IMG/VR virus record: IMGVR_UViG_3300048837_000984
Coordinates: 1-64,000 of that record
Reading direction: 5' to 3' (one strand)
Length of the DNA: 64,000 nucleotides
Source of the DNA: a virus
Shown here: positions 1 through 64,000 of the stretch, one piece after another
Layout: the number at the start of each line of letters is the position of its first letter
Position numbering within the stretch: position 1 is the first letter of the stretch
Program-made: the position numbers and the translations under genes
The notes under the pieces: generated by a model
Databases searched by the model: none
Seen by the model: the letters and a program-made list of their open reading frames with translations, nothing else
What the model was told of the DNA's origin: nothing

Positions 1-119
1 GCTGCAGACACATCGATACCGACCGGCAAAAAACTAACCACACCGTTTTCGTAGACGGTCGGGTAGTAGAGGACAGCCCACAGCTTGAACTTGGTAAAGT
101 TCCAGTTGAAAACAGCCAT
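1..119 (-). CDS. Virion/baseplate-region protein, truncated by window edge
   Basis: The first 39 codons of a gene that continues past the left edge. The ATG overlaps the stop of the upstream gene as TAATG, and GAGG lies about 7 bases before it. The visible N-terminus (MAVFNWNFTKFKLWAVLYYP) is aromatic-rich and has no signal peptide. It is the last visible gene of the baseplate block, so a virion role is likely, but no family is recognised. Confidence 0.6.
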   Translation of the reverse strand, partial: MAVFNWNFTKFKLWAVLYYPTVYENGVVSFLPVGIDVSA

Positions 120-916
120 TACGTCCTCGCTTCGTGAAGTCGGTACGCCATGGCCAAGATTACGCCAGACAGGGCAATATGCGACGTCTGCTGTCTGTAC
201 CAGGTGTTCCGGCAAGACAGGTACGGTTCCTGGGTTTCAGAAGCCCGACCAAACAGTGCTGTCGTACTTGCCGGATTCATTACTCGTTCGACGTTCTGGC
301 AGACTTCTGGAATCCCGAGGATGGGATAAGCCAGAACAGTTATGGACCACTTGGATCCGACTCCAGTCTCGAATCTGAACGTCAGCTCGGACCCAGGCAA
401 GCTCAAAACGCTCGACAGGCTTGAAGAAGATGAATATGCGGCAAATGTCTCCGTTGTAGATCCGGTATCCGCACTGTACTGACTGATTTTGACGGTTGTC
501 CCGTCGACAACGTCGACCTGCCACTCAAGCTTTAGCCGACCCGAACCAAAGACCGCGTTGTTGCTGTTTACGTAAATGTTCTTTGCCGTTCCGGCGGTCT
601 GCTTGGTTGTGACCACCGGTAACATGGCGTTAAACAGACTGGACGAAGTCGGGTCGTAAGTTATCCGGTTGTCCAGAGCCGTGACATAATTTTTAAGTGG
701 CGAGGCGTGCAGTATCGCCATGTACTGGTGAAGCCGTATGTTCTTGGCTAGGCGGTCGCTATCTCGCGATATCAGCGCATAGTAGATCGACTGCAGTGAG
801 GCCGGGATGGCCCTGGCACGAAACGACGGTGGCACATATTCCTCGCCGGGAAAGTCCGGACCAGGGTTGTTCGTGCCATCCGTGTTTAGCAACAGTGTTC
901 TAATGTGGTTAATCAT
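119..916 (-). CDS. Structural protein of the baseplate region, 265 aa
   Basis: A complete 265-residue gene with an ATG start, ending in a TAATG overlap with the next gene. The central part (about residues 105-200) is Ser/Thr-rich and predicted beta-rich, as in phage tail and baseplate components. The family is not recognised. Its place downstream of the spike and sheath genes suggests a baseplate protein. It contains one copy of the window-wide AT-rich 16-mer at 683-698. Confidence 0.6.
   Translation of the reverse strand: MINHIRTLLLNTDGTNNPGPDFPGEEYVPPSFRARAIPASLQSIYYALISRDSDRLAKNIRLHQYMAILHASPLKNYVTALDNRITYDPTSSSLFNAMLPVVTTKQTAGTAKNIYVNSNNAVFGSGRLKLEWQVDVVDGTTVKISQYSADTGSTTETFAAYSSSSSLSSVLSLPGSELTFRFETGVGSKWSITVLAYPILGIPEVCQNVERVMNPASTTALFGRASETQEPYLSCRNTWYRQQTSHIALSGVILAMAYRLHEART
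683..698. repeat. AT-rich 16-mer, copy 1
   Basis: GACATAATTTTTAAGT on the plus strand inside the 265-aa gene. One of ten related 16-mers (others at 7587, 20388, 27714, 29286, 34581, 39676, 45578, 48733 and 56866). Strand of action unknown. Confidence 0.7.
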
Positions 917-919
917 TTA

Positions 920-1405
920 TCACCCAAAGAACACGTCCAGTGTGCTCAAGCTCGGAACAACCTTGAACTCGTAAGAAAACTCGCCGACGATCCGTTCGGT
1001 GTCTGTGATGCCGAGCCGCATACCCGTTAGAAAGCCGGCAAACGGAGTAGCGCCGCCCAGGACGGCGATTACTGGTCTTGGGTAGGACGACGCCCTGCTT
1101 CTGAGGTAGTAGGCCGAAACGTAGTCGATGCCGTGGTAGGCTACATTGCCAGTCTCACACTGATAGGCAAACGAGATCCCGCTAATGGTCAAGCTGCCGA
1201 TCCGCTCACCGAACGAGTAGACGTAGATAAAATCCCGTAGCGTGTGCAGAAACTGCACGCCACTCTGGCTCGTAACCTGGAATCCGGTGATGATGCTCTT
1301 GAAGACTGGGTAGCCGTACCATCCCTCAAGGTACATACCCAGAGGGATGCCGCTGCTGGCTACAGCTACGACTGCGCCCGGTGTTACTGAGAATATGTCT
1401 GCCAC
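920..1405 (-). CDS. Tail tube/baseplate-like structural protein, 161 aa
   Basis: A 161-residue protein of alternating hydrophobic and Gly/Ser residues with no membrane helix, consistent with a beta-rich tube-type fold. Residues near 55-75 (LRDFIYVYSFGERIG) give a tube-like beta-hairpin pattern similar to the 158-aa protein at 6047-6523. It lies 3 bases from the 265-aa gene and 8 bases from the proline-rich gene. A tube-initiator or baseplate role is inference from context. Confidence 0.55.
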   Translation of the reverse strand: MADIFSVTPGAVVAVASSGIPLGMYLEGWYGYPVFKSIITGFQVTSQSGVQFLHTLRDFIYVYSFGERIGSLTISGISFAYQCETGNVAYHGIDYVSAYYLRSRASSYPRPVIAVLGGATPFAGFLTGMRLGITDTERIVGEFSYEFKVVPSLSTLDVFFG

Positions 1406-1413
1406 AGCGCCTC

Positions 1414-2016
1414 CTAGCTGCCAGGCACACCACCGAGCAAAGTGCCTGTAATTGTTGCAGATCGGTCAGACTCCAGCCGTAGAGTCCCCTCAATTCTAAC
1501 CGGTTGAGGTCTCGGCTGCAGCACGACGTCTTTCTTAGCTCCCTCCTGCGGTGTTACTTGCCGTGTGGGCATAATAGGGCGCCTTTGGAGGACTTCTTGG
1601 GCACGCTGAACCGGTTTAGTGGGCAATGGAACGATTCCAGGGCGATTGTCCTTGTTTTCGTTGGCAGGTAGCGGTTGTGGCGCTGGAACCCGTTGCGCCG
1701 GTTGCCTAATGCGCAATGCCGGTCGGTTCGGTGTTCTTGACAGGAAACGCGCGGCGGGTGGCTGCTCTGGCTTTCTCGGAGCCCCGGCCGGTTGCTTTGG
1801 CAAGACCGGCAGCCGCTGTACGGCTCTCACGACAGATTCTGGCAAACGACCGTCTTTCGGTACCTCCACGTTTTTGGGCTTCACCGGCAACTTAACGTTG
1901 GGTGGTAGCTCCTTGATCTGCGGAAGCCTGACTGGCGGCAGCTCCAGCTCGGTAGACTCAGGCATGGCAACGATCGGTCGCATCGACTTTAGAAGGGGCA
2001 GTTCATTTAGCTGCAT
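1414..2016 (-). CDS. Proline-rich linker-type virion protein, 200 aa
   Basis: The start is placed at the ATG at 2016, which has GGAG 8 bases upstream. An upstream in-frame ATG (2052) would lengthen the overlap and lacks a good ribosome site. The product has about 20 percent proline with many LP, QP and RP pairs across residues 15-170, so it is probably extended and disordered, with a short beta-like C-terminal segment. No family is recognised. Such proteins often act as fibrous connectors in tails. The N-terminal region overlaps the end of the previous gene by 14 bases. Confidence 0.6.
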   Translation of the reverse strand: MQLNELPLLKSMRPIVAMPESTELELPPVRLPQIKELPPNVKLPVKPKNVEVPKDGRLPESVVRAVQRLPVLPKQPAGAPRKPEQPPAARFLSRTPNRPALRIRQPAQRVPAPQPLPANENKDNRPGIVPLPTKPVQRAQEVLQRRPIMPTRQVTPQEGAKKDVVLQPRPQPVRIEGTLRLESDRSATITGTLLGGVPGS

Positions 2017-2425
2017 CGTTGCGACTCCTGACCATGCCTTGGAGATACTCAACCGTATTCTGGATCTTCTTGACTACCTCCGGGTCAGTTGGGTTGCCCC
2101 AGCGAGACTCCCAAAGAGCCCGAAGACGGTTAACACTGTGCTCTCTAGACTGACCGTAGGTCTCCGGCCGCAACCATGGGAATAACCAGCCAGTAACCAA
2201 GTCCTGCTGGGTCATGGCCGCTTCCCAGCTGTCTCCAGCCTTGTCAGTCATCTCTGAGTTAGCGAGCATAGCACAGCTGAGCTCATGACGCATCTGACTG
2301 AGCTTCAACAGGTTCTGCTCTTCCAGATAGTCAATGGCCCAGCTAGCTTTAAGTTGCCAGTTGCGATCAGAGAGATCAGCCTTACTGCAATCAATAAGGC
2401 CGGAAAAGTGGGCCTGTCGGATCAA
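2003..2425 (-). CDS. Unknown 140-aa protein of the tail gene block
   Basis: It starts with TTG overlapping the stop of the upstream gene (TTGA). The sequence looks mainly helical, with W-rich segments (ASWAIDYLEEQN, RALWESRWGNP) and a charged C-terminus. The position just after a 300-aa helical protein fits a tail-assembly or chaperone role, but I see no diagnostic motif. Confidence 0.6.
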   Translation of the reverse strand: MIRQAHFSGLIDCSKADLSDRNWQLKASWAIDYLEEQNLLKLSQMRHELSCAMLANSEMTDKAGDSWEAAMTQQDLVTGWLFPWLRPETYGQSREHSVNRLRALWESRWGNPTDPEVVKKIQNTVEYLQGMVRSRNDAAK

Positions 2426-3324
2426 AGACAGCTCTCGATCGCTTCTAAAAAATCCGGGTTCTTTACCGCTTCCTCCAGGTAGTCGACCGTCTCCTCGAAC
2501 TGGCGGTAGCTATCTCGGACCAACCGAAACAGCGTCTCGCTCGAAAGCATCGTTTCCTGGGTATAAAGCTGGTGAAGCCTGGCTACGTCCGTTCCAGATA
2601 CCTTCTGAAGGAACGCCTCTGTTCCCGCGGCAAAGTTGACTTCCTCGCCGTTTCGGATGATTGTCTTCAGCCCCAGCGTCATGCGGTAGTTGAGCAGAGT
2701 CCAGGCCGCGCTGATATCGCTGTCGATACGACCTTCTCTCCGGTCCGCAAACACCTGGTTCTCGCAGCAACTGACCATCGGCATAGTCAGACTGCGGAAG
2801 GTCACCGTCAGTTTGTCCCCGAGAAGCTTGTAAGTCTTCTCGAAAGGCTGCTCACCGAGAAGACACTGAACGTAGCGAAGACCGTCGTCGAGAAGCTCTT
2901 GACCAACCTCGTTGACAGATTCTTCGTCGAGCTCTTCTTTGCTTTCTTCACGGCTGTCTGTGACCTGGATGTTACCGGGCGCCTGGCTAAGGTCGTTGGA
3001 CCACTTGAGGAACTCGGCCAGCTCCTTCTGCTTCTCTTCCGGCAAGTCTTCCATCGCCGCGATCGGCGGAGGCGTCAGCGGGGGCAGGTCGGCTGGGCCT
3101 GGAATAGCTTCCTGCATCTCCTTGGCGATTTCCCGTTGAGCGTTCTCAATATTCAGCCGAAGCGACTCGGGGATGTCGCCGCCATCCTGGAGACCGATTG
3201 CCTCCGATGCTCGCCTCTCGCGATCGGTAAGAATCAGCTGACCGGCCCGCCACGGTACTTGCTGACCGCCGACCTTGCGGACCGGCAGCTCGTTGTTCTG
3301 TGCCTTTTTCTTCTTCTGACTCAT
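2422..3324 (-). CDS. Unknown helical tail-region protein, 300 aa
   Basis: The start is chosen at the ATG at 3324, with GGAG 7 bases upstream. A TTG two codons earlier overlaps the previous stop. The N-terminus is a basic KKKK tract followed by a charged, probably disordered region rich in Pro and Glu to about residue 150. The C-terminal half is helical (LGDKLTVTFRSLTMPMVSC and following). The layout resembles baseplate-hub or tail-assembly helpers of large myoviruses. That is inference; the family is not recognised. Confidence 0.6.
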   Translation of the reverse strand: MSQKKKKAQNNELPVRKVGGQQVPWRAGQLILTDRERRASEAIGLQDGGDIPESLRLNIENAQREIAKEMQEAIPGPADLPPLTPPPIAAMEDLPEEKQKELAEFLKWSNDLSQAPGNIQVTDSREESKEELDEESVNEVGQELLDDGLRYVQCLLGEQPFEKTYKLLGDKLTVTFRSLTMPMVSCCENQVFADRREGRIDSDISAAWTLLNYRMTLGLKTIIRNGEEVNFAAGTEAFLQKVSGTDVARLHQLYTQETMLSSETLFRLVRDSYRQFEETVDYLEEAVKNPDFLEAIESCL

Positions 3325-3326
3325 TC

Positions 3327-6035
3327 TCAAACTCCAGATTCGAACAGCATTGGGTATTCTTCAGCCAGAATGGCTGGCGTTGCTGCCGGTATTTCGGCTG
3401 CCTCGTAGAGGTTAGCAGATGCCGCGTTACCTCGGAAAGCCTTTTCGTTGGTTGACAGATCAATAAGCTGCAGGTCTTGCTGGCGGTAGGCGTTGGTACT
3501 GCCATAACCAGTCCACGCTTCCCGACCAGGAAACGGAAAGGTCTCGTCATCTGGTGCCGTTTTCTGGACCTGTTCGCTGCTGATTTCAACCCAGGGGTAC
3601 ATAACCAACGTCTGGGCGCTCAGGCGCGCCATCTGATGCCACCGGCTTTCGTACAGCACCAGACCGGAAGTCTTGTACTGAGAAGTTTTCCGGAAGCTAA
3701 ACTCCACCATACGGATGTCAGCCGTACCTTCAATAAGGTCTCGCCCTTCCTGCTTCGCATCGTCAGCGTAGGTTTGCAGCTCGGTCAGGCGGGTAGCGAT
3801 GGCGGTCGCCTCAGCGGTAATGGCTGTATCATCCGACAGAACGTAGATCGTTTCTTCGGGACTGGCCACGACGCCTGCCGTTTGAAGGTCGCCAGAGGCC
3901 ATCAAACAGCCGTTGATAGCTACACGACCGTTGACATCCAGGGGCGTGTTGATGCTGGCTCTGTCAAACCAGTACTCGTTCGCCACATACTCTTCAGCCT
4001 GGTAGAACACGTCAATGGCGGACCCACCAATGTGTCGGTGGACTGTCTTTCCGTATTCAATCAGGTTCCCTTGCCCGGCATCGATAACTACCGGACCACC
4101 AGAGAACTCTCCATAAGCCGAGTCTGGCGCTGTCTCTACCCCGTGCATCTCGCCAGCATACTTTTGCATGTTGGTAGTCACGAGGACGTGCTTACCGGCT
4201 GCCACGATCGGGCTGGCCTTGGCCTTGAGGACCACACCAGTCAAGACCGCGTCTTCGCCGATCTTGCTGGTAAAGTCAAAGCTGGTGTAATCTGCCCGAC
4301 TTTCAATCAAGGTGCCGCCACAACCGCCGAGGCCTGAACAAACCATGACGTTGTAGTTAGCTGCGACACGGACATCGTTCTGGCTGGCCGTGATGTCCAC
4401 AGAGTTCATAGACTTGATGATCGTATCGTAGCCAGCCCACACATTCAGGTTCTTGCCTGGCATTAGCCACAGGTCGCCGGGCAGGCTAAGAAAGGCCGAC
4501 CCCTGTGAAGTCACCAGACTGAAGCCATAACCATCTGCCAGGACGATACTTCCGTCGTCGGCAAAATGGAGGAACGATTCGCTGGCGTAGTAGTTAGAAG
4601 CACCGTACCGATGGTCAACAGTCATTGCAGTCACAGGAGGCAGGGCCAGGTACTGATTGCTAGTCAGACTGGTGAAGTCTGGTAGCATGTTGGCAGCCTC
4701 AGTGTAGGCCTCAGTCGCTGTCTCTTCCGGCGTGTACCAGTCGTACCGGTGGTAGTGGAATGGGTGAAGACCCTCCCAGTTGTACTGGTAAGAGAGTTGG
4801 TCAAACACAGCTGCGGCGCGGATCAAACCGCCATGGGCTGCCGTCGAGCCCGTCTCGAGTGCAATGTCACCAGTGATAACATGCGCACGGCCAGAACCAG
4901 TGGTCGAGTTGAACTTGTAGTTGTTCGGGTTGTCGCCGTTTGGATCCTCTGGGCGTCGAATCTGCTTCGGCCCGGCGATGAGGCTGGTCTTACCAATGGT
5001 CACGCCTTTCATGGACCGAAGCGTGTACCGACCACTTTGAGCCAGATGCCGCTCGAAAACGAACGACAGCGGAGTGTTGCTCGTATACCGGTAAGGGCCG
5101 ACTATGTCTGGCGGCAGCGCCAAAAACTCACTCTCCGCTTGTCCCAGGTAACCGTGGAACTTCATCAGACGGTGAAAGGCCTGCTGATCGTCTACATACG
5201 GCTCGTAGCGGCTGTAGTAAGCCTCGTCAACCTGGGCTTCGGTCGCTGTGTACTCCCGATAACCGTACGAACCGGGAGATACTTTGCCCTTAGCCTCCCA
5301 GGTGTACGGAGACCAGCCTTCCCAACTGCTGAACTCACTCTGGTCATCCAGATCCTCGCGGTCGTTTCCAGCCGTCTGAACCTGCAGGTTGTAGCCAGCC
5401 AGACGGGTCAACTGGTCGTGGTAGAACAGGAACAGGCCTGTGGCTTCATCCACACGCATGTATGCCATGAACGGATCCAGGAAGAATCCCAGACCAGTTT
5501 CTGTCATAGCTCCCCACTCAGCCCCAACGCTATCCAGTGGACGGGTGGCTGAGTAGTCTCCGATGTTACCGTTGTGAGCCAGCTGAAACGCAAACGAGTT
5601 TACGCCGTCAATCTTTAACCCGACGTGACTGCCCTGTGCAATCATGTCAGCCATACCGCGACGGGCGTCGGACGATGGGTCCGGAAACGCTCCGATGATG
5701 AAGCCTTCGGCTGCAGTTGGGTGGTAGATGACGTAGACACCGGTTCCGGGTGAGTACGTGTTTAGCTGTTTGGGGCCGTATGGCAGCAACGACGTTTGTG
5801 CCATATCACGGCAGACAATGGTCGTGTTACGTCGCTCTATCTGAACTTTGTAGGTGCGAGCGTAAGGAATGCCTTCGATGACACGCCCGTAATAGATCTG
5901 AGCGCCTTTACTGAGATCAAAGCGAACAGAACTGGCCGAAGTCAGAGGGTTTGCTGCTGGACCGAATCCAGCAGTACCTCTAGGACTCGCAGCCAGTTGC
6001 CGGAGTTCTAGCTGTAACGCGCGTCGGTCCAGCAC
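3327..6035 (-). CDS. Baseplate spike/hub protein with OB-fold and beta-helix (T4 gp5/VgrG-like)
   Basis: 902 residues from a GTG start preceded by ACGGAG. Residues about 45-120 look like the OB-fold domain of gp5/VgrG-type spikes (YYGRVIEGI, YKVQIE, VYVIYHP, EGFIIGAFP). Residues about 490-640 carry many short strands (ADDGSIVLADGYGFSLV, VDITASQNDVRVAANYNVMV) typical of the gp5/VgrG C-terminal beta-helix needle. Such a protein would sit at the tip of the contractile tail and puncture the host envelope. No lysozyme motif is evident. It lies just downstream of the tube- and sheath-like genes, as expected for a myovirus tail cluster. Confidence 0.65.
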   Translation of the reverse strand: MLDRRALQLELRQLAASPRGTAGFGPAANPLTSASSVRFDLSKGAQIYYGRVIEGIPYARTYKVQIERRNTTIVCRDMAQTSLLPYGPKQLNTYSPGTGVYVIYHPTAAEGFIIGAFPDPSSDARRGMADMIAQGSHVGLKIDGVNSFAFQLAHNGNIGDYSATRPLDSVGAEWGAMTETGLGFFLDPFMAYMRVDEATGLFLFYHDQLTRLAGYNLQVQTAGNDREDLDDQSEFSSWEGWSPYTWEAKGKVSPGSYGYREYTATEAQVDEAYYSRYEPYVDDQQAFHRLMKFHGYLGQAESEFLALPPDIVGPYRYTSNTPLSFVFERHLAQSGRYTLRSMKGVTIGKTSLIAGPKQIRRPEDPNGDNPNNYKFNSTTGSGRAHVITGDIALETGSTAAHGGLIRAAAVFDQLSYQYNWEGLHPFHYHRYDWYTPEETATEAYTEAANMLPDFTSLTSNQYLALPPVTAMTVDHRYGASNYYASESFLHFADDGSIVLADGYGFSLVTSQGSAFLSLPGDLWLMPGKNLNVWAGYDTIIKSMNSVDITASQNDVRVAANYNVMVCSGLGGCGGTLIESRADYTSFDFTSKIGEDAVLTGVVLKAKASPIVAAGKHVLVTTNMQKYAGEMHGVETAPDSAYGEFSGGPVVIDAGQGNLIEYGKTVHRHIGGSAIDVFYQAEEYVANEYWFDRASINTPLDVNGRVAINGCLMASGDLQTAGVVASPEETIYVLSDDTAITAEATAIATRLTELQTYADDAKQEGRDLIEGTADIRMVEFSFRKTSQYKTSGLVLYESRWHQMARLSAQTLVMYPWVEISSEQVQKTAPDDETFPFPGREAWTGYGSTNAYRQQDLQLIDLSTNEKAFRGNAASANLYEAAEIPAATPAILAEEYPMLFESGV

Positions 6036-6046
6036 TGGATTCTCCG

Positions 6047-6523
6047 TTAGACGATCAAGGCGACGTACAGTAGGCTCAACTGTTCACTGATCATCATTTC
6101 CTGTGGCGACTGAACAGAAATCGTGATCGACGGAATGACCACGCCGATCAAAGCAAAGGCCAAGCCCGCGCCGACATCACCTGGGTTGTTACAGCCAGAG
6201 ACGACCTGGAACAGTAACGTGTTCTGGTTGGCTCGACAGATATTGCCGTAGGCCGCATAGAAGGCCGGTAGGACCGGGCGAGGTCCCAAGATTCGGGCAA
6301 TCTGCCCTTCACCCTTGGCACGCCCAGCAACGTAGAAGACCGATCTGGAGCCGATCTCATAAACCAAGCTGATTTGCTGCGTGTACGAGAAGCTGATCTG
6401 TTGTGTCAGCATCCCAACGCCACCTTCGACGCCAGGCCCCAGGGAAAAGGCCACAAAGGCAGCGTCAGCGGCAAAGGATCCGCCGTAGTCAGCCGGGACT
6501 CGACCGAAGATATCGTACGCCAC
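6047..6523 (-). CDS. Tail tube-like protein, 158 aa
   Basis: A GTG start with AAGGAGG 5 bases upstream. 158 residues, beta-rich, with the pattern ISFSYTQQISLVYEIGSR, VFYVAGRAKGEGQIARILGP, which resembles strand pairs of myovirus inner tube proteins. Its position directly after the sheath gene is the usual tube location. The C-terminal 30 residues are hydrophobic but strand-like. Tail tube is the best guess; a baseplate tube-like protein is the alternative. Confidence 0.6.
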   Translation of the reverse strand: MAYDIFGRVPADYGGSFAADAAFVAFSLGPGVEGGVGMLTQQISFSYTQQISLVYEIGSRSVFYVAGRAKGEGQIARILGPRPVLPAFYAAYGNICRANQNTLLFQVVSGCNNPGDVGAGLAFALIGVVIPSITISVQSPQEMMISEQLSLLYVALIV

Positions 6524-6548
6524 CGTGGCCTCCTTGCCTTGCGGGGTC

Positions 6549-9500
6549 TTACAGAACCAACGTCACCGTTGCGTCGTTCGCCGGGTATGGCCGGGTAGAA
6601 GTCAGCTGAATCACGATTCTATCAGGAATCGTGCTGTGCCGCCGGATTGCGGTTAGGGTCGTGTCCTCGACCATAGACCCGATTCTGGAGATTCTGGTAC
6701 TGTTCTTGGCCAGCTCTTGGGCTGACTGCAACGCACCGCGGATCAGGATCAGCGACTCGTTCGAAGTGTTGGCCTTACCGAAGTAGCTGGCCACACGACT
6801 GTACATCAGGTGCCGGAGAGCGTCATCGTTGCGGACGACCATTTCCTCCCGGGAGTCCACGTCGGTTGTGTCGGTCGTCCGGGCATCGCGAGCGTAGACG
6901 AAGCCTTCGCTGTCGATCGTGACGACAAAACAACCCGCGTCAGCCAAGGTAGTGAGCTGAGCGTTGTTGAAGAAGCTCGTCGACCGGCTGACGCCGTCAA
7001 AACCGCGCAACTGGACGTTTCTCAAGCCCTGGTGCGGTGCGATACCGGAAGTCATGCCTGCAAAGGCTGCTGCGACAAAGTAACCATCGACAGTCAGGTC
7101 ACCGTCTTCGATCTGGTCCGGCCAGACATAACGAACCCGCTTGTTGCCGACAGCCGTTGCCTGCGCAGCCAGGTTACTGGCAATCTCGCTCTTACGCAGA
7201 TTTCGCCAGATCTCAAATCGCTGCGCGGTCGTTACAGCCGCAACGTGGCCAGAGGAGAGGATCAGACTGTCTTCGTTCGTTACCGACTGCACAGTGAATT
7301 CGCTGTAAGTCGTGGTACCGAAGGCGTCCTGGGTGTAAAGAAAGCGAACGATGTCCCCTGCTGCTACTCCGTTGGTGACGAAGAAAGCGTTTGCCGTAGC
7401 GCAGTTTAGCTGTGTGTATTGCGTCCCGGAGACCAGCGGATTGTCTGCCAGCGTAGCCGTGGCAACAGCGCCGTCAGAAGTCGTTGTGGCGTCCACAATT
7501 ACACTGCTCGTGTCTGCCTGGAAAGCAAACCAAGCAACGCGCCATTCACCCCCGATCTCGTCTTCCGATCTGGCTTCAACGTGTTCGACATAATTATTAA
7601 GTACGGTCGCATTGTTTGTCAAAGGGACGAGACCGTAGATGTTCTTGTAGCCCTTGAGGTTATCCAGGTTATCCTGCCACTCGTCCGTATCATCAGGATC
7701 AGCGATGGCCGTATAGAGAACTGGCTGCTCGTTGGAGTTAAGCGCAGCTTTCCAGACGCCATACGCCAGTGGGTTATCCGGGTCGACAGTTCCCAGGATC
7801 GCCTCTACCTCGGCCTTGACTTCGTCGATGTCCGTCGAGCTAGGCGTGTAAGTGAAAACGTTGTTGGCCTTTGTGTCCAACCAGGCTCGATACGTTGCGT
7901 AAACCTGTCCGGCGATGACAGGAACAGCGAATTCTACACCACCATCAGTCAAGGTGCTGTCGTAAGCATCGATAGCGTCCGCCACAGTGATCGTGTCCGC
8001 TTCAGCGGTCCAGTTCGTCGTGGGCGGATCACTTAGCCGGTTCACCGGAACCGTAATGTCTTTGCGAATACAAAGATTGAGCTCGATATCGGCTGCGTCA
8101 GTAAACGTGGTCGAAAGGTTATGGTTAAGGACCAACGTCTTGTAGTGACCGTACTTGGACGAAGTCACGCCGACATAGTAGATGTCGCCCTTGCGCAACC
8201 CTGGGTTGGATCCGTTGTTGGAGAAAGACAACGTGACACCGTTTACGCCGACCGCGATGGCAGTTGTGTGTCCGGTCACATTCGTTGGACCGCTAGTATC
8301 TCCACCATCGCTTCGAGTGACAGTAATCTGAGGCTTTTCCGAATCAGCGTAGTAACCGCCACGGGTTACGGTAATCACGTAGTCGAAAGTTTCGTCGATT
8401 TCTTCCCCGACATAGGTACCTGCGGAGGTCCCGGAAGGGGCTACGAATGCTTGCCGTGCCGTAATCTGCCAGGTCTGTCCGACAACGAAATTGTTGCTAG
8501 CACTGGTTGTCCAGGTGACCGTAACGCCTCGCGTTCCGATCGTGGTTGGAGAAGCGAACGCAGCTGGAGTAACCGAAGCAACGTCGTCTCGACCAGAAGC
8601 GCTGGTCACTTTCAGTAAAGCCGTTGTAGCGTCTCCACCCGTAGACGCTTGCGTGCAGACAATGGTGTAGGTTTCAGAGATATCGCCGACAGCGTCGCCA
8701 CGGTAGCTTGCGCACAGTGCGGTTGCTGCAACGTTGTTTTCCGTTCCGTCCGTCTGGGAGATGGAGGTCGGAACCGCAGCAGTTCCCGTCGTCGTGGCAG
8801 CCGTCAGGTCGTGCGTCGTGGTAGTGATACCAGAGGCGTAGAGCGTCTCAGTTCCGGCAGCTTCACCAGCCTGCGTCAGGTAAATCTTGATCGACGTGGC
8901 CCCAGTCGGCAATGCCGGCAAAGTAACTCGGGGGATCTCGCCAGCACCAACGGTAAAGGTCACCGGGGAGGCGCCAGTGTGACCCGCGGATCCCCACGTT
9001 TCGCCGAACGGACCAACAAACGTGTACTGAATGAAGTACACACCTGCCTGCAAGCTGCCGCCTGAACCGCCACCGCCCGTGGGGTCGACAGTGGGAGCGG
9101 TTCCAAGCTGGTTGTTCGGCTGGCTGACACTGTTCGCGGCGTCCGATGAGGCAGACCCAATCGATGCCGCAACGACAGATGGAATCAGTTCTACCACACT
9201 GGTGTCGAATACCGTGCCGCCGACGCGAAGCCGAACGACGTCACCAGGTGCAACATCTCGGTCGTACAGTGAAGCGAGTCTCGGGTACGTCGCGGTGTTG
9301 GTCAAGAACCCGCGGGAGGCGGAAGTAATGATCCTGTTTTTGAACCCAGCAACGGCGGTAACCGTACCGTCACCAGAGCCGATTTCGTCTTGGTAATACC
9401 GAAGTAGCGCATCTTCGATCGTCAACGATACGTAGCTCAGGTCGACAATTGACCCAGCAGACCGATTCGGCCAGTTGTAAACGGTCTCAGACGCAGCGTC

Positions 9501-9662
9501 GTAATCGCCGAGAAGACAAAGAGACTTCTCGGTACTGTCGGAGTAGCGCCGCAATTCAGCGTGACCACCTGCTATGTGCGGACGCAGCGGAGCAACGATC
9601 TCGGCAGGAACGATGTCGTTGAACTCTTGGAAGACGGTTTCTTGATCCAGTACGTTGCTCAT
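6549..9662 (-). CDS. Contractile tail sheath protein with large decorated insertion
   Basis: 1037 residues from an ATG with GGAG upstream. The C-terminal part around residues 850-930 (SGIAPHQGLRNVQLRGFDG, then NNAQLTTLADAGCFVVTID and an arginine-containing RDARTTDT) follows the sheath signature in which a conserved loop precedes the contractile core. The first 150 residues and the last 250 form the sheath-like core. Residues about 180-560 are Thr/Gly/Ser-rich Ig-like modules, making this much longer than classic sheaths of 480-660 residues. It marks the phage as a myovirus. One AT-rich 16-mer lies at 7587-7602. Confidence 0.85.
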   Translation of the reverse strand: MSNVLDQETVFQEFNDIVPAEIVAPLRPHIAGGHAELRRYSDSTEKSLCLLGDYDAASETVYNWPNRSAGSIVDLSYVSLTIEDALLRYYQDEIGSGDGTVTAVAGFKNRIITSASRGFLTNTATYPRLASLYDRDVAPGDVVRLRVGGTVFDTSVVELIPSVVAASIGSASSDAANSVSQPNNQLGTAPTVDPTGGGGSGGSLQAGVYFIQYTFVGPFGETWGSAGHTGASPVTFTVGAGEIPRVTLPALPTGATSIKIYLTQAGEAAGTETLYASGITTTTHDLTAATTTGTAAVPTSISQTDGTENNVAATALCASYRGDAVGDISETYTIVCTQASTGGDATTALLKVTSASGRDDVASVTPAAFASPTTIGTRGVTVTWTTSASNNFVVGQTWQITARQAFVAPSGTSAGTYVGEEIDETFDYVITVTRGGYYADSEKPQITVTRSDGGDTSGPTNVTGHTTAIAVGVNGVTLSFSNNGSNPGLRKGDIYYVGVTSSKYGHYKTLVLNHNLSTTFTDAADIELNLCIRKDITVPVNRLSDPPTTNWTAEADTITVADAIDAYDSTLTDGGVEFAVPVIAGQVYATYRAWLDTKANNVFTYTPSSTDIDEVKAEVEAILGTVDPDNPLAYGVWKAALNSNEQPVLYTAIADPDDTDEWQDNLDNLKGYKNIYGLVPLTNNATVLNNYVEHVEARSEDEIGGEWRVAWFAFQADTSSVIVDATTTSDGAVATATLADNPLVSGTQYTQLNCATANAFFVTNGVAAGDIVRFLYTQDAFGTTTYSEFTVQSVTNEDSLILSSGHVAAVTTAQRFEIWRNLRKSEIASNLAAQATAVGNKRVRYVWPDQIEDGDLTVDGYFVAAAFAGMTSGIAPHQGLRNVQLRGFDGVSRSTSFFNNAQLTTLADAGCFVVTIDSEGFVYARDARTTDTTDVDSREEMVVRNDDALRHLMYSRVASYFGKANTSNESLILIRGALQSAQELAKNSTRISRIGSMVEDTTLTAIRRHSTIPDRIVIQLTSTRPYPANDATVTLVL
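7587..7602. repeat. AT-rich 16-mer, copy 2
   Basis: GACATAATTATTAAGT, within the sheath gene; differs from copy 1 at one base. Confidence 0.7.
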
Positions 9663-9679
9663 TTCAGTCTCCGGCGTCC

Positions 9680-10312
9680 TTAAGGCTGGAACATAGCCAG
9701 ATCAATCTTTTTGAGTTTGGGGAGTTCCTGCTTGACTCTCCAGGTCTCATTATAAACGTAAGCGACCGAAACTGCCGCCACATAGTTCTGGTGGGCCTCC
9801 TCAAGGAGGCTCAGCTCGCTTACTTCCAGAACCTCAAACCTGGTGAGGTTCAATGTCGACCGAATGGCTTCGCTAAACTGATTAAGTTCTCGAAACAGCT
9901 CGCAGGCCAGTAACTCGGTTTCAGCGCCGTCGTTGGTAATGCACAGCAACGTATGGCTGCCTTGCCACATATTCTCGAAACGCGAGTAACCGTCACCCGG
10001 CGTAGTTCCCTGCAACCGGTCGTCCATACCAGCTCGGACCTTTTTCCAGCCGTTGCGTTTGATTATGATCGCCGGGCGATTCTCTGTATGTTGTGGCTTC
10101 CAGCTGGTAATACTCTCGATAACGATTCCCGTCGTCTTGTCAGCCTTCCAGAGCATTCTCTGTACCGGACCGTCTGTGTCCTGGTCTTCGAGATTAGCTG
10201 CGGTGGCAAAATGACCTGTTAGCCAATTGCGTAGCCAACCAGTAACTACAAGCGGACGAGGTCCAAGCTCGCAGACGTCCCGTACCCAGGCTGTGTCTAG
10301 TCGGACGGCCAC
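9680..10312 (-). CDS. Tail terminator/completion-like protein, 210 aa
   Basis: A GTG start. 210 residues of mixed alpha/beta sequence. Its place immediately upstream of the sheath gene, 17 bases away, is where tail-terminator or neck proteins usually sit. The C-terminal half (FEVLEVSELSLLEEAHQNYV, SVAYVYNETWRV) has the strand-helix-strand look of terminator folds. No specific motif proves this. Confidence 0.5.
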   Translation of the reverse strand: MAVRLDTAWVRDVCELGPRPLVVTGWLRNWLTGHFATAANLEDQDTDGPVQRMLWKADKTTGIVIESITSWKPQHTENRPAIIIKRNGWKKVRAGMDDRLQGTTPGDGYSRFENMWQGSHTLLCITNDGAETELLACELFRELNQFSEAIRSTLNLTRFEVLEVSELSLLEEAHQNYVAAVSVAYVYNETWRVKQELPKLKKIDLAMFQP

Positions 10313-10322
10313 CTTAACCTCG

Positions 10323-11375
10323 TTACAGCGGAAACTGGTAGATAATGTGGTGCGGCGGGAGCAACCGTAGCTCTGCCGTCACTACAATGGGAACGCCGCG
10401 AACCTGAGCTTCGGTAGCGATCGCATGGATCTCATACCGATAGTCAGATTTACTGTTTACCCACACATCCTGAGCGTCCAACTGGGGTGCTCCGTTAAAC
10501 CTCGCCATGACGACGACGCTCTTTTCCATTCCTGTCTGGGCGTTCCTCGCCTCGCGAGCCTTCTCGTTCGATATATCTGCATAAGACAACGGGTGCGGTG
10601 AGAAGTAACCGCCGTCCCAGCCAGTCCCGTAGCAGACTGGGCACTTAGAATCCTTTGGAGCATCCGTCATTGCGTCGATACACCGAGAACAGCGTACGCC
10701 GTCCCTCTTTTGCTTCAAGAGATACCCCTCTGGAGACGTAAACCATTTGTGTCTAAGCTTTTCCTTTCTAACAATCTCCTGAGCTATGTGCCAGTCTCGC
10801 CAGTTAAGATCGCCCAGAGTCGTTGCTGGCTGCGAATAGTAAATGTTGCCCTGGGCAGTCGTCAGCCGAACTCTGTAGTGTGCCGTCCGGCTTTTACCGT
10901 ACCATCTCCTGGTTGTGTCCGTGGCCACAAACGTGTCCGTAACCGGACTGCCTACGTCCACCCAGTCGTCACCGTCGGGCAAACCTGTGTATCCTGCCTG
11001 GACCTGGAACACGTACGGGGTATCTTCGATAAAGTGGTTGGCTAGGGTCCAGGTGACGCGAGTACTGCCTATCACCATGAAGTCGACGTGGACACGATCA
11101 AAAGCATTCTGGTAAACGGCATATACCGTCGCGCTCGAAGATTGTGGGGGTGCAATTACCTGCCAGTAAGTCGTTCGAGTCAGCTCCGCGGCCTGTCTGT
11201 CCGACCAGATTATTGTCCGGTCTATGCCAACTTTCGTAAGCGTAGCCAGAACCTGGAAGTAGGCTGTTCGGGTAAACGTGACCGGTGTGCGGACGGAATA
11301 GCGCAAGTTCCGGTTCAGCGAAACAGCTGACCGGACATTCCAGGCAGTCGATCTGTCGATACCGACTTCTGCCAT
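10323..11375 (-). CDS. Neck/virion protein with FN3-like module and zinc ribbon, 350 aa
   Basis: 350 residues. Residues about 80-195 look like a fibronectin-type beta sandwich. A four-cysteine knuckle follows near residues 226-252 (RCSRC ... KCPVCYGTGW), a spacing seen in zinc ribbons and in several phage neck or connector proteins. The N-terminal 75 residues hold two imperfect copies of a short block around 'VGIDRSTAW/VGIDRTIIW'. A head-tail joining or neck role is inferred from gene order. Confidence 0.55.
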   Translation of the reverse strand: MAEVGIDRSTAWNVRSAVSLNRNLRYSVRTPVTFTRTAYFQVLATLTKVGIDRTIIWSDRQAAELTRTTYWQVIAPPQSSSATVYAVYQNAFDRVHVDFMVIGSTRVTWTLANHFIEDTPYVFQVQAGYTGLPDGDDWVDVGSPVTDTFVATDTTRRWYGKSRTAHYRVRLTTAQGNIYYSQPATTLGDLNWRDWHIAQEIVRKEKLRHKWFTSPEGYLLKQKRDGVRCSRCIDAMTDAPKDSKCPVCYGTGWDGGYFSPHPLSYADISNEKAREARNAQTGMEKSVVVMARFNGAPQLDAQDVWVNSKSDYRYEIHAIATEAQVRGVPIVVTAELRLLPPHHIIYQFPL

Positions 11376-11383
11376 AGCTCACC

Positions 11384-11926
11384 TTAGGCCGCAGTATCGC
11401 CGGAGAACGATATAGTCACCGAATCGTTGTCGACAGCTCCCGTGTTGAGCGGTGTCCGTCGGATCCACAGAGCCTTGCAGTAACCAGCGGCAATGTTCCC
11501 CAACGCCAGCCCGGTTGCCTTGGTGGTTGGTGCGCTGAAAGCTACTCCTGTGGGGGCCGTGTCTTCGTCTGCAACAGACAGAGCCTGAGCAGGAGCACTT
11601 CCTATCGCACTGGCAGCCGTAGTGTCGACACCTATAGCGATGTCAGCCCCACCCGAAGTCGTTGCCGAGATCCACACAACAACGTTTTCCCAGGTCAAGG
11701 TCGCGTGTGCGTTGTAAACGAAGATACACCGATACTCCGCGTTCTCGGCCGCATTCTCGGTACCGGAAACGATGTCGAACAGGTCATGAAGTACACCACC
11801 CGTCCAGGCAGTTTGACTGAAGTACTTACCCAAGCTACTGTTGGCGCTTGGCTGTACGCTCTGGTTGCCAGCTGTACCGGTCTTGATACTCAAATGCGTC
11901 CGCAGGTCGCTGCTTGTGATTGCCAT
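11384..11926 (-). CDS. Virion structural protein, 180 aa, beta-rich
   Basis: An ATG start after GAGG. The protein is Ala/Thr/Gly-rich and strand-forming, with segments (ENVVVWISATTSGGADIAIG and a late KALWIRRT) typical of jelly-roll-like phage structural domains. It lies between the zinc-ribbon protein and the 304-aa protein with gaps under 10 bases. Family unknown; a virion or decoration role is inferred. Confidence 0.55.
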   Translation of the reverse strand: MAITSSDLRTHLSIKTGTAGNQSVQPSANSSLGKYFSQTAWTGGVLHDLFDIVSGTENAAENAEYRCIFVYNAHATLTWENVVVWISATTSGGADIAIGVDTTAASAIGSAPAQALSVADEDTAPTGVAFSAPTTKATGLALGNIAAGYCKALWIRRTPLNTGAVDNDSVTISFSGDTAA

Positions 11927-11934
11927 TGGTTACC

Positions 11935-12849
11935 TCACCAGACCCAAGAAGCAGTTGAGTAAAGAGACCCGGTTGACTGCACCGCGGCCTCGCAGTTGAG
12001 TTGGACTTTCTTCCACTGCACCCAGTCAGTGTAAGTCTTCCACTTTCTTTCTGCGATAACCTCGTACTCCTGGGCCTTGTTCTTGTCGTCAACAGAGACG
12101 CCACCCGCCGAGTAGGGTAGATGAACCCGGCGATAGTGTGTGGCAGCAATTCTGTACAGACAAGCCACGGTTCCCTCCATCCAGTGGTACCGGAAAGGAA
12201 AGGTGGCAGTGCTGTAGAAGATATCCAGAGGCGGAGCGGATTCGTTCCAGTAACGAATCGGTCGCTCAATGCTAGCAGCTATTTCAGAAAGGTCGAATTC
12301 CTCAACATCCAGCCAGATGTTGTCTTCTGGCCCAGAATCGCGCAACTGAAGCCGAATCTCGGCAATCGACAGAGGTCCGTAGTCGTTAACTTCGTTAGCC
12401 CAGAAGCTACGGTTGACGACGATGTACAGCATGTTAGAGAAGATCAGCTCATCGTCGGCGTTCAGGACGCCAAACTCGCCGATTGAAATGCCAGGCATTT
12501 CGACTGCTTCCGGAGTGAGGGTCGCCTGGACAATGCCCTCAGTTGCGGAAACGACGGACCCGACGATAGTGATTATTTCACTGCCAGCGTTTGGCTGCAG
12601 AGATTCGCGCAAGCGAAGCTCAACGGATCCGGGCGGGATGCAGGTCGAAAGGTTGACCGGGTCTCCGTTCTTGTTCCGCATTACGAACTGAATGGTCGCA
12701 GCCTGGCCAGCTGAGACCTCTACAGATCGCATCTTGGTGGGTACTTCGCGCCCTTCTACGGCGGTGGTAATTGGTGCAACGTTGAGCTGGTCAGAGCAAA
12801 CCTCTGTACCTGGCTCAGGCACGTCAATTGGCGTTCCAGTTACAGGCAT
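11935..12849 (-). CDS. Virion protein with Ig-like N-terminal domain, 304 aa
   Basis: An ATG start preceded by AGGAGG. Residues about 40-150 have the spacing of a beta-sandwich (SVEVSAGQAATIQFVMRNKN, VQATLTPEAVEMPGISIGEF) that phages often use for fibre or receptor-binding-protein attachment. The C-terminal half is helical and W/Y-rich and could be an adaptor. It directly follows the long fibre gene, so it may attach fibres to the tail or neck. Function unproven. Confidence 0.55.
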   Translation of the reverse strand: MPVTGTPIDVPEPGTEVCSDQLNVAPITTAVEGREVPTKMRSVEVSAGQAATIQFVMRNKNGDPVNLSTCIPPGSVELRLRESLQPNAGSEIITIVGSVVSATEGIVQATLTPEAVEMPGISIGEFGVLNADDELIFSNMLYIVVNRSFWANEVNDYGPLSIAEIRLQLRDSGPEDNIWLDVEEFDLSEIAASIERPIRYWNESAPPLDIFYSTATFPFRYHWMEGTVACLYRIAATHYRRVHLPYSAGGVSVDDKNKAQEYEVIAERKWKTYTDWVQWKKVQLNCEAAVQSTGSLYSTASWVW

Positions 12850-12869
12850 CCTTGCCTCCTGGTGACCCG

Positions 12870-15800
12870 TTAGGCCACCGTAATTTCCTGGACGTCGGGG
12901 CCGTAGAAACCGACTTTGTAGAACACAACCGTGTAGCTTTCCGGGTCAAGATAGACCGGTTGTGACCAGCGACCGTTAATGTCCGTAATGGTTCGGCCTT
13001 GCCGGTACTCAGACGTTCGGTTTCCACCATCATAATCGGAAGTAAGGAATATCTCCACTGTCGCGCCAGCGATTGGGTCACCTCCAGAGGTCTTGTAAGC
13101 CAGCTCGTCCGTGCCACCGTAGTCATGATCCACAAGGACGCTCCCGCTGCCAGCTCCCGTAAGGCTATCGACGCTAGTTTGAGTAGCTCGACTACTGACA
13201 GTAGCATTCAGGTTCGTGCCGACTATGTAACCGGCGGTTCCGGCCGCGTACGCCCCTGGAACGGATGTAGCCCAGGGGTCTCCAGCGGAGCCTGCTGCAG
13301 TAAGAGCGGCGCCGGTTGTCCCGGCCGTCGCATGACCCGAAGTGGGCTCGTCCCAGACAGCGTCAGCTATCGCTGCGGTAGTCGGAATGCTCAGGTTGGT
13401 GTTAGCGGTCAGTGTCCGCGTTGCTGCTGCCCACACATCGGCCGCGCTATGCGTGCTAAACCCTGTGGCAGTAGCCCAGTTGCCCTGGTTGGTCTGCAGC
13501 TCGTTGGTATCCGCCACGATAGTAGCAAGCTGGGTGTCCAGATTGGCAGAAGCCAGGCCCACCGCAGAGCGAACCTCAGCTGCTGAGAGATCGTTCAGAG
13601 CGCCTAAGGCAGCAGTCAGTTCTGCATTAGTAGGAATGTCGTCCACACTGGTCTGGGAAGCCCGGGCATCGAGAATGAGGTCAAGACGTCCACCGTTGGC
13701 CCAGTCGATCTGAAGCTCATTGGTATCTGCAACAATGTTGCCTAGCTGAGTGTCCAGATTGGCAGAAGCAAGACCTACCGCACTCCGCACCTCAGCAGCC
13801 GAGAGATCGTTGAGGGTGCCCAGGGCAGCCGTCAGTTCGGCATTGGTGGGAATATCATCGACGCTTGTCTGGGAAGCTCGGGCATCGAGGATAAGATCCA
13901 GGCGACCGCCATTGGCCCAGTCAGTCTGAAGCTCGTTGGTATCCACCAGAATGGTGGACAGGTCGTCAAAGTCAACGGTGGTCGTCGCCGTTACGGGCTG
14001 TTCGGCCACGGCTCGAATGTCCACCTCAGCGCCTGCAATTGCATAGACGCTAGTGGCGTCCGGGTTGACCGTCCAGTTGTGGGCCACCGTGACGATGTCC
14101 GTGGTCATTGCCGAGTCGATAATCAGCCGGGACTGCCCCACACCCGTACCCTCAATGATGGAGATTTGCTCCCCGTTGAGGATGTCGTTGGCTGCGACAG
14201 CTCCCGACTCCAGGGTGATCGTGTTGTTGGTAGCACTTTGAGCCGTGCCAGTCAACATGGCGTTCGCCTCGGACGACTGTCGCAGGAACTTGGCTGCCGA
14301 GTTGTTGACGTTGTGTTGAGCTCCAGTAATCACCTCGTCCCAGACAGCGTCGGCGTTTTCCAGGGCGGTGGGCAGAGCAGCCAGCTGCGTGTCCAGATTG
14401 GCAGAAGCCATTCCCAGGGCAGTACGGGTGCCAGCGGCATCCAAGGGGGCAGTGTAGCCAGCAGATGCCAGTCGGGTGGAGGTGGCCACATCGATGCGAG
14501 CCAGCTCTGTGGTGAGTTCGGTGCGAACCTGGGAAGCCACTGTGGAGGCAGAGGGGATATCCCCGGTGGCTGCAGGAGCTGCTGGGAGGTTGTCCGTCTT
14601 GATCTTGATGGCATCGACCACTCCATCGACCACTCCCACAGCATCCCGGATGGTGTCAAGAATGCCCGTAGAGGGGTCGTCTGGCGTGGTGCCCACAGCA
14701 GGGATGCCCAGGATAGAGCGAATGGCAGTGCGTTCGTCGGCAGTCCAGTCGGCAACGCCTCCACCACCGGAAGGGCCTTGCTCGAGGGCATTGGCCGTGA
14801 AGCGAGAGACGCCAGCATCGCTTTCAATCAGTTCATTGAGGAGAGCGTCGGCTGCTCCTGGCTTGGTGGCAGGGTCATAGGTGGTGGCCAGGAGGTGGTC
14901 GAGGTGGTTGGCCTCGATGGCGTCCTGGACCTCACTCTGGACCTCCGCGTCCCAGGAAGCGTTCCAGGGGATGGCGGTCAAGCCTGCTCCTGCTGCTCCA
15001 ATTTCTGCAGTGTCGGCAAGGATCCCTGCCAGCTGGGTATCCAAATTGGCACTGGCCAGACCGACAGCGGTTCGTACCCCGGCTGCATCGAGGGTGCTAA
15101 ACCCCGTAGCTGTGGTCCAGGCTGCGTCTCCGCGATCCCTGATTGCTTCCAGGGTGTCGGTGACGGAAGACCAGGTTGCCCCCTTGATTTCTGTAAATGC
15201 AGCGTCTAGCTCTGCCTTGGTGGGAGCGTCGTAGTCAGCCAGGGCAGCATCACAAGCTGCGTTAACATCGGCACTGGAGAGATTGTTAAGGGCCGAGATA
15301 CTGGCAGCAGTGGCCAGGCCAGATTGGATTTCAGTAACAGCATCGGTGGCCAGGGCAGAGGCGGTCAGGGTGTTGGCAGCCATGGCACCCACAGAGGCGT
15401 CGATGCGGCCTGAGACCAGGGCGGCAGGTAGTCGGCTCTGGATGTCCTCGGTGTCGGCCTGGATACCATCCAGTTCAGCCTGGAGAGTGGTGCCAGTATC
15501 TACCAGGATGTCAGACAGGATCTTACCTGCCTGAGATCCGGTGTAGGAGCCAGGGAGAGTGGTGGTCCAGGGGTCGCCTGCAGCACCGGCAGCATTGAGA
15601 GCTTCGCCTGTGGAGCCTGCGGCCAGATGGCCAGCAAGGGCTTCATCCCAGACGGCGTCGGCATTTTCCGAGGCAGTAGGCAGGGCAGCAAGTTGGGTGT
15701 CCAAGTTAGCCGAGGCAAGACCAACGGCACTCCGGACACCAGCAGCATCCAGGGTGCTAAAGCCAGTGGCAGTCGTCCAGGCAGCATCACCTCGATCACG

Positions 15801-16655
15801 CAAGGCCTCGAGGGTATCAGTCACACTGCTCCAGGTGGCACCCTTGATCTCAGTAAAGGCAGTGGTGAGTTCAGTATGAGTCGGGGGATCATAGGCTGCC
15901 AAGGCATCGGCACATTCCGACTGGACTTCAGCATCCCAGGCAATGTTCCAGGGGATGGCAGTCAGACCAGCACCAGCAGCACCGATCTCAGCGGTGTCAG
16001 CCAGGATGGCAGCAAGCTGGGTGGAGTTGCTGTCGATTTCAGCCCGGATGGCAGCAGCCGTGGGAGGGGTGCCAGTATAGGGAGCATAGTTGGGCTGGCT
16101 GGTGGCCAAAGTGACACCATCCGAACCTGTTAGAATGTCGAGATCAGCCTGGGCTGTAGCCAGGGCAGTAGCAGTTGCTGCACTGGCGTGCAGGTTGGTC
16201 ACGTTGGTGACGGTCGGGATGACGTTGTTGGTGCCCGCGTAGCCGGTGCCGTCGAAAAACGCTTCGGCGTTGTCGGCAGCAGCAGAGTCCCCACTGATCT
16301 GGGCGACGTTCACTGGGGCATTGGCGACATAGCCCAAAGCACCTGAGGCAAATAATGCATCATAGACTGCTTCTTCAACTACGGTGATTTCTTTGACCGG
16401 GCAGGCGTTCGTTGTGTCGTCGATAACAATCTCAACTTGCCCCACCGTGGCCAGGTCCGTTGCAGTCAGGGCAAGAGAGTAGTGTCCTGTGTTCCTGTGC
16501 GTAAGGGTTGCAGACCCATTCAGGGCGGCAGGGGCACCTCCGTTGACGGAGATCTTGAAGTCCCCCACAACCCCATCTGTAACGGCTACACCATCCGCAT
16601 CAAGGACTGGTCCAACCATAACGGTTCGAGCCGTGGATTGCCTGGCAATAATCAT
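12870..16655 (-). CDS. Long repetitive tail fibre protein, 1261 aa
   Basis: 1261 residues, overlapping the previous gene as TAATG. Residues 1-105 form a BppU-like beta-sandwich that ends in EEAVYDALFASGALGYV. A long Ala-rich, trimeric-fibre-like shaft follows, with recurring units such as VGLASANLDTQLA (at least seven copies) and NADAVWDEALAGH with its variants. The last 90 residues are a small carboxypeptidase-regulatory-like beta domain (GDPIAGATVEIFLTSDYDGG) that may be the tip. The repeats are also visible in the DNA. Likely role: host-binding side fibre. Confidence 0.7.
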   Translation of the reverse strand: MIIARQSTARTVMVGPVLDADGVAVTDGVVGDFKISVNGGAPAALNGSATLTHRNTGHYSLALTATDLATVGQVEIVIDDTTNACPVKEITVVEEAVYDALFASGALGYVANAPVNVAQISGDSAAADNAEAFFDGTGYAGTNNVIPTVTNVTNLHASAATATALATAQADLDILTGSDGVTLATSQPNYAPYTGTPPTAAAIRAEIDSNSTQLAAILADTAEIGAAGAGLTAIPWNIAWDAEVQSECADALAAYDPPTHTELTTAFTEIKGATWSSVTDTLEALRDRGDAAWTTATGFSTLDAAGVRSAVGLASANLDTQLAALPTASENADAVWDEALAGHLAAGSTGEALNAAGAAGDPWTTTLPGSYTGSQAGKILSDILVDTGTTLQAELDGIQADTEDIQSRLPAALVSGRIDASVGAMAANTLTASALATDAVTEIQSGLATAASISALNNLSSADVNAACDAALADYDAPTKAELDAAFTEIKGATWSSVTDTLEAIRDRGDAAWTTATGFSTLDAAGVRTAVGLASANLDTQLAGILADTAEIGAAGAGLTAIPWNASWDAEVQSEVQDAIEANHLDHLLATTYDPATKPGAADALLNELIESDAGVSRFTANALEQGPSGGGGVADWTADERTAIRSILGIPAVGTTPDDPSTGILDTIRDAVGVVDGVVDAIKIKTDNLPAAPAATGDIPSASTVASQVRTELTTELARIDVATSTRLASAGYTAPLDAAGTRTALGMASANLDTQLAALPTALENADAVWDEVITGAQHNVNNSAAKFLRQSSEANAMLTGTAQSATNNTITLESGAVAANDILNGEQISIIEGTGVGQSRLIIDSAMTTDIVTVAHNWTVNPDATSVYAIAGAEVDIRAVAEQPVTATTTVDFDDLSTILVDTNELQTDWANGGRLDLILDARASQTSVDDIPTNAELTAALGTLNDLSAAEVRSAVGLASANLDTQLGNIVADTNELQIDWANGGRLDLILDARASQTSVDDIPTNAELTAALGALNDLSAAEVRSAVGLASANLDTQLATIVADTNELQTNQGNWATATGFSTHSAADVWAAATRTLTANTNLSIPTTAAIADAVWDEPTSGHATAGTTGAALTAAGSAGDPWATSVPGAYAAGTAGYIVGTNLNATVSSRATQTSVDSLTGAGSGSVLVDHDYGGTDELAYKTSGGDPIAGATVEIFLTSDYDGGNRTSEYRQGRTITDINGRWSQPVYLDPESYTVVFYKVGFYGPDVQEITVA
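13500..16080 (-). repeat. Internal coding repeats of the fibre shaft
   Basis: Imperfect DNA repeats encoding the VGLASANLDTQLA and NADAVWDE units recur near 13520, 13750, 14390, 15050 and 15690, about 40-100 bases each, at irregular spacing. They are probably prone to recombination and length change. The unit boundaries are approximate. Confidence 0.7.
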
Positions 16656-17812
16656 TAGCGGCTCCCGCAGAGAATGAGGCGACGGCGACGGTTTCCAGTT
16701 GGAGGCAACGGTCCAGAGGTGGCAGGTTGGATGAACTCCTCCGAGGGCATCCAGTGCAGATACCAGGGCAGGTAGACCCTGGGCGGGGGAACCACGTCGG
16801 ACTCTTCCGAGCCGAAGGTGAGTTCGTTCCCCGCCGACTTGAGGTTGTGATAGGTGAACTTCAGCCAGGCTGCCGACCTGGCGACGTTGCTTACCCGCAC
16901 CTCGTCGATGTCCGCAGCAACATGGGCACCAAATGTTCCAAAACGACCGATGTTGAATTCAGTGGTGGAGGAGATGTTGCCGGATCGTGAAACCGTCGAT
17001 CCCGCTTGCGCCCCGTCGAAGTAGAGTTTGTAGTCTCCGCCGCCGTAGGTCTGGGCTACCTGATGCCAGGCGGAATCGGCGTAGGTAAGGGATGTCCGGT
17101 TGATTCCCGCCGAGGTCGTCGTATTCATCCACCCTTCAATGGCTGCCGTCCCATTGAGGTGGATGTCAAAACCGTTGCTTCCCGCTGACGATAGCGGGTT
17201 GCTTGCCAGGTACTTGCCCGTCTGGTTAGTGCTGGTCTTGAAGAACAGTTCCAGCGTGGCGGCAGACGACCCGTTTAGGGTGGGAGCAGAGCCGACCATG
17301 TGGTCATTGGTGCCGTCAAAGGTCTGACCGTAGGACGACAGCCCCGTGGACCGGGAAGGGAATGCCCCCGAGCCGCCCGTCAGGTGCCGGGCGTTGCTGG
17401 TGCTGTCCTTGTACTCCCCCGAGGTGCCGTTGCCGGATTCCTCCAGGTGGTAGACCGCCAGGAAACTGCTGTCCCACACGTTCGTTGGGTCTGCCCCGTC
17501 CGAAGCCCCGCTGTCCCCGTAGTAGAGGTAGATGGTCGTGTCGGAAGAGCCAGCAACGGTCGGCACCTTGACCCAGAAGGTTCCCGTGGCTGCCCCGCCC
17601 GACACCGAAAAGGATTGCCGCTCATACTTGAGCAGGGTGGTCCCATCGGAGGACGTGAAGCGGATGTCGTGCCCGTTCGCCAGGCACTCGCCGCCGATGT
17701 CAGAGTCGGAACTGATGGAGACGAAGAGGGGGAAGTCCGTGAGGTCGCTGTCCACCTGTGCGTGCGAGATGGTGATTTGCTTGCGCAGGGTGTAGCCGGA
17801 GAGGAACGGCAT
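16655..17812 (-). CDS. LamG/concanavalin-like lectin adhesin with DUF2341-like domain, 385 aa
   Basis: 385 residues, TAATG overlaps at both ends. Residues about 8-110 resemble the DUF2341 domain (RKQITI, LTDFPLFVSI, GTFWVKVP, TIYLYYGD). Residues about 118-320 resemble a laminin-G/concanavalin fold (AVYHLEE, FDGTNDHMV, WHQVAQTY, KLYFDGA, FNIGRFG, DIDEVRVSN). This pair is common in surface adhesins and phage tail tips, where it binds sugars. The tail end is Pro/Arg-rich. GC content is visibly higher than in the core genes, suggesting acquisition. Confidence 0.75.
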   Translation of the reverse strand: MPFLSGYTLRKQITISHAQVDSDLTDFPLFVSISSDSDIGGECLANGHDIRFTSSDGTTLLKYERQSFSVSGGAATGTFWVKVPTVAGSSDTTIYLYYGDSGASDGADPTNVWDSSFLAVYHLEESGNGTSGEYKDSTSNARHLTGGSGAFPSRSTGLSSYGQTFDGTNDHMVGSAPTLNGSSAATLELFFKTSTNQTGKYLASNPLSSAGSNGFDIHLNGTAAIEGWMNTTTSAGINRTSLTYADSAWHQVAQTYGGGDYKLYFDGAQAGSTVSRSGNISSTTEFNIGRFGTFGAHVAADIDEVRVSNVARSAAWLKFTYHNLKSAGNELTFGSEESDVVPPPRVYLPWYLHWMPSEEFIQPATSGPLPPTGNRRRRLILCGSR

Positions 17813-18504
17813 TACGAGCTATCCCTACCGATGAGCCTGGAGAAAGTCCGCGTCCCCGCATCGATGGTGGCACTGGCGATTGCCAGGACCGCCTCGCCCA
17901 CGGTCACCCGGTCGGTGCTGGTCAGGTCGAGCCGGTAGCTCCCCGTGGAGCCGATCTGCGTCATGGTCGTGGCTGCCTTCAGGTCTGTCCCGTCCGCACG
18001 CTTGACCAGTTGCAAGGTGGGGCTGGTAATGCCCGTAGTCTGCCGCACGCCGTTCTTGAACCACGTCACAGACCACTCGTCCTGGGTGTTTGCCTGGTCG
18101 CGGGTGAACTGGATGTCGGCGTGGTAGTAGTCCGAGTTGAGCGCCACCAGTGCCCCCGAGACGTAGCCCACGGCACTGGCCGCATAAAAGGCGTCGTAGA
18201 CCGCCTCCTCCAGCACCCAGCAATCCAGCCACACGGGCAGCGCCCCGGCGACGTGGACGGACACCCGCAACGCCCCCACGGTGTTGGTGTCGGTGGCGTC
18301 AAGGACGGCGTAGTACCGCCCGCTGGCGATGTGGGTGGCACCGCCCGAGTTCTTGTTGGACTCGCTGGTGCCGCCCGCCTTCAGGAGCTTGATGTCCGTG
18401 TTGGCGATGGTCAGCCCCGTCTCGGCGGTGTTTCCGTCAGTGCTGTCCACGAAGGGGCCGAGGGGGATTTCCTGGCTGGCGGTGGACTGTCGCAGGAAGA
18501 ACAT
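17812..18504 (-). CDS. BppU-like fibre base/receptor-binding protein, 230 aa
   Basis: 230 residues. The first about 110 residues have the same module as the N-terminus of the 1261-aa fibre (LRQSTA ..., EEAVYDAFYAASAVGYV), so the two genes share a fibre-attachment domain. The second half is a similar beta-sandwich (VTWFKNGVRQTTGI, GSYRLDLTSTDRVTVGEA). It belongs to the high-GC adhesin cassette and overlaps the next gene as TAATG. Confidence 0.6.
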   Translation of the reverse strand: MFFLRQSTASQEIPLGPFVDSTDGNTAETGLTIANTDIKLLKAGGTSESNKNSGGATHIASGRYYAVLDATDTNTVGALRVSVHVAGALPVWLDCWVLEEAVYDAFYAASAVGYVSGALVALNSDYYHADIQFTRDQANTQDEWSVTWFKNGVRQTTGITSPTLQLVKRADGTDLKAATTMTQIGSTGSYRLDLTSTDRVTVGEAVLAIASATIDAGTRTFSRLIGRDSS

Positions 18505-19083
18505 TTACGACCCCCTCATCCGGTACTGGTGCATGCTCCGGGGTGCCTGCCCGCCACTCGCCTCGGTGTAGTAAACCGTGATGCGGCAGGCGTCAATCGC
18601 CGTCTTGACGGAGTTGTTCGCGTTGTTTTCGGTGACGGCGATGGCGGAGCCGAACGACGAGCTGTTCACGTCGGTCGGGGTGAGGGTGTTGCCCCAGAGG
18701 TCGGACGCCCCGCCGAAGGACTTCCACTCGTCGCTGGTCGTCGTCCAGGACCCCGTGCCCTTGTTGTCCCCCGAGCGACTTCCGCCCTTGATGAGCAGAA
18801 CGTGGGAGATGGTGTTGGCCTCGAACGTGTCCAGCGACTTTCCTTCCCACTCCACCACGATGCCGTCGATGGTCGCCCCGGACGGGATGGAAAAACCGAA
18901 GTTGGTGGCGTGCAGCCACCGCGAGGAGAACCCAGGGATGCCCACAGCCGTCGCGTCCGCCTCCGCGTAGGTGTTGTTCGAGGTGGTGGCGTTGCCGGGG
19001 TTGGACCAGTCGGCGTAAGCCGTTGGTCCGGGGCCGCCGGTGGCCATCGCCGCCGACCCGGCGTAGTTGGTGACGCTCGCCAT
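18505..19083 (-). CDS. Beta-rich tail/adhesin protein, 192 aa
   Basis: An ATG start with GAGG upstream. 192 residues, Gly/Ser/Thr-rich, with strand patterns (SIPSGATIDGIVVEWEG, ISHVLLIKGG, CRITVYYTE) like the jelly-roll domains found in phage and bacterial extracellular proteins. Very high GC, like its neighbours. Likely a component of the fibre apparatus. Confidence 0.55.
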   Translation of the reverse strand: MASVTNYAGSAAMATGGPGPTAYADWSNPGNATTSNNTYAEADATAVGIPGFSSRWLHATNFGFSIPSGATIDGIVVEWEGKSLDTFEANTISHVLLIKGGSRSGDNKGTGSWTTTSDEWKSFGGASDLWGNTLTPTDVNSSSFGSAIAVTENNANNSVKTAIDACRITVYYTEASGGQAPRSMHQYRMRGS

Positions 19084-19091
19084 GCCTCACC

Positions 19092-19391
19092 TCACGGAGT
19101 TACTTCCTGGACGATGTAATGGCTGTTGATGGCAGCCTCCACGGCACCCGTCAGCACGTTGTCCGCGATGGACGAGCCGTCGTCGATGAAGTCGGGCTGG
19201 TTCAGGATGTGCCAACTCACCGACTCGCCCACGGCACCGGGGTTGCGGATAGCCTCGCGAGCCCACCCCTTCTGTCCCTCGGTCGCCTGGGCGTTGCCCA
19301 GGATGTAAAGGGCGTAGTTGGTCACGGCACCCGTGCAGCGGTCCACGATGACCTTCCGCACGGCGATACGGTCTGCGAGATTGAGAGCCAC
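19092..19391 (-). CDS. Small conserved-looking virion-region protein, 99 aa
   Basis: A GTG start with GGAGG 6 bases upstream. 99 residues, helical (ADRIAVRKVIVDRC, ILGNAQATEGQKGWAREAI). It is the first gene of the fibre transcription unit. Just upstream on the minus strand an AT-rich stretch with TATAAC (near 19430) could be its promoter. Function unknown. Confidence 0.55.
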   Translation of the reverse strand: MALNLADRIAVRKVIVDRCTGAVTNYALYILGNAQATEGQKGWAREAIRNPGAVGESVSWHILNQPDFIDDGSSIADNVLTGAVEAAINSHYIVQEVTP

Positions 19392-19463
19392 GAGCCACCT
19401 CCATGTGCTCAGAATTGAATCCTTTGAGTTATAGTTTACCTGCCAGTAATTGCAGCTGCCACT

Positions 19464-19497
19464 GATAGCTAAAAAAAGAGATCCAGATCGGATCTCC
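19464..19497 (-). terminator. Intrinsic terminator T1
   Basis: On the minus strand a GAGATCC/GGATCTC hairpin is followed by seven T residues and then AGCTATC. It lies after the 39-aa gene and before the fibre unit. The same tail follows four other terminators in the window. Confidence 0.85.
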
Positions 19498-19513
19498 CCT
19501 TGACCCTGAAGGG

Positions 19514-19633
19514 TCAGGAAAACAAGATGGCCGCGATGCCAAAGGCAATCGCGGCCAGAAAACTGACGTAGCCAAGTAGTTCGGCTACGTCTCGCCTCTC
19601 TTCTGTGAAGAGAGGCTTCCTAAAGTTGAACAT
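19514..19633 (-). CDS. Small single-pass membrane protein, 39 aa
   Basis: A 39-codon gene, ATG at 19633, with GGAG 9 bases upstream inside the end of the 208-aa gene. Residues 1-20 are charged; residues about 21-38 form one membrane helix (YVSFLAAIAFGIAAILFS). It is co-transcribed with the 208-aa membrane-anchored gene and followed by T1. A lysis or membrane-accessory role is possible but unproven. Confidence 0.65.
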   Translation of the reverse strand: MFNFRKPLFTEERRDVAELLGYVSFLAAIAFGIAAILFS

Positions 19634-19639
19634 TTTTTT

Positions 19640-20266
19640 TTACTCCGGGCGGTTGGGATCGATGATCCCAAAACTTCTGGGCGTAGACCATCGGGCCATG
19701 ATGGCCCGATACCGGACACACGCGGCCAAGCCATTTAGCATGGCCGCACGTACCCTTTCGTTTCTCGAGCCTTCCTTGGCCCAGCCGAGCAGCTCGGCCA
19801 CGGGCTCCTCGGCAATCTTTGCCGAGATTGGGTTGGCTACCCAAAGGTAACCAACCCCATTGTTCTTTTCGAGTCGCAGCTCTTCGACTGCGGACTCGAA
19901 AAGGTTTCGCGCGGACCTCAGCGCGTGCTCTTCCGTCGCGTTGAGGTCCGAAATATAGCTATCGACAGCGGCGGAGCGGACCTCCTCCGACGGCACGCTG
20001 TACCGGATAGCTCGGAGGTCGTCCCGGACCTCCTTGCGTGTTAACCGGGGCGCTCGGTCAAGCTGTTCGCGCAGCCACTCGACCTCGAACTGAGCGACGT
20101 TGCGCTCGTATGCGGCTTTATTCATAGCCGCCAGGGCCTCCTTGTGGCCCTTGCGCCCAGAACTGAAGCCGGCACTGTCGCCGTCATACCAACCGGCGGA
20201 GTAGCAGCCGTATCCCGCGGCCGCTAGAACAGCCGAAGCCACCGCAATCTTAAAAAAGGTGCTCAT
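19640..20266 (-). CDS. Membrane-anchored protein, 208 aa, paralogous leader to the 58-kb gene
   Basis: The start is set at the ATG at 20266 with GGGAG 7 bases upstream; a longer frame to 20302 would cover the ribosome site. The N-terminus (MSTFFKIAVASAVLAAAGYG) is one membrane anchor; the rest (residues 30-208) is a charged helical domain with coiled-coil character. It shares its first residues and its 85-base upstream region with the 247-aa gene at 57790-58533. Family unknown; envelope-associated, perhaps lysis- or exclusion-related. Confidence 0.65.
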   Translation of the reverse strand: MSTFFKIAVASAVLAAAGYGCYSAGWYDGDSAGFSSGRKGHKEALAAMNKAAYERNVAQFEVEWLREQLDRAPRLTRKEVRDDLRAIRYSVPSEEVRSAAVDSYISDLNATEEHALRSARNLFESAVEELRLEKNNGVGYLWVANPISAKIAEEPVAELLGWAKEGSRNERVRAAMLNGLAACVRYRAIMARWSTPRSFGIIDPNRPE

Positions 20267-20290
20267 CTTCCGACTCCCTGTTTGGGGGTT

Positions 20291-20315
20291 AAGTGATATC
20301 ACTTTCTATTGACCC
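20291..20315 (-). promoter_or_regulatory. Promoter-like element P1
   Basis: Minus-strand GGGTCAATAGAAAGTGATAT, ending 25 bases before the 208-aa gene start. The surrounding 85 bases, down to the gene start, are nearly identical to those in front of the 247-aa gene (P2). This conservation, outside coding sequence, points to a promoter or operator; GTGATATCAC is also a perfect 10-bp dyad. Confidence 0.6.
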
Positions 20316-20361
20316 GGAAATGGGCGTAATTTAGCGCTGGCTACAGGCCACAAGGAAACGC

Positions 20362-20382
20362 GTCAATATACATTGAGATCGC
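20362..20382 (+). promoter_or_regulatory. Promoter-like element on the plus strand
   Basis: GTCAATATACATTGAGATCG lies 44 bases before the only rightward gene and matches the minus-strand elements P1-P4 in the opposite orientation. This links the element to direction of transcription and supports its role as a promoter. Confidence 0.6.
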
Positions 20383-20386
20383 TTTA

Positions 20387-20405
20387 GCACTTAATTTTTA
20401 AGTGC
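20387..20405. promoter_or_regulatory. Perfect palindrome, copy of the AT-rich 16-mer
   Basis: GCACTTAATTTTTAAGTGC is a perfect inverted repeat with 7-bp arms between the plus-strand promoter-like element and the ribosome site of the 46-aa gene. It is the only non-coding copy of the ten-member AT-rich motif family and could be an operator for a dimeric protein. Confidence 0.55.
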
Positions 20406-20425
20406 CGCGGCTCTGGGAGGTGAAA

Positions 20426-20566
20426 ATGAAATGGACAAGAGAACTGGCTCTGCTGGTTATGGCGACCAGCGTATTCATGTTTATGGCCTGGGTAGGCCAG
20501 CCATTCTGGGCCACCGGCCTGGCAACAGCAGTCACGGTGTTCATTTACGCGCGGCTGCCTAAATGA
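20426..20566 (+). CDS. Small membrane protein, 46 aa, only rightward gene
   Basis: ATG at 20426 with GGGAGG 5 bases upstream. The product has two hydrophobic segments (LALLVMATSVFMFMAWV, ATGLATAVTVFIY) with a short turn at GQPFW, so it is probably a two-helix membrane hairpin like small holins or antiholins. It has its own promoter-like element, palindrome and a strong terminator, forming a complete one-gene rightward unit. The function is unknown. Confidence 0.7.
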   Translation: MKWTRELALLVMATSVFMFMAWVGQPFWATGLATAVTVFIYARLPK

Positions 20567-20569
20567 ACA

Positions 20570-20616
20570 ATCCGCGGGAAGGGAACAAACCCTTACCCGC
20601 GGATTTTTTTAGCTAT
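20570..20616 (+). terminator. Intrinsic terminator T6 (rightward)
   Basis: ATCCGCGGGaAGGG and its complement form a 14-bp stem with one mismatch, then seven T residues and AGCTATC. It ends the 46-aa gene transcript and protects the convergent decoration gene. The tail sequence equals that of the leftward terminators. Confidence 0.9.
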
Positions 20617-20621
20617 CAGGA

Positions 20622-21383
20622 TCAGATGTCGCCGAGGTTAGCCCAGACGAGCGTGATCGTACCGTTGAAGATGAGGTTACACGCAGTTCCGGTGACATCG
20701 TGGTCGGCATCGTCGACCAGGACGTTAAGGAAAGCGTCGATTGCGGTACTGGTGCCGTTGAAAACAACCCCAGACTCAGTTGAAGTTGACAGGCCTTTCG
20801 CCGTAGTAGCACCGTCAACTGCCTGTGGTGTTGCCGTAGTCGGAATCAGGTTCTGTTCTGTACTAGCAAGGGTGGCGTTGTTACTTGCCGTGACCGTACC
20901 AAGACCGAAGTCGCCGTCCCAGGTGGCGTTAACACCAGCAGACGACTTGGTTACGGCCAGGTCTGCCGTTGCACCCAGGAAGACAATGGCGCCAGCCGGA
21001 AAGTCGTAAACCTTCAAGCCACCGTAAGCAACCACGCCAGCTTCGTCAGTCAAGGCGATGGCCACATCGTCAAGGGTCAGGACAGTTTTGTGAACCGCCC
21101 CATCCCCGTACTCTACGGCCGAGACGCCGGTCCCGTTGGCTGCACCGACCCCGTCGCTGGTCTTCAACGAGGAAGAAGTGACCTGCAACGCGACAGTAAT
21201 GTCGCCAGCCGTCTCGTCGCGATCCAGGGCAGCAGCTTCGGTAGCGGTCATCGTAGTACGAATATCGCCACTGACCGTGTGAGTGCCGTTGTTGGCAAGG
21301 GTCTTCCCGCGGGGTCCCAAATACCCAAAGAAACGGGAAGCGCCGCTCGTATTGGTAATTACCGTCTGAATCTTTGCGGCCAC
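20622..21383 (-). CDS. Head decoration/virion structural protein, 253 aa
   Basis: A GTG start with GGAGG upstream. 253 residues, Thr/Ala/Gly-rich and strand-forming. The central block (VEYGDGAVHKTVLTLDDVAI, KVYDFPAGAIVFLGATADL) resembles a domain seen in capsid-associated proteins of environmental phages. It is the last gene of the capsid unit, next to the major capsid gene; head decoration or surface protein is the likely role. Confidence 0.65.
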   Translation of the reverse strand: MAAKIQTVITNTSGASRFFGYLGPRGKTLANNGTHTVSGDIRTTMTATEAAALDRDETAGDITVALQVTSSSLKTSDGVGAANGTGVSAVEYGDGAVHKTVLTLDDVAIALTDEAGVVAYGGLKVYDFPAGAIVFLGATADLAVTKSSAGVNATWDGDFGLGTVTASNNATLASTEQNLIPTTATPQAVDGATTAKGLSTSTESGVVFNGTSTAIDAFLNVLVDDADHDVTGTACNLIFNGTITLVWANLGDI

Positions 21384-21398
21384 TTTTACCTCCGTTTG

Positions 21399-21776
21399 TT
21401 ATTCGGCATTCGCGAGCATGAACTGACCCAGAGCCAGGGCAGCTTCCTGGATAACAGGATTCTCTGCCAGCTCCGCAGCAGCGTTCTTGGTCAGCCGCTG
21501 ATAGGTCGATGGCGGGGTCTGGCGTCCCTGACCGCTGAGAGCAGACTTCAGGCCGTCGACCGCCTCGCTAACCAGCGAACTGGCCGATGCCTTCTTTTCC
21601 TGCTGAGCCTGGTCATCGTAAGGGCGCAGCATAGCTGCAGCCTCAAGCAGCTCCTGACATTCCGCCTCGGTCTGCGGGACAATGCCATAGTCGCTGGCCA
21701 GTTTAGCGAAGAACACAGGCGCGTAGACGCTCTTGATCATCTGCTCGTACGCAGCCTGTGGAAATTGGTTCGACAC
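21399..21776 (-). CDS. Small helical head-region protein, 125 aa
   Basis: A GTG start with GGAG upstream. 125 residues, almost entirely helical, Ala/Gln/Glu-rich, with a basic middle. It lies between the capsid and decoration genes. Function unknown; a capsid-internal protein or assembly factor is possible. Confidence 0.55.
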   Translation of the reverse strand: MSNQFPQAAYEQMIKSVYAPVFFAKLASDYGIVPQTEAECQELLEAAAMLRPYDDQAQQEKKASASSLVSEAVDGLKSALSGQGRQTPPSTYQRLTKNAAAELAENPVIQEAALALGQFMLANAE

Positions 21777-21822
21777 TGGTTAGTCTCCAGTTAAAAGAAG
21801 GCGGCGGTTAAGCCGCCCCAGA

Positions 21823-22749
21823 TTACACGAAGTCGGCTCGTGCAACGGCCGAGAAGTTACCGATGGCACCGCCGAGAGACTCGTAAGCGAACCACTCGAT
21901 CATGAAGGCTTCGCGCTTCAGATACATGGTGGTGTCTTCGAGCAGGTAGAACTTACCCAGGAACTTCGGATCAGCGAACATGAAGATGCTGTCGTCAGCA
22001 ACCAGGTCCCGCTTGATCGTGATGATCCAGCGAGCGTTCATGAACTCGCGTTCGGCCCAGCCGTTCTTGACCAGGTCCTGGGAGAAATCGCCACCCATCT
22101 CATCACGACCCCATTTCTGGATTTCGCGAATGGTGACGTTGTTAACGAGGACGGTGTCGACCTCAAGACGGCCGGTTGACTTCGGCATGATCTTGAAGGC
22201 ATCGACGATCGTGTTGCGGGTGATGCCACCAGAGATGGAAGCCCACTGAACGACGCCGGTGGCAGTGACCGCGGTGTCAACGGCGTTCAACATGGTGTTG
22301 ACCGCGTTGATGAAGCCGCTGTCCTCTTCAGCCAGCATGTCCTTGATGGCATTGTCCGACATAACCTGCCGGATATCCATCACCCAGGTTCGCAGCGTAT
22401 CCACGTCCTTCGAAAACCGCCGAGTCATGATGCGGTTGAAGAGAACGCGATAACGCGGACCAAGGATGTACAGTCCCTCTGGCATCGAAGCAAATGGCAC
22501 CGAAGCAGCGGCTGGGCTACCAGGTTCCATATCGACAACCTTGACAGGCAGGTCTGTGTCTACCTGACGATCGAGATCGTCATTCGAAATCTGCAGCGGT
22601 GGCAGAATCCGACGGTAGAAGCCGTCTTCACGCATTCTTGCCCGCGTGAAGTCATTGACGGCGTCGATCGCCTGTTTTTCCATACCTGGAGTAGCCAGCT
22701 GGTCGTACAGCGTTTCGTTAACCAGTCTGGACTCGGCTCGAGTGGCCAT
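21823..22749 (-). CDS. Major capsid protein, HK97-fold type, 308 aa
   Basis: The start is chosen at the ATG at 22749, with GGAGG 9 bases upstream. The N-terminal helical arm (residues 1-60) is followed by an HK97-like order: a long helix (DVDTLRTWVMDIRQVMSD), a central axial region, and a C-terminal strand-rich part (ARWIITIKRDLV, SIFMFADPKFLGKFYLL, EAFMIEWFAYESLGGAIG). The length, and its place between scaffold/protease and decoration genes, match phage major capsid proteins. No accessory domain is seen. Confidence 0.75.
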   Translation of the reverse strand: MATRAESRLVNETLYDQLATPGMEKQAIDAVNDFTRARMREDGFYRRILPPLQISNDDLDRQVDTDLPVKVVDMEPGSPAAASVPFASMPEGLYILGPRYRVLFNRIMTRRFSKDVDTLRTWVMDIRQVMSDNAIKDMLAEEDSGFINAVNTMLNAVDTAVTATGVVQWASISGGITRNTIVDAFKIMPKSTGRLEVDTVLVNNVTIREIQKWGRDEMGGDFSQDLVKNGWAEREFMNARWIITIKRDLVADDSIFMFADPKFLGKFYLLEDTTMYLKREAFMIEWFAYESLGGAIGNFSAVARADFV

Positions 22750-22808
22750 TCGCACGCACCTCCGTGTGCCTTTTTCGACCGGTTTCCGTCACCGGTCGAT
22801 AGTTGGGG

Positions 22809-23342
22809 TTACTCGTCAGAACGGCCTGGGTACCAGACCGGCCAGATACGCAGGACAGAAACACCATGGATGTTGGTCGTCTTGGGAGCCGCAACGATAC
22901 CGACCACGGCCGTAGAAGACGTCTGCGGGGAGTCCGTCTGCGACGCCAGGGTGACCGACTGGTTGGTCAACTTGCCGTCAGTGTGCGCGCGGACCGGGTC
23001 GTTGTAGGCATACGTCTGAGCCGTATCAAACTCGGTAGTTTCGAATTCGAACGGACCCTTGGCTACCAAGCACATGATGTAGCCACGTGGGTTGATCGGC
23101 TGCCAGTAGTTGTTGCCGGTGCTATTCACATCGAACGAGTCAGTTCCCTGGAAGGCGAACAGACCCATACGGTGACGCTTGACGCCAAGAATCAAGTTGC
23201 CCGAGCTGTCCAGACTGCAACACATGCCTGGAACAACCGTGACACCAGATGCAGCCTTGGCAACGTACTGCAGTGGGTTTGGAGAAGGCCAACCCCGGGT
23301 CGGGTTGAGCGCGTGTTCGAACATCTGACTCGGCAGAGCCAT
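22809..23342 (-). CDS. Head decoration/stabilisation-like protein, 177 aa
   Basis: An ATG start with AGGAGG upstream. 177 residues of beta-type sequence (GVTVVPGMCCSLDSSGNLIL, GYIMCLVAKGPFEFET) placed directly before the major capsid gene, the usual place of cement proteins. The N-terminus has a proline-rich arm. Function inferred from position and composition. Confidence 0.55.
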   Translation of the reverse strand: MALPSQMFEHALNPTRGWPSPNPLQYVAKAASGVTVVPGMCCSLDSSGNLILGVKRHRMGLFAFQGTDSFDVNSTGNNYWQPINPRGYIMCLVAKGPFEFETTEFDTAQTYAYNDPVRAHTDGKLTNQSVTLASQTDSPQTSSTAVVGIVAAPKTTNIHGVSVLRIWPVWYPGRSDE

Positions 23343-23355
23343 TACAGCCTCCTAG

Positions 23356-23919
23356 TTAATCGTTGTTGATCAGGTGCGGAAGTCCAAGCCGCTGGAGAAA
23401 GATCCGGTCGGACTCACGCTGCTCGTCACGAGATCGACGGCTTTGCGTATTTCCTTCCTTGGAAGTTTTGCCGTCCTGGCCAGTTGGTCTGCCAAGACTT
23501 GCAGCAGCCGGTTCGGCTTCCTGAGTGTGGAACGCTGCCGTCTTGATCAGAATCCTGAGCGCCTTCTCGTGATTGGCTAGAGCGTTAACGGCTCGACCGA
23601 TCTCGTCCTGCTGGATGCACCCGTTAGCTGCAAGAGCGTCGGCTGCCTCCTTTACCAGACTCGAAATCGCACTGGCGCTCGCGACCTTCTCTCGCTGAGC
23701 GGCTGCCTTTTCGGTCTGTGTGCGTTCCAGTGCGGCGCTAACCAGCTGGAAAGCTTCGATCACTTTCTCTTCCAGAGTCATCGAGCAGGCCTCCTTTGCC
23801 TTCGTTTCAGCCTTCTCTGGTAAGGACTTGATGTTGTCCGTGTGGTCTGCCCACCGTTTGGCCATTTCTGGATGGCGGGCAAACATGAACCGCATCTGTC
23901 TTTTACTTTTGAAAGGCAT
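23356..23919 (-). CDS. Small helical protein with DUF3008-like N-terminus, 187 aa
   Basis: ATG with AAGGAG upstream. The first 28 residues (KSKRQMRFMFARHPEMAKRW) match the short motif of DUF3008-type phage proteins, whose function is not known to me. The rest is a long charged helical region with coiled-coil character. It lies in the capsid assembly unit between the scaffold-like and decoration genes, so a scaffold or core role is plausible. Confidence 0.6.
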   Translation of the reverse strand: MPFKSKRQMRFMFARHPEMAKRWADHTDNIKSLPEKAETKAKEACSMTLEEKVIEAFQLVSAALERTQTEKAAAQREKVASASAISSLVKEAADALAANGCIQQDEIGRAVNALANHEKALRILIKTAAFHTQEAEPAAASLGRPTGQDGKTSKEGNTQSRRSRDEQRESDRIFLQRLGLPHLINND

Positions 23920-23928
23920 GCCGTCTCC

Positions 23929-25170
23929 TTAACGGCCGCACACTTCGCGCACGTAATTGATAACTTCGTCACGTTCCTGACGAAGACGACTTCCTGGAGA
24001 AGCTTCCTTCAGGCGAACGCGACCCTTTCGGTACAGGTTGCGAACGTCGCTGGCCAGCTTCCGAATCTGCTTGCGGTCTTCGGCCGGAATACGTCTGCGG
24101 TTGGCCGCTGCCTGCTTGGCTTCTGGCGAGTCCGGCGGCATTCCACCACCGCCACCGCCGCTGACTTCATCCTGGACCGCGGCAAGAAGCTCTTCTGGGT
24201 TGATGCCGGCTTCAATGAGAGCGTTGGCCAGTTCGTTGATGGCTGCCTCTTCCCCGCCAGGTCCACCGGGAATTTCGCCAGCTTCTTCAGGAGGAACTTC
24301 CGGAGATCCACCCATCTCTGGGGGCATTCCGCCACCACCGCCGCCGGCCATGGCTTGCATGATGTCAGGAGGAATATCGCCACCAGGCCCACCAGGACCG
24401 GGCGGAGGTCCACCAGCCATGGCAAGCTCTTCAGGAGAAGGTCCTTCAGCCCGCTTCATGGCTGCGACCTTTTCGTTGTGGTAGCTCGTCAGATAGCGGC
24501 CAACCAGGTCAGCGTCGTGGCGAGCATCGTTCAGCATCGTCTCGGTAAAGTTCTGAACAAAGGCCCGCTTCTCTGCCTGGTACTGGGTGTCACCCTGACC
24601 AGCCGCCGCAGCCAGTTCGTAACCGGCCTGAGCCGCGAGGCTCGCTGCCGACACCCCAGCTTCCTTGACAGTTTCGCCGTTGGCCATATCAGCCAAGCAC
24701 TCGTTCATGAGAGCATAGGCTCTCTTGACCAGGTTCTCAGTACTGACAGAAGCGTACTTGTCGCCGACTTCTTCGGCGTTGGCGGGGTGATCTGTACCGG
24801 GGTCTTCTTTGTCGCCCTTGTAGTTGTCTTCAACTGATGGGTCTTCGCCGACGGCAGACTGTTGAGTGCCGATGTTCAGCTGACGAGAATCTTGCTTGCC
24901 GCCCGAGGTCGGACTGGTGTTGTCCACTCCGGTGGGGTAAGTATCCTTGACGTCTTTTTCGTTTTCTTTGGCTCGAGCGCCCATAGGAGCCGAGCGAGTG
25001 TTGGAGTCTGCATCAGTCGTCGGATGCGAGGAAGCTCCCATGTACCCGCCCGGATCTTTCGAACCAGAGCCAGACGTGTCCATTTCGCTCGCTCGCTTTT
25101 CAGCCGTAAGCTGCGCGATTAGCGAGTTGACGCGCCCGAGCACTGAGTCGTTGTAAACGTCCTGCGGCAT
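23929..25170 (-). CDS. Scaffold-like low-complexity virion protein, 413 aa
   Basis: The start is set at the ATG at 25170 with AAGGAG 8 bases upstream. Residues 30-140 are Ser/Asp/Gly-rich and disordered. Residues 140-240 are helical with several KR/KA sites. Residues 245-345 are Gly/Pro/Met/Glu-rich low complexity. A basic helical C-terminus (RKQIRKLASDVRNLYRKGRVR) follows. Between the protease and capsid genes this layout fits a cleavable scaffold or head core protein. Inference only. Confidence 0.55.
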   Translation of the reverse strand: MPQDVYNDSVLGRVNSLIAQLTAEKRASEMDTSGSGSKDPGGYMGASSHPTTDADSNTRSAPMGARAKENEKDVKDTYPTGVDNTSPTSGGKQDSRQLNIGTQQSAVGEDPSVEDNYKGDKEDPGTDHPANAEEVGDKYASVSTENLVKRAYALMNECLADMANGETVKEAGVSAASLAAQAGYELAAAAGQGDTQYQAEKRAFVQNFTETMLNDARHDADLVGRYLTSYHNEKVAAMKRAEGPSPEELAMAGGPPPGPGGPGGDIPPDIMQAMAGGGGGGMPPEMGGSPEVPPEEAGEIPGGPGGEEAAINELANALIEAGINPEELLAAVQDEVSGGGGGGMPPDSPEAKQAAANRRRIPAEDRKQIRKLASDVRNLYRKGRVRLKEASPGSRLRQERDEVINYVREVCGR

Positions 25171-25232
25171 CACCGCTACTCCTTTAGCTTTAGGCTGCTT
25201 CCTGCGACCACAGCCAGTTCACAAAATCAAGT

Positions 25233-28200
25233 TTACAAACAGTTCTGGCGAACTGCAAGTTCGCAGGTCAAGTCGAAATCGGTATCTCGGTTATTTTTAA
25301 CAAGTTGTAGAAACGCCAGCTTGTGGGTGGCGTAGTCTGTAGCCAGTTTTTCTGCTGCTGAAGACAGACGCAAAGCGACCCGATTGCGAACTCTTGGTAC
25401 AGTGCCGTGCAGAGCAGCCTTGTACATCCGGGTTTGAAGGTTATTTCTCGCCAGAGAGAAGCCAGCCAACTGGCTAGCAATCTTGTCGCGAACCTTTTGG
25501 CTCGCCGGCCAAACCGATCGAACCAACGAGGCGACGTCCTGGGCAACCTTCTCCGGTTGAGTTTCAATGATCCGGTTGTAGATGCCTGGAAGCAAAGCAT
25601 TGGCCGAAGCAAGTAAGCCAGGCTCTGCGTTGATATCCGAAGCAATCTTGCAGTAGCTCTCTAGAGGCAGAAAAATCTTCTCTGCCGCCAGGGAAGCCAG
25701 CAAGTTTCTTGACGGCACCCGGATGTCGATCGAGGCGTGCTTCTCAAAGAACGCCAGGTTCAGGTTGCTCTCCGGTGTCGCAAATACGGCCAGCTCGACA
25801 CCAGCCAACTTTTCCAGCAGGCTAGCTGATTCCTGAGTAGCTGGGTCACAGTAACCCAGGACAACCGATAACGGAGCAGCGACGCCCATCTGCTCCGCCA
25901 GTTCAGCGCCACCGACCTTGTGCTGGCTAGCTGCCTTCAAGATGCCGGCTGTATAGGCGATTCGGTCTGCCGGTCTGGGTACGTCACTGATGTCGAAGAA
26001 ATCGACAACCGTATTTCGCGCGAACAGTTGAGTACCATCGTCGAGGACGGTTGCGATTTTGTTGAAGAGACCGCCACCAGGGCAGTCACCGCCCTCGTCT
26101 TCGCCTTTGCAGTACTCCGCACGGCTTCTGGCCTTGTTTCCGCAGACGCTGCAGATGTCGTACGGAACGTGGCAAGCCATCGAAACACCGACGTCACCAC
26201 GGGCTAGCTTTTCGAGAGTCTTTGTTGCAACGAGGCCACCATTGCGTCGAGCCGCTTCCTCGTTTCCATTAAGAGCAACGACCAGCTCAATGCGGTGCAT
26301 GGGCTCGTTGTAGCTTGATAGTTTGACGACGCCATAGCTCTTCTGTGGGTCCTTATTGCAGTTGTGGACCACCACCTCGTTTGCGACGTAGTGGTGCGGT
26401 TCTTCCGTCTCTAGGTTGTACACTGGCTCATCGATCTCGACTTCTTCGATTGCGTCGATTCTGGCCAGCCACATACCGTCGACAAAGCCGGCTGTCCGCC
26501 TCTTGAGTACTTCCCGAACGGTGTTCTTCCGGGCATCTTTAGTAATCTGCGGTGAGTAGCTAGAGCTCACAGCTACGACACCTGATCCAGATCCCTGATA
26601 AATCTTACCGTTGATTGGACAGACCACAGGCCCTGGTGGATTATCGTACTGGATCGTAGCTGGAATATTTATAGCCCGAAGAATGTCTGCGAACATATTC
26701 AGCATCTGCGGCGACGATGACCGGATGCGAAGCTGTCCCTTGTTGAACCTCGCGTTACTGACATAACCGTCTCCGTCAATGTAGGCCGTAAGGAGTTCTC
26801 TCAGTGACGCTTCGTTCCAAGTCAAGACCTTGCCGGTTAAACGCTTGGTGGATTTCACGCCCTGGATGTACTCAGACAGCTCTGCTGCTAATTCCTTGGA
26901 ACAAGCAGAAAGCATCGTACAACCAGTTTCTGCCCTCGGCGTGACGCCGACATGAAGACCGTTTGCCTTTAAGCACTCAGTTACAGACGCCAGATCTGCT
27001 GTATTCTTCGAAGAAAAGGTGAACTGGATCGAACCTTTCTTACCTAGGTAGCCCTCAGAAGCGACCCAGCCAACCAGACGAGCAAACTCTGGCTTGACAG
27101 ATACAGAGCCATGTTCTGGTCTAGGGATCAAGAGATAGTCACCAGCACACAGACTTCCCGCCTCCCTGTACTCTGGCGTAATGTTATTCAACCCGGCAAG
27201 CCATTCGCGACAATTTTGTCCGTGATCAGCTGGTCCCAACCGGCTGTACCTGTGCCGACAATGGACCTGGCTTCGGACTAGAGCAAACAAAGGGTGCTCC
27301 GGTGTCACTACCACAGGCGTCGGGATACCGCTGATTCGAAACCGCAAAGCTGTACCTTTGAAAGGCGTTTGCATAGTGCGGATGACTTTTTTAGGCCCTG
27401 CCAGGGTTGCAACCGTATCACCGGCGCGGACTTCTTCAATAGCCAGGCGCTGTCTATCAGCCATGACTATCCCAGTGCCGGCAACGAAGCAGTGATTGAG
27501 ATACAGCCGGGCATTCTTGACGAACGTATCGTGGTACTTGCGGCAGGTGTCAGTGTCGAACCCATCGCCGTTGCGGTTGCAGTTGTGGCTGTCAACGTTG
27601 GGGCCGCTATAAGTGTGATCGCCCTCAACTTCTAGGTTGAAGACATTCACCGGGCCGTCCTTTTCGATCCGAGTGACCGGCAGATACAGCCGACCGCCGC
27701 TGAAGAACGGCCGGACTTTATTTTTTTGTCCCTCGACTGGAAGGGCAACAGACCAACCTCGTCCGGTCTTCGCGCAGGACACAGCCAGATTGGTCGACCA
27801 GCAAAGACGCTGGAACCCAAGGGCAAGGCTAGCCGTCAAGTTGCTTCGCCCGGAGAAGTGCTGGAAGCACCGGTGCAACAAGACAGAACGTACCTCAAAC
27901 GGCAGGCCGCAAACCCAGGGTGGCAGCACCTTTGTCGGGCCGTTGAGGAAGTACACCCACCACTTGTCCTTGCCGCCGTATGTCGTCTTCTTGTCGTCTC
28001 CAAGCCAGTCGGCCAGCTGATAGGCCGTGTCGACCGTTAAGTCGATCGGCGCTTCGATGTTCGGACTAGTCCAAACCAGATAGTCACCCTCTCGAATATC
28101 TTCTGCCTTGATCCAGGTGTGAGGAACATAGTCGGCCTTATCCAGGTCTTTCTCACCCCGGGCCACTCGGAACGGGTGGTCTGTTGAGCAGTGCAGCGTA

Positions 28201-28589
28201 TCAACCAGACCGTTCGTACTGATCCGCAAGGAAGACTCAACCCGACGACGGAACAGGTGCGAAACGGCATAAGCGTTACCCATGGCGGACAGCGCCATGT
28301 CACCGACTTCAACAGCCTCAATGGGAATGTAACAGCCGTTTGCAAGCGCAAACGGTGTTCCGGCGGCAAAGCACCCGTAGTAGTCCGAGCTGCCCATCGC
28401 GATCAGGTGGACAGGAACTTCACCAGGCGCGAAGGCGACCTTGCGGAACTCATCAGCCAGGCTGTAACCAGCTCGCTTGATGAAGTCGCGCAAGTCATTG
28501 CCAGCAAGGCGACCAGAGGAGGCCACCTTGATCAGGCTGACTGGATCGTCACCAAAGTCCTGGGAGCCAGGAGGAATGATTTTGATCAT
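25233..28589 (-). CDS. Prohead protease-like protein interrupted by two inteins, 1118 aa
   Basis: The extein (about 477 residues after splicing) joins MGSSDYYG, then C-N-R-N-G-D-G-F ..., ARLYLNH, then C-N-K-D-P, then SYGVVKLSSY, MHRIELVV and GVSMACHVPYD with a CxxC pair. The order GD, His (366), hydrophobic strands, SxxC (Ser803) follows S78/U9-type prohead proteases with a His/Ser active site. Intein 1 covers residues 73-336 and intein 2 residues 367-743. The C-terminal about 230 residues are helical. Its position before the scaffold and capsid genes supports maturation-protease function. It overlaps the upstream gene by ATGA. Confidence 0.65.
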   Translation of the reverse strand: MIKIIPPGSQDFGDDPVSLIKVASSGRLAGNDLRDFIKRAGYSLADEFRKVAFAPGEVPVHLIAMGSSDYYGCFAAGTPFALANGCYIPIEAVEVGDMALSAMGNAYAVSHLFRRRVESSLRISTNGLVDTLHCSTDHPFRVARGEKDLDKADYVPHTWIKAEDIREGDYLVWTSPNIEAPIDLTVDTAYQLADWLGDDKKTTYGGKDKWWVYFLNGPTKVLPPWVCGLPFEVRSVLLHRCFQHFSGRSNLTASLALGFQRLCWSTNLAVSCAKTGRGWSVALPVEGQKNKVRPFFSGGRLYLPVTRIEKDGPVNVFNLEVEGDHTYSGPNVDSHNCNRNGDGFDTDTCRKYHDTFVKNARLYLNHCFVAGTGIVMADRQRLAIEEVRAGDTVATLAGPKKVIRTMQTPFKGTALRFRISGIPTPVVVTPEHPLFALVRSQVHCRHRYSRLGPADHGQNCREWLAGLNNITPEYREAGSLCAGDYLLIPRPEHGSVSVKPEFARLVGWVASEGYLGKKGSIQFTFSSKNTADLASVTECLKANGLHVGVTPRAETGCTMLSACSKELAAELSEYIQGVKSTKRLTGKVLTWNEASLRELLTAYIDGDGYVSNARFNKGQLRIRSSSPQMLNMFADILRAINIPATIQYDNPPGPVVCPINGKIYQGSGSGVVAVSSSYSPQITKDARKNTVREVLKRRTAGFVDGMWLARIDAIEEVEIDEPVYNLETEEPHHYVANEVVVHNCNKDPQKSYGVVKLSSYNEPMHRIELVVALNGNEEAARRNGGLVATKTLEKLARGDVGVSMACHVPYDICSVCGNKARSRAEYCKGEDEGGDCPGGGLFNKIATVLDDGTQLFARNTVVDFFDISDVPRPADRIAYTAGILKAASQHKVGGAELAEQMGVAAPLSVVLGYCDPATQESASLLEKLAGVELAVFATPESNLNLAFFEKHASIDIRVPSRNLLASLAAEKIFLPLESYCKIASDINAEPGLLASANALLPGIYNRIIETQPEKVAQDVASLVRSVWPASQKVRDKIASQLAGFSLARNNLQTRMYKAALHGTVPRVRNRVALRLSSAAEKLATDYATHKLAFLQLVKNNRDTDFDLTCELAVRQNCL
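26361..27491 (-). other. Intein 2 of the prohead protease, full-length with LAGLIDADG endonuclease
   Basis: 377 residues from Cys367 to His742-Asn743, followed by extein Cys744. Splicing blocks: CFVAGTGIVMAD at the start, TPEHPLF as block B, and EPVYNLETEEPHHYVANEVVVHN at the end. Endonuclease motifs are LVGWVASEGYL (about 505-515) and LLTAYIDGDGYV (599-610). The insertion point immediately follows the presumed catalytic His366. Confidence 0.9.
27582..28373 (-). other. Intein 1 of the prohead protease, endonuclease degenerate
   Basis: 264 residues from Cys73 to His335-Asn336, then extein Cys337. Block A CFAAGTPFALANG, block B STDHPFRV, block F VFNLEVEGDHTYSGP, end VDSHN. Between the blocks, ADWLGDDKK and LLHRCFQHFSG look like decayed LAGLIDADG motifs without intact acidic residues. 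Splicing residues are all present, so it probably still splices but no longer homes. Confidence 0.88.
27714..27729. repeat. AT-rich 16-mer, copy 4
   Basis: GACTTTATTTTTTTGT inside intein 1 of the protease gene, so the motif is present even within a mobile element. Confidence 0.6.
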
Positions 28590-30235
28590 TGGGACGGACT
28601 CCGGGCTTTGAACGCATCGGTCAGATGGTTCTCGCCAGTACGCCAGCTGTAGGGGCTGAAGAACTCGCGATATACGAGAGGAGCCAGGCCTGCCATAATG
28701 GCTGGCGTATTAGCCAAACTGAAGTGCCTGGTATTGTTACGTCGATAGTCACGGAGAATTTCACGCGCTCTGGCAATCTCGCTTCGAGTCATGTTACGAG
28801 TGCCGGAGGTTGGGTGAATGTCACCGGGAGCGGTAAAAACTGGCTCCGACATGAGCTTCGGAGCTGCCACAGGGTTTCTACCAAGGCCCTGCGGTCCCTC
28901 GATATACGCAATCACTCTATTGAGTTTGGCTATCTCAGCGGCTTGGACAGGTTGCACGTTCGGAACGTTAAGTTGGGCTAACCTGGCTTTGGCTTGAGCA
29001 AGGACAGAATTCAGCGATTTTGTCCTAGCTAGGTCCTTCAAGTATGGCTTCTGTAAGCCTTTGTTCGTATTTCTTATCGCCTCGACATTCTGGTCGTGAC
29101 CAGCTCGCGCTCTCGCTACGTTTTCTGCGTTTAGTCGCTGGTTCTCCGCAATGTCTGCCTTACTCATTTCTGTTTGAACTACGTCGCCCGGACGAACAAC
29201 TCTGTTAATCTGGTTGACTACCTCGTCTCCGCCGAGCGTTTTCTTGATTTGTTCGTACGCCGGAGAGCCTGGCGGTAGCTTAGCAAGTTCATTTTTTAAG
29301 TAGGTTGAAAGCTCAGCGTTCGTCGAGCCTCCCATGAGGCTTCTAAACATCTCCTTTAAACCGGGGATGTCGTGCTGGTAGCGACGCATTGCTCCGTAAG
29401 ATAACAAAGACGCGATGGGTGTCGCGACAGTCTCACCAGTGTCCCACATGTCTTTGTAGGAGTGAGGGTCGCCCATACCCATGGCGAACGCCTTAAAACC
29501 TGGATCAACGGCACCCAGCGTGTCAACTGCACGGGCCTGGCCCGCCAAACTCCCAGCATTTAGCAACGTCTGACCGTACATACCACCGCTGTTCGTTGCG
29601 CGCACGTTCTCTTTGGCCTCTCGCATCAGCTCGTTCAGCTTTTTCTCTGCTGCTGATCGGGCGTCTGGTGTTTTTGCTGCGTCAACCACGGCGCGTGCCT
29701 TATCCAGTTTTGGCAGCCAGGCCTTGATCGCTTCTGCCTTGGCTGGGTCGCTCGATCCGATCTGGAGAATTTTGTCAGTCTCTTCTCTAGCTTTAGCTGG
29801 ATCCACTGTCGGATTGTTGGCGCCTGCAATTGGTGCTTCACCCTTGAGGCCGTAGTGATAGAGAGCGCTACCGCCGCCACCGATCGCACCGCCCATCAAG
29901 CCGCCCGTCAGGACATCGCTAAAGAACCGCTTGCGTCTGTCCTTGTTGACAAGGCTGTTCAGTCCACCTAGCCCTGCACCGACACCAGCACCAATCAGGG
30001 CGTTCTGTGCGTGCGGGTTTGCCCAGATGGCTTTGGCGCCTTCAGTAACGCCAGTGCCGATCTGGTTCGCATACTCAGAGGCCTGTCCACCCAGGTTCTT
30101 GAGCCACTCGCTCCAGCCGCCTTCTTCGCCTTCAGCTAGTTTGGTCATCTGCTTCCTGGCAGACGCACGCTTGACCACCATCCGAAGAGCATCGGACATG
30201 GAACCTTTGAGCCAGGCTGGGTTGTTCAGCTTCAT
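28586..30235 (-). CDS. Inner-virion protein with glycine-zipper membrane segments, 549 aa
   Basis: ATGA overlaps at both ends. Residues about 75-125 hold a strong Gly-zipper hydrophobic pair (LIGAGVGAGLGGLNSL, LTGGLMGGAIGGGGSALYHYG); the rest is long and helical, basic and Ala-rich. Similar layouts occur in large-phage virion proteins thought to enter or cross the host membrane. Family unknown. One AT-rich 16-mer lies at 29286-29301. Confidence 0.6.
   Translation of the reverse strand: MKLNNPAWLKGSMSDALRMVVKRASARKQMTKLAEGEEGGWSEWLKNLGGQASEYANQIGTGVTEGAKAIWANPHAQNALIGAGVGAGLGGLNSLVNKDRRKRFFSDVLTGGLMGGAIGGGGSALYHYGLKGEAPIAGANNPTVDPAKAREETDKILQIGSSDPAKAEAIKAWLPKLDKARAVVDAAKTPDARSAAEKKLNELMREAKENVRATNSGGMYGQTLLNAGSLAGQARAVDTLGAVDPGFKAFAMGMGDPHSYKDMWDTGETVATPIASLLSYGAMRRYQHDIPGLKEMFRSLMGGSTNAELSTYLKNELAKLPPGSPAYEQIKKTLGGDEVVNQINRVVRPGDVVQTEMSKADIAENQRLNAENVARARAGHDQNVEAIRNTNKGLQKPYLKDLARTKSLNSVLAQAKARLAQLNVPNVQPVQAAEIAKLNRVIAYIEGPQGLGRNPVAAPKLMSEPVFTAPGDIHPTSGTRNMTRSEIARAREILRDYRRNNTRHFSLANTPAIMAGLAPLVYREFFSPYSWRTGENHLTDAFKARSPSQ
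29286..29301. repeat. AT-rich 16-mer, copy 5
   Basis: AGTTCATTTTTTAAGT, the most divergent copy, in the 549-aa gene. Confidence 0.45.
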
Positions 30236-31611
30236 TCATCGACTCCTTCGAGAACTGACCCAGCCTTGACCTTGTAGTTAGCGTACGGCAGGCGCGACGG
30301 CATCTTTCGAATGTCTGTCGGCTCGTCACGCTGCTTGAGCTGATTCTCGATGCCGGTCAGCTGGTCAACTTCATGTGTGTCGACCTGCCCCTGGGCAAGA
30401 CTCCGACGAAGCATGGCCCGAACCAGCATCTCCTGGCTAGAAGCCCGTGGAGCGATCTGAGTCAGCTGGTTGTAGGAGTCAACAACTTCGTTAGGGTCGT
30501 AACCGCTAATGACATCGTCATTGGCCAGCAGGTTTGACAGCATGTACTGTTTTCGGATGTTGCTCAGGTTGCTTTCGTGACCCGGATCCGAAAACTTGGC
30601 CACAGTGTCGTCCAGGTGCTCGTCGTCTGTCTTCTGCTGTCCGACGATAGGAGCCTTGCCAACGACCTTGCGGGCAAGTTCCAGAGCAAAGACGGCTTTG
30701 ATCGCGTCACCAACACCTGCGGCCTGCTTTTCGACAAAGTCTTCCATGACCGAGGTCATCTTCGGTTCTGGACGCTTCGGATCGATCAGTCGAGTCAGCA
30801 TCTCGATCTTGGTTGTGGCGTCCTTCTGAAACGCTTCCAGGTCAGCTCGGTAGCGAGCATGTCCTTGCAAAGCCATGACGCCTTGCTTGATCGCCAGGAA
30901 AGGCGCCTTGTTCCAGTTCACCGAAACGAATCCAGCGGAGGCTCGCTTGGTGATGGACTCGTTGTTCTGGCTGATACAAGACAGGAAATCGAGCCCAGCC
31001 TTGCCGTAGTAAGCGCCTACCTCCCGAGAGACATCCCGGAACGGAATAGCGTCTACGCGCCGGAAGTAGTCGTCCAGCTCGGCAACACAGCTGGCGACCT
31101 TGTCCCGCAAGGAGGACACCATCATTCGCTTGCGATCTTCGACTGTCTTCAGATCCCGAATAGCGAAGATAGCAGACTCTCGAAGATGTTCAGGATCGAC
31201 ATAGGGCTGTTGAGTGCTGGCGACCTTTGTCTGTACGAGTCGAGCCTGTCGTTCCCTGTCGCGAAGCCAGCTAGGTGATCTTGAGTAGTCCTCCGACACG
31301 GCATCTGTTGCCTGCTTTTCAGCAACAACTTTGCCGTCTTCTGGGTACAGGGCCTCAAGTACTTCCTTCGCGTCCGCAATTGGGAAAGTGGCAATCTTCT
31401 CGTATAGGTCATCCGCAGATTTCCTTTGAACAGCGGTTCTACCGTTGTTGTAAGCCTGCACGATGAGACGGATATGGCCCGGCAGAATTTGGTTGTCGCT
31501 TGCCACCTTGATGATGGCCGCGGTTGGGTGCTCACCGTCGTTGACCAGGTCGGTGACTTGTTCCAGAGCTTCGGTGAGCTTGGCCTCAGTTTGGTTGCTG
31601 ATTCGGCGCAT
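30232..31611 (-). CDS. Helical virion-region protein, 459 aa
   Basis: The start is placed at the ATG at 31611, with GGAG about 10 bases upstream; an upstream in-frame ATG would overlap the previous gene by 92 bases. Almost all-helical, with a segment HIRLIVQAYNNGRTAVQR near residues 46-65 that looks like a conserved core. The remainder carries many KxA sites that a prohead protease might cut. No function assigned. Confidence 0.55.
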   Translation of the reverse strand: MRRISNQTEAKLTEALEQVTDLVNDGEHPTAAIIKVASDNQILPGHIRLIVQAYNNGRTAVQRKSADDLYEKIATFPIADAKEVLEALYPEDGKVVAEKQATDAVSEDYSRSPSWLRDRERQARLVQTKVASTQQPYVDPEHLRESAIFAIRDLKTVEDRKRMMVSSLRDKVASCVAELDDYFRRVDAIPFRDVSREVGAYYGKAGLDFLSCISQNNESITKRASAGFVSVNWNKAPFLAIKQGVMALQGHARYRADLEAFQKDATTKIEMLTRLIDPKRPEPKMTSVMEDFVEKQAAGVGDAIKAVFALELARKVVGKAPIVGQQKTDDEHLDDTVAKFSDPGHESNLSNIRKQYMLSNLLANDDVISGYDPNEVVDSYNQLTQIAPRASSQEMLVRAMLRRSLAQGQVDTHEVDQLTGIENQLKQRDEPTDIRKMPSRLPYANYKVKAGSVLEGVDE

Positions 31612-32509
31612 CCTTGCTTTTCTCCGGAAACGTCCAATCCACGTCCTTGTGGTAGTCGATACTTCCGCCAGCAGCAACGGTGAGTGTTTCGCTAGCCCGA
31701 AGTTCTACTGCTTTCTTATCGTACGACAAAAACTTTTCAGACGCTACTGAATCCAGGGCGCCTGGGGCGAAGTACTGGCCTACATGATCCATCAGGGCGC
31801 GGACTTGTTCTTGGAGTCCGGCTTGCGAAGCGCCAGCGCCCTCGGCCTTGGCAATTTCTCGAAACCTGGCGTGGGCTTCCATGAGTGCCGCGTGGTTGAA
31901 AGCAACCGGCATTGTCCGCGCTGATATAGCTGCCTTGCGCGCCAAGGTGCTCATCGCATCTGCATGGAACCAGCGGTCAGCGACCGGGTTGCCAATGGTT
32001 GTAATGGCAGCATCGAGAACCAGCGGTCCACCGCTGTAACCGAAGATCTTCCAGAGAACGTCGTAGTCACGGTCAGAGAGGCCGCGCTGGATAGCTGCCC
32101 CAATCACGTTATTGCAGACCCAGTCCGGCGCTTCTAGTCGGTCAGCGACGTTGAAGAAACACTTCTCATACCACCGAATCGTCTCGGTCGAGATACAGGT
32201 TCTGGCGGAAATTCTCTCTACCGGCTCGCCAGTCAACAACCGAGCCTCCAGGACCCAACGCGTCTTATACCGATCGTCGTTGCGAATACTGTGTGCCTGA
32301 GCCAAGCCTGGATAGGCCTCAAGCAGGTTCTCCAACGCACGCTCGGTCTGCGACTGGTTGTAACGAGCCTGATAGCGCCGGAGAAGCATAACGAACGGAT
32401 CTTCGCCGTTATGCTTCCCGTACTTACCGCCGGTGAGGAGCCACGCAGCCCGCTCCCACCTCCAATCTGGGGGCCGAAGCGGGCTGTCTTTGTGTAGATG
32501 CAAAGACAT
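31586..32509 (-). CDS. Helix-turn-helix protein of the head block, 307 aa
   Basis: 307 residues, overlapping the upstream gene as TGATG. Residues about 92-125 (LLTGEPVERISARTCISTETIRWYEKCFF) have the spacing of a helix-turn-helix that selects a DNA or RNA site. W-rich N-terminal segments precede it. Flanking genes are virion proteins. A packaging-accessory or transcription role is possible; neither is shown. Confidence 0.5.
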   Translation of the reverse strand: MSLHLHKDSPLRPPDWRWERAAWLLTGGKYGKHNGEDPFVMLLRRYQARYNQSQTERALENLLEAYPGLAQAHSIRNDDRYKTRWVLEARLLTGEPVERISARTCISTETIRWYEKCFFNVADRLEAPDWVCNNVIGAAIQRGLSDRDYDVLWKIFGYSGGPLVLDAAITTIGNPVADRWFHADAMSTLARKAAISARTMPVAFNHAALMEAHARFREIAKAEGAGASQAGLQEQVRALMDHVGQYFAPGALDSVASEKFLSYDKKAVELRASETLTVAAGGSIDYHKDVDWTFPEKSKDAPNQQPN

Positions 32510-32994
32510 CAGCTAAAGGTCTCAAAGGTTACAGAAGCGTCCCAGGTCGATGCATCCGCAGAGTTGTTCGGGATGATGACCAGATACAGATAACGTTCAT
32601 TCACGGTAAGAGACGCCTGATCCATGTTGATGAATGGGTGCCCGTCGCTACCGCTGGCCGAATCCTGGGAACGCCAATCTACAGCGTTTCCCGACGTGGC
32701 CGTCTGCTTGGCAATGACTCGGAACAACCCAACGTCGACAGCTGCAGCCGCGTTGTAGGCAGCTTCAGCCTCAGAACCGTCTCCGTAGGGTGTAGAGGAA
32801 GCCAGGACCTCGACGTCGAAGCCGGCATTTGTGCCAGAAGCCTGCTTCACATAAACGCGATGCAGACGCCCTTCCGAGTAAGCCGGCAGCTTGGTGACCT
32901 TGCGCTTGGCCGTACCAATCGTGATAGCAGCCTTGGCCTTGGCCGGGGCCTGGGCGTCGTCTGTGTACAGGATTGAATGAATTCTGTTCGCCAC
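32509..32994 (-). CDS. Beta-rich structural protein, 161 aa
   Basis: GTG start with GGAG 6 bases upstream. 161 residues, strand-rich, Ala/Ser/Thr-rich, ending in alternating hydrophobic strands (YLYLVIIPNNSADASTW). It lies between the 789-aa and HTH-protein genes. Probably a virion surface or decoration component; family unknown. Confidence 0.55.
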   Translation of the reverse strand: MANRIHSILYTDDAQAPAKAKAAITIGTAKRKVTKLPAYSEGRLHRVYVKQASGTNAGFDVEVLASSTPYGDGSEAEAAYNAAAAVDVGLFRVIAKQTATSGNAVDWRSQDSASGSDGHPFINMDQASLTVNERYLYLVIIPNNSADASTWDASVTFETFS

Positions 32995-33005
32995 TTAACG
33001 CTCCT

Positions 33006-35375
33006 TTAGTTGGCCGTGTCACCAAGGTCAATGTCCATGCCCTCATCTGGGAACGGCTCGACCGACTTGCGCTTCAGCGCCAGGACAATGTCTCCGACCG
33101 CCTCGAAAGCATTGCGGAGGCTGTCTTCCAGCTCTGGCATATCTTGCTTACCGTACCGATCCTCAAAGGCTTCACCATGCCAGTAGAACAGGAACAGTAC
33201 GCGCCCGAGGCGATCCAGACCCTTCATCATGTCGCCGAGAAACCGGTCGATCATGTTTTCCTGACGGACGACACCCAACAGAGAACCCAGCATGGCAGTG
33301 TCAAACACTTCACGCTGACCACTATTTGCGGCCTGCTGGGCAATTTCCATCGAGCGTCGATCAGGTCCACGCGGGTCGTAGATGTTTCTGTCCGTGTTGG
33401 CTGCCATCAGGTCTGGGACAGGTAGCTGGAATTCCGAGTGAAGAACAGACGGATAGCCGTTCGTCGTCATGATGTCGCCACCTGAGTACGGCTCTGGGAA
33501 GCTAGGCGCTCCCGGCGTGTACTTGGCCAGGTCACCGATAGGCTCAGCGTACTTGACGCGGAATTCCGCAACCTTGGTGTACGACTTCTCGGCTGTCTTC
33601 AACAGGAGATCAGCGGCCTCTTTCCGGAAGCCGTGATCACGAACCAAGGAGATCATTGCTTCCTTGCGCGTTTGCTGGTCCTGATCGTTGACAGAAACCA
33701 TTCGACCGTTGGAGAAGATCTTAAGCGCCGAAGTCTCGGCCAGGAGAGCCATCTGGACGTCCTCAATGCGCCCAGGTCGGATTGGCTCCCGCTTCTCGTC
33801 ATCCGATTCAGGGCTGACACGGATCAGTCGGAAATTGTCTGGAACGAACAGGTCAGTCCCATGCGCTCGCATGGCCGACCCGGGCCGCTTGTTCAGGACA
33901 ATGCGGCTGTCACAGCTGCAGCACGAGTCTACTGGGTCAAGTCTTTCCCGCGGCGGCTGGCTCAGCCACTCGGGCGACCGGTCTTGGGCGTAGTCGTCAA
34001 ACCAGACGTCATAGGACTCGCTGCGGCCATTCGCTTCGTCACCTGGATACTCGTCGTGGACCTTGAACGGCGCAGACCCTTCGCCGTTGGGACTGAGGAG
34101 GATCCACTTACCGTCGTGCGGAAGGCTCTGGGCTTCCTGGCCGTTATCTTCCAGCCACTTGCGGAAGACTTCCTTGCTGCTTTGACCCTTGGTCCAGACG
34201 TTGGCTGGGTGCGTGTTCAGGAACGCACGAGAGCCGTCAGCCCGGATGACCGTGCAGAACTGATGTCGACCGGCACTACTGTACGGTGCCATAACGACCA
34301 GGCACCGCTCGAAGTTGCCTGGGCGAGTCAAGACCTCGTACAGACCGGTCTCGATCGGATTTTGCATCTCCGCAGGTTCGATGACGTTGTAGGCGTGCGT
34401 CACTTCTTCTTTGAAGCGGTCATCCTTGACTAGAACCTCTTCCCTGAGAAGCTCTTCGCGCTCCGTAGCGTCCAGCTCGTTGAGAGCTGCGCCAGACTTG
34501 TACAGGTCATAGATCCGCAGACGCGGCTTTGGTCCGGTTGGCTTGACCGGATCGTCGGCTAGGATGCTAGCCTTCTTCTCGACTTTATTTTTAAGTGCCC
34601 GATCGAGAAGTCCCGGGTAGAACTCGTCGATGGCCTTGAACACTGACGGGTACTGGCTGGCAACCTTCTCCAGGATGTACTTCACCGTCGGGGCACCGGT
34701 TTCAAGAACAAAATCAGCAAAGCCAGCGACCTTGCTGAACTTCTTGTCCGTCGCTGGATCCGTAGTGGCAAAGTAAGCCAGCGACGGGAGGATTTCCAGA
34801 GACCACTTGGCGACGGCTGATGCAAACTTGTACGGCGAACGGGCCAGCTGGTAGAAGTGTGGAGCCTGCACGCCCAGTTGGGACAGGTTCCGGTCGGTGG
34901 TCTCACCCAGGACACTGGGCTTGCGGCCAAGCAAGTAGTTGAGCCAGTTCTCCTTCAGCGGGATGAAAGCGTCCTGGTTCTTGATGTATAGCAGCTCGTG
35001 ACCCTTCAGGTCGCCGTTCAGGAAGAACACCGGAACATACAACCACTGGGAGCCGATCTTGAAGCCGAAGACACCAACCGCTTTGGTGTTGTCCTGGTTC
35101 TTCTCAATCAACTGGAAGCCGACCATGAAGTCGAGAAGCTTGGGAGCCTTGTCACGAATGTAAGCGTTAGCAAGATTAGCAAACGCTGTTTCAAACGGCA
35201 TGTCCTGGTCGCCACCGAGTTCGGCGAGCTTGACGCGTCGGTTGCCGAGGGACAGGTTACGACAAACCTGGAGCCAGTGCGAAGCGGACTTGCGCCACCA
35301 ATCAGGCGAAGTACCGGACGCACTGTTGTTCCAGTTTTTGAACCTTACCGCCTGGCTGGCTGCTTTGGTAATCAT
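33006..35375 (-). CDS. Large virion structural protein, 789 aa, portal-like position
   Basis: 789 residues with no signal peptide. It combines mixed alpha/beta segments (FGFKIGSQWLYVPVFFLNGD near 104-123) with long helices and a C-terminal helical region (LRNAFEAVGDIVLALKRK). A region near 470-500 has a CxC cluster (VDSCCSCDS). Gene order (polymerase, this, structural, protease, scaffold, capsid) and size would suit a portal or inner-head protein, but no portal motif is recognised, so I do not name it portal. AT-rich 16-mer at 34581-34596. Confidence 0.5.
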   Translation of the reverse strand: MITKAASQAVRFKNWNNSASGTSPDWWRKSASHWLQVCRNLSLGNRRVKLAELGGDQDMPFETAFANLANAYIRDKAPKLLDFMVGFQLIEKNQDNTKAVGVFGFKIGSQWLYVPVFFLNGDLKGHELLYIKNQDAFIPLKENWLNYLLGRKPSVLGETTDRNLSQLGVQAPHFYQLARSPYKFASAVAKWSLEILPSLAYFATTDPATDKKFSKVAGFADFVLETGAPTVKYILEKVASQYPSVFKAIDEFYPGLLDRALKNKVEKKASILADDPVKPTGPKPRLRIYDLYKSGAALNELDATEREELLREEVLVKDDRFKEEVTHAYNVIEPAEMQNPIETGLYEVLTRPGNFERCLVVMAPYSSAGRHQFCTVIRADGSRAFLNTHPANVWTKGQSSKEVFRKWLEDNGQEAQSLPHDGKWILLSPNGEGSAPFKVHDEYPGDEANGRSESYDVWFDDYAQDRSPEWLSQPPRERLDPVDSCCSCDSRIVLNKRPGSAMRAHGTDLFVPDNFRLIRVSPESDDEKREPIRPGRIEDVQMALLAETSALKIFSNGRMVSVNDQDQQTRKEAMISLVRDHGFRKEAADLLLKTAEKSYTKVAEFRVKYAEPIGDLAKYTPGAPSFPEPYSGGDIMTTNGYPSVLHSEFQLPVPDLMAANTDRNIYDPRGPDRRSMEIAQQAANSGQREVFDTAMLGSLLGVVRQENMIDRFLGDMMKGLDRLGRVLFLFYWHGEAFEDRYGKQDMPELEDSLRNAFEAVGDIVLALKRKSVEPFPDEGMDIDLGDTAN
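34581..34596. repeat. AT-rich 16-mer, copy 6
   Basis: GACTTTATTTTTAAGT in the 789-aa gene. Confidence 0.7.
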
Positions 35376-35441
35376 GGTCCATCCATGGACTTAGGTTGAC
35401 TGAGACGGTTTACTCTATGGTAACCATCCTCTGGTTCAAAG

Positions 35442-38400
35442 TCACTCGCCTTCAAGGTCCGCTAGAACGGAGTCTTGCTTGGGCTTCTTTGGTGGAAGTT
35501 CCAAAGACTTGACCTTCTTGGGGTCGTATCCTTGAGTCAGACCCTCGCGACCAAAGTTTTCGGCTCTGGCCAGGGCTGGGACATAGCTGGTACCCAGTTC
35601 GTTGGACTTATCGCCGCGGTGAACGCCCTTGAGTAGGTTCTTCTGTAAGTAGCTACCCAGGAACCGAGTCATCCAATCGGGGTCATGCGTCAAGTTTTCC
35701 ATACCTCGAACCATCTCAGCACGGAATGGTGGTTCGTCTCGGTGGACTGCGATGTTATTGACGCCGAACTTCTGTAGCTGCTTGACAGTGCTGGGTCGAA
35801 TCGGCGTGCCAATCGTGTAGTGCAGGGTCGGCTTTTCCAGATACATACCTACAGCCTTCTTGGGGTCCATGATTGTGTACCCCTCACGCGGCCGGTAATC
35901 GTGTTCTAGGCGGCTGTACTGGACAACGTCGTCAGGCAAGTAGTCTTCCATTTCGTCCGACATACGGACGTGGTCGATGAGGCCGCGAGCGATAAGCTCA
36001 ACGTTCCTGCGATGCGCTGGAATTCCAGATTCCTTGTAGGCGTCCATGAAGGCGTTAACGAAGTAACGGCGACCCTCGCCGATGCCCTTGTACTGGACAA
36101 TCTCTGCGGGGTTAGGAATACCTTCACTAATGACGTCACCGGCTTCGACCTCGTCACCTGGCTTGACCTTTAGGTTGTAGCCGGTCGCAACGTAATGGTC
36201 CTGGTTATCAATCGTGATGTAGTGGCCACCTTGTGGGGCTTCACGAATGCCTGTAACCTTTCCGTCCAGTTTGGCGTGTGCGGCACCGCCCTTGAAGGTC
36301 TTTGGAACTTGGACAAGTTGGTTGACCAGCTTGAAACCGCTAACACCTTTAGCCGCGCCGGCGACACCACCTGAGTGTTTGGAGCTGTTCGAGACAATTA
36401 AACCGTTAGCTAGCACGAACAGATGGTCAGGATGGTCAACTTCAATGTCGTAGGTTGCCAGACAGCCAACTGGCTCTTGCGAACGGCGATAGTATTTACT
36501 GCAGTCCGTGTCGAGACGTGGTTTCCAGTCGGCTACAATCCGTTCCGCCGTATGTTTCTTCACCCCGTACAGAGGGATACAGTCAAGGAACTTCAAAACC
36601 TCCGGACGCCTCGTGATCGTGAGCGAGTGTAGCAAACGCTTTCGACTAGACCCCGTCGAGTGAATACGGCCAGCGTGAATCGCGAACCGTATACGTAGAA
36701 GATCGCGTAATTGCTCGACCATCCGCAGAGAAGTTGAGCCAAACTGAATATGCAGAGCTGCTGTGTCACGCGTAGAGGAGGCCGCATACAGAGAACCGTC
36801 CGTGACGTATAGCCCGGCGATTAACTGTTGTACCGACGTTTGGTCCCAGCCCCAGACTTCCTCAGGGATCACCTTATCGTGTGCGTACTTGCCGTGCATC
36901 TGGTAGAACTTTAGCTTAATCAAAGCTGGGTTACGATCGCCAGGCAGCATACGCCCTGTGGCCTTATCCTGTTTCACTGTGTCGCGGACCTGGCTAATAC
37001 GCCAGTACCCCTTCTGCCCGGCAAGAAGCTTGGCCTTGAGACCGAGTGATTGTAGGTATGGCTGAATATCTTCAATCAGCGAAGGATCGAAGCAAGACAG
37101 ATGCACGCCATGAACCGACTCAGTATAACAGCCGTCGCCCAGAAGCAACCCCAGCAGAAGCGCGTACGGTTCTGCCGAACCGCCGGTAAAGGATACCGCT
37201 GTCGTCATTTCTGCGCCATAACCGACACACTTCTCCGCCACTGGCAAGACGTCGCAAATCTTCCGCTCGTGCGGCAGGCTCCAGTAGCGGGCTGTAGCTA
37301 ACAGCTTGTGGTCTGGTGTTGACACCAGCTCGATAAATTCTCGCGTGGAAGCGACTCTGAACAGTGTCCGGACGCAGTCGCGCGGGCCGTTATTGAAGGT
37401 CCGTAAAACGCGAACCGGAAAAGTGCAACCACTACGGTCGGCACCTAGGACTTCTTCTCCGACGTTGATTGCTTCAATTGGCCGGACGCTCCAGTCCGCC
37501 ATCCTGACCAATGTTCCTTCAGCCAGGCATAGCTGGCTTTGACTGAGCGGTTCGCCAAGGGCATTTGCAGCAGCTATGCCAACAAAGTCCCCGACAGGTG
37601 GAATGTCTCCCTTTTCTCGAACACCGAGATCTCGCCCGTAGACGCCACCCTCGGGCGGGCCACCAGTCAACGGGCTGCGGACCAGAATGTCGTCAATGCC
37701 CTTAGACTTTAGGTCAGTGATGATCTTGGGGTTGAGAACAGTATTGCGCGGATAACCGCCGGTTGAAACAGCCAGCAGGGCACCCACATTGTCTGGGTCA
37801 TCGGTACTGGTTGGCAAGCCGACAGGTGTATCGGGCTCTCCATCACCGTCCCGGTCAAGCGCCGTAACTACAAGTCGGTGCGCGACTTGCGTCATCTGCT
37901 TGCTGTTCGACACGATCGCCCCATTAGCGAGCACGAACAAATGGTCAGGATGTGCTACCTCGATATCGAATGTACGTTCTACGCCAACGTAGGTCGAATC
38001 GACGAAACGCGCAAGAGAGTCAGCAAGCACAGCTGAGTAACTTCCATCCAGGTCACCCAGCTTAGCCATTTCCGGTTGGGAACAACTGTCCTTAGTGGTC
38101 AGGATCTTGTGGTCTACAGTAGCTGCAATCCCGATTAGCTCTGTGCTGGCTCCGCTACAGCGGAAGCTAAACTTGTGAACGTCGCGAGGACCGTTGTCAA
38201 AAACCGCAGACACTGGTACCGGAAAAGTGTTGCCGGCCTTGTCTGCTCCGAGGACAACGTCACCGGGTGCGATTTCCTCAATAGGCTTGCAGCTGAAGTC
38301 ACCCATACGAACTGACGTACCTTCAGCCAGACAAAAGAATCCCGCATCCTGGGTACTGTTAGAGACGGTCAGAAAGTTTTCCAGCACGAACATGTGGTCG

Positions 38401-39380
38401 GTATGATCGACTTCAAGGTCGAAGGTCTGGATCTCACCGATGGGATCGGAACCGACGAACCGCACTAGCGGTTTATCTGGCGAGTCCGCCAGAACAGCGG
38501 AGTATCGATAGTCCAGGTCGCCAAGAGCAACCATCTCTGGCTTGGCGCAACCGTCTGCCAGGGCAAGGATCTTGTGATCTTCCGTGGCATGAACCGTGAT
38601 CTCGTCTTCGAATCGGAAGCAACGGCACTTGCGGAGACCGTTGTCAAACTTGGCGACAACGGTAACGAACCCAGTGTTGCCGTTCATGTCCGCGCCAAGG
38701 ATCTTGTCCCCGGGTTTGACCAGGCAGATAGGGATGCTGAAGTAGTCCTTCAGAAACACCTTCTCATATGCAGCCAGGCAAAACTTGGTATCGACGACAC
38801 CTTTGCGAGCGCCGAACGATCCTGCAAAGTACTCGGCCGGCGACAGGCCTTCCGAGTAGCTCTTCAAAACTGGAATGGGTATAGGTCGGTTGTGGTGGTC
38901 CACGTACAGAAGGTCGCCTGCACGCAGAGAGCGCAAATTTGTCTTGTTACCGCGGGCTCCAGACAGGACCTGGTGCGCAAGCGGATTTCTCTCCAGGAGG
39001 CTCTCGTCGTAGACTCGGTTCTGGAGCGACTCCCCTTCCGACATCAGAAGGTCGACAACTTTCTGCTCTTTTTCTGTGTCAGAAAGGTCCGACCGATAGA
39101 TGTTGCCGATTTCCTTCTGCAACTTCATCTGAGCGGCCTTGGCAGCGATCGACCTTTTAAGGTGCTTGAGGCCAAACGAATTGCCACCAGTCGCATAAGA
39201 AACCTGAGAACCGATCTTGCTCAAGTCAAATACGATTTGCCGGTACTTGTCTGGATGCTTGGTTGCAACTTCCTGGAGAAGATCCTGAATGCCCTTCTTG
39301 TCAAGAATACGGTCGTACCTGCGCAAGTCAGGCGGAAGAACCTGGTTGACCAGCAGCTGTCCGACCGTAGTCTTGAGCAT
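35442..39380 (-). CDS. RNA polymerase beta-prime subunit, C-terminal part, with three inteins, 1312 aa
   Basis: After intein removal about 647 residues remain that follow bacterial RpoC from the point of the rpoC1/rpoC2 split: TTVGQLLVNQVLP, a LDKKGIQDLLQEV helix, SGARGNKTNLRSL, the bridge helix FGARKGVVDTKF-STQDAGFF-SKQMTQVAHRLVV, and the trigger loop GEPLSQSQL-SSKHSGG. His1002 matches E. coli His936, but the Arg933 position is Ser. Inteins lie at 201-341, 350-492 and 618-998. Together with the fused beta/beta-prime-N gene upstream it makes a complete two-polypeptide catalytic core. Confidence 0.92.
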   Translation of the reverse strand: MLKTTVGQLLVNQVLPPDLRRYDRILDKKGIQDLLQEVATKHPDKYRQIVFDLSKIGSQVSYATGGNSFGLKHLKRSIAAKAAQMKLQKEIGNIYRSDLSDTEKEQKVVDLLMSEGESLQNRVYDESLLERNPLAHQVLSGARGNKTNLRSLRAGDLLYVDHHNRPIPIPVLKSYSEGLSPAEYFAGSFGARKGVVDTKFCLAAYEKVFLKDYFSIPICLVKPGDKILGADMNGNTGFVTVVAKFDNGLRKCRCFRFEDEITVHATEDHKILALADGCAKPEMVALGDLDYRYSAVLADSPDKPLVRFVGSDPIGEIQTFDLEVDHTDHMFVLENFLTVSNSTQDAGFFCLAEGTSVRMGDFSCKPIEEIAPGDVVLGADKAGNTFPVPVSAVFDNGPRDVHKFSFRCSGASTELIGIAATVDHKILTTKDSCSQPEMAKLGDLDGSYSAVLADSLARFVDSTYVGVERTFDIEVAHPDHLFVLANGAIVSNSKQMTQVAHRLVVTALDRDGDGEPDTPVGLPTSTDDPDNVGALLAVSTGGYPRNTVLNPKIITDLKSKGIDDILVRSPLTGGPPEGGVYGRDLGVREKGDIPPVGDFVGIAAANALGEPLSQSQLCLAEGTLVRMADWSVRPIEAINVGEEVLGADRSGCTFPVRVLRTFNNGPRDCVRTLFRVASTREFIELVSTPDHKLLATARYWSLPHERKICDVLPVAEKCVGYGAEMTTAVSFTGGSAEPYALLLGLLLGDGCYTESVHGVHLSCFDPSLIEDIQPYLQSLGLKAKLLAGQKGYWRISQVRDTVKQDKATGRMLPGDRNPALIKLKFYQMHGKYAHDKVIPEEVWGWDQTSVQQLIAGLYVTDGSLYAASSTRDTAALHIQFGSTSLRMVEQLRDLLRIRFAIHAGRIHSTGSSRKRLLHSLTITRRPEVLKFLDCIPLYGVKKHTAERIVADWKPRLDTDCSKYYRRSQEPVGCLATYDIEVDHPDHLFVLANGLIVSNSSKHSGGVAGAAKGVSGFKLVNQLVQVPKTFKGGAAHAKLDGKVTGIREAPQGGHYITIDNQDHYVATGYNLKVKPGDEVEAGDVISEGIPNPAEIVQYKGIGEGRRYFVNAFMDAYKESGIPAHRRNVELIARGLIDHVRMSDEMEDYLPDDVVQYSRLEHDYRPREGYTIMDPKKAVGMYLEKPTLHYTIGTPIRPSTVKQLQKFGVNNIAVHRDEPPFRAEMVRGMENLTHDPDWMTRFLGSYLQKNLLKGVHRGDKSNELGTSYVPALARAENFGREGLTQGYDPKKVKSLELPPKKPKQDSVLADLEGE
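36387..37529 (-). other. Intein 3 of beta-prime-C, trigger-loop site, with endonuclease
   Basis: 381 residues from Cys618 to Asn998, then Ser999. Block A CLAEGTLVRMAD, block B STPDHKLL, end YDIEVDHPDHLFVLANGLIVSN. LAGLIDADG-type motifs are LLLGLLLGDGCY (741-752) and LIAGLYVTDGSLY (853-865). It splits the trigger loop between the positions of E. coli Met932 and Arg933. Its ends closely match the two bridge-helix inteins. Confidence 0.92.
37905..38333 (-). other. Intein 2 of beta-prime-C, bridge-helix site, mini-intein
   Basis: 143 residues from Cys350 to Asn492, then Ser493. CLAEGTSVRMGDFSCKP at the start, VDHKIL in block B, FDIEVAHPDHLFVLANGAIVSN at the end. No endonuclease. It lies in the bridge helix at the Leu796/Thr797 equivalent, eight extein residues after the previous intein and clearly paralogous to it. 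Confidence 0.92.
38358..38780 (-). other. Intein 1 of beta-prime-C, bridge-helix site, mini-intein
   Basis: 141 residues from Cys201 to Asn341, then Ser342. CLAAYEKVFL at the start, TEDHKIL in block B, FDLEVDHTDHMFVLENFLTVSN at the end. No endonuclease. It interrupts the bridge helix at the Leu788/Lys789 equivalent. The block A start is a little divergent (LAAYEK in place of LAEGT). Confidence 0.9.
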
Positions 39381-39383
39381 TTC

Positions 39384-39626
39384 TCATTCCCTGTTCAGGT
39401 CCATGCGGTCGATGACGACGGTGTCGGCAATACCGCACATCTTCAGTTGAGCCAGGAAGTCCTTGTCGAGAGCGTGACTGGCTCGAATGTGTTCCCGGCC
39501 GTTGACTCGATCTTTTTGGTAAGTAATTGCAAAGGCGACTGGGTTACCCATGTCGTCTCGCACAAGCACACGGGTGGCCTCGACGACCAGTGGTTCGCCG
39601 AGGCCATTGTGAATCTCAAGCTTCAT
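39384..39626 (-). CDS. Small unknown protein between polymerase genes, 80 aa
   Basis: ATG start, 3 bases before the beta-prime-C gene. 80 residues, mixed strand/helix (KLEIHNGLGEPLVVEATRVL, AFAITYQKDR, LAQLKMCGIADTVVIDRM). It is tightly coupled to the polymerase genes and might be an accessory factor, but no family is recognised. Confidence 0.6.
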   Translation of the reverse strand: MKLEIHNGLGEPLVVEATRVLVRDDMGNPVAFAITYQKDRVNGREHIRASHALDKDFLAQLKMCGIADTVVIDRMDLNRE

Positions 39627-39629
39627 GGA

Positions 39630-40418
39630 TTACGCCTTTTTGCGCCGGAGCATCAAAGCCACTGCGGCTGCCTTGGACATAATTTTTTTGTGATCCACTG
39701 GCGTCCCAATATTGGCCGCTGCCGCCTTTTCTCCGCCTCCACCGACGTCCCCACCAGGAGGCGTCGGGAAGGCGCCCTGAATGGGGCTGATGGGCGGAAT
39801 AGCGCTCTGGACTTGAGAAGCCCCTGGAGTCACGTCAGAACCACCGGACTCAGCCGTGGCTGGGGCTCCAGTCATCGGGTCGCGGTTAGGACCGTCGAGA
39901 ATGTCCATAGGCAGCTCGATGTTCTGCATTCGCAGGAAGTGCAGGAACATCTTCTTCAGCTGGAAGACGTCCGTGGCAATGGTGTTGATGTCTGGCTTGG
40001 GAGCCTTACCGCCCTTGCCGCCTCCCTGCGGGAGAAGGCCAGCAGCAGACAACTCGTCGCGGATCGCGCTACGGATGTCTCCACCGCCTCCGCCGCCACC
40101 TGCGGCTGGGTCGGGCGGGGGAGGTGGCGGAGGCGGCATCCCACCCATCATGGCTGGATCCATTGGCGGCATGCCCATCATCGAAGGATCCATCGGTGGT
40201 GCCCCGCCAGGAGGCATCCCACCCATCATGGCCGGATCCATGGGAGGAGCTCCACCAGGAGGCATAACCATCATTGAGGGATCCATCGGTGGTGCCCCAC
40301 CGGGCGGCATCCCGCCCATGGCCGCTGGATCGGCCGGCATAGCGCCACCAGGAGCGGGCACGAATGCTCGCTTCTGTCGTGCTTTAGCCATTTTGACCAG
40401 ATCTAAGTTGAGACCCAT
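39630..40418 (-). CDS. Gly/Pro/Met-rich low-complexity protein, 262 aa
   Basis: ATG with AGGAAGG upstream. Residues 25-105 are repeats of the type MGGMPPGGAPPMDPS; residues 105-185 are more ordered and helical (FQLKKMFLHFLRMQNIELPM); the C-terminus is basic (ALMLRRKK). Similar composition to part of the 413-aa scaffold-like protein. It sits between the two polymerase genes. Role unknown; the disordered region may mediate assembly. AT-rich 16-mer at 39676-39691. Confidence 0.6.
   Translation of the reverse strand: MGLNLDLVKMAKARQKRAFVPAPGGAMPADPAAMGGMPPGGAPPMDPSMMVMPPGGAPPMDPAMMGGMPPGGAPPMDPSMMGMPPMDPAMMGGMPPPPPPPPDPAAGGGGGGGDIRSAIRDELSAAGLLPQGGGKGGKAPKPDINTIATDVFQLKKMFLHFLRMQNIELPMDILDGPNRDPMTGAPATAESGGSDVTPGASQVQSAIPPISPIQGAFPTPPGGDVGGGGEKAAAANIGTPVDHKKIMSKAAAVALMLRRKKA
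39676..39691. repeat. AT-rich 16-mer, copy 7
   Basis: GACATAATTTTTTTGT, 50 bases ahead of the 80-aa gene and in a different reading frame from copies 1, 2 and 6. Confidence 0.65.
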
Positions 40419-40484
40419 CTTGCCCTTCCTTGGCTAGGAGACTCCGCTAGTGCGCTGTACGTCTGATTGTACAGCCAAGTGGCG

Positions 40485-43400
40485 TTAATGTTCCAGCACC
40501 GAAACCTGCTGGTCGATGTCGACGTTGTTGTTGTAGAACGCGCGGATGGCGTCCTTGACGGAAGCAAAAGTCTTTTGACTCTTCTGATTGTCAACCTGAG
40601 CGGTCGCAGCCCACAGACCGCCAACGTATTCCTGGCTCGGTTTGTAGGTGTCAGCCTTGAAGGTCCGGACAGAAAACAGGTTACGACTCGGCATCATCTT
40701 GGCAACCGCCTCGTCACGAGCTTCGTCAGTTGCCGGGACGTAGTAGTTGGAGGTGTTGGATAGAATGACACCGTCCGCCGCCATAAACGTTTCCGGACCC
40801 GGAACAGTCAGGTCGTAGCCGATCTCGACCTGACCTGTCTTCTCAAAGCTCTCGACTGGATCCCAAGTAATGTAGGTGTTCGCCACTACAGTACGCCAGG
40901 TATCCCATTCCGGATGGTCAACCTTACCGCCGGGAATGAACTCGACGATCTTCTCTGCGGCCAACCGAGTGATGTGGCCGGAACTCTTTGCGTCGTGAAA
41001 AGCCGAGTACATCCCGCCGTGACCCGGCAGCCAGGTCTTCCGTTCCTTATTCGGTTTCGGAATCGCCTTGCAGATGAGGTCAGCTATCGCGGTCGGAACA
41101 GGGACGACGTCGTGACGAGCAAGCGGTCCTGACATCTCTACAGGAGCCGATTCCAGCGCAGCTAGCTTGTTCGGATGGACCATGCCACGACCGCCCCACT
41201 GGTGAATGTCGTAGTTAGACGGCGACCAGACCCAGCACGGATTGCCTGCCGGGGTCTTGGAGTTCGTGATACGTCCTCGAATGCCAAGCGACAGCGCCAG
41301 TAGAGATACCTCTTGCGTCAAGCGGAGGCTAGTACTGGTTACATTAGCCATCAGTTGTGGCTTCTTCTTGGCTTTGGAAACCGAGATACTACCGTCGGTG
41401 TCCATAATGCCCGCGAACAGTCCCAGACGAAACTCCCTAGGAGCTTTCAAGAACCACACGGGCAGGTGCTTATACTGCGACTTTTGTCCGATCAACTCAG
41501 CAAGCATGCGTGCCAGGTGGGTGCTATTCCAAGTATGCCACTGGCTCTCTCCGTAGGATGTCTTCGACTCAGTTCGCAGACAAGCCGGTCTCTTGTCCGA
41601 AAACAGTCTGCCGATGATCTGGTCGACCTTGTCGACAATCGGCTGGGTAATGCCAGACAGAACGAACGCCTTGCGTTCCTCCGGTACCCAACCGTCTCCA
41701 GCAGCGCAACCGACAAGATAGCCAAGATCTTCGTTGATCGAAATGTTGTCGAACATTCCGAACTCTCTATTTGACGCGGCGTTGGCATAACCGACCGTTG
41801 CCAGACTGGTTACCGTTGGTTCTGGTCGAGATGCTTCCGGCATCTCGACAACACGCGGAACAAGGACTCGCGCCTCAACCGCTGCTGCCGGTCGAAACCT
41901 CTTGAGCTCGAGCGTCCCTGCCGCCACACCGTACACGGCTCGGGGGTCGTCGTCAGTAAAGATCTGTCGGCCAGATCGAAGATTGACGATTTCCACCGGA
42001 CAGCCGTGATGCTTAGACCAGCGTGAGACCTGAGTCCAGGTTAGCTGTCCGTCAGGTCCGTGCGACAGAACCTTGATGCCTTCAGGAACACGATACCACT
42101 CAATTCGACCAAACTGCCCCTTAGTCTCTTCGATCTGTTCCAGATGCGGGAAGTCCTCCAGGTTGAAAACATAGAGGTCGTCGTTGTTGTCCAGGGTTGG
42201 CAGACGCAGACCAGCTGAAAACGGCATTCGATGCTCCGCTAGATTGGATTGGTCGTTTACTACAATCCAGTCTATATTATTCAGGCAGGTCCTGTCAATA
42301 GAGGCAAAAACGATTCCAATCTGTTGATCTCCATCGAAGTCCATGCCGTAAGAGCCTACAATCGTGGGATTAACCTGCAACACATTGCTCTTCGTCAGCT
42401 TCGGCCAGAACGCCATCTCGCCGTAGCGGTGAAGCACTGGAGCCCGAGTTACGACCACAGGCCGAGAGTCGATCTCACTTAGCAAGGCCTTACGAGCAAT
42501 CTCGTCCCGGTTCTTGACGTACTGCAGGGCATTCACCCGGGAAACACCGTTCATAACCAGTCGGCGGATCACGAACGGGGTGTAGACAGCCCATGCTCGG
42601 TCTTCTGGCAGGCCAACCTCGTCCATGTTCAGGTCAGGGTTTGGTGCTACCACCGCTCGGCCAACCAGGTCCATGTTGGCGCCAAGAAGCTTGTACTGCA
42701 CAGTGCTATACTTCGGCGACGACCCAAAGACCTGCTGTAGCACGCCCTTGATCTTCTTCTCCTGGTTCTTGGGGGATATAGGGTCTCCAATACCAGTTAC
42801 ACCCTTGATAGCGTTGTAAAGCGTTACGCGCTCTTCGGCTGTGTCCGCAACCTGACCCTTGATGGCGTTCAGGTTCTCGTTGGCGTCCCAGGCCTCCTTG
42901 TACAGGTAGTTCACGTCCGACACCAGCTGACCGCCGGTTCCCTGCATGATGGAAACTGGGCGGAACATGGGCGGAAGAACTGGCAGCTTGTTGATCATCC
43001 ACTCGGACGGGTGGACTCCGGTCTTCTTGGCTGCCGCCAGGTAATTGAGTCGCTTAACCGCATCGCTCCGCAAGGTCTTCTTACCCGACCGAATGTCTTC
43101 CCGGGCCTGGGTAATGCCCTGGTCCAGGTTGATGGCCTTCAGTGCGTTGTAAATGGCTTCTGGGCCGGTTGTATCGCCAAGCTTCTCCTGACCGCCAAGA
43201 ACAGCTTCGAACTTCTTCTGGGTCAACCCCAGGAGTTTGCGGATGGGTTCCTCCATGACTGGAGAAGGCATCATCTCGTGGAGCTTGATATAACTCCAGC
43301 GGTTACCGCCATGTGAGCCGGTCAGGGTCGGGTCGAACAGACCGCCCTTGATTGGCTTCATGCCGTCCTTCCAGTCAACGGTTTCCACGTTCTGGAGCTC

Positions 43401-46400
43401 ACGGCCCTCCGCCATGGAGTCAACATCTTTGTCAGTGAGGGCCATCAAGTTGAGATGGCTACCATCACGCTGAACGTTGATACCGGAAGCCTTGAGGCTG
43501 TTGATGAACTTTTCGTAGACCTGTGGAGCCTTGGGAGTGGCCGGGCGGAAACCGCTCATGAACGAGGACCAGTACTCCTGGTTCTTCTGTCCACGAATCA
43601 GCTTTGCGTCCCGAAGGACCTCCGTTGCGCCAGAAGAGAGCAGGGCGTTGCAATCCATAAGCGCGAGTCGTTTACTGTTTGATACGAGAGTCCGGCCGGC
43701 ACAATAGTTGTGCGTCTTCTCCACAGTGAAGTCGTAGACGTTGGTCTCGACGACGTTCTTTTCTGGTACGTACGCTTTGATTTCTTTGATACGCAAAGGA
43801 ACCAACCCCAGCCGGGCATCTTTGTCGATCGGTATCACGGACTGGTTCTCTTGAATAGTCCGTACGGATTCAGCGAGGAATTTTTTGCTTGCTGGAATCA
43901 CTGACCACGGCACCCAGCGGGCGATTTCTTTGATCAATTGTCGGCATAACGCAGCCGATAGACACAAAGCCCCAACAGCGTTTACGGTGCAGGGTTCTTC
44001 ATATCGCCGAGACAGCCAGGTCGCTAGTTTCTTAGCCTCTTCTCGCGTAAATCCGTTTGTTGCGATGTTGCCCGTATAGTTAACGCATCCTTCTTTCTTG
44101 GCCCGGTTCGCTATGGACCCGTCGTCAAGAACCCAGACCGCGACACTCAAGCCTGATAGTTTTTCTAACCACGCGTCCGTAACTGTTTTCTTGCGCTTAA
44201 TTCCAGAGCAACAAGTTTCTGCCAGAGGTTCGAATATATGCCTCGAGCACAGAGACACAACAGAAGAAGCAGAAGACCTGACAATCTCACCACGAATACT
44301 GCAAGGTTGAATCCGAGACGGCCTATCGTAGATGCCGGCACCTAAGCTGGATAGGATTTCGTATTTCCATCGAAGGTATGCGTTTTGCTGAATACAGTGC
44401 TCAAATGTAAACGCACTTACGGATACAGATGAGTCACCGAGCATCGAACCATACATAAGCTCCCACTGGTGTTTAGTGGGTACCAACCCAGCTGTAGCCA
44501 GGTAGTCGCCGGTACGAAGCTCACCTATCGACACCTTCTCACCGGAAGGTCGGAATACTTCGTGATTTTTAGTCACGTGCATAGCCCGACCGTCGGATGT
44601 CTTCACGGTGACGAGGGCGGCTATATTGCAGCGACGAACAAACCAGTCTACGACTCGCCCGTAAGTCCACTCATTCTTTTCGAAGTCGTATGTCTTAACT
44701 TTGACGTTGAGTCTTTTTTCGCAAATCTTACTGATGCGAACAGGACCGTCAGTTGTTGCAATCAGCTGGCGTGGAGCGAAGCACTGTCCACCTTCACCGC
44801 CGCCTTTAGCTGGCATGCCCTCCGCGTTGTAACTGCCGAGACCGCGGCCTTGAGTTTTCGATTCACTGGTGTGATGAAGTTTGAGAATGAACTGGGATCC
44901 GGTAAGGATATCCTTGATATGGCGACCACTGACAGGATCGATCAGCGTCTCGGTATCTCGAATACCGTACTTCTCAGCTTCCTTCTGTGCGTAATCCGTC
45001 CAGTCCTGGACGTCTTCACTCCAGTCGAGAACCTTGTAAGGTTTGCCGGTTTTCGCAGCAACCTTCCCAAGAATGGTCTCAATAATCTGGCTGGGGTTAC
45101 CGCGAGAGATGACGCCCAGGGGGTTCAGAAGGATTTCCATAGCTTCGCCGGCTTCGTTGTGTGGCATCTCACCGTCTGGCACAACAGCCGCAACGATACC
45201 CTTACCGCCAAACCGATTGGCCAGCTTATCACCAACAACCAGCGGCGCGTAAGCCTTGACGGCTACGGTAATGCCCTTGGCTGTCTTGGCCACGTCTGTA
45301 ACAACACCCTCGTTGTGATGGTCCCAGACCACCGAACTATCTGAAAAGGATCCGCCGTGCGATGAGTGGACTTGTCGGTGCGAGACGTCGCGCTGCCGCG
45401 CCATGAGAATCAACGGGTCGCCTTCTTTGACGACAGTACCCGGCTTGATGACACCATCGTCGTCGATCTGGTCAAGAAGTCGACGTTCGTACTTGGTTGG
45501 GAAGATACTGACGAAGTTGTTCTTTCCTTTCTTGCTGCTCTTGTCGAACTCGACACCACTCTGGTACATGTTCTCGCTACTTAATTTTTTAGCAGCCGAC
45601 TCACTGACCACGATCGCGTCTTCGTAGTTCTGCCCACGGAAGCTGATGTAGCCAACCTTCAGGTTCTTACCGAGAGCTACCGTGCCGTTCTCGTCCGTGT
45701 TGTTGGAGCGGGCCAGGAGTTGCCCAGGTCGAACCGGGTCTCCTTCCTTGACAAGCGGAGTGCTGTGGGCAAAGGTCTTTCTGGCGTACGGGAAGTTGTT
45801 GTACAGGTCGTACGTCTTGGTCTCGCCGTCCTCGTACTGGACAGTGATCGAGTCGTTATCGGCTGCTCGGACGCGACCTAACTTGTCAGCGGCGCGGACA
45901 GCCCCAAGGTACTGTCCGTAGTGCTCCTCAAAGCTGGTGTTCGGTTTGCCGGGCATACCCGATTGAACCAGCGGCGCTTCCGGATCCCGAAGCGGTAGAG
46001 CCTGGGTCAAGAAGCGGCTACCCATAGCCACGCGCTGGCCCTTGCTCGATCCCTTGAGTGGGATCATGTTTGCCAAGGGACTAAACGCATTTTCAAAATG
46101 GGGCATGACCAGCTGAACGCTCTCACGCGGCACCATCTTGGTCTGGCCGTTGACCATGGCCACGACGTGTTCCTTGCCACTCCCCATTTCGTTGGGGAAG
46201 GCGATGACGAAGTCGCTAACTTCTTGAGGCGATCGCCAAATCTCTTCACCATTCGGAGTCAAGAACTTGGCGTAGACCTTGTTGTCGGAGCCCTTGCGTG
46301 TGCTAAAGGCCAGGCGGCTGTCGACACCTGCTTTCAAGGATTCCGGGGTACGGATCGTGTCGATGTAACCCAGCTGAGACGGATGGACTGAACGAGCCTC

Positions 46401-48017
46401 ATCTGGGATTGAATCCATGGAATTACCGGACCAGTGACACTTACCGTTTCGTCGGACATAAAGCAAACCACCCGGTACGCTGGCGCAATAGACCTTGGCG
46501 TTATAGTCTTCGATAAAGAACGGATTGCTCTCTGTCGTTCTGGCGACAAGAGCCGTCTCTTTGCCATCTTGACTCACCAAGGCGGTAAACGTGTTGCCGT
46601 GAACCTCTTGCGCCTCTCGAAACATATAACTGCCGGAGGGCTCGAACGACCCGTATACCCGGTGACAGGGCGTAACCAGGTAATCTACCCGGTCGGTCGA
46701 CACTCCGAACATAGGTCCGCGGTAATCGTTTACGTGTAGCGCTGAAGCTTCCTCAAAAACTAGCTCACCGTTAACGTGACAAGCGAACCTTGTGTCTGCG
46801 GTTACTTCCGTCCAGGAAACCCAACCTTTATCGGTAAGAACATCTGTGTCGGCTGAATAGCAGGGAATACCTCCAACACCCATTCGGCTGACCCGGGTCT
46901 GCTGGTCCAGGATCTCAGCCGTGTTGATCTCTTCCAGACCTTGAGCCAATCCGCTGTCGTAGATGGCCGAATTGACCTGCTTGGTTAAAGCATTCGGCTG
47001 GATTGCGTCCAGATTGTTCTTGTACGTGGCTTTCCACAGAAGCTGGTTAAGGGCGTTTCCGGCTCGACTGACTCTCTCAGCAAACAGGTCTTCTGGGCCA
47101 AGAAAGTTCTGGAAAGCCAGATGGTCACGGTCGTCAGGGTCGGCCTGTGCTCTGGAGACGTCCAGTAGCTTCCGGGTCGCTGCCAGAGCGACGGTCTTGT
47201 CCAGGTTACGGTACTTCTGGCCCAGTGTTCGCGAAGTAACCTCTGGGTCAAACTCCATCTTTTGCATGGCAGCCGCGATGGCTTGTTGCTTTTCCTGGAA
47301 GCTGGCTTTGGGGTTGCCTCGCTTGACCAGCCTGGCGTAAATCTTGTCGATGACCTTGGGGTCGTCCTTGAGCGCATTTGCAGCGTACAGATCCTGACCC
47401 CAGGCCTCCTTCATCTCCTTGTCGGTCACACCCAGTGCGCGCATGACCGGAACCAGCGGCATGTGCGACTGGTCAATGTTGATCTTGAAAATACCCGTCT
47501 CCGGATCCAGGAAGTAGCGGTGTGACAGGCCCTTGCCCGGCATGACGTTGAAGTGTGACTCGACTTCACCGTTTTCCTTGACGCGAGTAAAGACGCCAGG
47601 CCGCAACCGCATCTGGTTGATAAGCGCGTATTCGGTGCCGTTCATGATGAACGTGCCCCGAGGCGTAAGGAACGGAACCTGGGCTACGGTAGACTTCTTC
47701 TCAGCTACCGGATTGCCGGCCGGATCCGTTAACCGCCAGGTACCACGAATACGCCGACTCAAGGTGGTACCAGAAAGGATGGCTTCCTTCTGCTTCTTGA
47801 GCGGATACTCTTCCGGGTCTTCGTAGTTCAAGTCGGCCAGACTCAGCTGGTACCTGGAGTTGGAAACCGGCTTTAGGCTACGAAACGAGTTCAGGACATT
47901 GTCGTAGATCGCGCGGCGAGTGGCGGTCACGTCTGTGAAGTCTCTCATGGTCAACGGTTTGACCGGAGAGAGGACTTCCTTGTCCTTGTCCTTGTCGTCA
48001 TCCAGGACGCTGATCAC
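40485..48017 (-). CDS. RNA polymerase beta/beta-prime-N fusion with three inteins, 2510 aa
   Basis: A GTG start. Beta features: RGTFIMNGTEYALINQM, fork-loop region VSRMGVGGIP-SMDS, GQNYEDAIVVSES (Glu799-Asp800), VGDKLANRFGGKG with Lys931 and Lys939, and GEGGQ-SKRLALMD. From about residue 1530 the chain continues as beta-prime: DGMKPIKGGLFDP, LPVLPPMFRP, NMDLVGRAVVAP and the catalytic DFDGD (1893-1897). No zinc-binding cysteine set is seen at the beta-prime start. Inteins: 386-532, 1079-1447, 1898-2421, leaving about 1470 residues. It ends where rpoC1 ends in split beta-prime genes. Confidence 0.93.
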   Translation of the reverse strand: MISVLDDDKDKDKEVLSPVKPLTMRDFTDVTATRRAIYDNVLNSFRSLKPVSNSRYQLSLADLNYEDPEEYPLKKQKEAILSGTTLSRRIRGTWRLTDPAGNPVAEKKSTVAQVPFLTPRGTFIMNGTEYALINQMRLRPGVFTRVKENGEVESHFNVMPGKGLSHRYFLDPETGIFKINIDQSHMPLVPVMRALGVTDKEMKEAWGQDLYAANALKDDPKVIDKIYARLVKRGNPKASFQEKQQAIAAAMQKMEFDPEVTSRTLGQKYRNLDKTVALAATRKLLDVSRAQADPDDRDHLAFQNFLGPEDLFAERVSRAGNALNQLLWKATYKNNLDAIQPNALTKQVNSAIYDSGLAQGLEEINTAEILDQQTRVSRMGVGGIPCYSADTDVLTDKGWVSWTEVTADTRFACHVNGELVFEEASALHVNDYRGPMFGVSTDRVDYLVTPCHRVYGSFEPSGSYMFREAQEVHGNTFTALVSQDGKETALVARTTESNPFFIEDYNAKVYCASVPGGLLYVRRNGKCHWSGNSMDSIPDEARSVHPSQLGYIDTIRTPESLKAGVDSRLAFSTRKGSDNKVYAKFLTPNGEEIWRSPQEVSDFVIAFPNEMGSGKEHVVAMVNGQTKMVPRESVQLVMPHFENAFSPLANMIPLKGSSKGQRVAMGSRFLTQALPLRDPEAPLVQSGMPGKPNTSFEEHYGQYLGAVRAADKLGRVRAADNDSITVQYEDGETKTYDLYNNFPYARKTFAHSTPLVKEGDPVRPGQLLARSNNTDENGTVALGKNLKVGYISFRGQNYEDAIVVSESAAKKLSSENMYQSGVEFDKSSKKGKNNFVSIFPTKYERRLLDQIDDDGVIKPGTVVKEGDPLILMARQRDVSHRQVHSSHGGSFSDSSVVWDHHNEGVVTDVAKTAKGITVAVKAYAPLVVGDKLANRFGGKGIVAAVVPDGEMPHNEAGEAMEILLNPLGVISRGNPSQIIETILGKVAAKTGKPYKVLDWSEDVQDWTDYAQKEAEKYGIRDTETLIDPVSGRHIKDILTGSQFILKLHHTSESKTQGRGLGSYNAEGMPAKGGGEGGQCFAPRQLIATTDGPVRISKICEKRLNVKVKTYDFEKNEWTYGRVVDWFVRRCNIAALVTVKTSDGRAMHVTKNHEVFRPSGEKVSIGELRTGDYLATAGLVPTKHQWELMYGSMLGDSSVSVSAFTFEHCIQQNAYLRWKYEILSSLGAGIYDRPSRIQPCSIRGEIVRSSASSVVSLCSRHIFEPLAETCCSGIKRKKTVTDAWLEKLSGLSVAVWVLDDGSIANRAKKEGCVNYTGNIATNGFTREEAKKLATWLSRRYEEPCTVNAVGALCLSAALCRQLIKEIARWVPWSVIPASKKFLAESVRTIQENQSVIPIDKDARLGLVPLRIKEIKAYVPEKNVVETNVYDFTVEKTHNYCAGRTLVSNSKRLALMDCNALLSSGATEVLRDAKLIRGQKNQEYWSSFMSGFRPATPKAPQVYEKFINSLKASGINVQRDGSHLNLMALTDKDVDSMAEGRELQNVETVDWKDGMKPIKGGLFDPTLTGSHGGNRWSYIKLHEMMPSPVMEEPIRKLLGLTQKKFEAVLGGQEKLGDTTGPEAIYNALKAINLDQGITQAREDIRSGKKTLRSDAVKRLNYLAAAKKTGVHPSEWMINKLPVLPPMFRPVSIMQGTGGQLVSDVNYLYKEAWDANENLNAIKGQVADTAEERVTLYNAIKGVTGIGDPISPKNQEKKIKGVLQQVFGSSPKYSTVQYKLLGANMDLVGRAVVAPNPDLNMDEVGLPEDRAWAVYTPFVIRRLVMNGVSRVNALQYVKNRDEIARKALLSEIDSRPVVVTRAPVLHRYGEMAFWPKLTKSNVLQVNPTIVGSYGMDFDGDQQIGIVFASIDRTCLNNIDWIVVNDQSNLAEHRMPFSAGLRLPTLDNNDDLYVFNLEDFPHLEQIEETKGQFGRIEWYRVPEGIKVLSHGPDGQLTWTQVSRWSKHHGCPVEIVNLRSGRQIFTDDDPRAVYGVAAGTLELKRFRPAAAVEARVLVPRVVEMPEASRPEPTVTSLATVGYANAASNREFGMFDNISINEDLGYLVGCAAGDGWVPEERKAFVLSGITQPIVDKVDQIIGRLFSDKRPACLRTESKTSYGESQWHTWNSTHLARMLAELIGQKSQYKHLPVWFLKAPREFRLGLFAGIMDTDGSISVSKAKKKPQLMANVTSTSLRLTQEVSLLALSLGIRGRITNSKTPAGNPCWVWSPSNYDIHQWGGRGMVHPNKLAALESAPVEMSGPLARHDVVPVPTAIADLICKAIPKPNKERKTWLPGHGGMYSAFHDAKSSGHITRLAAEKIVEFIPGGKVDHPEWDTWRTVVANTYITWDPVESFEKTGQVEIGYDLTVPGPETFMAADGVILSNTSNYYVPATDEARDEAVAKMMPSRNLFSVRTFKADTYKPSQEYVGGLWAATAQVDNQKSQKTFASVKDAIRAFYNNNVDIDQQVSVLEH
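40755..42326 (-). other. Intein in the beta-prime DFDGD loop, Gln-first, with endonuclease
   Basis: 524 residues from Gln1898 to Asn2421, then Thr2422. Removing it gives DFDGD-TSNYYVP, which aligns without gaps to DFDGDQMAVHVP, so the first intein residue is Gln. Block B is TDDDPRAVYG, where Asp replaces the usual His; block F/G is YDLTVPGPETFMAADGVILSN. LAGLIDADG motifs: LGYLVGCAAGDGWV (2098-2111) and LGLFAGIMDTDGS (2198-2210). Confidence 0.88.
43677..44783 (-). other. Intein in the beta C-terminal region, with endonuclease
   Basis: 369 residues from Cys1079 to Asn1447, then Ser1448. Block A CFAPRQLIATTDG, block B VTKNHEVF, end VYDFTVEKTHNYCAGRTLVSN. LMYGSMLGDSSV (1188-1199) and VAVWVLDDGSI (1292-1302) are LAGLIDADG-like. 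It interrupts the GGQ-R motif of the beta C-terminus (GEGGQ-SKRLALMD). Confidence 0.92.
45578..45593. repeat. AT-rich 16-mer, copy 8
   Basis: TACTTAATTTTTTAGC in the beta coding region, reading frame different from copies 1 and 7. Confidence 0.5.
46422..46862 (-). other. Mini-intein in beta near the fork loop
   Basis: 147 residues from Cys386 to Asn532, then Ser533. CYSADTDVLTDKGWVSW at the start, VTPCHRVYG in block B, KVYCASVPGGLLYVRRNGK near the end and HWSGN at the junction. No endonuclease. The extein GVGGIP-SMDSIPDEA corresponds to the fork-loop/rifampicin region of bacterial beta. Confidence 0.92.
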
Positions 48018-48027
48018 AGGTCACCCC

Positions 48028-49335
48028 TTAGCTGAGCTCTTCTGCCTCTTCCTCGTCGTCTCTGTCGAGCTTCTTGGGCGAGATGTAAATCTCGGGCGGG
48101 TTCTGCAGAGCGCGAGACTGAGCTCGAATAGCCAAAGCCTTCTCAATGTTTCTGTCCGGAGCCTGTCCGCGAGTGTGATGGTACATGCCGCCAGCAGCCA
48201 GGGCAGCCAGCAGGCCAGCAATGGTCAAGTAAGATCCGGTACCGAAGCCAAGAACGTCTCGGGCGTCCGGTAACCCGAACAGGGCCTTCTTTTCCATTTC
48301 GTCGAAACAGGCATCCAGGACCTTGGAGTTGGCTGCCTTGTCGTACATGCTCTGGAGCTCTTCATCGAACTCCTCCTTGGCCTGGTCGAGCTCACCCTTG
48401 CGGTCGACTTTCTCCCGCTTTTTGGAGAGCCAGTTAGCAAGGGCGCTGCCACCGAGGTAGCCACCACCGAGAGCCGCGGTTGCCGCGGGCAGGAACCACC
48501 ACTTGGAAGCCTGTTCCCAGGTCGGTGCCAGGTCACCTTCCGGCCTCATGTCTGGGAGTTCAAACGACGGAATATAGCTTTTAAGCTTTTCCCAGTCGAT
48601 GAGAGGCGCAACAGGATCGCCATCTCCACCAACCTTAGCCATAGCGTACTTGCCGCGTTTCTTCTTCTTTTTCCGCTCCGGAAAGGCGAGGTCTACCGCG
48701 GTAACCGTCTCACGTGGTTCCGGTGATGCGAAGACATTATTTTTAAGTAGGTGCCAGAGAGCGCCGCCAGCCAATCCCGCACCGCCAAAAGCAAGACCGT
48801 ATTGCAGGACCTTGCTCAGTGCTGCTCGGTTTGACTCGTCGTCAGCCTTCTGGCTGAGCGGGACGTACTCAGACGTGTCGACGGGAGCTGGGCTTTTCGA
48901 CGGCGACGTGAGAGAACTCCACGTGTTCTGGAGCGAACCCAGCATCCTCGCTCCGATTGGGTTTGGTGGAGCTTCAGTCTTGGGAGCTTCAGTCTTGGGA
49001 GCTTCAGTCTTGGGAGCTTCAGTCTTGGGAGCTTCAGTCTGGTTGTATATACGCCCGACCGTCCCTCCTGTCGGAAACGTCGGCTTTACGGGTTCGGAGT
49101 CCTTTTTGGACCCGGGGTTATTTGAGGGCGTATGCCGAACAATATGGACGAGCTCCGACAGGGGCGGACCCGTTGGCGTCGGACGTGAGTCGCTACGCGG
49201 TTTTTTTACGAGATCGACGAGCGTGCTCTGCGGGATTCCAGATCCTGGCGGAGCGTCGGGGTCTTTGGGTTGTGACAACCACCACCACAGGCCCGGCCCA
49301 GGTGCAGCTAGTTTCTCTGTCAACTTACTGGCCAT
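48028..49335 (-). CDS. Inner-virion protein with three membrane segments and EAPKT repeats, 435 aa
   Basis: The start is set at the ATG at 49335 (GGGGA 6 bases upstream); a longer frame starts 21 bases earlier. Residues 20-100 are Pro/Thr-rich with a five-copy EAPKT tract. Hydrophobic Gly-rich helices follow at about 185-210, 290-320 and 385-405, separated by basic and coiled segments. Directly precedes the polymerase fusion gene. Likely an ejected or head-internal protein; function unproven. AT-rich 16-mer at 48733-48748. Confidence 0.6.
   Translation of the reverse strand: MASKLTEKLAAPGPGLWWWLSQPKDPDAPPGSGIPQSTLVDLVKKPRSDSRPTPTGPPLSELVHIVRHTPSNNPGSKKDSEPVKPTFPTGGTVGRIYNQTEAPKTEAPKTEAPKTEAPKTEAPPNPIGARMLGSLQNTWSSLTSPSKSPAPVDTSEYVPLSQKADDESNRAALSKVLQYGLAFGGAGLAGGALWHLLKNNVFASPEPRETVTAVDLAFPERKKKKKRGKYAMAKVGGDGDPVAPLIDWEKLKSYIPSFELPDMRPEGDLAPTWEQASKWWFLPAATAALGGGYLGGSALANWLSKKREKVDRKGELDQAKEEFDEELQSMYDKAANSKVLDACFDEMEKKALFGLPDARDVLGFGTGSYLTIAGLLAALAAGGMYHHTRGQAPDRNIEKALAIRAQSRALQNPPEIYISPKKLDRDDEEEAEELS
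48733..48748. repeat. AT-rich 16-mer, copy 9
   Basis: GACATTATTTTTAAGT in the 435-aa gene. Confidence 0.7.
48971..49040 (-). repeat. 15-bp tandem repeat, 4.7 copies, in-frame
   Basis: Plus-strand unit GCTTCAGTCTTGGGA repeated at 48971, 48986, 49001, 49016 and partially at 49031. Perfect copies encoding EAPKT on the minus strand. Copies are identical, so the expansion is recent. Confidence 0.95.
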
Positions 49336-49699
49336 CTTGAAGTCCCCTGTTCGCATGTGCTTCGGGCGTCAACTGCCCGTATGGTTGAGCCCACTCCACA
49401 TAGACAAACCGAATCCGGCCCGTGGTCTCGTCCTTGGTATGTTCCCGGTGCTGGATCTGGAACCACTGGTTGACCGCACGATCCATCACGTACTGGTAGT
49501 ACTTCTTATCCTCTTCGTCAGCCAGGTCGAACTCGTGGAACTTGAAGTCCCAGTGGACCTCGACCTTGTCCATGATCTCGTCGCCAGCCAGAATCGGTGC
49601 GGACTGCCCTCGGAAGGGGATGCCTCCAAGAGCCTTGGACCAGAACAGGTGACCCAGATGATCGTCGGACTGCTCGCCGAAGTACTTCATCAGGCTCAT
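49325..49699 (-). CDS. Small conserved-type virion-region protein, 124 aa
   Basis: ATG with GAGG upstream; its end overlaps the next gene's start by 11 bases. 124 residues with a polar alpha/beta core (KVEVHWDFKFHEFDLADEED, YYQYVMDRAVNQWFQIQHRE). Charged and aromatic-rich. Function unknown. Confidence 0.6.
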   Translation of the reverse strand: MSLMKYFGEQSDDHLGHLFWSKALGGIPFRGQSAPILAGDEIMDKVEVHWDFKFHEFDLADEEDKKYYQYVMDRAVNQWFQIQHREHTKDETTGRIRFVYVEWAQPYGQLTPEAHANRGLQDGQ

Positions 49700-49703
49700 T
49701 TTC

Positions 49704-50024
49704 TTACCTCGATCGGATCATCTTCAGTTTCTTTTGCTGCCGAGCCAGATCGGTGAGGCGCTTGTACTCAGCGATCAGCTCTTGCTTCTTAACTGTATCA
49801 ACGTCGATCGGCTGTTCTTGCGCCTTGGCCGCAACATGACCGGCTCCCGCACCAAGGGCGAGTGGCAGGCCGATACCCGCGGCTAGAAGAATTCCAGCCG
49901 TGGTTGGGGAAAGGATGGAGAAGGCCAGCTTCTCAATTCTCTGGTTGACCTGCTCTTCGTTGAGACCTTCGTCGGCACAACGAAGAAGAAAACCGACCTT
50001 GAAGGCTTCTCGTTTCGAGAGCAT
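49704..50024 (-). CDS. Small membrane-associated virion protein, 106 aa
   Basis: The start is chosen at the ATG at 50024 (GAGGAG 8 bases upstream). N-terminal LSKREAFKVGFLLRCADEGL segment, then one Gly/Ala-rich hydrophobic helix (ILLAAGIGLPLALGAGAGHV, about 46-66), then a charged coiled tail. Another of the glycine-zipper proteins of this block. Confidence 0.6.
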   Translation of the reverse strand: MLSKREAFKVGFLLRCADEGLNEEQVNQRIEKLAFSILSPTTAGILLAAGIGLPLALGAGAGHVAAKAQEQPIDVDTVKKQELIAEYKRLTDLARQQKKLKMIRSR

Positions 50025-50452
50025 CACTTGTCTCCTCGTCGCTCTTCTTCCGTCCGGAAGAACGGCAGTCCGTCCGGGCCGAGAATCTTGGGTATTTCCT
50101 TGTGTGCTTCGTCGTAGCGTGTCTCAACGCAGGGGCTGAAGTTACTTTGGAAGGTCTTTGTCCGCTTGTGTCGGATCATGTCTGCAACAGCCTTCGGGTC
50201 GTCCGGTCGACCTTGTTTCTGGGCGTGTCTACAGGACTCAACCGCATGCTCGACAAAGTCCTGGTGTTCGTTGCGCTCATCTGAGTACCGGAGTCGGCCG
50301 ATCGAGTCGTTGATGGCCTTTGCCCGGAGCAGGAACTCGCGAACCATCACTACGTCGAACTCACCAGTCTTGACGTCTTCGATGCAGATCATCCCGCTTT
50401 CAGCCCAGAAGCGGAGGTCTCGAAAACGGTAGCTCTTGCCTTCTGCCGCCAT
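50024..50452 (-). CDS. Unknown 142-aa protein
   Basis: The start is placed at the ATG at 50452, with AAGGAG 7 bases upstream, and not at 50479. 142 residues, charged, with helices (VREFLLRAKAINDSIGRLRY) and one Cys/His pair region (VESCRHAQKQ). It opens a transcription unit after two tandem terminators. Function unknown. Confidence 0.6.
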   Translation of the reverse strand: MAAEGKSYRFRDLRFWAESGMICIEDVKTGEFDVVMVREFLLRAKAINDSIGRLRYSDERNEHQDFVEHAVESCRHAQKQGRPDDPKAVADMIRHKRTKTFQSNFSPCVETRYDEAHKEIPKILGPDGLPFFRTEEERRGDK

Positions 50453-50492
50453 GTTATTTCTCCTTGTAGCCAGCCCCATGATACTCGATCCT

Positions 50493-50535
50493 GATAGCTA
50501 AAGAAAAGTCCCGATACAGGTTATGTATCGGGACT
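50493..50535 (-). terminator. Intrinsic terminator T2
   Basis: A 12-bp perfect stem AGTCCCGATACA/TGTATCGGGACT with a 5-base loop, then a T-rich run and AGCTATC on the minus strand. It is the second of two tandem terminators ahead of the 142-aa gene. Confidence 0.9.
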
Positions 50536-50547
50536 GTCTGTTCCTAA

Positions 50548-50586
50548 TGGCTAAAAAAACGGGCCGGTCGATCCTCGACCCGTTTT
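50548..50586 (-). terminator. Intrinsic terminator T3
   Basis: A strong GC stem (ACGGG...GGTCGA with its complement, small bulge) followed by seven T residues on the minus strand and AGCCATT, a variant of the shared tail. It ends the 63-aa gene. Confidence 0.85.
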
Positions 50587-50594
50587 CTGCCGCC

Positions 50595-50786
50595 TTATTC
50601 CGAGGCGGCGATTACTACTGGCTGCCCCTTTCTCAGGTCAACCAGTAGTAAGCGAACGATGCGAGGCTTGGCCTCGTCCGCCCGTCGAGACACCACTCCG
50701 GCGTAACCGGAGCAGTGTTCTCGGTCCTCCAACTCGACGCGAGGCTGGAGGCCGCACTGTCCGCAGTGAACGCACGTGTTGCACAT
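50595..50786 (-). CDS. Small cysteine-rich putative zinc-finger protein, 63 aa
   Basis: The start is chosen at the ATG at 50786 with AAGGAG 8 bases upstream. The N-terminus MCNTCVHCGQCGLQ has four Cys at spacing 3, plus HC later, suggesting metal binding. The second half is basic with beta-strand pattern. Preceded by promoter-like P3 and followed by tandem terminators: a monocistronic unit. Possibly a small regulator. Confidence 0.65.
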   Translation of the reverse strand: MCNTCVHCGQCGLQPRVELEDREHCSGYAGVVSRRADEAKPRIVRLLLVDLRKGQPVVIAASE

Positions 50787-50810
50787 ATGCAACACTCCTT
50801 GTTCAGGGTT

Positions 50811-50836
50811 AAGGGGATCTCAATCTATAATGCCCC
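50811..50836 (-). promoter_or_regulatory. Promoter-like element P3
   Basis: Minus-strand GGGGCATTATAGATTGAGAT followed by CCCCTT, 25 bases before the 63-aa gene. It matches P1/P2/P4 in layout (TxATAnAnnTGAGATC). Confidence 0.5.
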
Positions 50837-50851
50837 CAAAACCCCGGAAAT

Positions 50852-50965
50852 TTAGTCCTCTTCACCGCGCACGGTAAAGAGAAACTCCTTGATCGCCCAG
50901 GTAATCAAGGAGACAGCGGTCACGATATACACCGCCTGTCCGGCGGTGTAGAGAAGATCCAACAT
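50852..50965 (-). CDS. Very small membrane protein, 37 aa
   Basis: ATG at 50965 with GGAGG 5 bases upstream. The product has one hydrophobic helix (AVYIVTAVSLITWAIKEF) and a charged end (VRGEED). It follows the 377-aa gene after a 65-base gap that holds a TTGCCAC/GTGGCAA hairpin (51002-51019). One of three tiny membrane genes on the minus strand here. Confidence 0.65.
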   Translation of the reverse strand: MLDLLYTAGQAVYIVTAVSLITWAIKEFLFTVRGEED

Positions 50966-51030
50966 GGCGACCTCCAGGGTAAAACAACCTCAACACATAT
51001 TGCCACGCTTGTGGCAACTATTCAGGTCGC

Positions 51031-52164
51031 TTACTTCCCGAAGGCCATGGGCACGACGTTGGTCAGGATGCCTGCCCAGGTTCCTGCCTGTTGAAGCGAC
51101 TTTTGTGTATCTGGTTGCAAACCCGCAAGGGCTCCCAAGGTCCTGCCGACGATGGCTCCAGAAAGGTAGCCAGAGCCCATACCCAGACCGATCCGGGCCA
51201 CGTCCATTGGACTGACAAAGTTGGTACCGCCGCGAAGGGCTGAAGCCGACTCAAGCAGTCCGGTTGTAGCCGCGCGAATGGGAAGCGGCGTCTGCTGGTC
51301 CTGCCATACCGTCTGGCCAAACTGGTTCTTCGGGATGGTCGGCATGCTGTCGATAGCAAAGGCACCACCAACAGAGAAGGCAATCTTCTTAAAGACTCTC
51401 GGGACAACGACCTCGGGGAGACGATCCTGAATGCTCTGGATAAGGTCTCGAGCCGATGCCGGAGCTTTGAACTCTTCCTCCTCTTTCGGTTCTTCGTTGT
51501 TCTCTTCACCCAAATCCTGCGGTCTTACAGGCCAGTTGTCGATCCAGGCTTGCCAGCCAGGCTTGTCTGGGTTGTTGCGGTGCGAGGTTGCACCCCACCA
51601 CAACCCAGGAGCAGCGCCAAGACCGCCGCCAGCCAGGGCCGCGACCAGACTGAGTCGACCTGGCTTCAGATGCTTTTCACCGAGGAGTTTCTCGGCCAGC
51701 CAACCGCCACCGTAGCCAAGGCCAGCTCCCAGTAAGCCACCGGTCAAGGTCGCAGCCAGGGGAGTGGGACCACCCAGGTACTTGTTGATGGAACTGGGCA
51801 TGAAGTTGGCCAGAGAAGCCGCAGTCTCGGTGACAGGGTCAGCCTTCTTGACCAGGATCCACGGTTCCTCTTCCCAGGTCTCGGGAAGTTCACCAGAGGG
51901 TGCAACGACAACCTCAGTCAGGTTGCAGTTGGCCAGCTTGTCCTGCCATTCGGTGATGTTGACATCGTCGCCGTGGACCTGGATGAACAGCTCGTTACGG
52001 TCAGGGTTCCAGTGGGCTTCCTTAAGGCTGTCAGCACCGCGCAGGGCCTCACGCAACGACGGGACGAAGTCGCCCGCTGCTTTCAGGAAAGAAATCAGCT
52101 TGTCTGGAACCTGCTGCCAGTCTTCCAGCTTTCGTTGCTCAACCAGACGACTTAGAAGGTTCAT
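51031..52164 (-). CDS. Glycine-zipper virion membrane protein, 377 aa
   Basis: The start is set at the ATG at 52164, downstream of terminator T4; the longer frame would run through T4. The first 115 residues are a soluble alpha/beta domain, then four Gly-rich hydrophobic segments (near 138-160, 175-195, about 335-355, 365-375). In between lies an acidic Glu run. Similar design to the 435- and 549-aa proteins. Likely inserted in or delivered to a membrane. Confidence 0.6.
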   Translation of the reverse strand: MNLLSRLVEQRKLEDWQQVPDKLISFLKAAGDFVPSLREALRGADSLKEAHWNPDRNELFIQVHGDDVNITEWQDKLANCNLTEVVVAPSGELPETWEEEPWILVKKADPVTETAASLANFMPSSINKYLGGPTPLAATLTGGLLGAGLGYGGGWLAEKLLGEKHLKPGRLSLVAALAGGGLGAAPGLWWGATSHRNNPDKPGWQAWIDNWPVRPQDLGEENNEEPKEEEEFKAPASARDLIQSIQDRLPEVVVPRVFKKIAFSVGGAFAIDSMPTIPKNQFGQTVWQDQQTPLPIRAATTGLLESASALRGGTNFVSPMDVARIGLGMGSGYLSGAIVGRTLGALAGLQPDTQKSLQQAGTWAGILTNVVPMAFGK

Positions 52165-52173
52165 AGTCTTCTC

Positions 52174-52208
52174 GATAGCTAAAAATTGGACCGGCATACA
52201 CCGGTCCA
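52174..52208 (-). terminator. Intrinsic terminator T4
   Basis: Stem TGGACCGG/CCGGTCCA with a 6-base loop, then five T residues and AGCTATC on the minus strand. Placed between the 705-aa gene and the 377-aa gene. Confidence 0.85.
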
Positions 52209-52232
52209 GAGATCGCCAACCCCTGAACTCTG

Positions 52233-52255
52233 TGGGAGTTCATTGTATATTGTCT
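52233..52255 (-). promoter_or_regulatory. Promoter-like element P4
   Basis: Minus-strand GAGACAATATACAATGAACT followed by CCC. It fits the promoter family but lies before terminator T4, so it may make a short terminated transcript or serve as an attenuated promoter for the 377-aa gene. Confidence 0.45.
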
Positions 52256-52271
52256 CACATTTGCCGATAAT

Positions 52272-54389
52272 TTAGTCGGACTCCTGTTCGAGACGCCAGC
52301 GTCGCTCCTCTTCCAGTTCTTTCTTCTGGCGATTATTCCACCAGCTACGCAGAGCCATTGCTGCCGCAGCGGCACCGCCGACGCCCAGAGCACCGAGACC
52401 CCACTGAGTTGGACCCCATTTGGTTACGTCGAACATAGAAGGCGCGTTCTCTTCGGCTTTTTGCTTGGCCCTTATTTCTAGCGATCGTTTGCGCTCGGCG
52501 GTCTCTTCTATCCGCGATCTATCGTTGAGTGCCTCCTGATGCTCTCTGTCCGCCCTGTCAACTTCTTGTTTAGCCAGCCTCGCCGCTTCCTGGGCGTCTG
52601 CCGCCCGCTGGGCGTCTACTTCGCGTTGGTCCCGGAAAGCCTGTTCAAACGGCCACACAGCGCTTGTCCAAGGCTCGTCCTTTGGCGGAGCTACATCTGG
52701 CCTGTACTTGTGCCACTCCGACTCCAGGGGCGGTTCTCGAAAAGTTGGTTTTGGTGCAAACGTGTTGAGATCCTCTTGGGGAATATTTTCGAATCTCAAG
52801 AAGCCATAACGGTTGGGTGGGTTAGGCAGTTCGGCTGCCCTTCCCCGCAATTTGTACCGCCCAGCCCAATCAATCTCGTAAAGCTTCGTAAATGCGTGTG
52901 GTAGATAGAGCTTCTGTAGGCCCTTGGCCAGCGGCAGCGAAGCCACCGACTTTATCGGACTGCCGTACGTTTTTTCTACCTCGGCCAGGAATCCCGGCTG
53001 CTCGCTCGATGAGTCGCCAACAACGCTCTTGACTGCGTCCAGCAGGGGTTGCTGGTTTTCTTTCCGTTTATTGCGTAAGAACGTCTCAAGTTCTTCTTGT
53101 TTCTCGTTAACATCTCTAGTCCGGTAGTCCCGCTTGTCGACGTAACGATGGCTGCTGAAAGGAATATAAGGGTTCTTCGCCCACTGGCCGAGTGGCGTTA
53201 AATTTCTAGCCCACTGACGCAGGTTTAGAAGGTTCTGCCGCACTTGTTTCGAGTGAGTCAGTCTGGTCTCAAAATCTATCTTTCCCGACAGTCGTTCCAT
53301 GAGGCTTGGCGGCAGGTCTAGCGGGGAGTCCGGCCAATACGAAGCGGAGCCGCCGCCCTGGGCGAAGTGATACTTATCCAGCTCGGGCTCCGCTTCCGCC
53401 TCGGCGGTTGGAATGCGTGGCTTACTTGGCGGTTTTCTTGACCAGAAAAAGGCCTGCTTTTCCTCTTGCTCCACTTCCTTATACATCTTTCTGAGTTGTG
53501 CCTCTGTTCTTGGTCCAGCCGGCACGGGGGTTATTTGAGCCTCCTTCTTCCGAAGAGAGACAGAGTCGGGCAGCTTCTTCTTCGGAATGTGGATCCGGAA
53601 CCTGGTCGGCCTGTGCGTAAGGCCAACCTCGCGACCTTCCTGAGAGTCGATATCGAACTCTTCCAGCTTCATTCTCAAGAGCTTCTGCAAAAGAGAATGC
53701 TTCTCTCCATAGTTGCCCCGGTCCGATTCCTTCTTGGCTCGAATGAGATCGTCAAGAACAGAGCCCTGTTTCGGCACCCTGAGTACTCCTTGTACAGGCG
53801 TGACCGCCGGATCATAAGCAGGTGTAGTTGTGTCAACAGCTCGCGTGGCGTCTCGTTGCATAGCCTTGGGGAAGTTTTTGGCGATCTCCTGTGGCACAGG
53901 TAGCTTCGCCCCAGGTGACTTCATGCGCAGAAAATAAGTGCTCCCGTCGCCATAGGTGGGCAGCGGCTCTGGCTTTGGTCCCAGGCCCAGCCGGTGAAGG
54001 ATGTGACGAAGCGGTTGCTTGGCCATATCTGTCGCGGCACTTAAAGAATAAGTCGGCCTGGCCTCAATACTCGGCTGCTTGATGAACTTCTGTAAAGACT
54101 TCCACCCGGCGGGGGTGTAGTTCATGGGGAGATCGGTACCAGTCCAACCGCCGGGCAACCGCTTCAGGATCTCGCCAGTAAACTTGTTGTTCAGGTTTAG
54201 TTTCTGAAGAGACGGGTGGATATAGCGGTAGGAAAATGAGGGCGTGCCGCTAGGTCCCCCTGGCTTCAGGTTGGCGTATCCGACCAGCTTGTCCTTCATG
54301 AACAGGCCAAAGCCGTTGCCACCTTGCATTGGGCGGACACTGAACCGCTGACGGAAACTGATGGCGTCCTTGTCCATAGCTTCACTCAC
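52272..54389 (-). CDS. Large virion-type protein with C-terminal membrane anchor, 705 aa
   Basis: Starts with GTG overlapping the previous stop; an ATG at 54377 is an alternative. Residues about 20-80 look like a small alpha/beta domain (GFGLFMKDKLVGYANLKPGG, then IHPSLQKLNLNNKFTGEILK) that might be acetyltransferase-like, but I cannot confirm it. The middle is Pro/Arg/Lys-rich. Residues 590-660 are a long coiled coil, then one Gly/Ala-rich membrane helix (GALGVGGAAAAAMAL) and a charged tail. Probably a head-internal or ejected protein. Confidence 0.55.
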   Translation of the reverse strand: MSEAMDKDAISFRQRFSVRPMQGGNGFGLFMKDKLVGYANLKPGGPSGTPSFSYRYIHPSLQKLNLNNKFTGEILKRLPGGWTGTDLPMNYTPAGWKSLQKFIKQPSIEARPTYSLSAATDMAKQPLRHILHRLGLGPKPEPLPTYGDGSTYFLRMKSPGAKLPVPQEIAKNFPKAMQRDATRAVDTTTPAYDPAVTPVQGVLRVPKQGSVLDDLIRAKKESDRGNYGEKHSLLQKLLRMKLEEFDIDSQEGREVGLTHRPTRFRIHIPKKKLPDSVSLRKKEAQITPVPAGPRTEAQLRKMYKEVEQEEKQAFFWSRKPPSKPRIPTAEAEAEPELDKYHFAQGGGSASYWPDSPLDLPPSLMERLSGKIDFETRLTHSKQVRQNLLNLRQWARNLTPLGQWAKNPYIPFSSHRYVDKRDYRTRDVNEKQEELETFLRNKRKENQQPLLDAVKSVVGDSSSEQPGFLAEVEKTYGSPIKSVASLPLAKGLQKLYLPHAFTKLYEIDWAGRYKLRGRAAELPNPPNRYGFLRFENIPQEDLNTFAPKPTFREPPLESEWHKYRPDVAPPKDEPWTSAVWPFEQAFRDQREVDAQRAADAQEAARLAKQEVDRADREHQEALNDRSRIEETAERKRSLEIRAKQKAEENAPSMFDVTKWGPTQWGLGALGVGGAAAAAMALRSWWNNRQKKELEEERRWRLEQESD

Positions 54390-57300
54390 TTGGTTGGCGG
54401 CGTTGGCTGAAACTCGTTAACTCGTTTTTGTCTAGCCTGTCCGATCTCGTTCGCGTGCGGTTGCAGCGACGGCGGCAACTTCAACTGGTTGACAGGCCCA
54501 GCACCAAGCTGATCCATCGGGACGGCGCCAAAGCCCTGAGCAGCCAGCGACGTAAACGGCGTGCTCGGCTGCGCTTCCTGGAGCGTGTCCGAGATACGCT
54601 GGATCCAGTCCGTCTGGCCAGCGTGTGCCATCTGACCCTGTAGTCGGCCCTCAAAGTCAGCATCCGAGGTTGCCGCATCACCGGCCCTGAGGATATCCGG
54701 CCGGTGGGCAGAGAGCAAACCGATGGTGTTCCTGTACGGCTTAAACCGCGGGTCCGACTGGATCGTCTGGTCCAGATTCGTCAGCGAAGTGTGCGCTAGC
54801 TCGCTCAGACCGTTCGGCCCGAGCTGTCGAGCGACGTCTGGGTGAGCCTGCGCCAATTGTGCAGCCAGATTCTGGACAAGGTCCTTCCTGGATCCCGTCA
54901 GAGCGTCGTGCGGCAGTGAAGTCAGCATCTTCGACATGGACTGGATAAGGGGAGCGATTACCTGAGCCTGTTGTGGACCGACGATGCCCGCCGCAGACAG
55001 TGTGGGAATCATGCCCTGACCCAGGTAGTTCTGCATCACCGGCATAACCTCGACTTCGCGCTGTGAATTCCGCACGATATCGGTCAGGCCGTTCTTGTAG
55101 ACGTACTCCTGGTTAACCTGCTGCGATCGGAACTGGTTCCAGGCCGCTCCCGGAGATACGCCCGACTGCTGCAAAAGCGCAACCCACTGTTGCGCGTTTA
55201 CCGTACCCAGGGAAGTTCCGTCTGGCATCACTGGTTTGCCAGCCCGGATGTTGTCCGCGATCTGGGCTGCCGGAGTACCGGGCCGAATGAGGCCGGCGTC
55301 TTCCAAGGCCAATGTTGCACCCATGATGTTGGCCATGGGACTGTTCGACGCAGAAGTTCTCAGTCTCTGGTCGAGGTCGACCGCATCGTCCATCGTTAAG
55401 CCGTTGAAGCCTTGTCGTCCGGCAAACTGTCCGAAAGCACGACCAAAAGCCGCGGCGCCCGGAGCCGTTCTGGACGCAAAGAGCCTCGGCAGTCCCGCTG
55501 ACTGGGCCACGTCTCCCCCATGTCCAATCAGCGAGAACAGCCTCGGCAGCCCACCAGGGGTGGATTTGGCCAGGTTGTGCAGCTGCCGAACCTGCTGCGA
55601 CACCTGCTGCGGATCCAGATTGGACAGCTGCCCCTGGGTCAACTTCTCCAGGATGTCCATCCCTTCCCCGGCAGAGAAGGCCAGCTTGATCGGACCTTTA
55701 CCTTTGCGCAGACAAGTGCGGCAGAACAACCAACCCTTCTTGTCCTTGTAAATGTGTTCCTTCTTCAGGGCCTTGTCGCAGTGCGGGCAAATGTGATGCT
55801 CGTTGCCTTCATCGTCACAGCCCATCTCCGCTTGGGTGTGAACAGCACCCTGTTTGGGCATGTGTTCAGCCATCATATCCCTCGCAGCCGCAAATGGTTG
55901 CGACAACGAAGACAGCCGGTCTGCGGTCTGCTCTGGCGACATGGGTGTCTGGGAAGACAACAGACCTCGATCACTGGCGTTGGAATAGATGTCGCTCATC
56001 TGCGAAGCAGAAAACCCGGAAGTGTCCGCACGGTTGGCGTTTGGTCCGTACAGCCTGGAGAAGATTCTCTTGGCAGTACTCGTAGCGTCATCTGCGGATA
56101 TCCCTCGCTGACCGGTGATTGGATCTCGGAGCGTCTTGGCTGTACGGAAGACCTGGCTGCCAAGGCTCGCCGCGGACCCACGCCAGCCGTGCAGGCGGTC
56201 CCACAGCTGCGGCGCGAACATCCGAATGTATGGAGCGATGGTCGAGATGTCACCGGAGGCTGAATCAATAGCCCGCTGCATCTCTGGGTTCTTGTCCGGA
56301 TTGGAACCGGCTAACCGAGCCAGACCAGATAGCATGCGCCGATACGTACCTCGGTCTTCTGACATGGCTCCGGTGGTAGCCTGCCAGTCGCCAGTGTAGG
56401 TACGCATGTTGCTCAGGCGATCCGAAACGTTACCGGCGCCTGGGGCATACAGGAGGCCGTGTTGAGCTGCCCAGTTGTTGATGAATGGGTTGACAATCAT
56501 CTGCTGCAGGACAGGCAGGAAGCTGCCGAACTGATCGACCATGGCAGCCTTTTCCAGCGAGTCTTTCGTCCCGAATGGCGGCGCCCCAGAAGTACTCTCT
56601 CCGAAGTAGGGCTTGTCCTTATAGGTGAAGTAGAAGCTGTCACCAAGAGTCTTGGGCAGGTCGTGGTAGTTAACCGTAACTTCGTCACCAGCCTGGATGG
56701 CTTTCTTGGCTATCAAGGCGACCGTGTCGTCCGGGTTCTTGCGGATGTCTGCGTTTGGCTCATCGGAATGGTTACAGTAACGGGCTTCGTCCGTTTCGTC
56801 GTAGCAGTCTAGATGGAACTGACCTTCCTTGGGAACCAGGCAGACCGGAACAATGACGTCGTCTGGACTAAATTTTTTAGTCGCAAAGATGCCCTTGCCG
56901 TCTATCTCAGATGGTTTGATCTCGACTCCTGGGCCTTCGTCCGAAGCCTTCTTGGTATCGTTGGCCTGGAGGACGCCCTTGCGTCGGACGGCGATCGTAA
57001 TGTGGAAGTCGAACTTGTTGTTGTTTGGTCTGGCCGACAAGCCGTAGCTCTTGCGCAACTTCTCCAGTTCCGGCGAAGTCACCTCAATGAACCAGCACTT
57101 ACTGATGTTTTCCCAACCGGAAGGGTTGGTGGACCGGACCGGCCCAGTAGTGTAGCGGAACGTGTGGCCCCGCTCGGAAATCTTGGACGGACCACCAATG
57201 GCCTCAACTTCGTCCGGGCGCATGACCGTAATGTGTGCGTTGAAGGCGCCGCCATTGTAGCCGGGAGGTAGTTCAATACCGGGGACGTGTAGTGCGTCAA

Positions 57301-57559
57301 AAGCACCGCGAGCAACGGCGTTGGGGACGCTGAGAAGGCACCAACCGTCTGCGGACATGTAAAGCCGCCCGGCCATGTCGTAGCTCAGGTCGGCCGCTAC
57401 TTTCTTGTGCGCTGGCTTAACGGTAAGCTTCGCCTCGCTCGCCTTATACAGTGGATCCCAATGAATTACGAACGGCTCTTCTTGGCGAGAAACCGGCGTG
57501 TCGACGGCGATGCCGTCCAGGATGCTCTGAGACCGGTTGTTTTCAGCCATCTTTCCCAT
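54386..57559 (-). CDS. Multi-domain virion protein: 2H phosphoesterase-like + SET + zinc ribbon, 1057 aa
   Basis: Residues 60-195 carry two HxT motifs, AHITVM (109-112) and FHITIAV (186-189), at the spacing of 2H phosphoesterases that act on cyclic or 2',5' RNA ends. Residues 207-302 resemble a SET domain (GKGIFATKKF, YCNHSDEPNA 261-270, GDEVTVNYHD 291-300), the protein-lysine methyltransferase fold. Cys591/594/613/616 form a zinc ribbon. The remaining about 700 residues are helical and Gln/Ala-rich, like phage inner-core proteins. It may start at ATG 57559 or three codons later. A structured leader RNA precedes it. Confidence 0.75.
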   Translation of the reverse strand: MGKMAENNRSQSILDGIAVDTPVSRQEEPFVIHWDPLYKASEAKLTVKPAHKKVAADLSYDMAGRLYMSADGWCLLSVPNAVARGAFDALHVPGIELPPGYNGGAFNAHITVMRPDEVEAIGGPSKISERGHTFRYTTGPVRSTNPSGWENISKCWFIEVTSPELEKLRKSYGLSARPNNNKFDFHITIAVRRKGVLQANDTKKASDEGPGVEIKPSEIDGKGIFATKKFSPDDVIVPVCLVPKEGQFHLDCYDETDEARYCNHSDEPNADIRKNPDDTVALIAKKAIQAGDEVTVNYHDLPKTLGDSFYFTYKDKPYFGESTSGAPPFGTKDSLEKAAMVDQFGSFLPVLQQMIVNPFINNWAAQHGLLYAPGAGNVSDRLSNMRTYTGDWQATTGAMSEDRGTYRRMLSGLARLAGSNPDKNPEMQRAIDSASGDISTIAPYIRMFAPQLWDRLHGWRGSAASLGSQVFRTAKTLRDPITGQRGISADDATSTAKRIFSRLYGPNANRADTSGFSASQMSDIYSNASDRGLLSSQTPMSPEQTADRLSSLSQPFAAARDMMAEHMPKQGAVHTQAEMGCDDEGNEHHICPHCDKALKKEHIYKDKKGWLFCRTCLRKGKGPIKLAFSAGEGMDILEKLTQGQLSNLDPQQVSQQVRQLHNLAKSTPGGLPRLFSLIGHGGDVAQSAGLPRLFASRTAPGAAAFGRAFGQFAGRQGFNGLTMDDAVDLDQRLRTSASNSPMANIMGATLALEDAGLIRPGTPAAQIADNIRAGKPVMPDGTSLGTVNAQQWVALLQQSGVSPGAAWNQFRSQQVNQEYVYKNGLTDIVRNSQREVEVMPVMQNYLGQGMIPTLSAAGIVGPQQAQVIAPLIQSMSKMLTSLPHDALTGSRKDLVQNLAAQLAQAHPDVARQLGPNGLSELAHTSLTNLDQTIQSDPRFKPYRNTIGLLSAHRPDILRAGDAATSDADFEGRLQGQMAHAGQTDWIQRISDTLQEAQPSTPFTSLAAQGFGAVPMDQLGAGPVNQLKLPPSLQPHANEIGQARQKRVNEFQPTPPTK
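56866..56882. repeat. AT-rich 16-mer, copy 10
   Basis: GACTAAATTTTTTAGTC, a near-perfect dyad, within the SET domain coding region. Confidence 0.65.
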
Positions 57560-57571
57560 CCGTGGGTAAGT

Positions 57572-57714
57572 TGCGAGTTCCGCTGACTTTCCCGGAGCTG
57601 TTCACCGTGCCTCGCTGCCGCTCTGCGAAGACGGGCATCTGCCCAGCGTGTCGAATCATTCAACTACACCAGCCAGTTAACGGTAAACGTCGCTATAAGC
57701 CAGCGGAACTCGCA
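57572..57714 (-). ncRNA. Structured leader or small RNA upstream of the SET/2H gene
   Basis: TGCGAGTTCCGCTG and its exact complement CAGCGGAACTCGCA bound a 143-base region. Inside, on the minus strand, lie hairpins GTTGAA-TGA-TTCGAC, CTTCGC/GCGAGG (loop of 9) and GGGC/GCCC. Two of these use G-U pairs that only work on the minus-strand RNA, so the RNA is read leftward. Upstream an AT-rich TAGAATACAT could start it. Leader/riboswitch-like element or independent small RNA. Confidence 0.5.
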
Positions 57715-57750
57715 GTGCATGTATTCTAGCAGAACCGACTTAGAAAGGAT

Positions 57751-57783
57751 GATAGCTAAAAAAGAGACCCGGTTAGGGGTCTC
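57751..57783 (-). terminator. Intrinsic terminator T5
   Basis: GAGACCC/GGGTCTC stem, then six T residues and AGCTATC on the minus strand, right after the 247-aa gene. Confidence 0.88.
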
Positions 57784-57789
57784 AGATTG

Positions 57790-58533
57790 TTACTGCAGTG
57801 GCCCGCCGGACGGTCCCAGCAGGGGCTTAGCCGGCAGGCCGTCCGGCGGTGGCCCGGATGGCGGCGGAAGCCTCTTCAGCTTCCGGTCCAGCTCAAACTG
57901 AGCCAGAACCAGATCGACCACATCTGTGGTCACCGCCCGGACGACCTCCTCGGAGCGCAGGGCCGTAGTGAGGTCCTGCGCTGCCAGCTCTCTCTCACTT
58001 TCGTCAAGCGCCGAAAAGCGCTTGACGCGCTCGCGAACCGTTGCAGGGTAATCCTGCAACTTTCCGAGGGCGACGATCTTCTTGACCATCGCCTTCTCGG
58101 CGTCCTGCCGAGCCAGCCCCGTCAGTAGTTCCTCTGTCTTGCTGATCTCGAAAGACCAGCTCGACAGATTTCTAACAGTCAGGTTGTCAAACTGCCCCGG
58201 AACCTCGGGAATTTCGAGCTTCTGCCGGCGAGCCTCTAGCTCTTTGGCGAAAGCCTTCCGACCGGCGGCGTCGAGCCGCGCCACACGCTCGACATGCGGC
58301 CGGATCTCGGTCGGGCTGAATTCCTGTAGTAGCCCCTCAGCGGCGAGATCCGATGTAACCTCGTCGATAAGATCATCCGACGACGTTATTGTCGCGGCAA
58401 TCGAAGCCACGTGATGTTCGACCGTCAACGACGGTCGAATTACGATCTGGGTGCCCACGTACTGGGTACCCAGCCAGAAGCCACCAAACACCGCGACGGT
58501 GGCCACTGTCAGAATCTTTAAAAAAGTACTCAT
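57790..58533 (-). CDS. Membrane-anchored protein, 247 aa, related in start region to the 20-kb gene
   Basis: ATG with GGGAG 7 bases upstream. The N-terminal anchor (MSTFLKILTVATVAVFGGFW) is followed by a charged helical domain to about residue 225 and a Pro/Gly-rich tail (PPPSGPPPDGLPAKP). The first residues, ribosome site and 85-base leader match the 208-aa gene at 19640-20266, while the mature domains are not clearly alike. It has its own promoter-like P2 and terminator T5. Function unknown; envelope-associated. Confidence 0.65.
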   Translation of the reverse strand: MSTFLKILTVATVAVFGGFWLGTQYVGTQIVIRPSLTVEHHVASIAATITSSDDLIDEVTSDLAAEGLLQEFSPTEIRPHVERVARLDAAGRKAFAKELEARRQKLEIPEVPGQFDNLTVRNLSSWSFEISKTEELLTGLARQDAEKAMVKKIVALGKLQDYPATVRERVKRFSALDESERELAAQDLTTALRSEEVVRAVTTDVVDLVLAQFELDRKLKRLPPPSGPPPDGLPAKPLLGPSGGPLQ

Positions 58534-58562
58534 CTCCCGACTCCCTCTTGTTTGGGGGGTTA

Positions 58563-58587
58563 AAGTGATCTCACCCTCTATTGACCC
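58563..58587 (-). promoter_or_regulatory. Promoter-like element P2
   Basis: Minus-strand GGGTCAATAGAGGGTGAGAT followed by CACTT; near-identical to P1 over 85 bases including the TAAATTA just before. The retained match over non-coding bases suggests a duplicated promoter. Confidence 0.6.
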
Positions 58588-58602
58588 GGAAATGACCTTA
58601 AT

Positions 58603-58809
58603 TTAGGGCGGAAAGTTGGCCCAGAAGTGACTGCACCGCAAATGCGCTGAAGACCAAAGACACAGCCGAGCGCTCTCTCGATATCGCCGCCACATACCTC
58701 GGACAGAGGTGGTGGCGCCAAAGCGACGATTCAACCAAGCCCGGTGCAGATAGTAATACTCGGTGTCGACGCCGTTGGTAGGCCAACGTCTTACAATCGC
58801 GGCCGGCAT
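58603..58809 (-). CDS. Small array-family protein (outlying member), 68 aa
   Basis: ATG after GAGG, four bases into ATGAATG at the stop of the 118-aa gene. MPAAIVRRWP start, then YYYLHRAWLNRRFG with the RAWL motif shared by array members at 61417 and 61876. Rich in Arg, Trp and Tyr. Two unrelated genes separate it from the main array. Its stop lies in the conserved P2 region. The frame starting at 58813 is an alternative but lacks the family pattern. Confidence 0.6.
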   Translation of the reverse strand: MPAAIVRRWPTNGVDTEYYYLHRAWLNRRFGATTSVRGMWRRYRESARLCLWSSAHLRCSHFWANFPP

Positions 58810-59166
58810 TCATTTATCCTCAACGAAACCGAACTTGGACATAAACAGCCGCAATTCCGGAGACAGGTCGCAAATCAGGTCTAGTAGCGCGAAAGGAGGC
58901 AGTATCCGCTCGGCCTTCTGTTGGGCAGATAGCTGCGGATCGCCAGCAACGGCTAACTCGGCAAGGACTAGCTTGCCAACCTCAGAGTCGTAAGGATATC
59001 GCCAGACAAAGCAATCACCGCTCTGCGTTGGCTGGAAGTCTACAACGATGTGGTTGGTCGCTTTCTCGTCTTGGACAAATAAATAGGTCGCGTCTACGTG
59101 AGAAGTAGACAGTCTTGCTGGGGCGATACTCCGCCACCGCTGTAAATGCTTAGACTGGATCGGCAC
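58810..59166 (-). CDS. Unknown 118-aa protein inside the small-gene array
   Basis: GTG start with GGAGG 6 bases upstream. Beta strands (ATYLFVQDEKATNHIVVDFQ, DCFVWRYPY) then helices (AQQKAERILPPFALLDLICD). Balanced composition, unlike the array family. Lies 44 bases after the 108-aa gene. Function unknown. Confidence 0.6.
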   Translation of the reverse strand: MPIQSKHLQRWRSIAPARLSTSHVDATYLFVQDEKATNHIVVDFQPTQSGDCFVWRYPYDSEVGKLVLAELAVAGDPQLSAQQKAERILPPFALLDLICDLSPELRLFMSKFGFVEDK

Positions 59167-59210
59167 CAGAATCCTCCGAGAACTTGGGGCCAGACTTTTC
59201 TGTTCTCACT

Positions 59211-59537
59211 TCAAGTCCGCCACTGGTATTTCTTCTGCAGTTCCTCGGCCTTGTCAGGGTCAGCGATTGTTGCTCTGCGGGCCTGCAACTCTTCGACCGT
59301 CCCACCCAACTGCTCCCAGATAAAGTTGAGGCAGCAGATGACAGCGTCGCTGGTGAGGCTACAGAAGACACAGTCATCAATCAAGCCGAGAAGCGGATCC
59401 TTGACTTCGTCGTTAGCTTTACCAAGAAACTCTCTGAGACGATCCTTTACCTGGGGGTCAACTTCCCGGTCGTTCCCACCGCAGATCAGATTGAACAGTT
59501 GGTCACGAGATTCAATGGAGAAAACCTCATCGCTCAT
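59211..59537 (-). CDS. Unknown acidic 108-aa protein inside the small-gene array
   Basis: ATG overlapping the previous stop (ATGA), GAGG upstream. Helical and acidic (VDPQVKDRLREFLGKANDEV, AVICCLNFIWEQLGGTVEEL). It does not belong to the A-x-L family. Function unknown. Confidence 0.6.
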   Translation of the reverse strand: MSDEVFSIESRDQLFNLICGGNDREVDPQVKDRLREFLGKANDEVKDPLLGLIDDCVFCSLTSDAVICCLNFIWEQLGGTVEELQARRATIADPDKAEELQKKYQWRT

Positions 59538-59767
59538 CTGTAGTACCTCTGAAGTAACCTGGAGCCACGAGGACGACCAGCAAGGATAGGCCCCTGGCAG
59601 AAAAGGTAGCCATGTCGAAGCCAGGCATGCGAGTTTCCCATTTGTCTTGCCCGGTTAAGATAGGCCGCGAGGCCCGCAGAATACCGTCTATAGACAAAAA
59701 CAGAACCGTTGCGGAGTAAGTGTCGATAATGTCCTACGCCATGAAGAAGTGCAGCTACGCACAGCAT
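59534..59767 (-). CDS. Array family member 19, 77 aa
   Basis: ATG, GAGG 8 bases upstream, TGA overlapping the next ATG. Start MLCVAALL fits M-x-C-x-A-x-L; later A-x-L triplets include AAYL and HAWL. Basic and Arg/Tyr-rich, ending RLLQRYYR. The last array gene before the 108-aa gene. Function unknown, as for all members. Confidence 0.65.
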   Translation of the reverse strand: MLCVAALLHGVGHYRHLLRNGSVFVYRRYSAGLAAYLNRARQMGNSHAWLRHGYLFCQGPILAGRPRGSRLLQRYYR

Positions 59768-59771
59768 TGAA

Positions 59772-59990
59772 TCAACCTCGCTGATGTAGGTGAGACCGAC
59801 TACGCCAGAGTAGCCGTGCTTCTTGCCCGATAAGCTGGTGCGGCGACCGGATCTTGCAGCTCGACAGACGGGAAAGAGTAGCGCGCCGATGCCACGGCCA
59901 TGCGCCACCTCCAGAAGCTAGACAGGCAGCAGCCAGGCAGAAAACAAATGCTGTTGGCTCACCGTGATAAAGGTTTGCGGCATAGCTCAA
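59772..59990 (-). CDS. Array family member 18, 72 aa
   Basis: A TTG start inside TTGA at the stop of member 17; purine-rich GGAAGGAAAG upstream. MSYAANL start, then CLAAACLASGG, ATLSRL and EARLL. Basic tail (RSRSHLHQRG). A-x-L spacing is close to that of the others. Confidence 0.62.
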   Translation of the reverse strand: MSYAANLYHGEPTAFVFCLAAACLASGGGAWPWHRRATLSRLSSCKIRSPHQLIGQEARLLWRSRSHLHQRG

Positions 59991-60241
59991 TCTTCTTTCC
60001 TTCCTGGTGAAAGCCAGGCCTGAGAAAGGCCTTGGTGCGTGGCGACACGATTGTACCCATGACCTTGGCGGAGTCCACTATCCGAAGCAATGAACCGCAA
60101 ACCCGAAAACAGTCGCAAGTTAGCTGCGCATTGCAGCACCTGAATTCCGTAGACCTCACGCGGTAAGACTGTGTTGGCATGCCAGCGCGACCAGCCGTAC
60201 CTAAAGTTGGTATAACTTGTAAGTGCCGCTCGACAGTTCAA
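59987..60241 (-). CDS. Array family member 17, 84 aa
   Basis: A TTG start in TTGA, with AAAGGAG 6 bases upstream; a slightly longer ATG frame would put the ribosome site inside the gene. MNCRAAL matches the family consensus exactly. C-terminus AWLSPGRKED, where the GR codons are part of the next gene's ribosome site. Confidence 0.65.
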   Translation of the reverse strand: MNCRAALTSYTNFRYGWSRWHANTVLPREVYGIQVLQCAANLRLFSGLRFIASDSGLRQGHGYNRVATHQGLSQAWLSPGRKED

Positions 60242-60477
60242 TTCCATCTCCTTTGACAAAGCTTCGCGCAGTCACACGACATGGCCGCGGACGCATACAC
60301 TGAGGACCTTTTGCCAGTCCGAAGCCAGCAACACTGGTCGTAAGTCTTGTCGCACGCAGGCGTGAAAAAGGCCTGCGATAGCCAGCCCCACCACGAACGG
60401 GACGGCAGTAGGCGGGCTGACGTAGACTTGAAATATACTTCGGATTGATGTCGACACAGGGACGCCCGACTGAGCAT
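60238..60477 (-). CDS. Array family member 16, 79 aa
   Basis: ATG overlapping the previous stop (TAATG), GGGAGA upstream. MLSRASL start; TSARLLPS and ASAAM later; ends CAKLCQRRWN with six Cys in total. Basic and Trp/Cys-rich. Confidence 0.65.
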   Translation of the reverse strand: MLSRASLCRHQSEVYFKSTSARLLPSRSWWGWLSQAFFTPACDKTYDQCCWLRTGKRSSVYASAAMSCDCAKLCQRRWN

Positions 60478-60686
60478 TATCTTTCTCCCGGACTAAGACC
60501 AGCTCGCCCGGTAGGACCGAAAGCCTGACTAAAGGCGTTCGCGTCTTCGCCCGCTCCGAGCCACCCGTAGGGGTAAAAGTTGCCGACCATCGCTCTGATA
60601 AGGAAATAAGGAAGACCATTCCGAATTGTCGCGAAAGAGAACCAGTTGTAGCCGGGACAGTGGTGCAATATCGCACTCCAGCTCAT
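60477..60686 (-). CDS. Array family member 15, 69 aa
   Basis: ATG in ATGA with AGGGAG upstream. MSWSAIL start, aromatic centre (YNWFSFATIRNGLPYFLI), C-terminus GRAGLSPGER as in members 14 and 17. Confidence 0.65.
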   Translation of the reverse strand: MSWSAILHHCPGYNWFSFATIRNGLPYFLIRAMVGNFYPYGWLGAGEDANAFSQAFGPTGRAGLSPGER

Positions 60687-60943
60687 GCGTATCTCCCTGG
60701 TGAAAGTAAAGCCCGGCGACTTTGCATGTAGGCACCGGCCATAGGTATTGCAAGTTTACCGCGCATGCGGAGCCGACTACCTGAAATGGAAAACCGTACG
60801 TACGGGTGCTGAAGAATAACGGCTTCCTGTGGAAACCACGAAGTGGACTTAGTGACGTAGACCTTGGCCGTCGCTAGATCTAGACGAATTCGCCCAGGTT
60901 CCCTCGGACAATGCCATAAGGCCGCTGTGCTCCTTGGCCTCAT
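60683..60943 (-). CDS. Array family member 14, 86 aa
   Basis: ATG in ATGA with GGGAGG upstream. MRPRSTAAL start is shifted by two residues relative to the consensus. Ends SRRALLSPGRYA, very close to members 13 and 15. The longest member. Confidence 0.62.
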   Translation of the reverse strand: MRPRSTAALWHCPREPGRIRLDLATAKVYVTKSTSWFPQEAVILQHPYVRFSISGSRLRMRGKLAIPMAGAYMQSRRALLSPGRYA

Positions 60944-61191
60944 CTTTTCCTCCCGGGTCGGAGAAGAGCTCGTGAAGTGCGAAACATGGCCGCGCCCGAT
61001 GACGAATCTCCCGACCACAGCCAGGGTAGCTGGCCGACTCGGATACCTGTCGGTTCGTAACACAAGTAAGCCTGGAAACATTCGACATCAAAGAAGAGAT
61101 CGATTGGTCCGGTCATTACAGCTGCATAACCGCAACCAAAATACCAGTTATCGGCATCTCTCGACATTCGCAACGTAGCTGAGGAATACAA
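60940..61191 (-). CDS. Array family member 13, 83 aa
   Basis: A TTG start with GGGAGG 5 bases upstream. MYSSATL start; FQAYLCYEP in the middle; ends SRALLRPGRKR. Acidic residues are somewhat more frequent than in other members. Confidence 0.62.
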   Translation of the reverse strand: MYSSATLRMSRDADNWYFGCGYAAVMTGPIDLFFDVECFQAYLCYEPTGIRVGQLPWLWSGDSSSGAAMFRTSRALLRPGRKR

Positions 61192-61192
61192 C

Positions 61193-61411
61193 TTACACCT
61201 CCCACCGTTGCTGACTCAGTGCGGCTTGACATTTCCCGAGGCGGAAAGCACCCGCCCACGCCGTTGGACCTTGGCCTAGAAGACTTCGGCAGAACCGGTG
61301 AAGAACGGCACCTGGTTGCCAACGGAACCGGGTGCTAGGAATCATTGCCGCGAATCTGACGTGATAGACGTATAGGCTGTAACAGTAGCGGATAGCTGCT
61401 CGACATCTCAT
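61193..61411 (-). CDS. Array family member 12, 72 aa
   Basis: ATG four codons after the member-11 stop region. MRCRAAI matches the consensus; RFAAMI at 19-24 aligns with the R-F-x-A-x-L block of members 6 and 11; ends CQAALSQQRWEV. Confidence 0.65.
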   Translation of the reverse strand: MRCRAAIRYCYSLYVYHVRFAAMIPSTRFRWQPGAVLHRFCRSLLGQGPTAWAGAFRLGKCQAALSQQRWEV

Positions 61412-61416
61412 TTCGT

Positions 61417-61635
61417 TCAGTCCTGACCAAGATAGGCGCTGATGTTCCAACCGAGCCAGGCACGGTTGGGTACGCGGCTGAAATACTCAGCGCCACCAAA
61501 CAAGATTGCATCAGACAGGCCTTGAAGCGACGGACGAGCTCGCGGTGGATGTCTACCCTGGCGCAGACTCGCACGAAACCGCGAGCAATAGTAAGAGCGA
61601 CCTGAATGAACTCTCAAGAAAGCACGGTCATTCAC
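61417..61635 (-). CDS. Array family member 11, 72 aa
   Basis: A GTG start in GTGA with GGAGG 8 bases upstream. MNDRAFL start, then RFRASLRQG, SDAIL, NRAWLGW and SAYLGQD: A-x-L at 5-7, 22-24, 43-45, 59-61 and 67-69. The clearest repeat pattern of the family. Confidence 0.65.
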   Translation of the reverse strand: MNDRAFLRVHSGRSYYCSRFRASLRQGRHPPRARPSLQGLSDAILFGGAEYFSRVPNRAWLGWNISAYLGQD

Positions 61636-61874
61636 GCAAACCACCTCCAAGGACCCAGGGTCGCATCGCTTCGCCCACAAAGACTTGCCACCAAAAAGAT
61701 CGAAACGACTCGGCCAGGATCTTTTGCGTGTAGCAAGCGAGCACCGCCAAATGACCCAGCCGTACAGGCTCTGGCGAATAGCGCCAAGCGACCGGACCCG
61801 GCGATGGTCGCATTGTAGGTACAAAGGTGCCATGCCGTGCGGTTCCGACAACAGAGAATAGCTCTACACGGCAT
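61632..61874 (-). CDS. Array family member 10, 80 aa
   Basis: ATG with GGGAG upstream. MPCRAIL start, exact consensus; later GARLL and DATLGPW. High Cys/Arg/Ala. Confidence 0.65.
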   Translation of the reverse strand: MPCRAILCCRNRTAWHLCTYNATIAGSGRLALFARACTAGSFGGARLLHAKDPGRVVSIFLVASLCGRSDATLGPWRWFA

Positions 61875-61875
61875 A

Positions 61876-62100
61876 TCACGGTCTCCCAGCTGAAAGCCAA
61901 GCACCACTAACCAGGCTCAGGTAGGCTTGAGGTTCATCCCAGTCGACATGCGGAAGCCCGGCCCGGCTGTTCTCTGCCCAACCCAACCAGGCCCGGCAGC
62001 ACCAGAGTTGGCCAGTCGTAAACCCCAGTACAGCCGTATACCGAGTGTGACCGTTCCGTGAGGTAGTTGTAGGGTAGTGGATCTTTGCGTCGCACGACAA
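61876..62100 (-). CDS. Array family member 9, 74 aa
   Basis: A TTG start one base after the TAG of member 8, with GAGGAGG upstream. MSCDAKI start; RYTAVLGF and CRAWLGW match members 6 and 11; ends GAWLSAGRP. Confidence 0.65.
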   Translation of the reverse strand: MSCDAKIHYPTTTSRNGHTRYTAVLGFTTGQLWCCRAWLGWAENSRAGLPHVDWDEPQAYLSLVSGAWLSAGRP

Positions 62101-62101
62101 G

Positions 62102-62347
62102 CTAGTACTCCTCCTCGTGTTGGAACAGACCGGGCTTAAGGACCGCTCGGTCAAGTGTAGAAAGTGGCGCAGAGTCGTAACCATGCCCGCCGTGGGTGGC
62201 ACTGGCGGTGAGATGCCCGTTGAGTCGGGCTGGTATCCCCCATTGCCATCTCCAGGTAGGACCAGACGCAGGTTCAGTCAGGCAGGCCCACGAGAACGGA
62301 TAGTACGTCCCGAAGAGGGAACCAGATAGACTCGCTTTACAGTACAT
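62102..62347 (-). CDS. Array family member 8, 81 aa
   Basis: ATG overlapping member 7 by 11 bases. MYCKASL start; YYPFSWACLTEP is shared with member 4 (YAFSWACLT); ends DRAVLKPGLFQHEEEY. Confidence 0.65.
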   Translation of the reverse strand: MYCKASLSGSLFGTYYPFSWACLTEPASGPTWRWQWGIPARLNGHLTASATHGGHGYDSAPLSTLDRAVLKPGLFQHEEEY

Positions 62348-62588
62348 CTGAGTCTTCGTCTCCTGGCGGGAACTGGTGAAGACAGGCACCGAGCCTGGCG
62401 TCTAGAGAAGCGCCCGTATTCTGAAAGTCCGTAGGAAAGAGGATAGCCCCTCTGTCAGCAAAGTACCTGGCCGCAAGTGATGCCGAGGTGCCGCAGAACC
62501 CGCAACCGCACGTGTTCATCGCCGCTCGGTCACGGGTCTGTGGGTAGTCATCAAGACTGCGAAATGTTATACCAGCTGTGCTGTTCAT
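62337..62588 (-). CDS. Array family member 7, 83 aa
   Basis: ATG in ATGA with GAGG upstream. MNSTAGI start; SASLAARY, GAILFP, GASLDARLGACL: two A-x-L eight residues apart. More acidic C-terminus (PPGDEDSDVL). Confidence 0.65.
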   Translation of the reverse strand: MNSTAGITFRSLDDYPQTRDRAAMNTCGCGFCGTSASLAARYFADRGAILFPTDFQNTGASLDARLGACLHQFPPGDEDSDVL

Positions 62589-62800
62589 TGGTGCCTCAGA
62601 ATAGCGCCATACCTGCCTGAAAGGTACGGCCGATCAGTGATTGCGAGCGAAGCAGAACAGGAAAGCCCGCGGACTCGACCGAAGGTTAACCACGCTTGAC
62701 AACCCCAGTACAAGCCTCGTACAAGACCAAGCACTGCGGTGAACCGAGTACGGTAGTAACAGCGTGCTCGTTGGTAGTTAAGCGAAGCTCGGTTGTTCAT
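62585..62800 (-). CDS. Array family member 6, 71 aa
   Basis: ATG with GAGG upstream, after 10 bases from the member-5 stop. MNNRASL start; YYRTRFTAVLGL, CQAWLTFG, SASL and GAILRHQ. A-x-L at 5, 22, 36, 50 and 66. Confidence 0.65.
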   Translation of the reverse strand: MNNRASLNYQRARCYYRTRFTAVLGLVRGLYWGCQAWLTFGRVRGLSCSASLAITDRPYLSGRYGAILRHQ

Positions 62801-62810
62801 CTTCAATACC

Positions 62811-63014
62811 TCATTGATGTCGAAGGATAGCCCAACAATTGTACAATGCAACCGCACCGGAATAGCGGGCTAGAATCGCATTCGCTTTATCGCGTAGAAC
62901 CGCCTGGTGATGGTAACTCGCCGGACGGCTGCCCACCATCAAATAGGCGCTTACAGCTGAGACGTATATACTTGTTTGCGGAAAAAAGACAAAAAGGTTT
63001 GCTCGGCTTCCCAT
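62811..63014 (-). CDS. Array family member 5, 67 aa
   Basis: ATG three bases after the member-4 stop; weak ribosome site, so translation is probably coupled. MGSRANL start; VSAYLMV, QAVLRD, NAILAR; ends CWAILRHQ, identical in its last five residues to member 6. Confidence 0.62.
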   Translation of the reverse strand: MGSRANLFVFFPQTSIYVSAVSAYLMVGSRPASYHHQAVLRDKANAILARYSGAVALYNCWAILRHQ

Positions 63015-63017
63015 TGG

Positions 63018-63233
63018 TCACCAGTGGTAGAGGATAGCTCCGACATCGCAAGAACCCAGACGCGCATTTTTGTTGTATCGGTACTGATATCCAAGAAGGT
63101 ACCCGCCACACCTGTCACTAAGAAACGGAGTGACGCCGTATCTGTCTCCAGCCGAGTACGTCAGACAAGCCCAGGAAAACGCATAGAATGGGTTGTAGAA
63201 TCGATAACAAGTCAGACCTGCTCGGCAACTCAT
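63018..63233 (-). CDS. Array family member 4, 71 aa
   Basis: ATG in ATGA. MSCRAGL start, exact consensus; FSWACLTY as in member 8; ends VGAILYHW. Tyr-rich. Confidence 0.65.
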   Translation of the reverse strand: MSCRAGLTCYRFYNPFYAFSWACLTYSAGDRYGVTPFLSDRCGGYLLGYQYRYNKNARLGSCDVGAILYHW

Positions 63234-63460
63234 TCGCCATCTCCGTGCCTGAGAAAAGTTCGGTGTAACCGAAACAGAGCCGCGCCACCGCAGCAAGAAC
63301 CAGCATAGGCACCGGAACGCTTGTGCGTAGTATTCGGTCTAAGACCGGCTCGGGTCCCACAACAACCGCAGTTACAACTCGCACTGAGAGCCGCTCGTCT
63401 TCGAAACCGTTCGGCGCCGTTGCGGGCCGTGACAACCAGCGTCGCGGAACAGCTAATCAT
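63230..63460 (-). CDS. Array family member 3, 76 aa
   Basis: ATG with AGGAG upstream. MISCSATL start is one residue out of register; RRAALSAS, TRAGLRP, GAALFRL and RTFLRHG follow. Cys/Arg-rich. Confidence 0.62.
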   Translation of the reverse strand: MISCSATLVVTARNGAERFRRRAALSASCNCGCCGTRAGLRPNTTHKRSGAYAGSCCGGAALFRLHRTFLRHGDGE

Positions 63461-63471
63461 CGTTTCTCCTG

Positions 63472-63693
63472 TCAGACGTTCGAGAAAGGCCCACCAGGTA
63501 TTTGCCACCGGAACGGACCGGTCTTGAGTGTACATCGACAATGCTGGTCAAGGACTGCGTTGGCATATCTGCGGTAGTGTGCGAACGCTCGCCTGTCAAG
63601 GATACACAGCGCTGACCCATCGAGATAGGCCTTGGCGGGAAACCCGAAGAAAACTGGGTTACGTGGACTGGTTATGATAGCCGCTGTAAACAA
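63472..63693 (-). CDS. Array family member 2, 73 aa
   Basis: A TTG start with AGGAG 7 bases upstream, immediately after the previous TAG. MFTAAII start; AKAYLDG, ANAVLDQ, RCTLKTG. C-terminus Pro/Gly-rich. Confidence 0.6.
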   Translation of the reverse strand: MFTAAIITSPRNPVFFGFPAKAYLDGSALCILDRRAFAHYRRYANAVLDQHCRCTLKTGPFRWQIPGGPFSNV

Positions 63694-63703
63694 GAAGCGT
63701 CTC

Positions 63704-63907
63704 CTAGTGTTCAAGGTCTGCAACCGACCGGTTGCGAATTAACGCAGCGGAACTTTGTGAATAGTAATTGCCTGGATACAGAGCACACCGGTTGCTCCAC
63801 CCAAGGACCGCAGAAGCCAACTTCCGGTCAAGAAAAGCTCGAGCACTCACCCGTAAACGAAAGATACGCCAAGTGATTAAAACGTTTCCATGGATAGCGC
63901 GAAACAC
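63704..63907 (-). CDS. Array family member 1, 67 aa
   Basis: A GTG start with AAGGAG 6 bases upstream; longer frames exist but skip this site. MFRAIHG start; ARAFLD, ASAVLG, SAALIR follow. Less regular than later members. Confidence 0.58.
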   Translation of the reverse strand: MFRAIHGNVLITWRIFRLRVSARAFLDRKLASAVLGWSNRCALYPGNYYSQSSAALIRNRSVADLEH

Positions 63908-63929
63908 AGGTATCTCCTTTATCACGATC

Positions 63930-64000
63930 TCAAAACCACGGGAAAAGCTCAGCGCCTTCGAGTAGGACGTCTAGCGACCATATCTCTGCGTGACACAGCC
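63930..64000 (-). CDS. Array family member, partial at window edge
   Basis: The last 22 codons of a leftward gene entering from the right: residues include HAEI and GAELFPWF, in line with the family's A-x-L pattern, then TGA. It shows that the array continues beyond the window. Confidence 0.5.
   Translation of the reverse strand, partial: LCHAEIWSLDVLLEGAELFPWF

Follow-up and report, generated by a model that had tools for sequence, protein, structure and literature searches.

Organization of the polymerase genes

The minus strand of the window (the whole 64,000-nucleotide stretch of viral DNA analyzed here) carries a phage gene for the C-terminal half of the RNA polymerase β′ subunit and, upstream of it, a partner gene for β fused to the remainder of β′ (Table 1). 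The reading frame of the β′ gene runs through 1312 codons without interruption, and the 1312-residue precursor is reduced to 647 residues once its three inteins are left out. This extein matches bacterial β′, the polymerases of phages Arash and D69, and relatives in IMG/VR, and it contains the bridge helix and the trigger-loop region in this order, with no gaps at the bridge helix.

Table 1 Features of the β′ gene and its partner gene in the window
Feature	Positions	Strand	Basis
RNA polymerase β′ C-terminal-half gene, phage	35442..39380	-	open frame and extein matches
N-extein, ending GARKGVVDTKF (first part of the bridge helix)	38781..39380	-	
Mini-intein i1, 141 aa, site q200, no endonuclease	38358..38780	-	residues, fold model, structural matches
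Extein spacer STQDAGFF, eight codons, middle of the bridge helix	38334..38357	-	present in 103/103 distinct intein-free relatives
Mini-intein i2, 143 aa, site q208, no endonuclease	37905..38333	-	residues, fold model, Foldseek
Extein between i2 and i3, 375 bp, starting SKQMTQVAHRLVV (end of the bridge helix)	37530..37904	-	
Intein i3, 381 aa, i1/i2 family, LAGLIDADG endonuclease, near the trigger loop (between GEPLSQSQL and SSKHSGG)	36387..37529	-	
C-extein after i3, stop codon included	35442..36386	-	
Partner gene: RNA polymerase β fused to the β′ N-terminal part, 2510 aa precursor	40485..48017	-	
Intein j1, 147 aa, partner gene	46422..46862	-	
Intein j2, 369 aa, LAGLIDADG, partner gene	43677..44783	-	
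Insert j3, 524 aa, LAGLIDADG, intein-type end LSN followed by T, partner gene	40755..42326	-	

A first-pass annotation had placed a pair of paralogous mini-inteins in the bridge helix with eight extein residues between them, and its outer ends (37905 and 38780) proved exact to the residue. A boundary-finding aligner that was given no boundaries returned the same three inteins in the β′ gene, and the boundaries of i1, i2 and i3 did not change when its first-residue and +1 rules were loosened. The third, same-family intein, i3, was absent from the first-pass annotation, as were the three inteins of the upstream gene. It retains two LAGLIDADG stretches and accounts for the only LAGLIDADG match in the 1312-residue frame (residues 740–795). 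In the partner gene, j3 directly follows the catalytic DFDGD motif; its start residue, a Gln, is placed by alignment only.

Splicing residues and predicted folds of i1 and i2

The likeness of the two mini-inteins, for which a shared CLA start, a DHKIL block B and an HxDHxFVL...VSN end had been cited, is borne out in both copies, each of which is followed by Ser. In a BLASTP alignment, they are identical in 74 of 147 columns (E about 1e-41). Both display the residues of class 1 inteins: i1 has C1, TEDH in block B, FDLEV..DHMF in block F, SN in block G and a +1 Ser, the block F Asp and His and the C-terminal Asn lying in FDLEVDHTDHMF..VSN before that Ser, and i2 has C1, TVDH, FDIEV..DHLF, SN and a +1 Ser. 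A penultimate His is common, although not universal, in class 1 inteins; in i1, i2 and most of the 38 inteins listed, this position is occupied by Ser. Both are mini-inteins that lack a homing endonuclease domain, and both lie in one open frame, as opposed to split inteins, the N- and C-parts of which are encoded on separate genes.

AlphaFold2 models of i1 and i2 have the HINT fold (pLDDT of 96.8 and 97.2, respectively). One alignment that set single inteins across the i1 N-part and the i2 C-part was left out of folding. Their best Foldseek matches are inteins, including NpuDnaE, SspDnaB and Mtu RecA, with NpuDnaE at the top for i1 (E 7e-9) and Mtu RecA for i2 (E 2e-8). The i2 sequence itself matches DnaE and RecA inteins; in the annotated phage collection, nothing matches it.

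The two copies have diverged unevenly. Between i1 and i2, synonymous sites in the segment 76–100 are saturated at a dN of 0.20, which is a sign that both copies are under constraint. Because the saturation is seen in the very segment where they are most alike, we rejected a recent conversion event between them. We also dropped the notion that the segment is the scar of a lost endonuclease, as it is included in the fold models. Residues 1–30 display a dN of 0.66, near the dS of 0.73, and this could reflect relaxed constraint. Furthermore, the usual GT of block A is lost in i1 (CLAAYEKV), which sits on a long branch of 2.9–3.0 changes per column in the intein trees, and so i1 may splice poorly. 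These points count against splicing in cis, as does the penultimate Ser, although most of the family share it, and two roughly half-identical HINT domains placed so close together might interfere with one another during folding.

The spacer and the bridge helix

With the inteins removed, the joined extein aligns to bacterial β′ chains (8k60_D; whole match E 3e-29) without a gap across the bridge helix, as had been claimed, and the same region is free of gaps in all 103 distinct intein-free relatives. These relatives all retain the eight spacer residues, one of which is an invariant Gly, and a polymerase devoid of STQDAGFF would thus very probably be dead. For the same reason, we rejected a single composite intein, extending from the start of i1 to the end of i2, as the normal state of the gene.

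Occupancy of the insertion sites in related genes

Relatives were collected from IMG/VR with extein and intein profiles; of the 234 matches in one search and the 146 in another, the best 80 each time were kept, and further tight pairs may therefore exist. The 1312-residue precursor itself returned no match as an IMG/VR query because the query patterns fell in the inteins and variable parts. In assembling the locus set, we left out 15 second copies of a contig and L151, which has no β′ match, and later added 14 more. The resulting 152 contigs gave 134 distinct sequences, three of which did not span q180–q345 and were dropped to leave 131. No relative was found in genome contigs, which thus offer no clue to the host.

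Inteins of the i1/i2 family occur in 28 of the 131 distinct genes, at ten sites within 160 residues, a proportion that is not a natural frequency since loci L130–L164 were recruited by their match to the intein family. The β′ gene of the other 103 carries no intein. The i1 site is singly occupied in five and the i2 site in four of the 131 relatives, never both, and each of the two inteins is thus an independent unit. A junction-pattern search found no second i1–i2 pair, leaving the window alone with one; this pattern is narrow, as it demands a Val preceding the final two residues of the intein and, in the spacer, Thr at position 2 and Asp or Glu at position 4, so that divergent spacers would escape it. 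Near the trigger loop, two independent contigs from two other viruses (L019 and L150) carry inteins that are nine residues apart; the L019 pair consists of two full-size inteins, the L150 pair of a full-size intein and a mini-intein.

A +1 Ser is needed for splicing. Counting the window, all six genes with an intein at the i1 site have it, compared with 23 of 103 genes that are intein-free (Fisher p 2e-4); for the i2 site, the figures are five of five and 22 of 103 (Fisher p 7e-4). The enrichment does not stem from the +1 rule of the aligner, as 40 of 41 boundaries were unchanged when it was run without this rule.

Origin of the pair

Did i1 and i2 arrive separately, or is one a copy of the other, moved by eight codons? 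We consider a copying event possible, though somewhat less likely than not. It draws support from i1 having its highest identity to i2 and from the segment 76–100, in which i1 is identical to i2 at 18 of 25 positions and to any of the 15 other inteins compared at no more than eight. This segment, however, lies within the predicted fold of both, and the likeness may reflect constraint. The same-site intein of L128 is 52–53% identical to i2, which is at least as near to it as to i1. i1 and i2 do not group in the intein tree, and forcing them into one group yields neither support nor rejection (p-AU 0.157). Nor is the DNA of the two sites more alike than background (median rank 0.44 in 111 intein-free genes), and ectopic homing through look-alike site DNA is not supported on this count.

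Site DNA likeness does reach the top 1–4% in a handful of genes, among them L007, L008, L009 and L015. The trees, of 38 and 40 rows, leave the deep branches open and have a long i1 branch, and part of the i1 linker lies outside the columns kept for the 40-row tree. A single clade of all i1-site inteins is spoken against (p-AU 0.027), two of these being long branches. Same-site groups starred in the tree are those at q324 (L019, L149, L160), q333 (the window, L019, L130) and q337 (L133, L154).

A model for the tandem inteins and its alternatives

The reading that best explains these findings is that i1 and i2, both class 1 mini-inteins from a single phage-specific family, are separate units. 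We propose, with a probability of about three in four, that they splice independently in cis, have no regulatory role and are possibly co-mobilized by i3. Each would probably fold its own HINT domain on leaving the ribosome and remove itself in cis, so that STQDAGFF is joined on both sides and the bridge helix is restored. Neither has an endonuclease, and both are probably ancient insertions kept in place by their ability to splice. They may spread by co-conversion with the i3 endonuclease, 375 bp away; in phages, according to the available text of PMC10643990, inactive endonucleases can be mobilized by neighboring ones. As for its origin, the pair is most likely the result of one insertion after the other, at two sites that this family uses singly in other viruses.

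The first-pass annotation had raised the prospect of cross-splicing, in which the N-part of i1 and the C-part of i2 would pair by an intramolecular domain swap and i1, STQDAGFF and i2 would be lost as one piece. A fraction of the protein would then carry a TKF–SKQ join in a dead polymerase, the cost being limited by sequence divergence or by folding order. Domain-swapped inteins have led to ‘protein alternative splicing’ in an engineered short-linker NpuDnaE variant and in an Mja TFIIB fragment, as PMC8175363 describes in its available part, and NpuDnaE is the top structural match of i1. The linkers of i1 and i2 are short, the conserved parts in which the two resemble each other most are the C-terminal halves (15 of 23 identical), and the accessible portion of PMC4660218 holds that stable domain-swapped misfolding of tandem repeats requires high similarity. 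Against cross-splicing, the N-terminal 30 residues have only 13 positions in common, and the order that we infer, in which i1 folds co-translationally ahead of i2 synthesis, should favor cis splicing; heavy cross-splicing should moreover be selected against, given that the eight residues are kept in every intein-free relative. We therefore regard it as unlikely. A bolder version is very unlikely: here, protein alternative splicing would occur naturally within one molecule (extein skipping), a measurable fraction of polymerase would lose the eight residues, and a product ratio set by folding conditions would tune the amount of active enzyme.

The precursor should be inactive, since inteins interrupt the bridge helix and the trigger-loop region and also sit beside the catalytic DFDGD, and environment-sensitive intein splicing has been published. 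It was on the idea of a switch that the earlier proposal fared worst: the i1 and i2 sites are occupied sporadically, as expected of mobile elements, most relatives have no intein in the gene, and the pair is found in the window alone. That it delays polymerase maturation to time phage transcription is accordingly quite improbable. The slimmest chance goes to an assembly artefact in which i1-only and i2-only alleles were fused by the metagenome assembler. The source record is indeed a metagenomic virus contig, single-intein alleles do exist in relatives and the spacer measures only 24 bp, but the frame is intact, tight pairs are also present in the two independent contigs L019 and L150, and one ordinary read would be expected to cover the spacer.

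Significance and comparison with known systems

Genes with several inteins are well known. In the open-access literature, a scope that leaves out most subscription papers, we found no description of inteins at so short a distance, and our searches there for inteins of phage RNA polymerases and of the bridge helix or trigger loop likewise returned no pair this close. With the i1–i2 pair, one can test directly what keeps homologous HINT domains in tandem from pairing with one another and whether protein alternative splicing occurs in nature, and a family with ten sites within 160 residues of one enzyme is useful for studies of site choice and for the engineering of very short spliced-in segments.

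Salmonella phage Arash and Vibrio phages D69, D148 and D181 resemble the window in having β-type polymerase proteins in two genes (Arash and D69 were aligned; D148 and D181 are known from the match table only). The polymerase genes of Arash and D69 are free of inteins and are 26–29% identical to the β′ half of the window. crAss-like phages carry a very high intein load in core genes, with two inteins in one TerL gene, but they belong to another phage group and have another type of RNA polymerase, and the accessible text of PMC7886860 describes no pair as tight as i1–i2. In mycobacteriophage TerL, seven insertion sites are crowded into one catalytic domain, and two inteins within one gene copy are not reported in the available part of PMC5050341. 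In the domain-swapped inteins of Aranko 2013 (via PMC8175363, in part), N- and C-parts of different copies splice together, but these cases are engineered or intermolecular, whereas a swap between i1 and i2 would be intramolecular, in a natural tandem, and is hypothetical.

Eukaryotic RNA polymerase second subunits, like the window, have inteins at conserved sites near the active site; as the available text of PMC1635734 has it, these non-allelic inteins lie in the β-type subunits RPA2, RPB2 and RPC2 of different species, while those of the window are in β′, several per gene, and in a phage. The haloarchaeal MCM helicase gene (MCM-a, MCM-b, MCM-c and MCM-d) likewise has several inteins at nearby sites in conserved active-site regions. 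The accessible part of PMC10643990 gives no residue spacing for these inteins and presents the MCM-a/MCM-d pair as carrying endonucleases and studied for homing interference, whereas the i1–i2 pair consists of two mini-inteins in the RNA polymerase of a phage, with eight residues between them.

Two inteins eight residues apart in the polymerase bridge helix

The source virus record in IMG/VR comprises 193,694 bases, and the window, a part of it, encodes its RNA polymerase in two long open frames, each with three intein or intein-like insertions. Salmonella phage Arash and Vibrio phage D69 share this two-gene layout without the inteins; their identity to the β′ half of the window is 26–29%.

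Polymerase genes, inteins and other features of the window
Feature	Positions	Strand	Description
RNA polymerase β and first part of β′, fused	40485-48017	-	long open frame
j3, insert in the fused frame	40755-42326	-	
Rest of β′	35442-39380	-	long open frame
i1	38358-38780	-	141 aa intein
i2	37905-38333	-	143 aa intein
i3	36387-37529	-	third intein, LAGLIDADG endonuclease, near trigger loop
1118-aa frame	25233-28589	-	two further inteins
Intein in 1118-aa frame	27582-28373	-	264 aa; ends HN then Cys
Intein in 1118-aa frame	26361-27491	-	377 aa, LAGLIDADG; ends HN then Cys
1057-aa frame	54386-57559	-	2H phosphoesterase-like and SET domains

The β′ half contains eight codons (STQDAGFF) flanked by i1 and i2, and i3 follows 375 bp downstream of i2. 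Both the outer coordinates and the spacer agree with the first-pass annotation, which had described two related inteins eight extein residues apart, and i1 and i2 are 50% identical across 147 columns. Removing the inteins leaves GARKGVVDTKF-STQDAGFF-SKQMTQVAHRLVV, which matches bacterial β′ (8k60_D) with no gap; the alignment places i1 after residue 860 and i2 after residue 868 of that chain, in the bridge helix. The gap-free match claimed for the joined extein holds equally in 103 of 103 distinct intein-free genes, in which R192, G206 (within the eight-residue piece) and K210 are invariant.

Cys1, TxxH in block B, Asp and His in block F, the terminal Asn and a +1 Ser are present in both i1 and i2. 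Each is predicted to adopt a HINT fold (pLDDT 96.8 for i1 and 97.2 for i2; alignments of 57 and 35 rows, with large inteins trimmed to their two splicing parts), with the NpuDnaE, SspDnaB, Mtu RecA and Prp8 inteins as the closest solved structures. The i2 sequence alone matches DnaE and RecA inteins.

Site occupancy among relatives

IMG/VR loci were gathered with extein and intein profiles and analyzed with a small aligner that allowed a skip from Cys to the position after Asn; it recovered all three window inteins unprompted. Once duplicates and three sequences that failed to cover the region had been dropped, 131 distinct genes were left, 28 with at least one intein and nine with at least two; these counts should not be read as natural frequencies, as the set was partly picked for carrying such inteins. 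Insertion sites, in window extein numbering, are q195, q196, q199, q200 (i1), q208 (i2), q324, q333 (i3), q334, q337 and q355. The i1 site is occupied in five genes (L020, L132, L148, L152, L220) and the i2 site in four (L126, L128, L139, L155); none of these relatives' genes has both filled. The β′ half of L007, L008, L009, L011, L075, L079, L120, L126, L128, L139 and others is prolonged, with no break in the frame, by a long C-terminal extension (whole frames of ~1060–1660 aa).

Another tight pair, at q324 and q333 with nine residues between, occurs in two other viruses. In L019 both members (3643-4833 and 4861-6000; spacer SEPLSQAQL) are full-size, carry LAGLIDADG and belong to the same family, and a third intein (2125-3264) lies in the bridge helix. 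L150 (6001-7599) combines a full-size and a mini-intein at the same sites around SEPVTQGAL. A pattern scan of all IMG/VR contigs found this junction in exactly these two contigs; a pattern that does match the window found no second i1-i2 junction.

Serine occupies +1 at the i1 site in six of six intein-bearing genes, window included, versus 23 of 103 intein-free genes (Fisher p = 2e-4), and at the i2 site in five of five versus 22 of 103 (p = 7e-4), p values uncorrected for the relatedness of the genes. Because the aligner requires Ser, Thr or Cys at +1, it was rerun without this rule and with five first residues permitted: 40 of 41 boundaries were identical, the exception being the q355 insert of L162. 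At the trigger-loop sites Ser is frequent regardless of inteins, which makes the comparison uninformative there.

Other inteins and domains

By alignment to Arash and D69, j3 splits the catalytic motif immediately after DFDGD and begins with Gln rather than Cys or Ser, an unusual first residue for an intein if this boundary is correct; its block B His is apparently replaced (TDDDP). The phage is intein-rich: 30 extein residues separate the inteins of the 1118-aa frame, and outside the window intein or LAGLIDADG-like matches fall in large frames of 1449 and 1892 aa (G000 160448-161488 and 138271-138411). The domain combination of the 1057-aa frame is surprising in a phage protein.

Origin and proposed working of the pair

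Segment 76–100 is identical at 18 of 25 positions between i1 and i2, and at no more than 8 of 25 in comparisons with the other 15 inteins. Its synonymous sites are saturated (dN 0.20), which rules out recent conversion between the two. Over residues 1–30, dN (0.66) is near dS (0.73), which in these 30 codons could reflect either relaxed constraint or divergence that lowers cross-pairing. The intein trees are open at depth, with i1 on a long branch; a clade of all i1-site inteins is rejected (p = 0.027), and neither an i1+i2 clade (p = 0.157) nor one of all i2-site inteins (p = 0.275) is. A search for DNA likeness between the i1 and i2 sites found no excess over background.

Judging from their anatomy, i1 and i2 most likely each splice in cis, and i1, synthesized first, could fold before i2. 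Against this count the odd block A and long branch of i1, and the pair being known from a single record; an assembly error could have produced it, a possible but unlikely origin. The polymerase precursor, with two breaks in the bridge helix, one close to the trigger loop and one behind the catalytic DFDGD, should be inactive until all splicing is complete. Neither i1 nor i2 can home by itself. i3 might carry i1 and i2 along; PMC10643990 states that in phages inactive endonucleases are mobilized by neighboring ones.

Comparison with known inteins

Swapped halves of engineered NpuDnaE and Mja TFIIB inteins link exteins of separate molecules, and the Pho PolII intein gave no mixed product, according to PMC8175363; PMC4660218 reports that tandem repeats need high similarity to form stable swapped misfolds. 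At about half identity, i1 and i2 are a fair test object for cross-splicing, nothing more. We found no published inteins this close in a collection of open-access literature. The pair is a variant of the already known multi-intein genes.

Follow-up and report, generated by a model that had tools for sequence, protein, structure and literature searches.

Tandem arrays of tiny, diverged A-x-L repeat genes, a putative new family, in a large uncultured bacterial virus

The internal head proteins of phage T4 are small and basic, with a conserved N-terminus, and vary between phages; proteins of the T4 type are packaged in the virion and cut at a prohead protease site. The proteins described here, encoded by two gene arrays of a large uncultured bacterial virus, resembled the T4 internal head proteins and the ejection proteins of SPN3US and phiKZ-like phages (PMC5694885, PMC9026906) in being small and basic with a conserved N-terminus. 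Those systems have few such proteins per phage and a dedicated targeting peptide, whereas the arrays encoded ~70 paralogs with an A-x-L motif throughout the protein. Pentapeptide repeat proteins (PF00805; PMC8145042) have in common with the array proteins an Ala at i-2 and a Leu at i that are presumed to face inward, apparent repeats of short β-strand and turn, and a 20-residue superperiod; the array proteins differed in their 4/8/12 lattice, which is not one of 5, in being basic, aromatic-rich and mostly 50–86 aa long, and in giving no profile match. The 20-residue choline- and glucan-binding repeats (PF01473) are likewise aromatic-rich and β-hairpin-like with a period near 20, but again there was no profile match to the array.

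Two further systems offer partial parallels. Poxvirus tandem gene arrays, in the part of the account available (PMC6115191), also form by tandem duplication, with copy-number change as a route of adaptation; the poxvirus copies are recent and nearly identical, whereas full-length paralog pairs in the array were mostly 20–40% identical and belong to an operon of a bacterial virus. The Knotted Solenoid proteins of Brevundimonas (PMC13123833) are a β-solenoid family whose fold is kept at pairwise identities down to 6%. According to the available portion of that paper they are bacterial proteins of 100–160 aa with three-sided coils nearest to pentapeptide repeats, in contrast to the tiny phage proteins of the array, and that portion describes no A-x-L lattice of the kind found here.

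Extent and organisation of the arrays

The window analysed, a stretch of 64,000 nucleotides, was the first third of the source record IMGVR_UViG_3300048837_000984, a 193,694-bp phage. Array I consisted of ~62 minus-strand ORFs of 47–96 codons that filled 59,534–72,426 of the full record, past the window edge, and a smaller array II of ~9 members was found at 102,590–105,486. In all, ~70 different tiny genes of one family took up ~8% of the ~194-kb genome; we know of no phage that spends this share of a 194-kb genome on ~70 diverged copies of a single tiny family without homologs. Array I adjoined virion genes and array II was located away from them. Genes with DnaJ-type zinc motifs lay immediately upstream of the array.

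An earlier note on the window had described an array of about 20 genes between 58,603 and 64,000, comprising 19 complete minus-strand genes of 67–86 codons, one outlier and one gene cut by the window edge. These counts were confirmed, the 19 complete ORFs running from 63,907 down to 59,534, and the N-terminal starts and shared fragments that it quoted were present. The array was real, but its limits were not as described: it extended to 72,426, a second array existed, and the outlier was separated from the continuous run by two ordinary genes.

All of the following genes were on the minus strand. The member truncated at the window edge (63,930–64,000; 63,930–64,154 in the full record, 74 codons) was followed by members at 63,704–63,907 (67 aa, GTG start) and 63,472–63,693 (73 aa, TTG start), each with the Shine-Dalgarno (SD) sequence AGGAG. 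The genes encoding MISCSATL.. (63,230–63,460; 76 aa) and MSCRAGL.. (63,018–63,233; 71 aa) formed a two-gene block that was duplicated as MNSTAGI.. (62,337–62,588; 83 aa) and MYCKASL.. (62,102–62,347; 81 aa), respectively, with FSWACLT common to the second gene of each block. Between the blocks were MGSRANL.. (62,811–63,014; 67 aa) and MNNRASL.. (62,585–62,800; 71 aa), which shared AILRHQ. The latter formed a paralog pair with the member at 61,876–62,100 (74 aa, TTG start), which itself shared RAWLGW with that at 61,417–61,635 (72 aa, GTG start); MPCRAIL.. (61,632–61,874; 80 aa) was encoded between these two. The run continued with MRCRAAI.. (61,193–61,411; 72 aa), two members at 60,940–61,191 (83 aa, TTG start) and 60,683–60,943 (86 aa), MSWSAIL.. 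(60,477–60,686; 69 aa), MLSRASL.. (60,238–60,477; 79 aa), MNCRAAL.. (59,987–60,241; 84 aa, TTG start) and a member at 59,772–59,990 (72 aa, TTG start), and ended with that at 59,534–59,767 (77 aa).

The two ordinary, non-family genes were located at 59,211–59,537 (108 aa; no Pfam match), coupled to the array by a -4 overlap, and at 58,810–59,166 (118 aa). Beyond them, the outlier (58,603–58,809; 68 aa) scored 9.3 bits with the family grammar described below and was the fourth best ORF outside array I. The adjoining 58,513–58,609, which contained a leader and the start of a gene for a 247-aa membrane-anchored protein, was 82% identical to 20,246–20,337; this stretch is a probable regulatory boundary of the array operon.

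Coding signals and the repeat unit

Comparison of array I with 100 dinucleotide shuffles revealed a gene-chain score of 585 vs 180 ± 30, 25 vs 2.5 overlaps of 4 bases or 1 base (-4/-1) between genes, SD sites in 81% vs 15% of genes, 261 vs 35 ± 6 A-x-[LI] motifs, and an N-terminal motif in 52 of the 62 proteins vs 2.4. The SD sites peaked at -12 to -7. By these shuffles (SD sites, overlaps, A-x-[LI] and N-terminal motifs) chance ORFs were ruled out. Additionally, ~60 frames in succession stayed open where stops were expected at 3.6% of codons at the array composition. The earlier note had named a lack of codon-position bias among the results that would refute its claim, and this was found in part: base composition was nearly flat across the three codon positions, the bias was weak, and synonymous usage was fitted slightly better by base composition than by the phage's own usage. 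As all of the other coding signals were strong, we read the weak bias as that of young or fast-evolving genes.

The Ala codons of the motif followed array-wide usage and the CTN vs TTR ratio of its Leu codons was near the array-wide one; synonymous codons thus occurred at background rates, showing that selection acts at the protein level. A motif at the DNA level was ruled out by this synonymous variation together with spacings that favoured the reading frame. Paralog pairs agreed at codon positions 1, 2 and 3 at 0.53, 0.59 and 0.33, lowest at the third, in a set chosen by protein similarity and so biased toward a protein-level result. That the ORFs are real protein-coding genes is well supported by these coding signals.

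The array proteins contained 232 A-x-L motifs vs 54 in within-protein shuffles (z 24), whereas the ordinary genes of the phage had 131 vs 107, and the motif recurred along the whole protein, beyond the N-terminus. Motif lags of 8, 12, 16–17, 20, 28 and 40 were enriched, giving a lattice of 4/8/12/20 residues; lag 5 was depleted (2 vs 16.6 expected), and period 4 fitted better than 3, 5, 6 or 7. The repeat unit is [x-x-(C/S)-(R/G)]-[A-(beta-former)-L-x]-[(Q/H/P)-G-(R/P)-aromatic]. The residue between A and L was β-forming (z 7.3), the flanks were turn-forming, aromatic residues were enriched, and the mean net charge was ~+6, with 57 of the 62 array I proteins positive. The small repeat fold proposed in the earlier note agrees with this regular lattice and these preferences, and the unit probably forms short β-strands joined by tight turns; AlphaFold models from two alignments were of low confidence (pLDDT 52.6 and 47.7), and a Foldseek search with these poor models (pLDDT 48–53) gave no match. 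The earlier note's analogy to pentapeptide repeats fails because the lattice is 4/8/12/20 and not 5. An A-x-L core is, to our knowledge, absent from the choline- and glucan-binding repeat family.

Family relationships and searches for homologs

A repeat grammar trained on the 43 upper genes of array I was applied to the 19 lower ones (+4.8 vs -16.1 bits), 74% of which scored above the 99th percentile of shuffles. The best blind matches of the array I grammar were the members of array II. That the two arrays represent a single new family is therefore well supported, as the shared grammar generalises to genes outside the training set. Neighbouring genes were more alike than others (p 0.023), which together with the two-gene block demonstrates, at the level of sequence comparison, growth of the array by tandem and block duplication. 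The suggestion that the family has been repeatedly duplicated and diversified was upheld by this grammar, the paralog pairs and the block.

Pfam, PHROGs and the PDB gave no significant match to the array family, only scattered single matches at chance level; for the 19 array members scanned there was no significant match in NCBIfam and none in PADLOC. PF00805 and PF01473 had no match at E ≤ 1 across the whole record. Cultured phages gave no match either, and when 50,697 phage records were searched by tblastn with array-protein sequence totalling 1,042 residues, nothing was matched. A 23-column family profile located no array cluster in any of 82 related viral contigs or in Salmonella phage Arash, a DNA octad pattern was at background counts in 50 relatives, and a sense-strand scan for runs of tiny ORFs found no array in stretches of three RNAP relatives. 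No relatives came up when the two flanking genes were used as queries, and no counter-defence function was recognised in the flanks; the capsid protein identified two distant relatives among genome contigs. No such phage arrays were found in the literature, of which coverage was partial. The view that no described phage family resembles this one thus holds within the databases searched, and the array is lineage-specific among the relatives examined, as would be expected for an accessory set with fast turnover.

Explanations for the arrays

Our preferred reading, at a probability of about 0.4, is that the array encodes tiny, basic β-repeat proteins from a coupled operon, a set that is diversifying, restricted to this lineage and probably directed at the host. 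Array I would be one long, translationally coupled operon of ~62 genes, with ~9 more in array II, whose very small and mostly basic products would be composed of A-x-L units and have a β-rich fold. The set would expand by tandem and small-block duplication and the copies would diverge fast, retaining only their ribosome-binding sites, the position of the start and the A-x-L scaffold. Less surely, the products may be accessory and host-directed, a constant scaffold showing variable residues to different host targets. Counted against this are the poor AlphaFold models, codon usage that is not adapted to the phage, flanks in which no counter-defence function was recognised and the lack of a PADLOC match for 19 members; a set of 60 or more diverged members could also be under weak selection. 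A tentative form is a natural binder library, in which one mini β-repeat scaffold occurs ~70 times and each copy carries its own surface residues for a separate protein of the host or of a competitor, such as a defence protein; the copies would be made together from coupled operons and turn over quickly within the phage lineage. More speculatively, Arg-flanked A-[aromatic]-L segments might act as chaperone bait, in connection with the upstream DnaJ-type zinc-motif genes.

An unlikely explanation is runaway tandem duplication under weak selection, in which a small gene whose ends favour recombination multiplies and then decays, leaving products of little function. Flat codon-position composition, codon usage not adapted to the phage, strong divergence and the lack of an array in any relative examined fit this, but so many successive open frames, the existence of array II, and the fact that almost all copies retain SDs, starts and the A-x-L lattice despite divergence elsewhere do not. 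Still less probable is virion cargo, in which small, basic proteins would be carried in the head and injected along with the DNA like the T4 internal or phiKZ-like ejection proteins, with the N-terminal motif as targeting signal. The size, charge, conserved N-terminal motif and virion-gene neighbours of array I agree with it; the motif recurs over the full length of the protein instead of at the N-terminus alone, array II is distant from virion genes, and no dedicated targeting peptide or prohead protease site (the latter sought by eye) was recognised. It is improbable that the products form a self-assembling matrix, scaffold or amyloid-like compartment of interchangeable β-repeat subunits: a constant scaffold with variable residues, β and turn preferences and aromatic enrichment would suit one, but 60–70 different subunits have no obvious need there and no low-complexity assembly signature was seen.

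A quadrilateral β-helix like that of pentapeptide repeats, such as a DNA mimic, has very little probability: its Ala and Leu positions and its coil, equal to the 20-residue superperiod, agree with the array, but the depletion of lag 5, the better fit of period 4, the absence of PF00805 and a basic rather than acidic charge oppose it. Non-coding sequence, or a DNA- or RNA-level repeat mistaken for genes, is scarcely credible; weak codon-position bias speaks for it, against which stand the synonymous variation of motif codons, the SD and coupling signals and the lack of any Rfam match in 57,500–64,000. Equally remote is a diversity-generating retroelement or other dedicated mutagenesis, which would account for the strong divergence among copies, but no reverse transcriptase (RVT_1, PF00078) was matched in the record, which may be incomplete, and no near-identical template copy was found among the array genes.

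The array genes are of a kind missed by annotation pipelines and family databases because the copies have little in common beyond a spaced motif. If they are translated and host-directed, they would mean that a bacterial virus builds a repertoire by duplicating a minimal scaffold, and would offer, from nature, very small scaffolds that tolerate changes in sequence.

Extent and coding signals of array I

Reading of the ORFs bore out the earlier note, which had described 19 complete minus-strand ORFs of 67–86 codons in succession between 58,603 and 64,000, together with a member truncated at the window edge and an outlier. In the full virus record (193,694 bp, of which the window covers bases 1–64,000) this run of tiny A-x-L genes, array I, extended to 72,426 and comprised 62 ORFs over 12.9 kb with a mean length of 67 codons. 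Gene starts were taken from a simple chain model, so that individual boundaries may shift, and a few of the 62 ORFs (e.g. 70,753–71,043 and 68,685–68,828) fitted the family poorly. The array's upstream neighbours were an ordinary gene of 80 aa and one (72,732–73,643, minus strand) whose 303-aa product carried DnaJ-like CxxCxGxG motifs below the Pfam cut-off; a second such protein, with zinc motifs also below the cut-off, was encoded further upstream (77479–78231, minus strand). On the downstream side were two ordinary genes, the outlier (58,603–58,809, minus strand) and a gene for a 247-aa membrane-anchored protein. A smaller array of the same family, array II, lay outside the window (102,590–105,486, minus strand) and had ~9 members with ordinary genes interspersed; arrays I and II together took up ~15 kb, or some 8% of the record.

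Several other minus-strand loci were recorded. The 247-aa protein has a 220-aa paralog, both beginning MSTF[FL]KI, and their genes share an 82% identical leader (20246–20337 and 58513–58609) that carries TTTCCGGGTCAATAG, with the palindrome GTGATATCAC in one copy; this leader is a possible promoter for the phage polymerase. A 1,057-aa protein with 2H phosphoesterase (2H-SAK) and SET domains (window 54386–57559) was partly conserved in relatives. An M24 metallopeptidase (methionine-aminopeptidase-like) and a protein with three helix-turn-helix domains were encoded between the arrays (98541–99293 and 94553–95308), and an intein with a LAGLIDADG domain was found inside the ribonucleotide reductase gene (159521–162835).

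Comparison of the array I region with 100 dinucleotide shuffles revealed a gene-chain score of 585 (shuffles 180 ± 30), coding coverage of 0.98 (0.67), 25 overlaps of −4/−1 between genes (2.5) and a Shine-Dalgarno site at 81% of genes (15%), the ribosome-binding signal being purine-rich with its maximum at −12 to −7. A-x-[LI] occurred 261 times against 35 ± 6, and 52 of the 62 genes began with M-x(0-4)-A-x-[LI] against 2.4. Within-protein shuffling gave 54 expected A-x-L in the array proteins, where 232 were observed; the figures for ordinary genes of the same phage were merely 107 and 131. The sole weak coding sign was codon-position bias, as array composition was almost flat across codon positions. 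Array I is a coupled operon with strong coding signals.

A single family grown by duplication

A family grammar trained on 43 upper array I genes gave the 19 held-out lower genes a mean of +4.8 bits (shuffles −16.1 ± 5.2), with 74% above the 99th percentile of shuffles. When 3,179 ORFs from this phage and its relatives were scanned, array I included, the top three scores outside array I belonged to array II, which was absent from the training, and the fourth to the outlier at 58,603. BLASTP between members showed identities up to 62% over 21 residues and 42–44% over the full length. One two-gene block (63230–63460 and 63018–63233) was paired with another (62337–62588 and 62102–62347), and neighbouring genes were on average more similar than distant ones (permutation p 0.023). 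The family keeps a constant spaced scaffold and has grown by tandem and block duplication.

The A-x-L motif is constrained at the protein level and not at the DNA level. Its Ala codons GCA/GCC/GCG/GCT (15/36/22/28%) followed those of the whole array (16/33/24/27%), its Leu was encoded by CTN as well as TTR codons in about the same ratio as across the array, and the middle residue showed an excess of I, W, V, Y and F, amino acids with no single base pattern common to their codons. Agreement by codon position in 15 paralog pairs was 0.53, 0.59 and 0.33, a result biased in that direction because the pairs were picked on protein similarity.

The main rival explanation is runaway duplication under weak selection. 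It is favoured by the flat codon usage of the array, where base composition accounted for synonymous codon choice slightly better than the usage of the phage itself did; however, starts, ribosome sites, open frames and the motif lattice are kept in nearly all copies, which is contrary to it. The next alternative would be that the products are virion cargo. Choline-binding repeats and retroelement-driven diversification were tested and rejected, as were the pentapeptide repeats suggested by the earlier note, since A-x-[LI] spacings of 5 are avoided and a period of 4 is preferred over 5.

Repeat lattice and predicted fold

A-x-[LI] spacings showed maxima at 8, 12, 16–17, 20, 28 and 40 residues and avoided 4–7; the 20-residue superperiod corresponds to two A-x-L at spacings of 8 then 12. 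A free-phase repeat model favoured period 4, with a gain of 712 nats, over periods 3, 5, 6 and 7, with 453, 530, 587 and 591; period 8 reached 805 at double the parameter number. The four-type tetrad model comprised a (x-[NR]-[CS]-[RG]), d (A-[WIYVF]-L-x), c ([QHP]-G-[RP]-[FY]) and b (filler), with d following a in 96% of cases and d-c ending many genes.

Beta propensity was elevated at the middle position of A-x-L (z 7.3), and turn propensity on either side. The array proteins contained more W, Y, N and F and less P, V, E and T than base composition predicts. These propensities and enrichments suggest short beta-strands joined with tight turns. AlphaFold, run with two alignments, gave pLDDT values of 53 and 48, with strands spaced ~8 residues apart over part of one of the models, and Foldseek found no match for the models; the predicted beta fold is therefore not established.

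Distribution and possible role

The fused beta-beta′ RNA polymerase of this phage (2,510 aa, window 40485–48017, minus strand) showed about 30% identity to those of Salmonella phage Arash and Vibrio phage D69 and 52–56% to three uncultured relatives. The major capsid protein showed 28–29% identity to Arash and Vibrio phages D69, D148 and D181, and up to 76% to uncultured relatives. A 23-column A-x-L octad profile, whose E-values are loose because the array itself served to build it, gave 32 matches within array I, whereas the rest of the record, array II included, gave none. Neither Arash nor any of the 82 related viral contigs yielded a cluster, but small arrays may have been overlooked, because several contigs are fragments and the profile misses array II. 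The array proteins had no match in cultured phages, Pfam, PHROGs or the PDB, nor, for the 19 members scanned, in NCBIfam or PADLOC. The large array therefore appears lineage-specific within the searchable data.

We propose that the array products would adopt a beta-rich mini-repeat fold. Less certainly, their role may be host-directed, with variable residues on a constant scaffold that would contact different partners; such a role fits their small size, basic charge (net positive in 57 of 62 proteins), number of paralogs, rapid divergence and absence from relatives.
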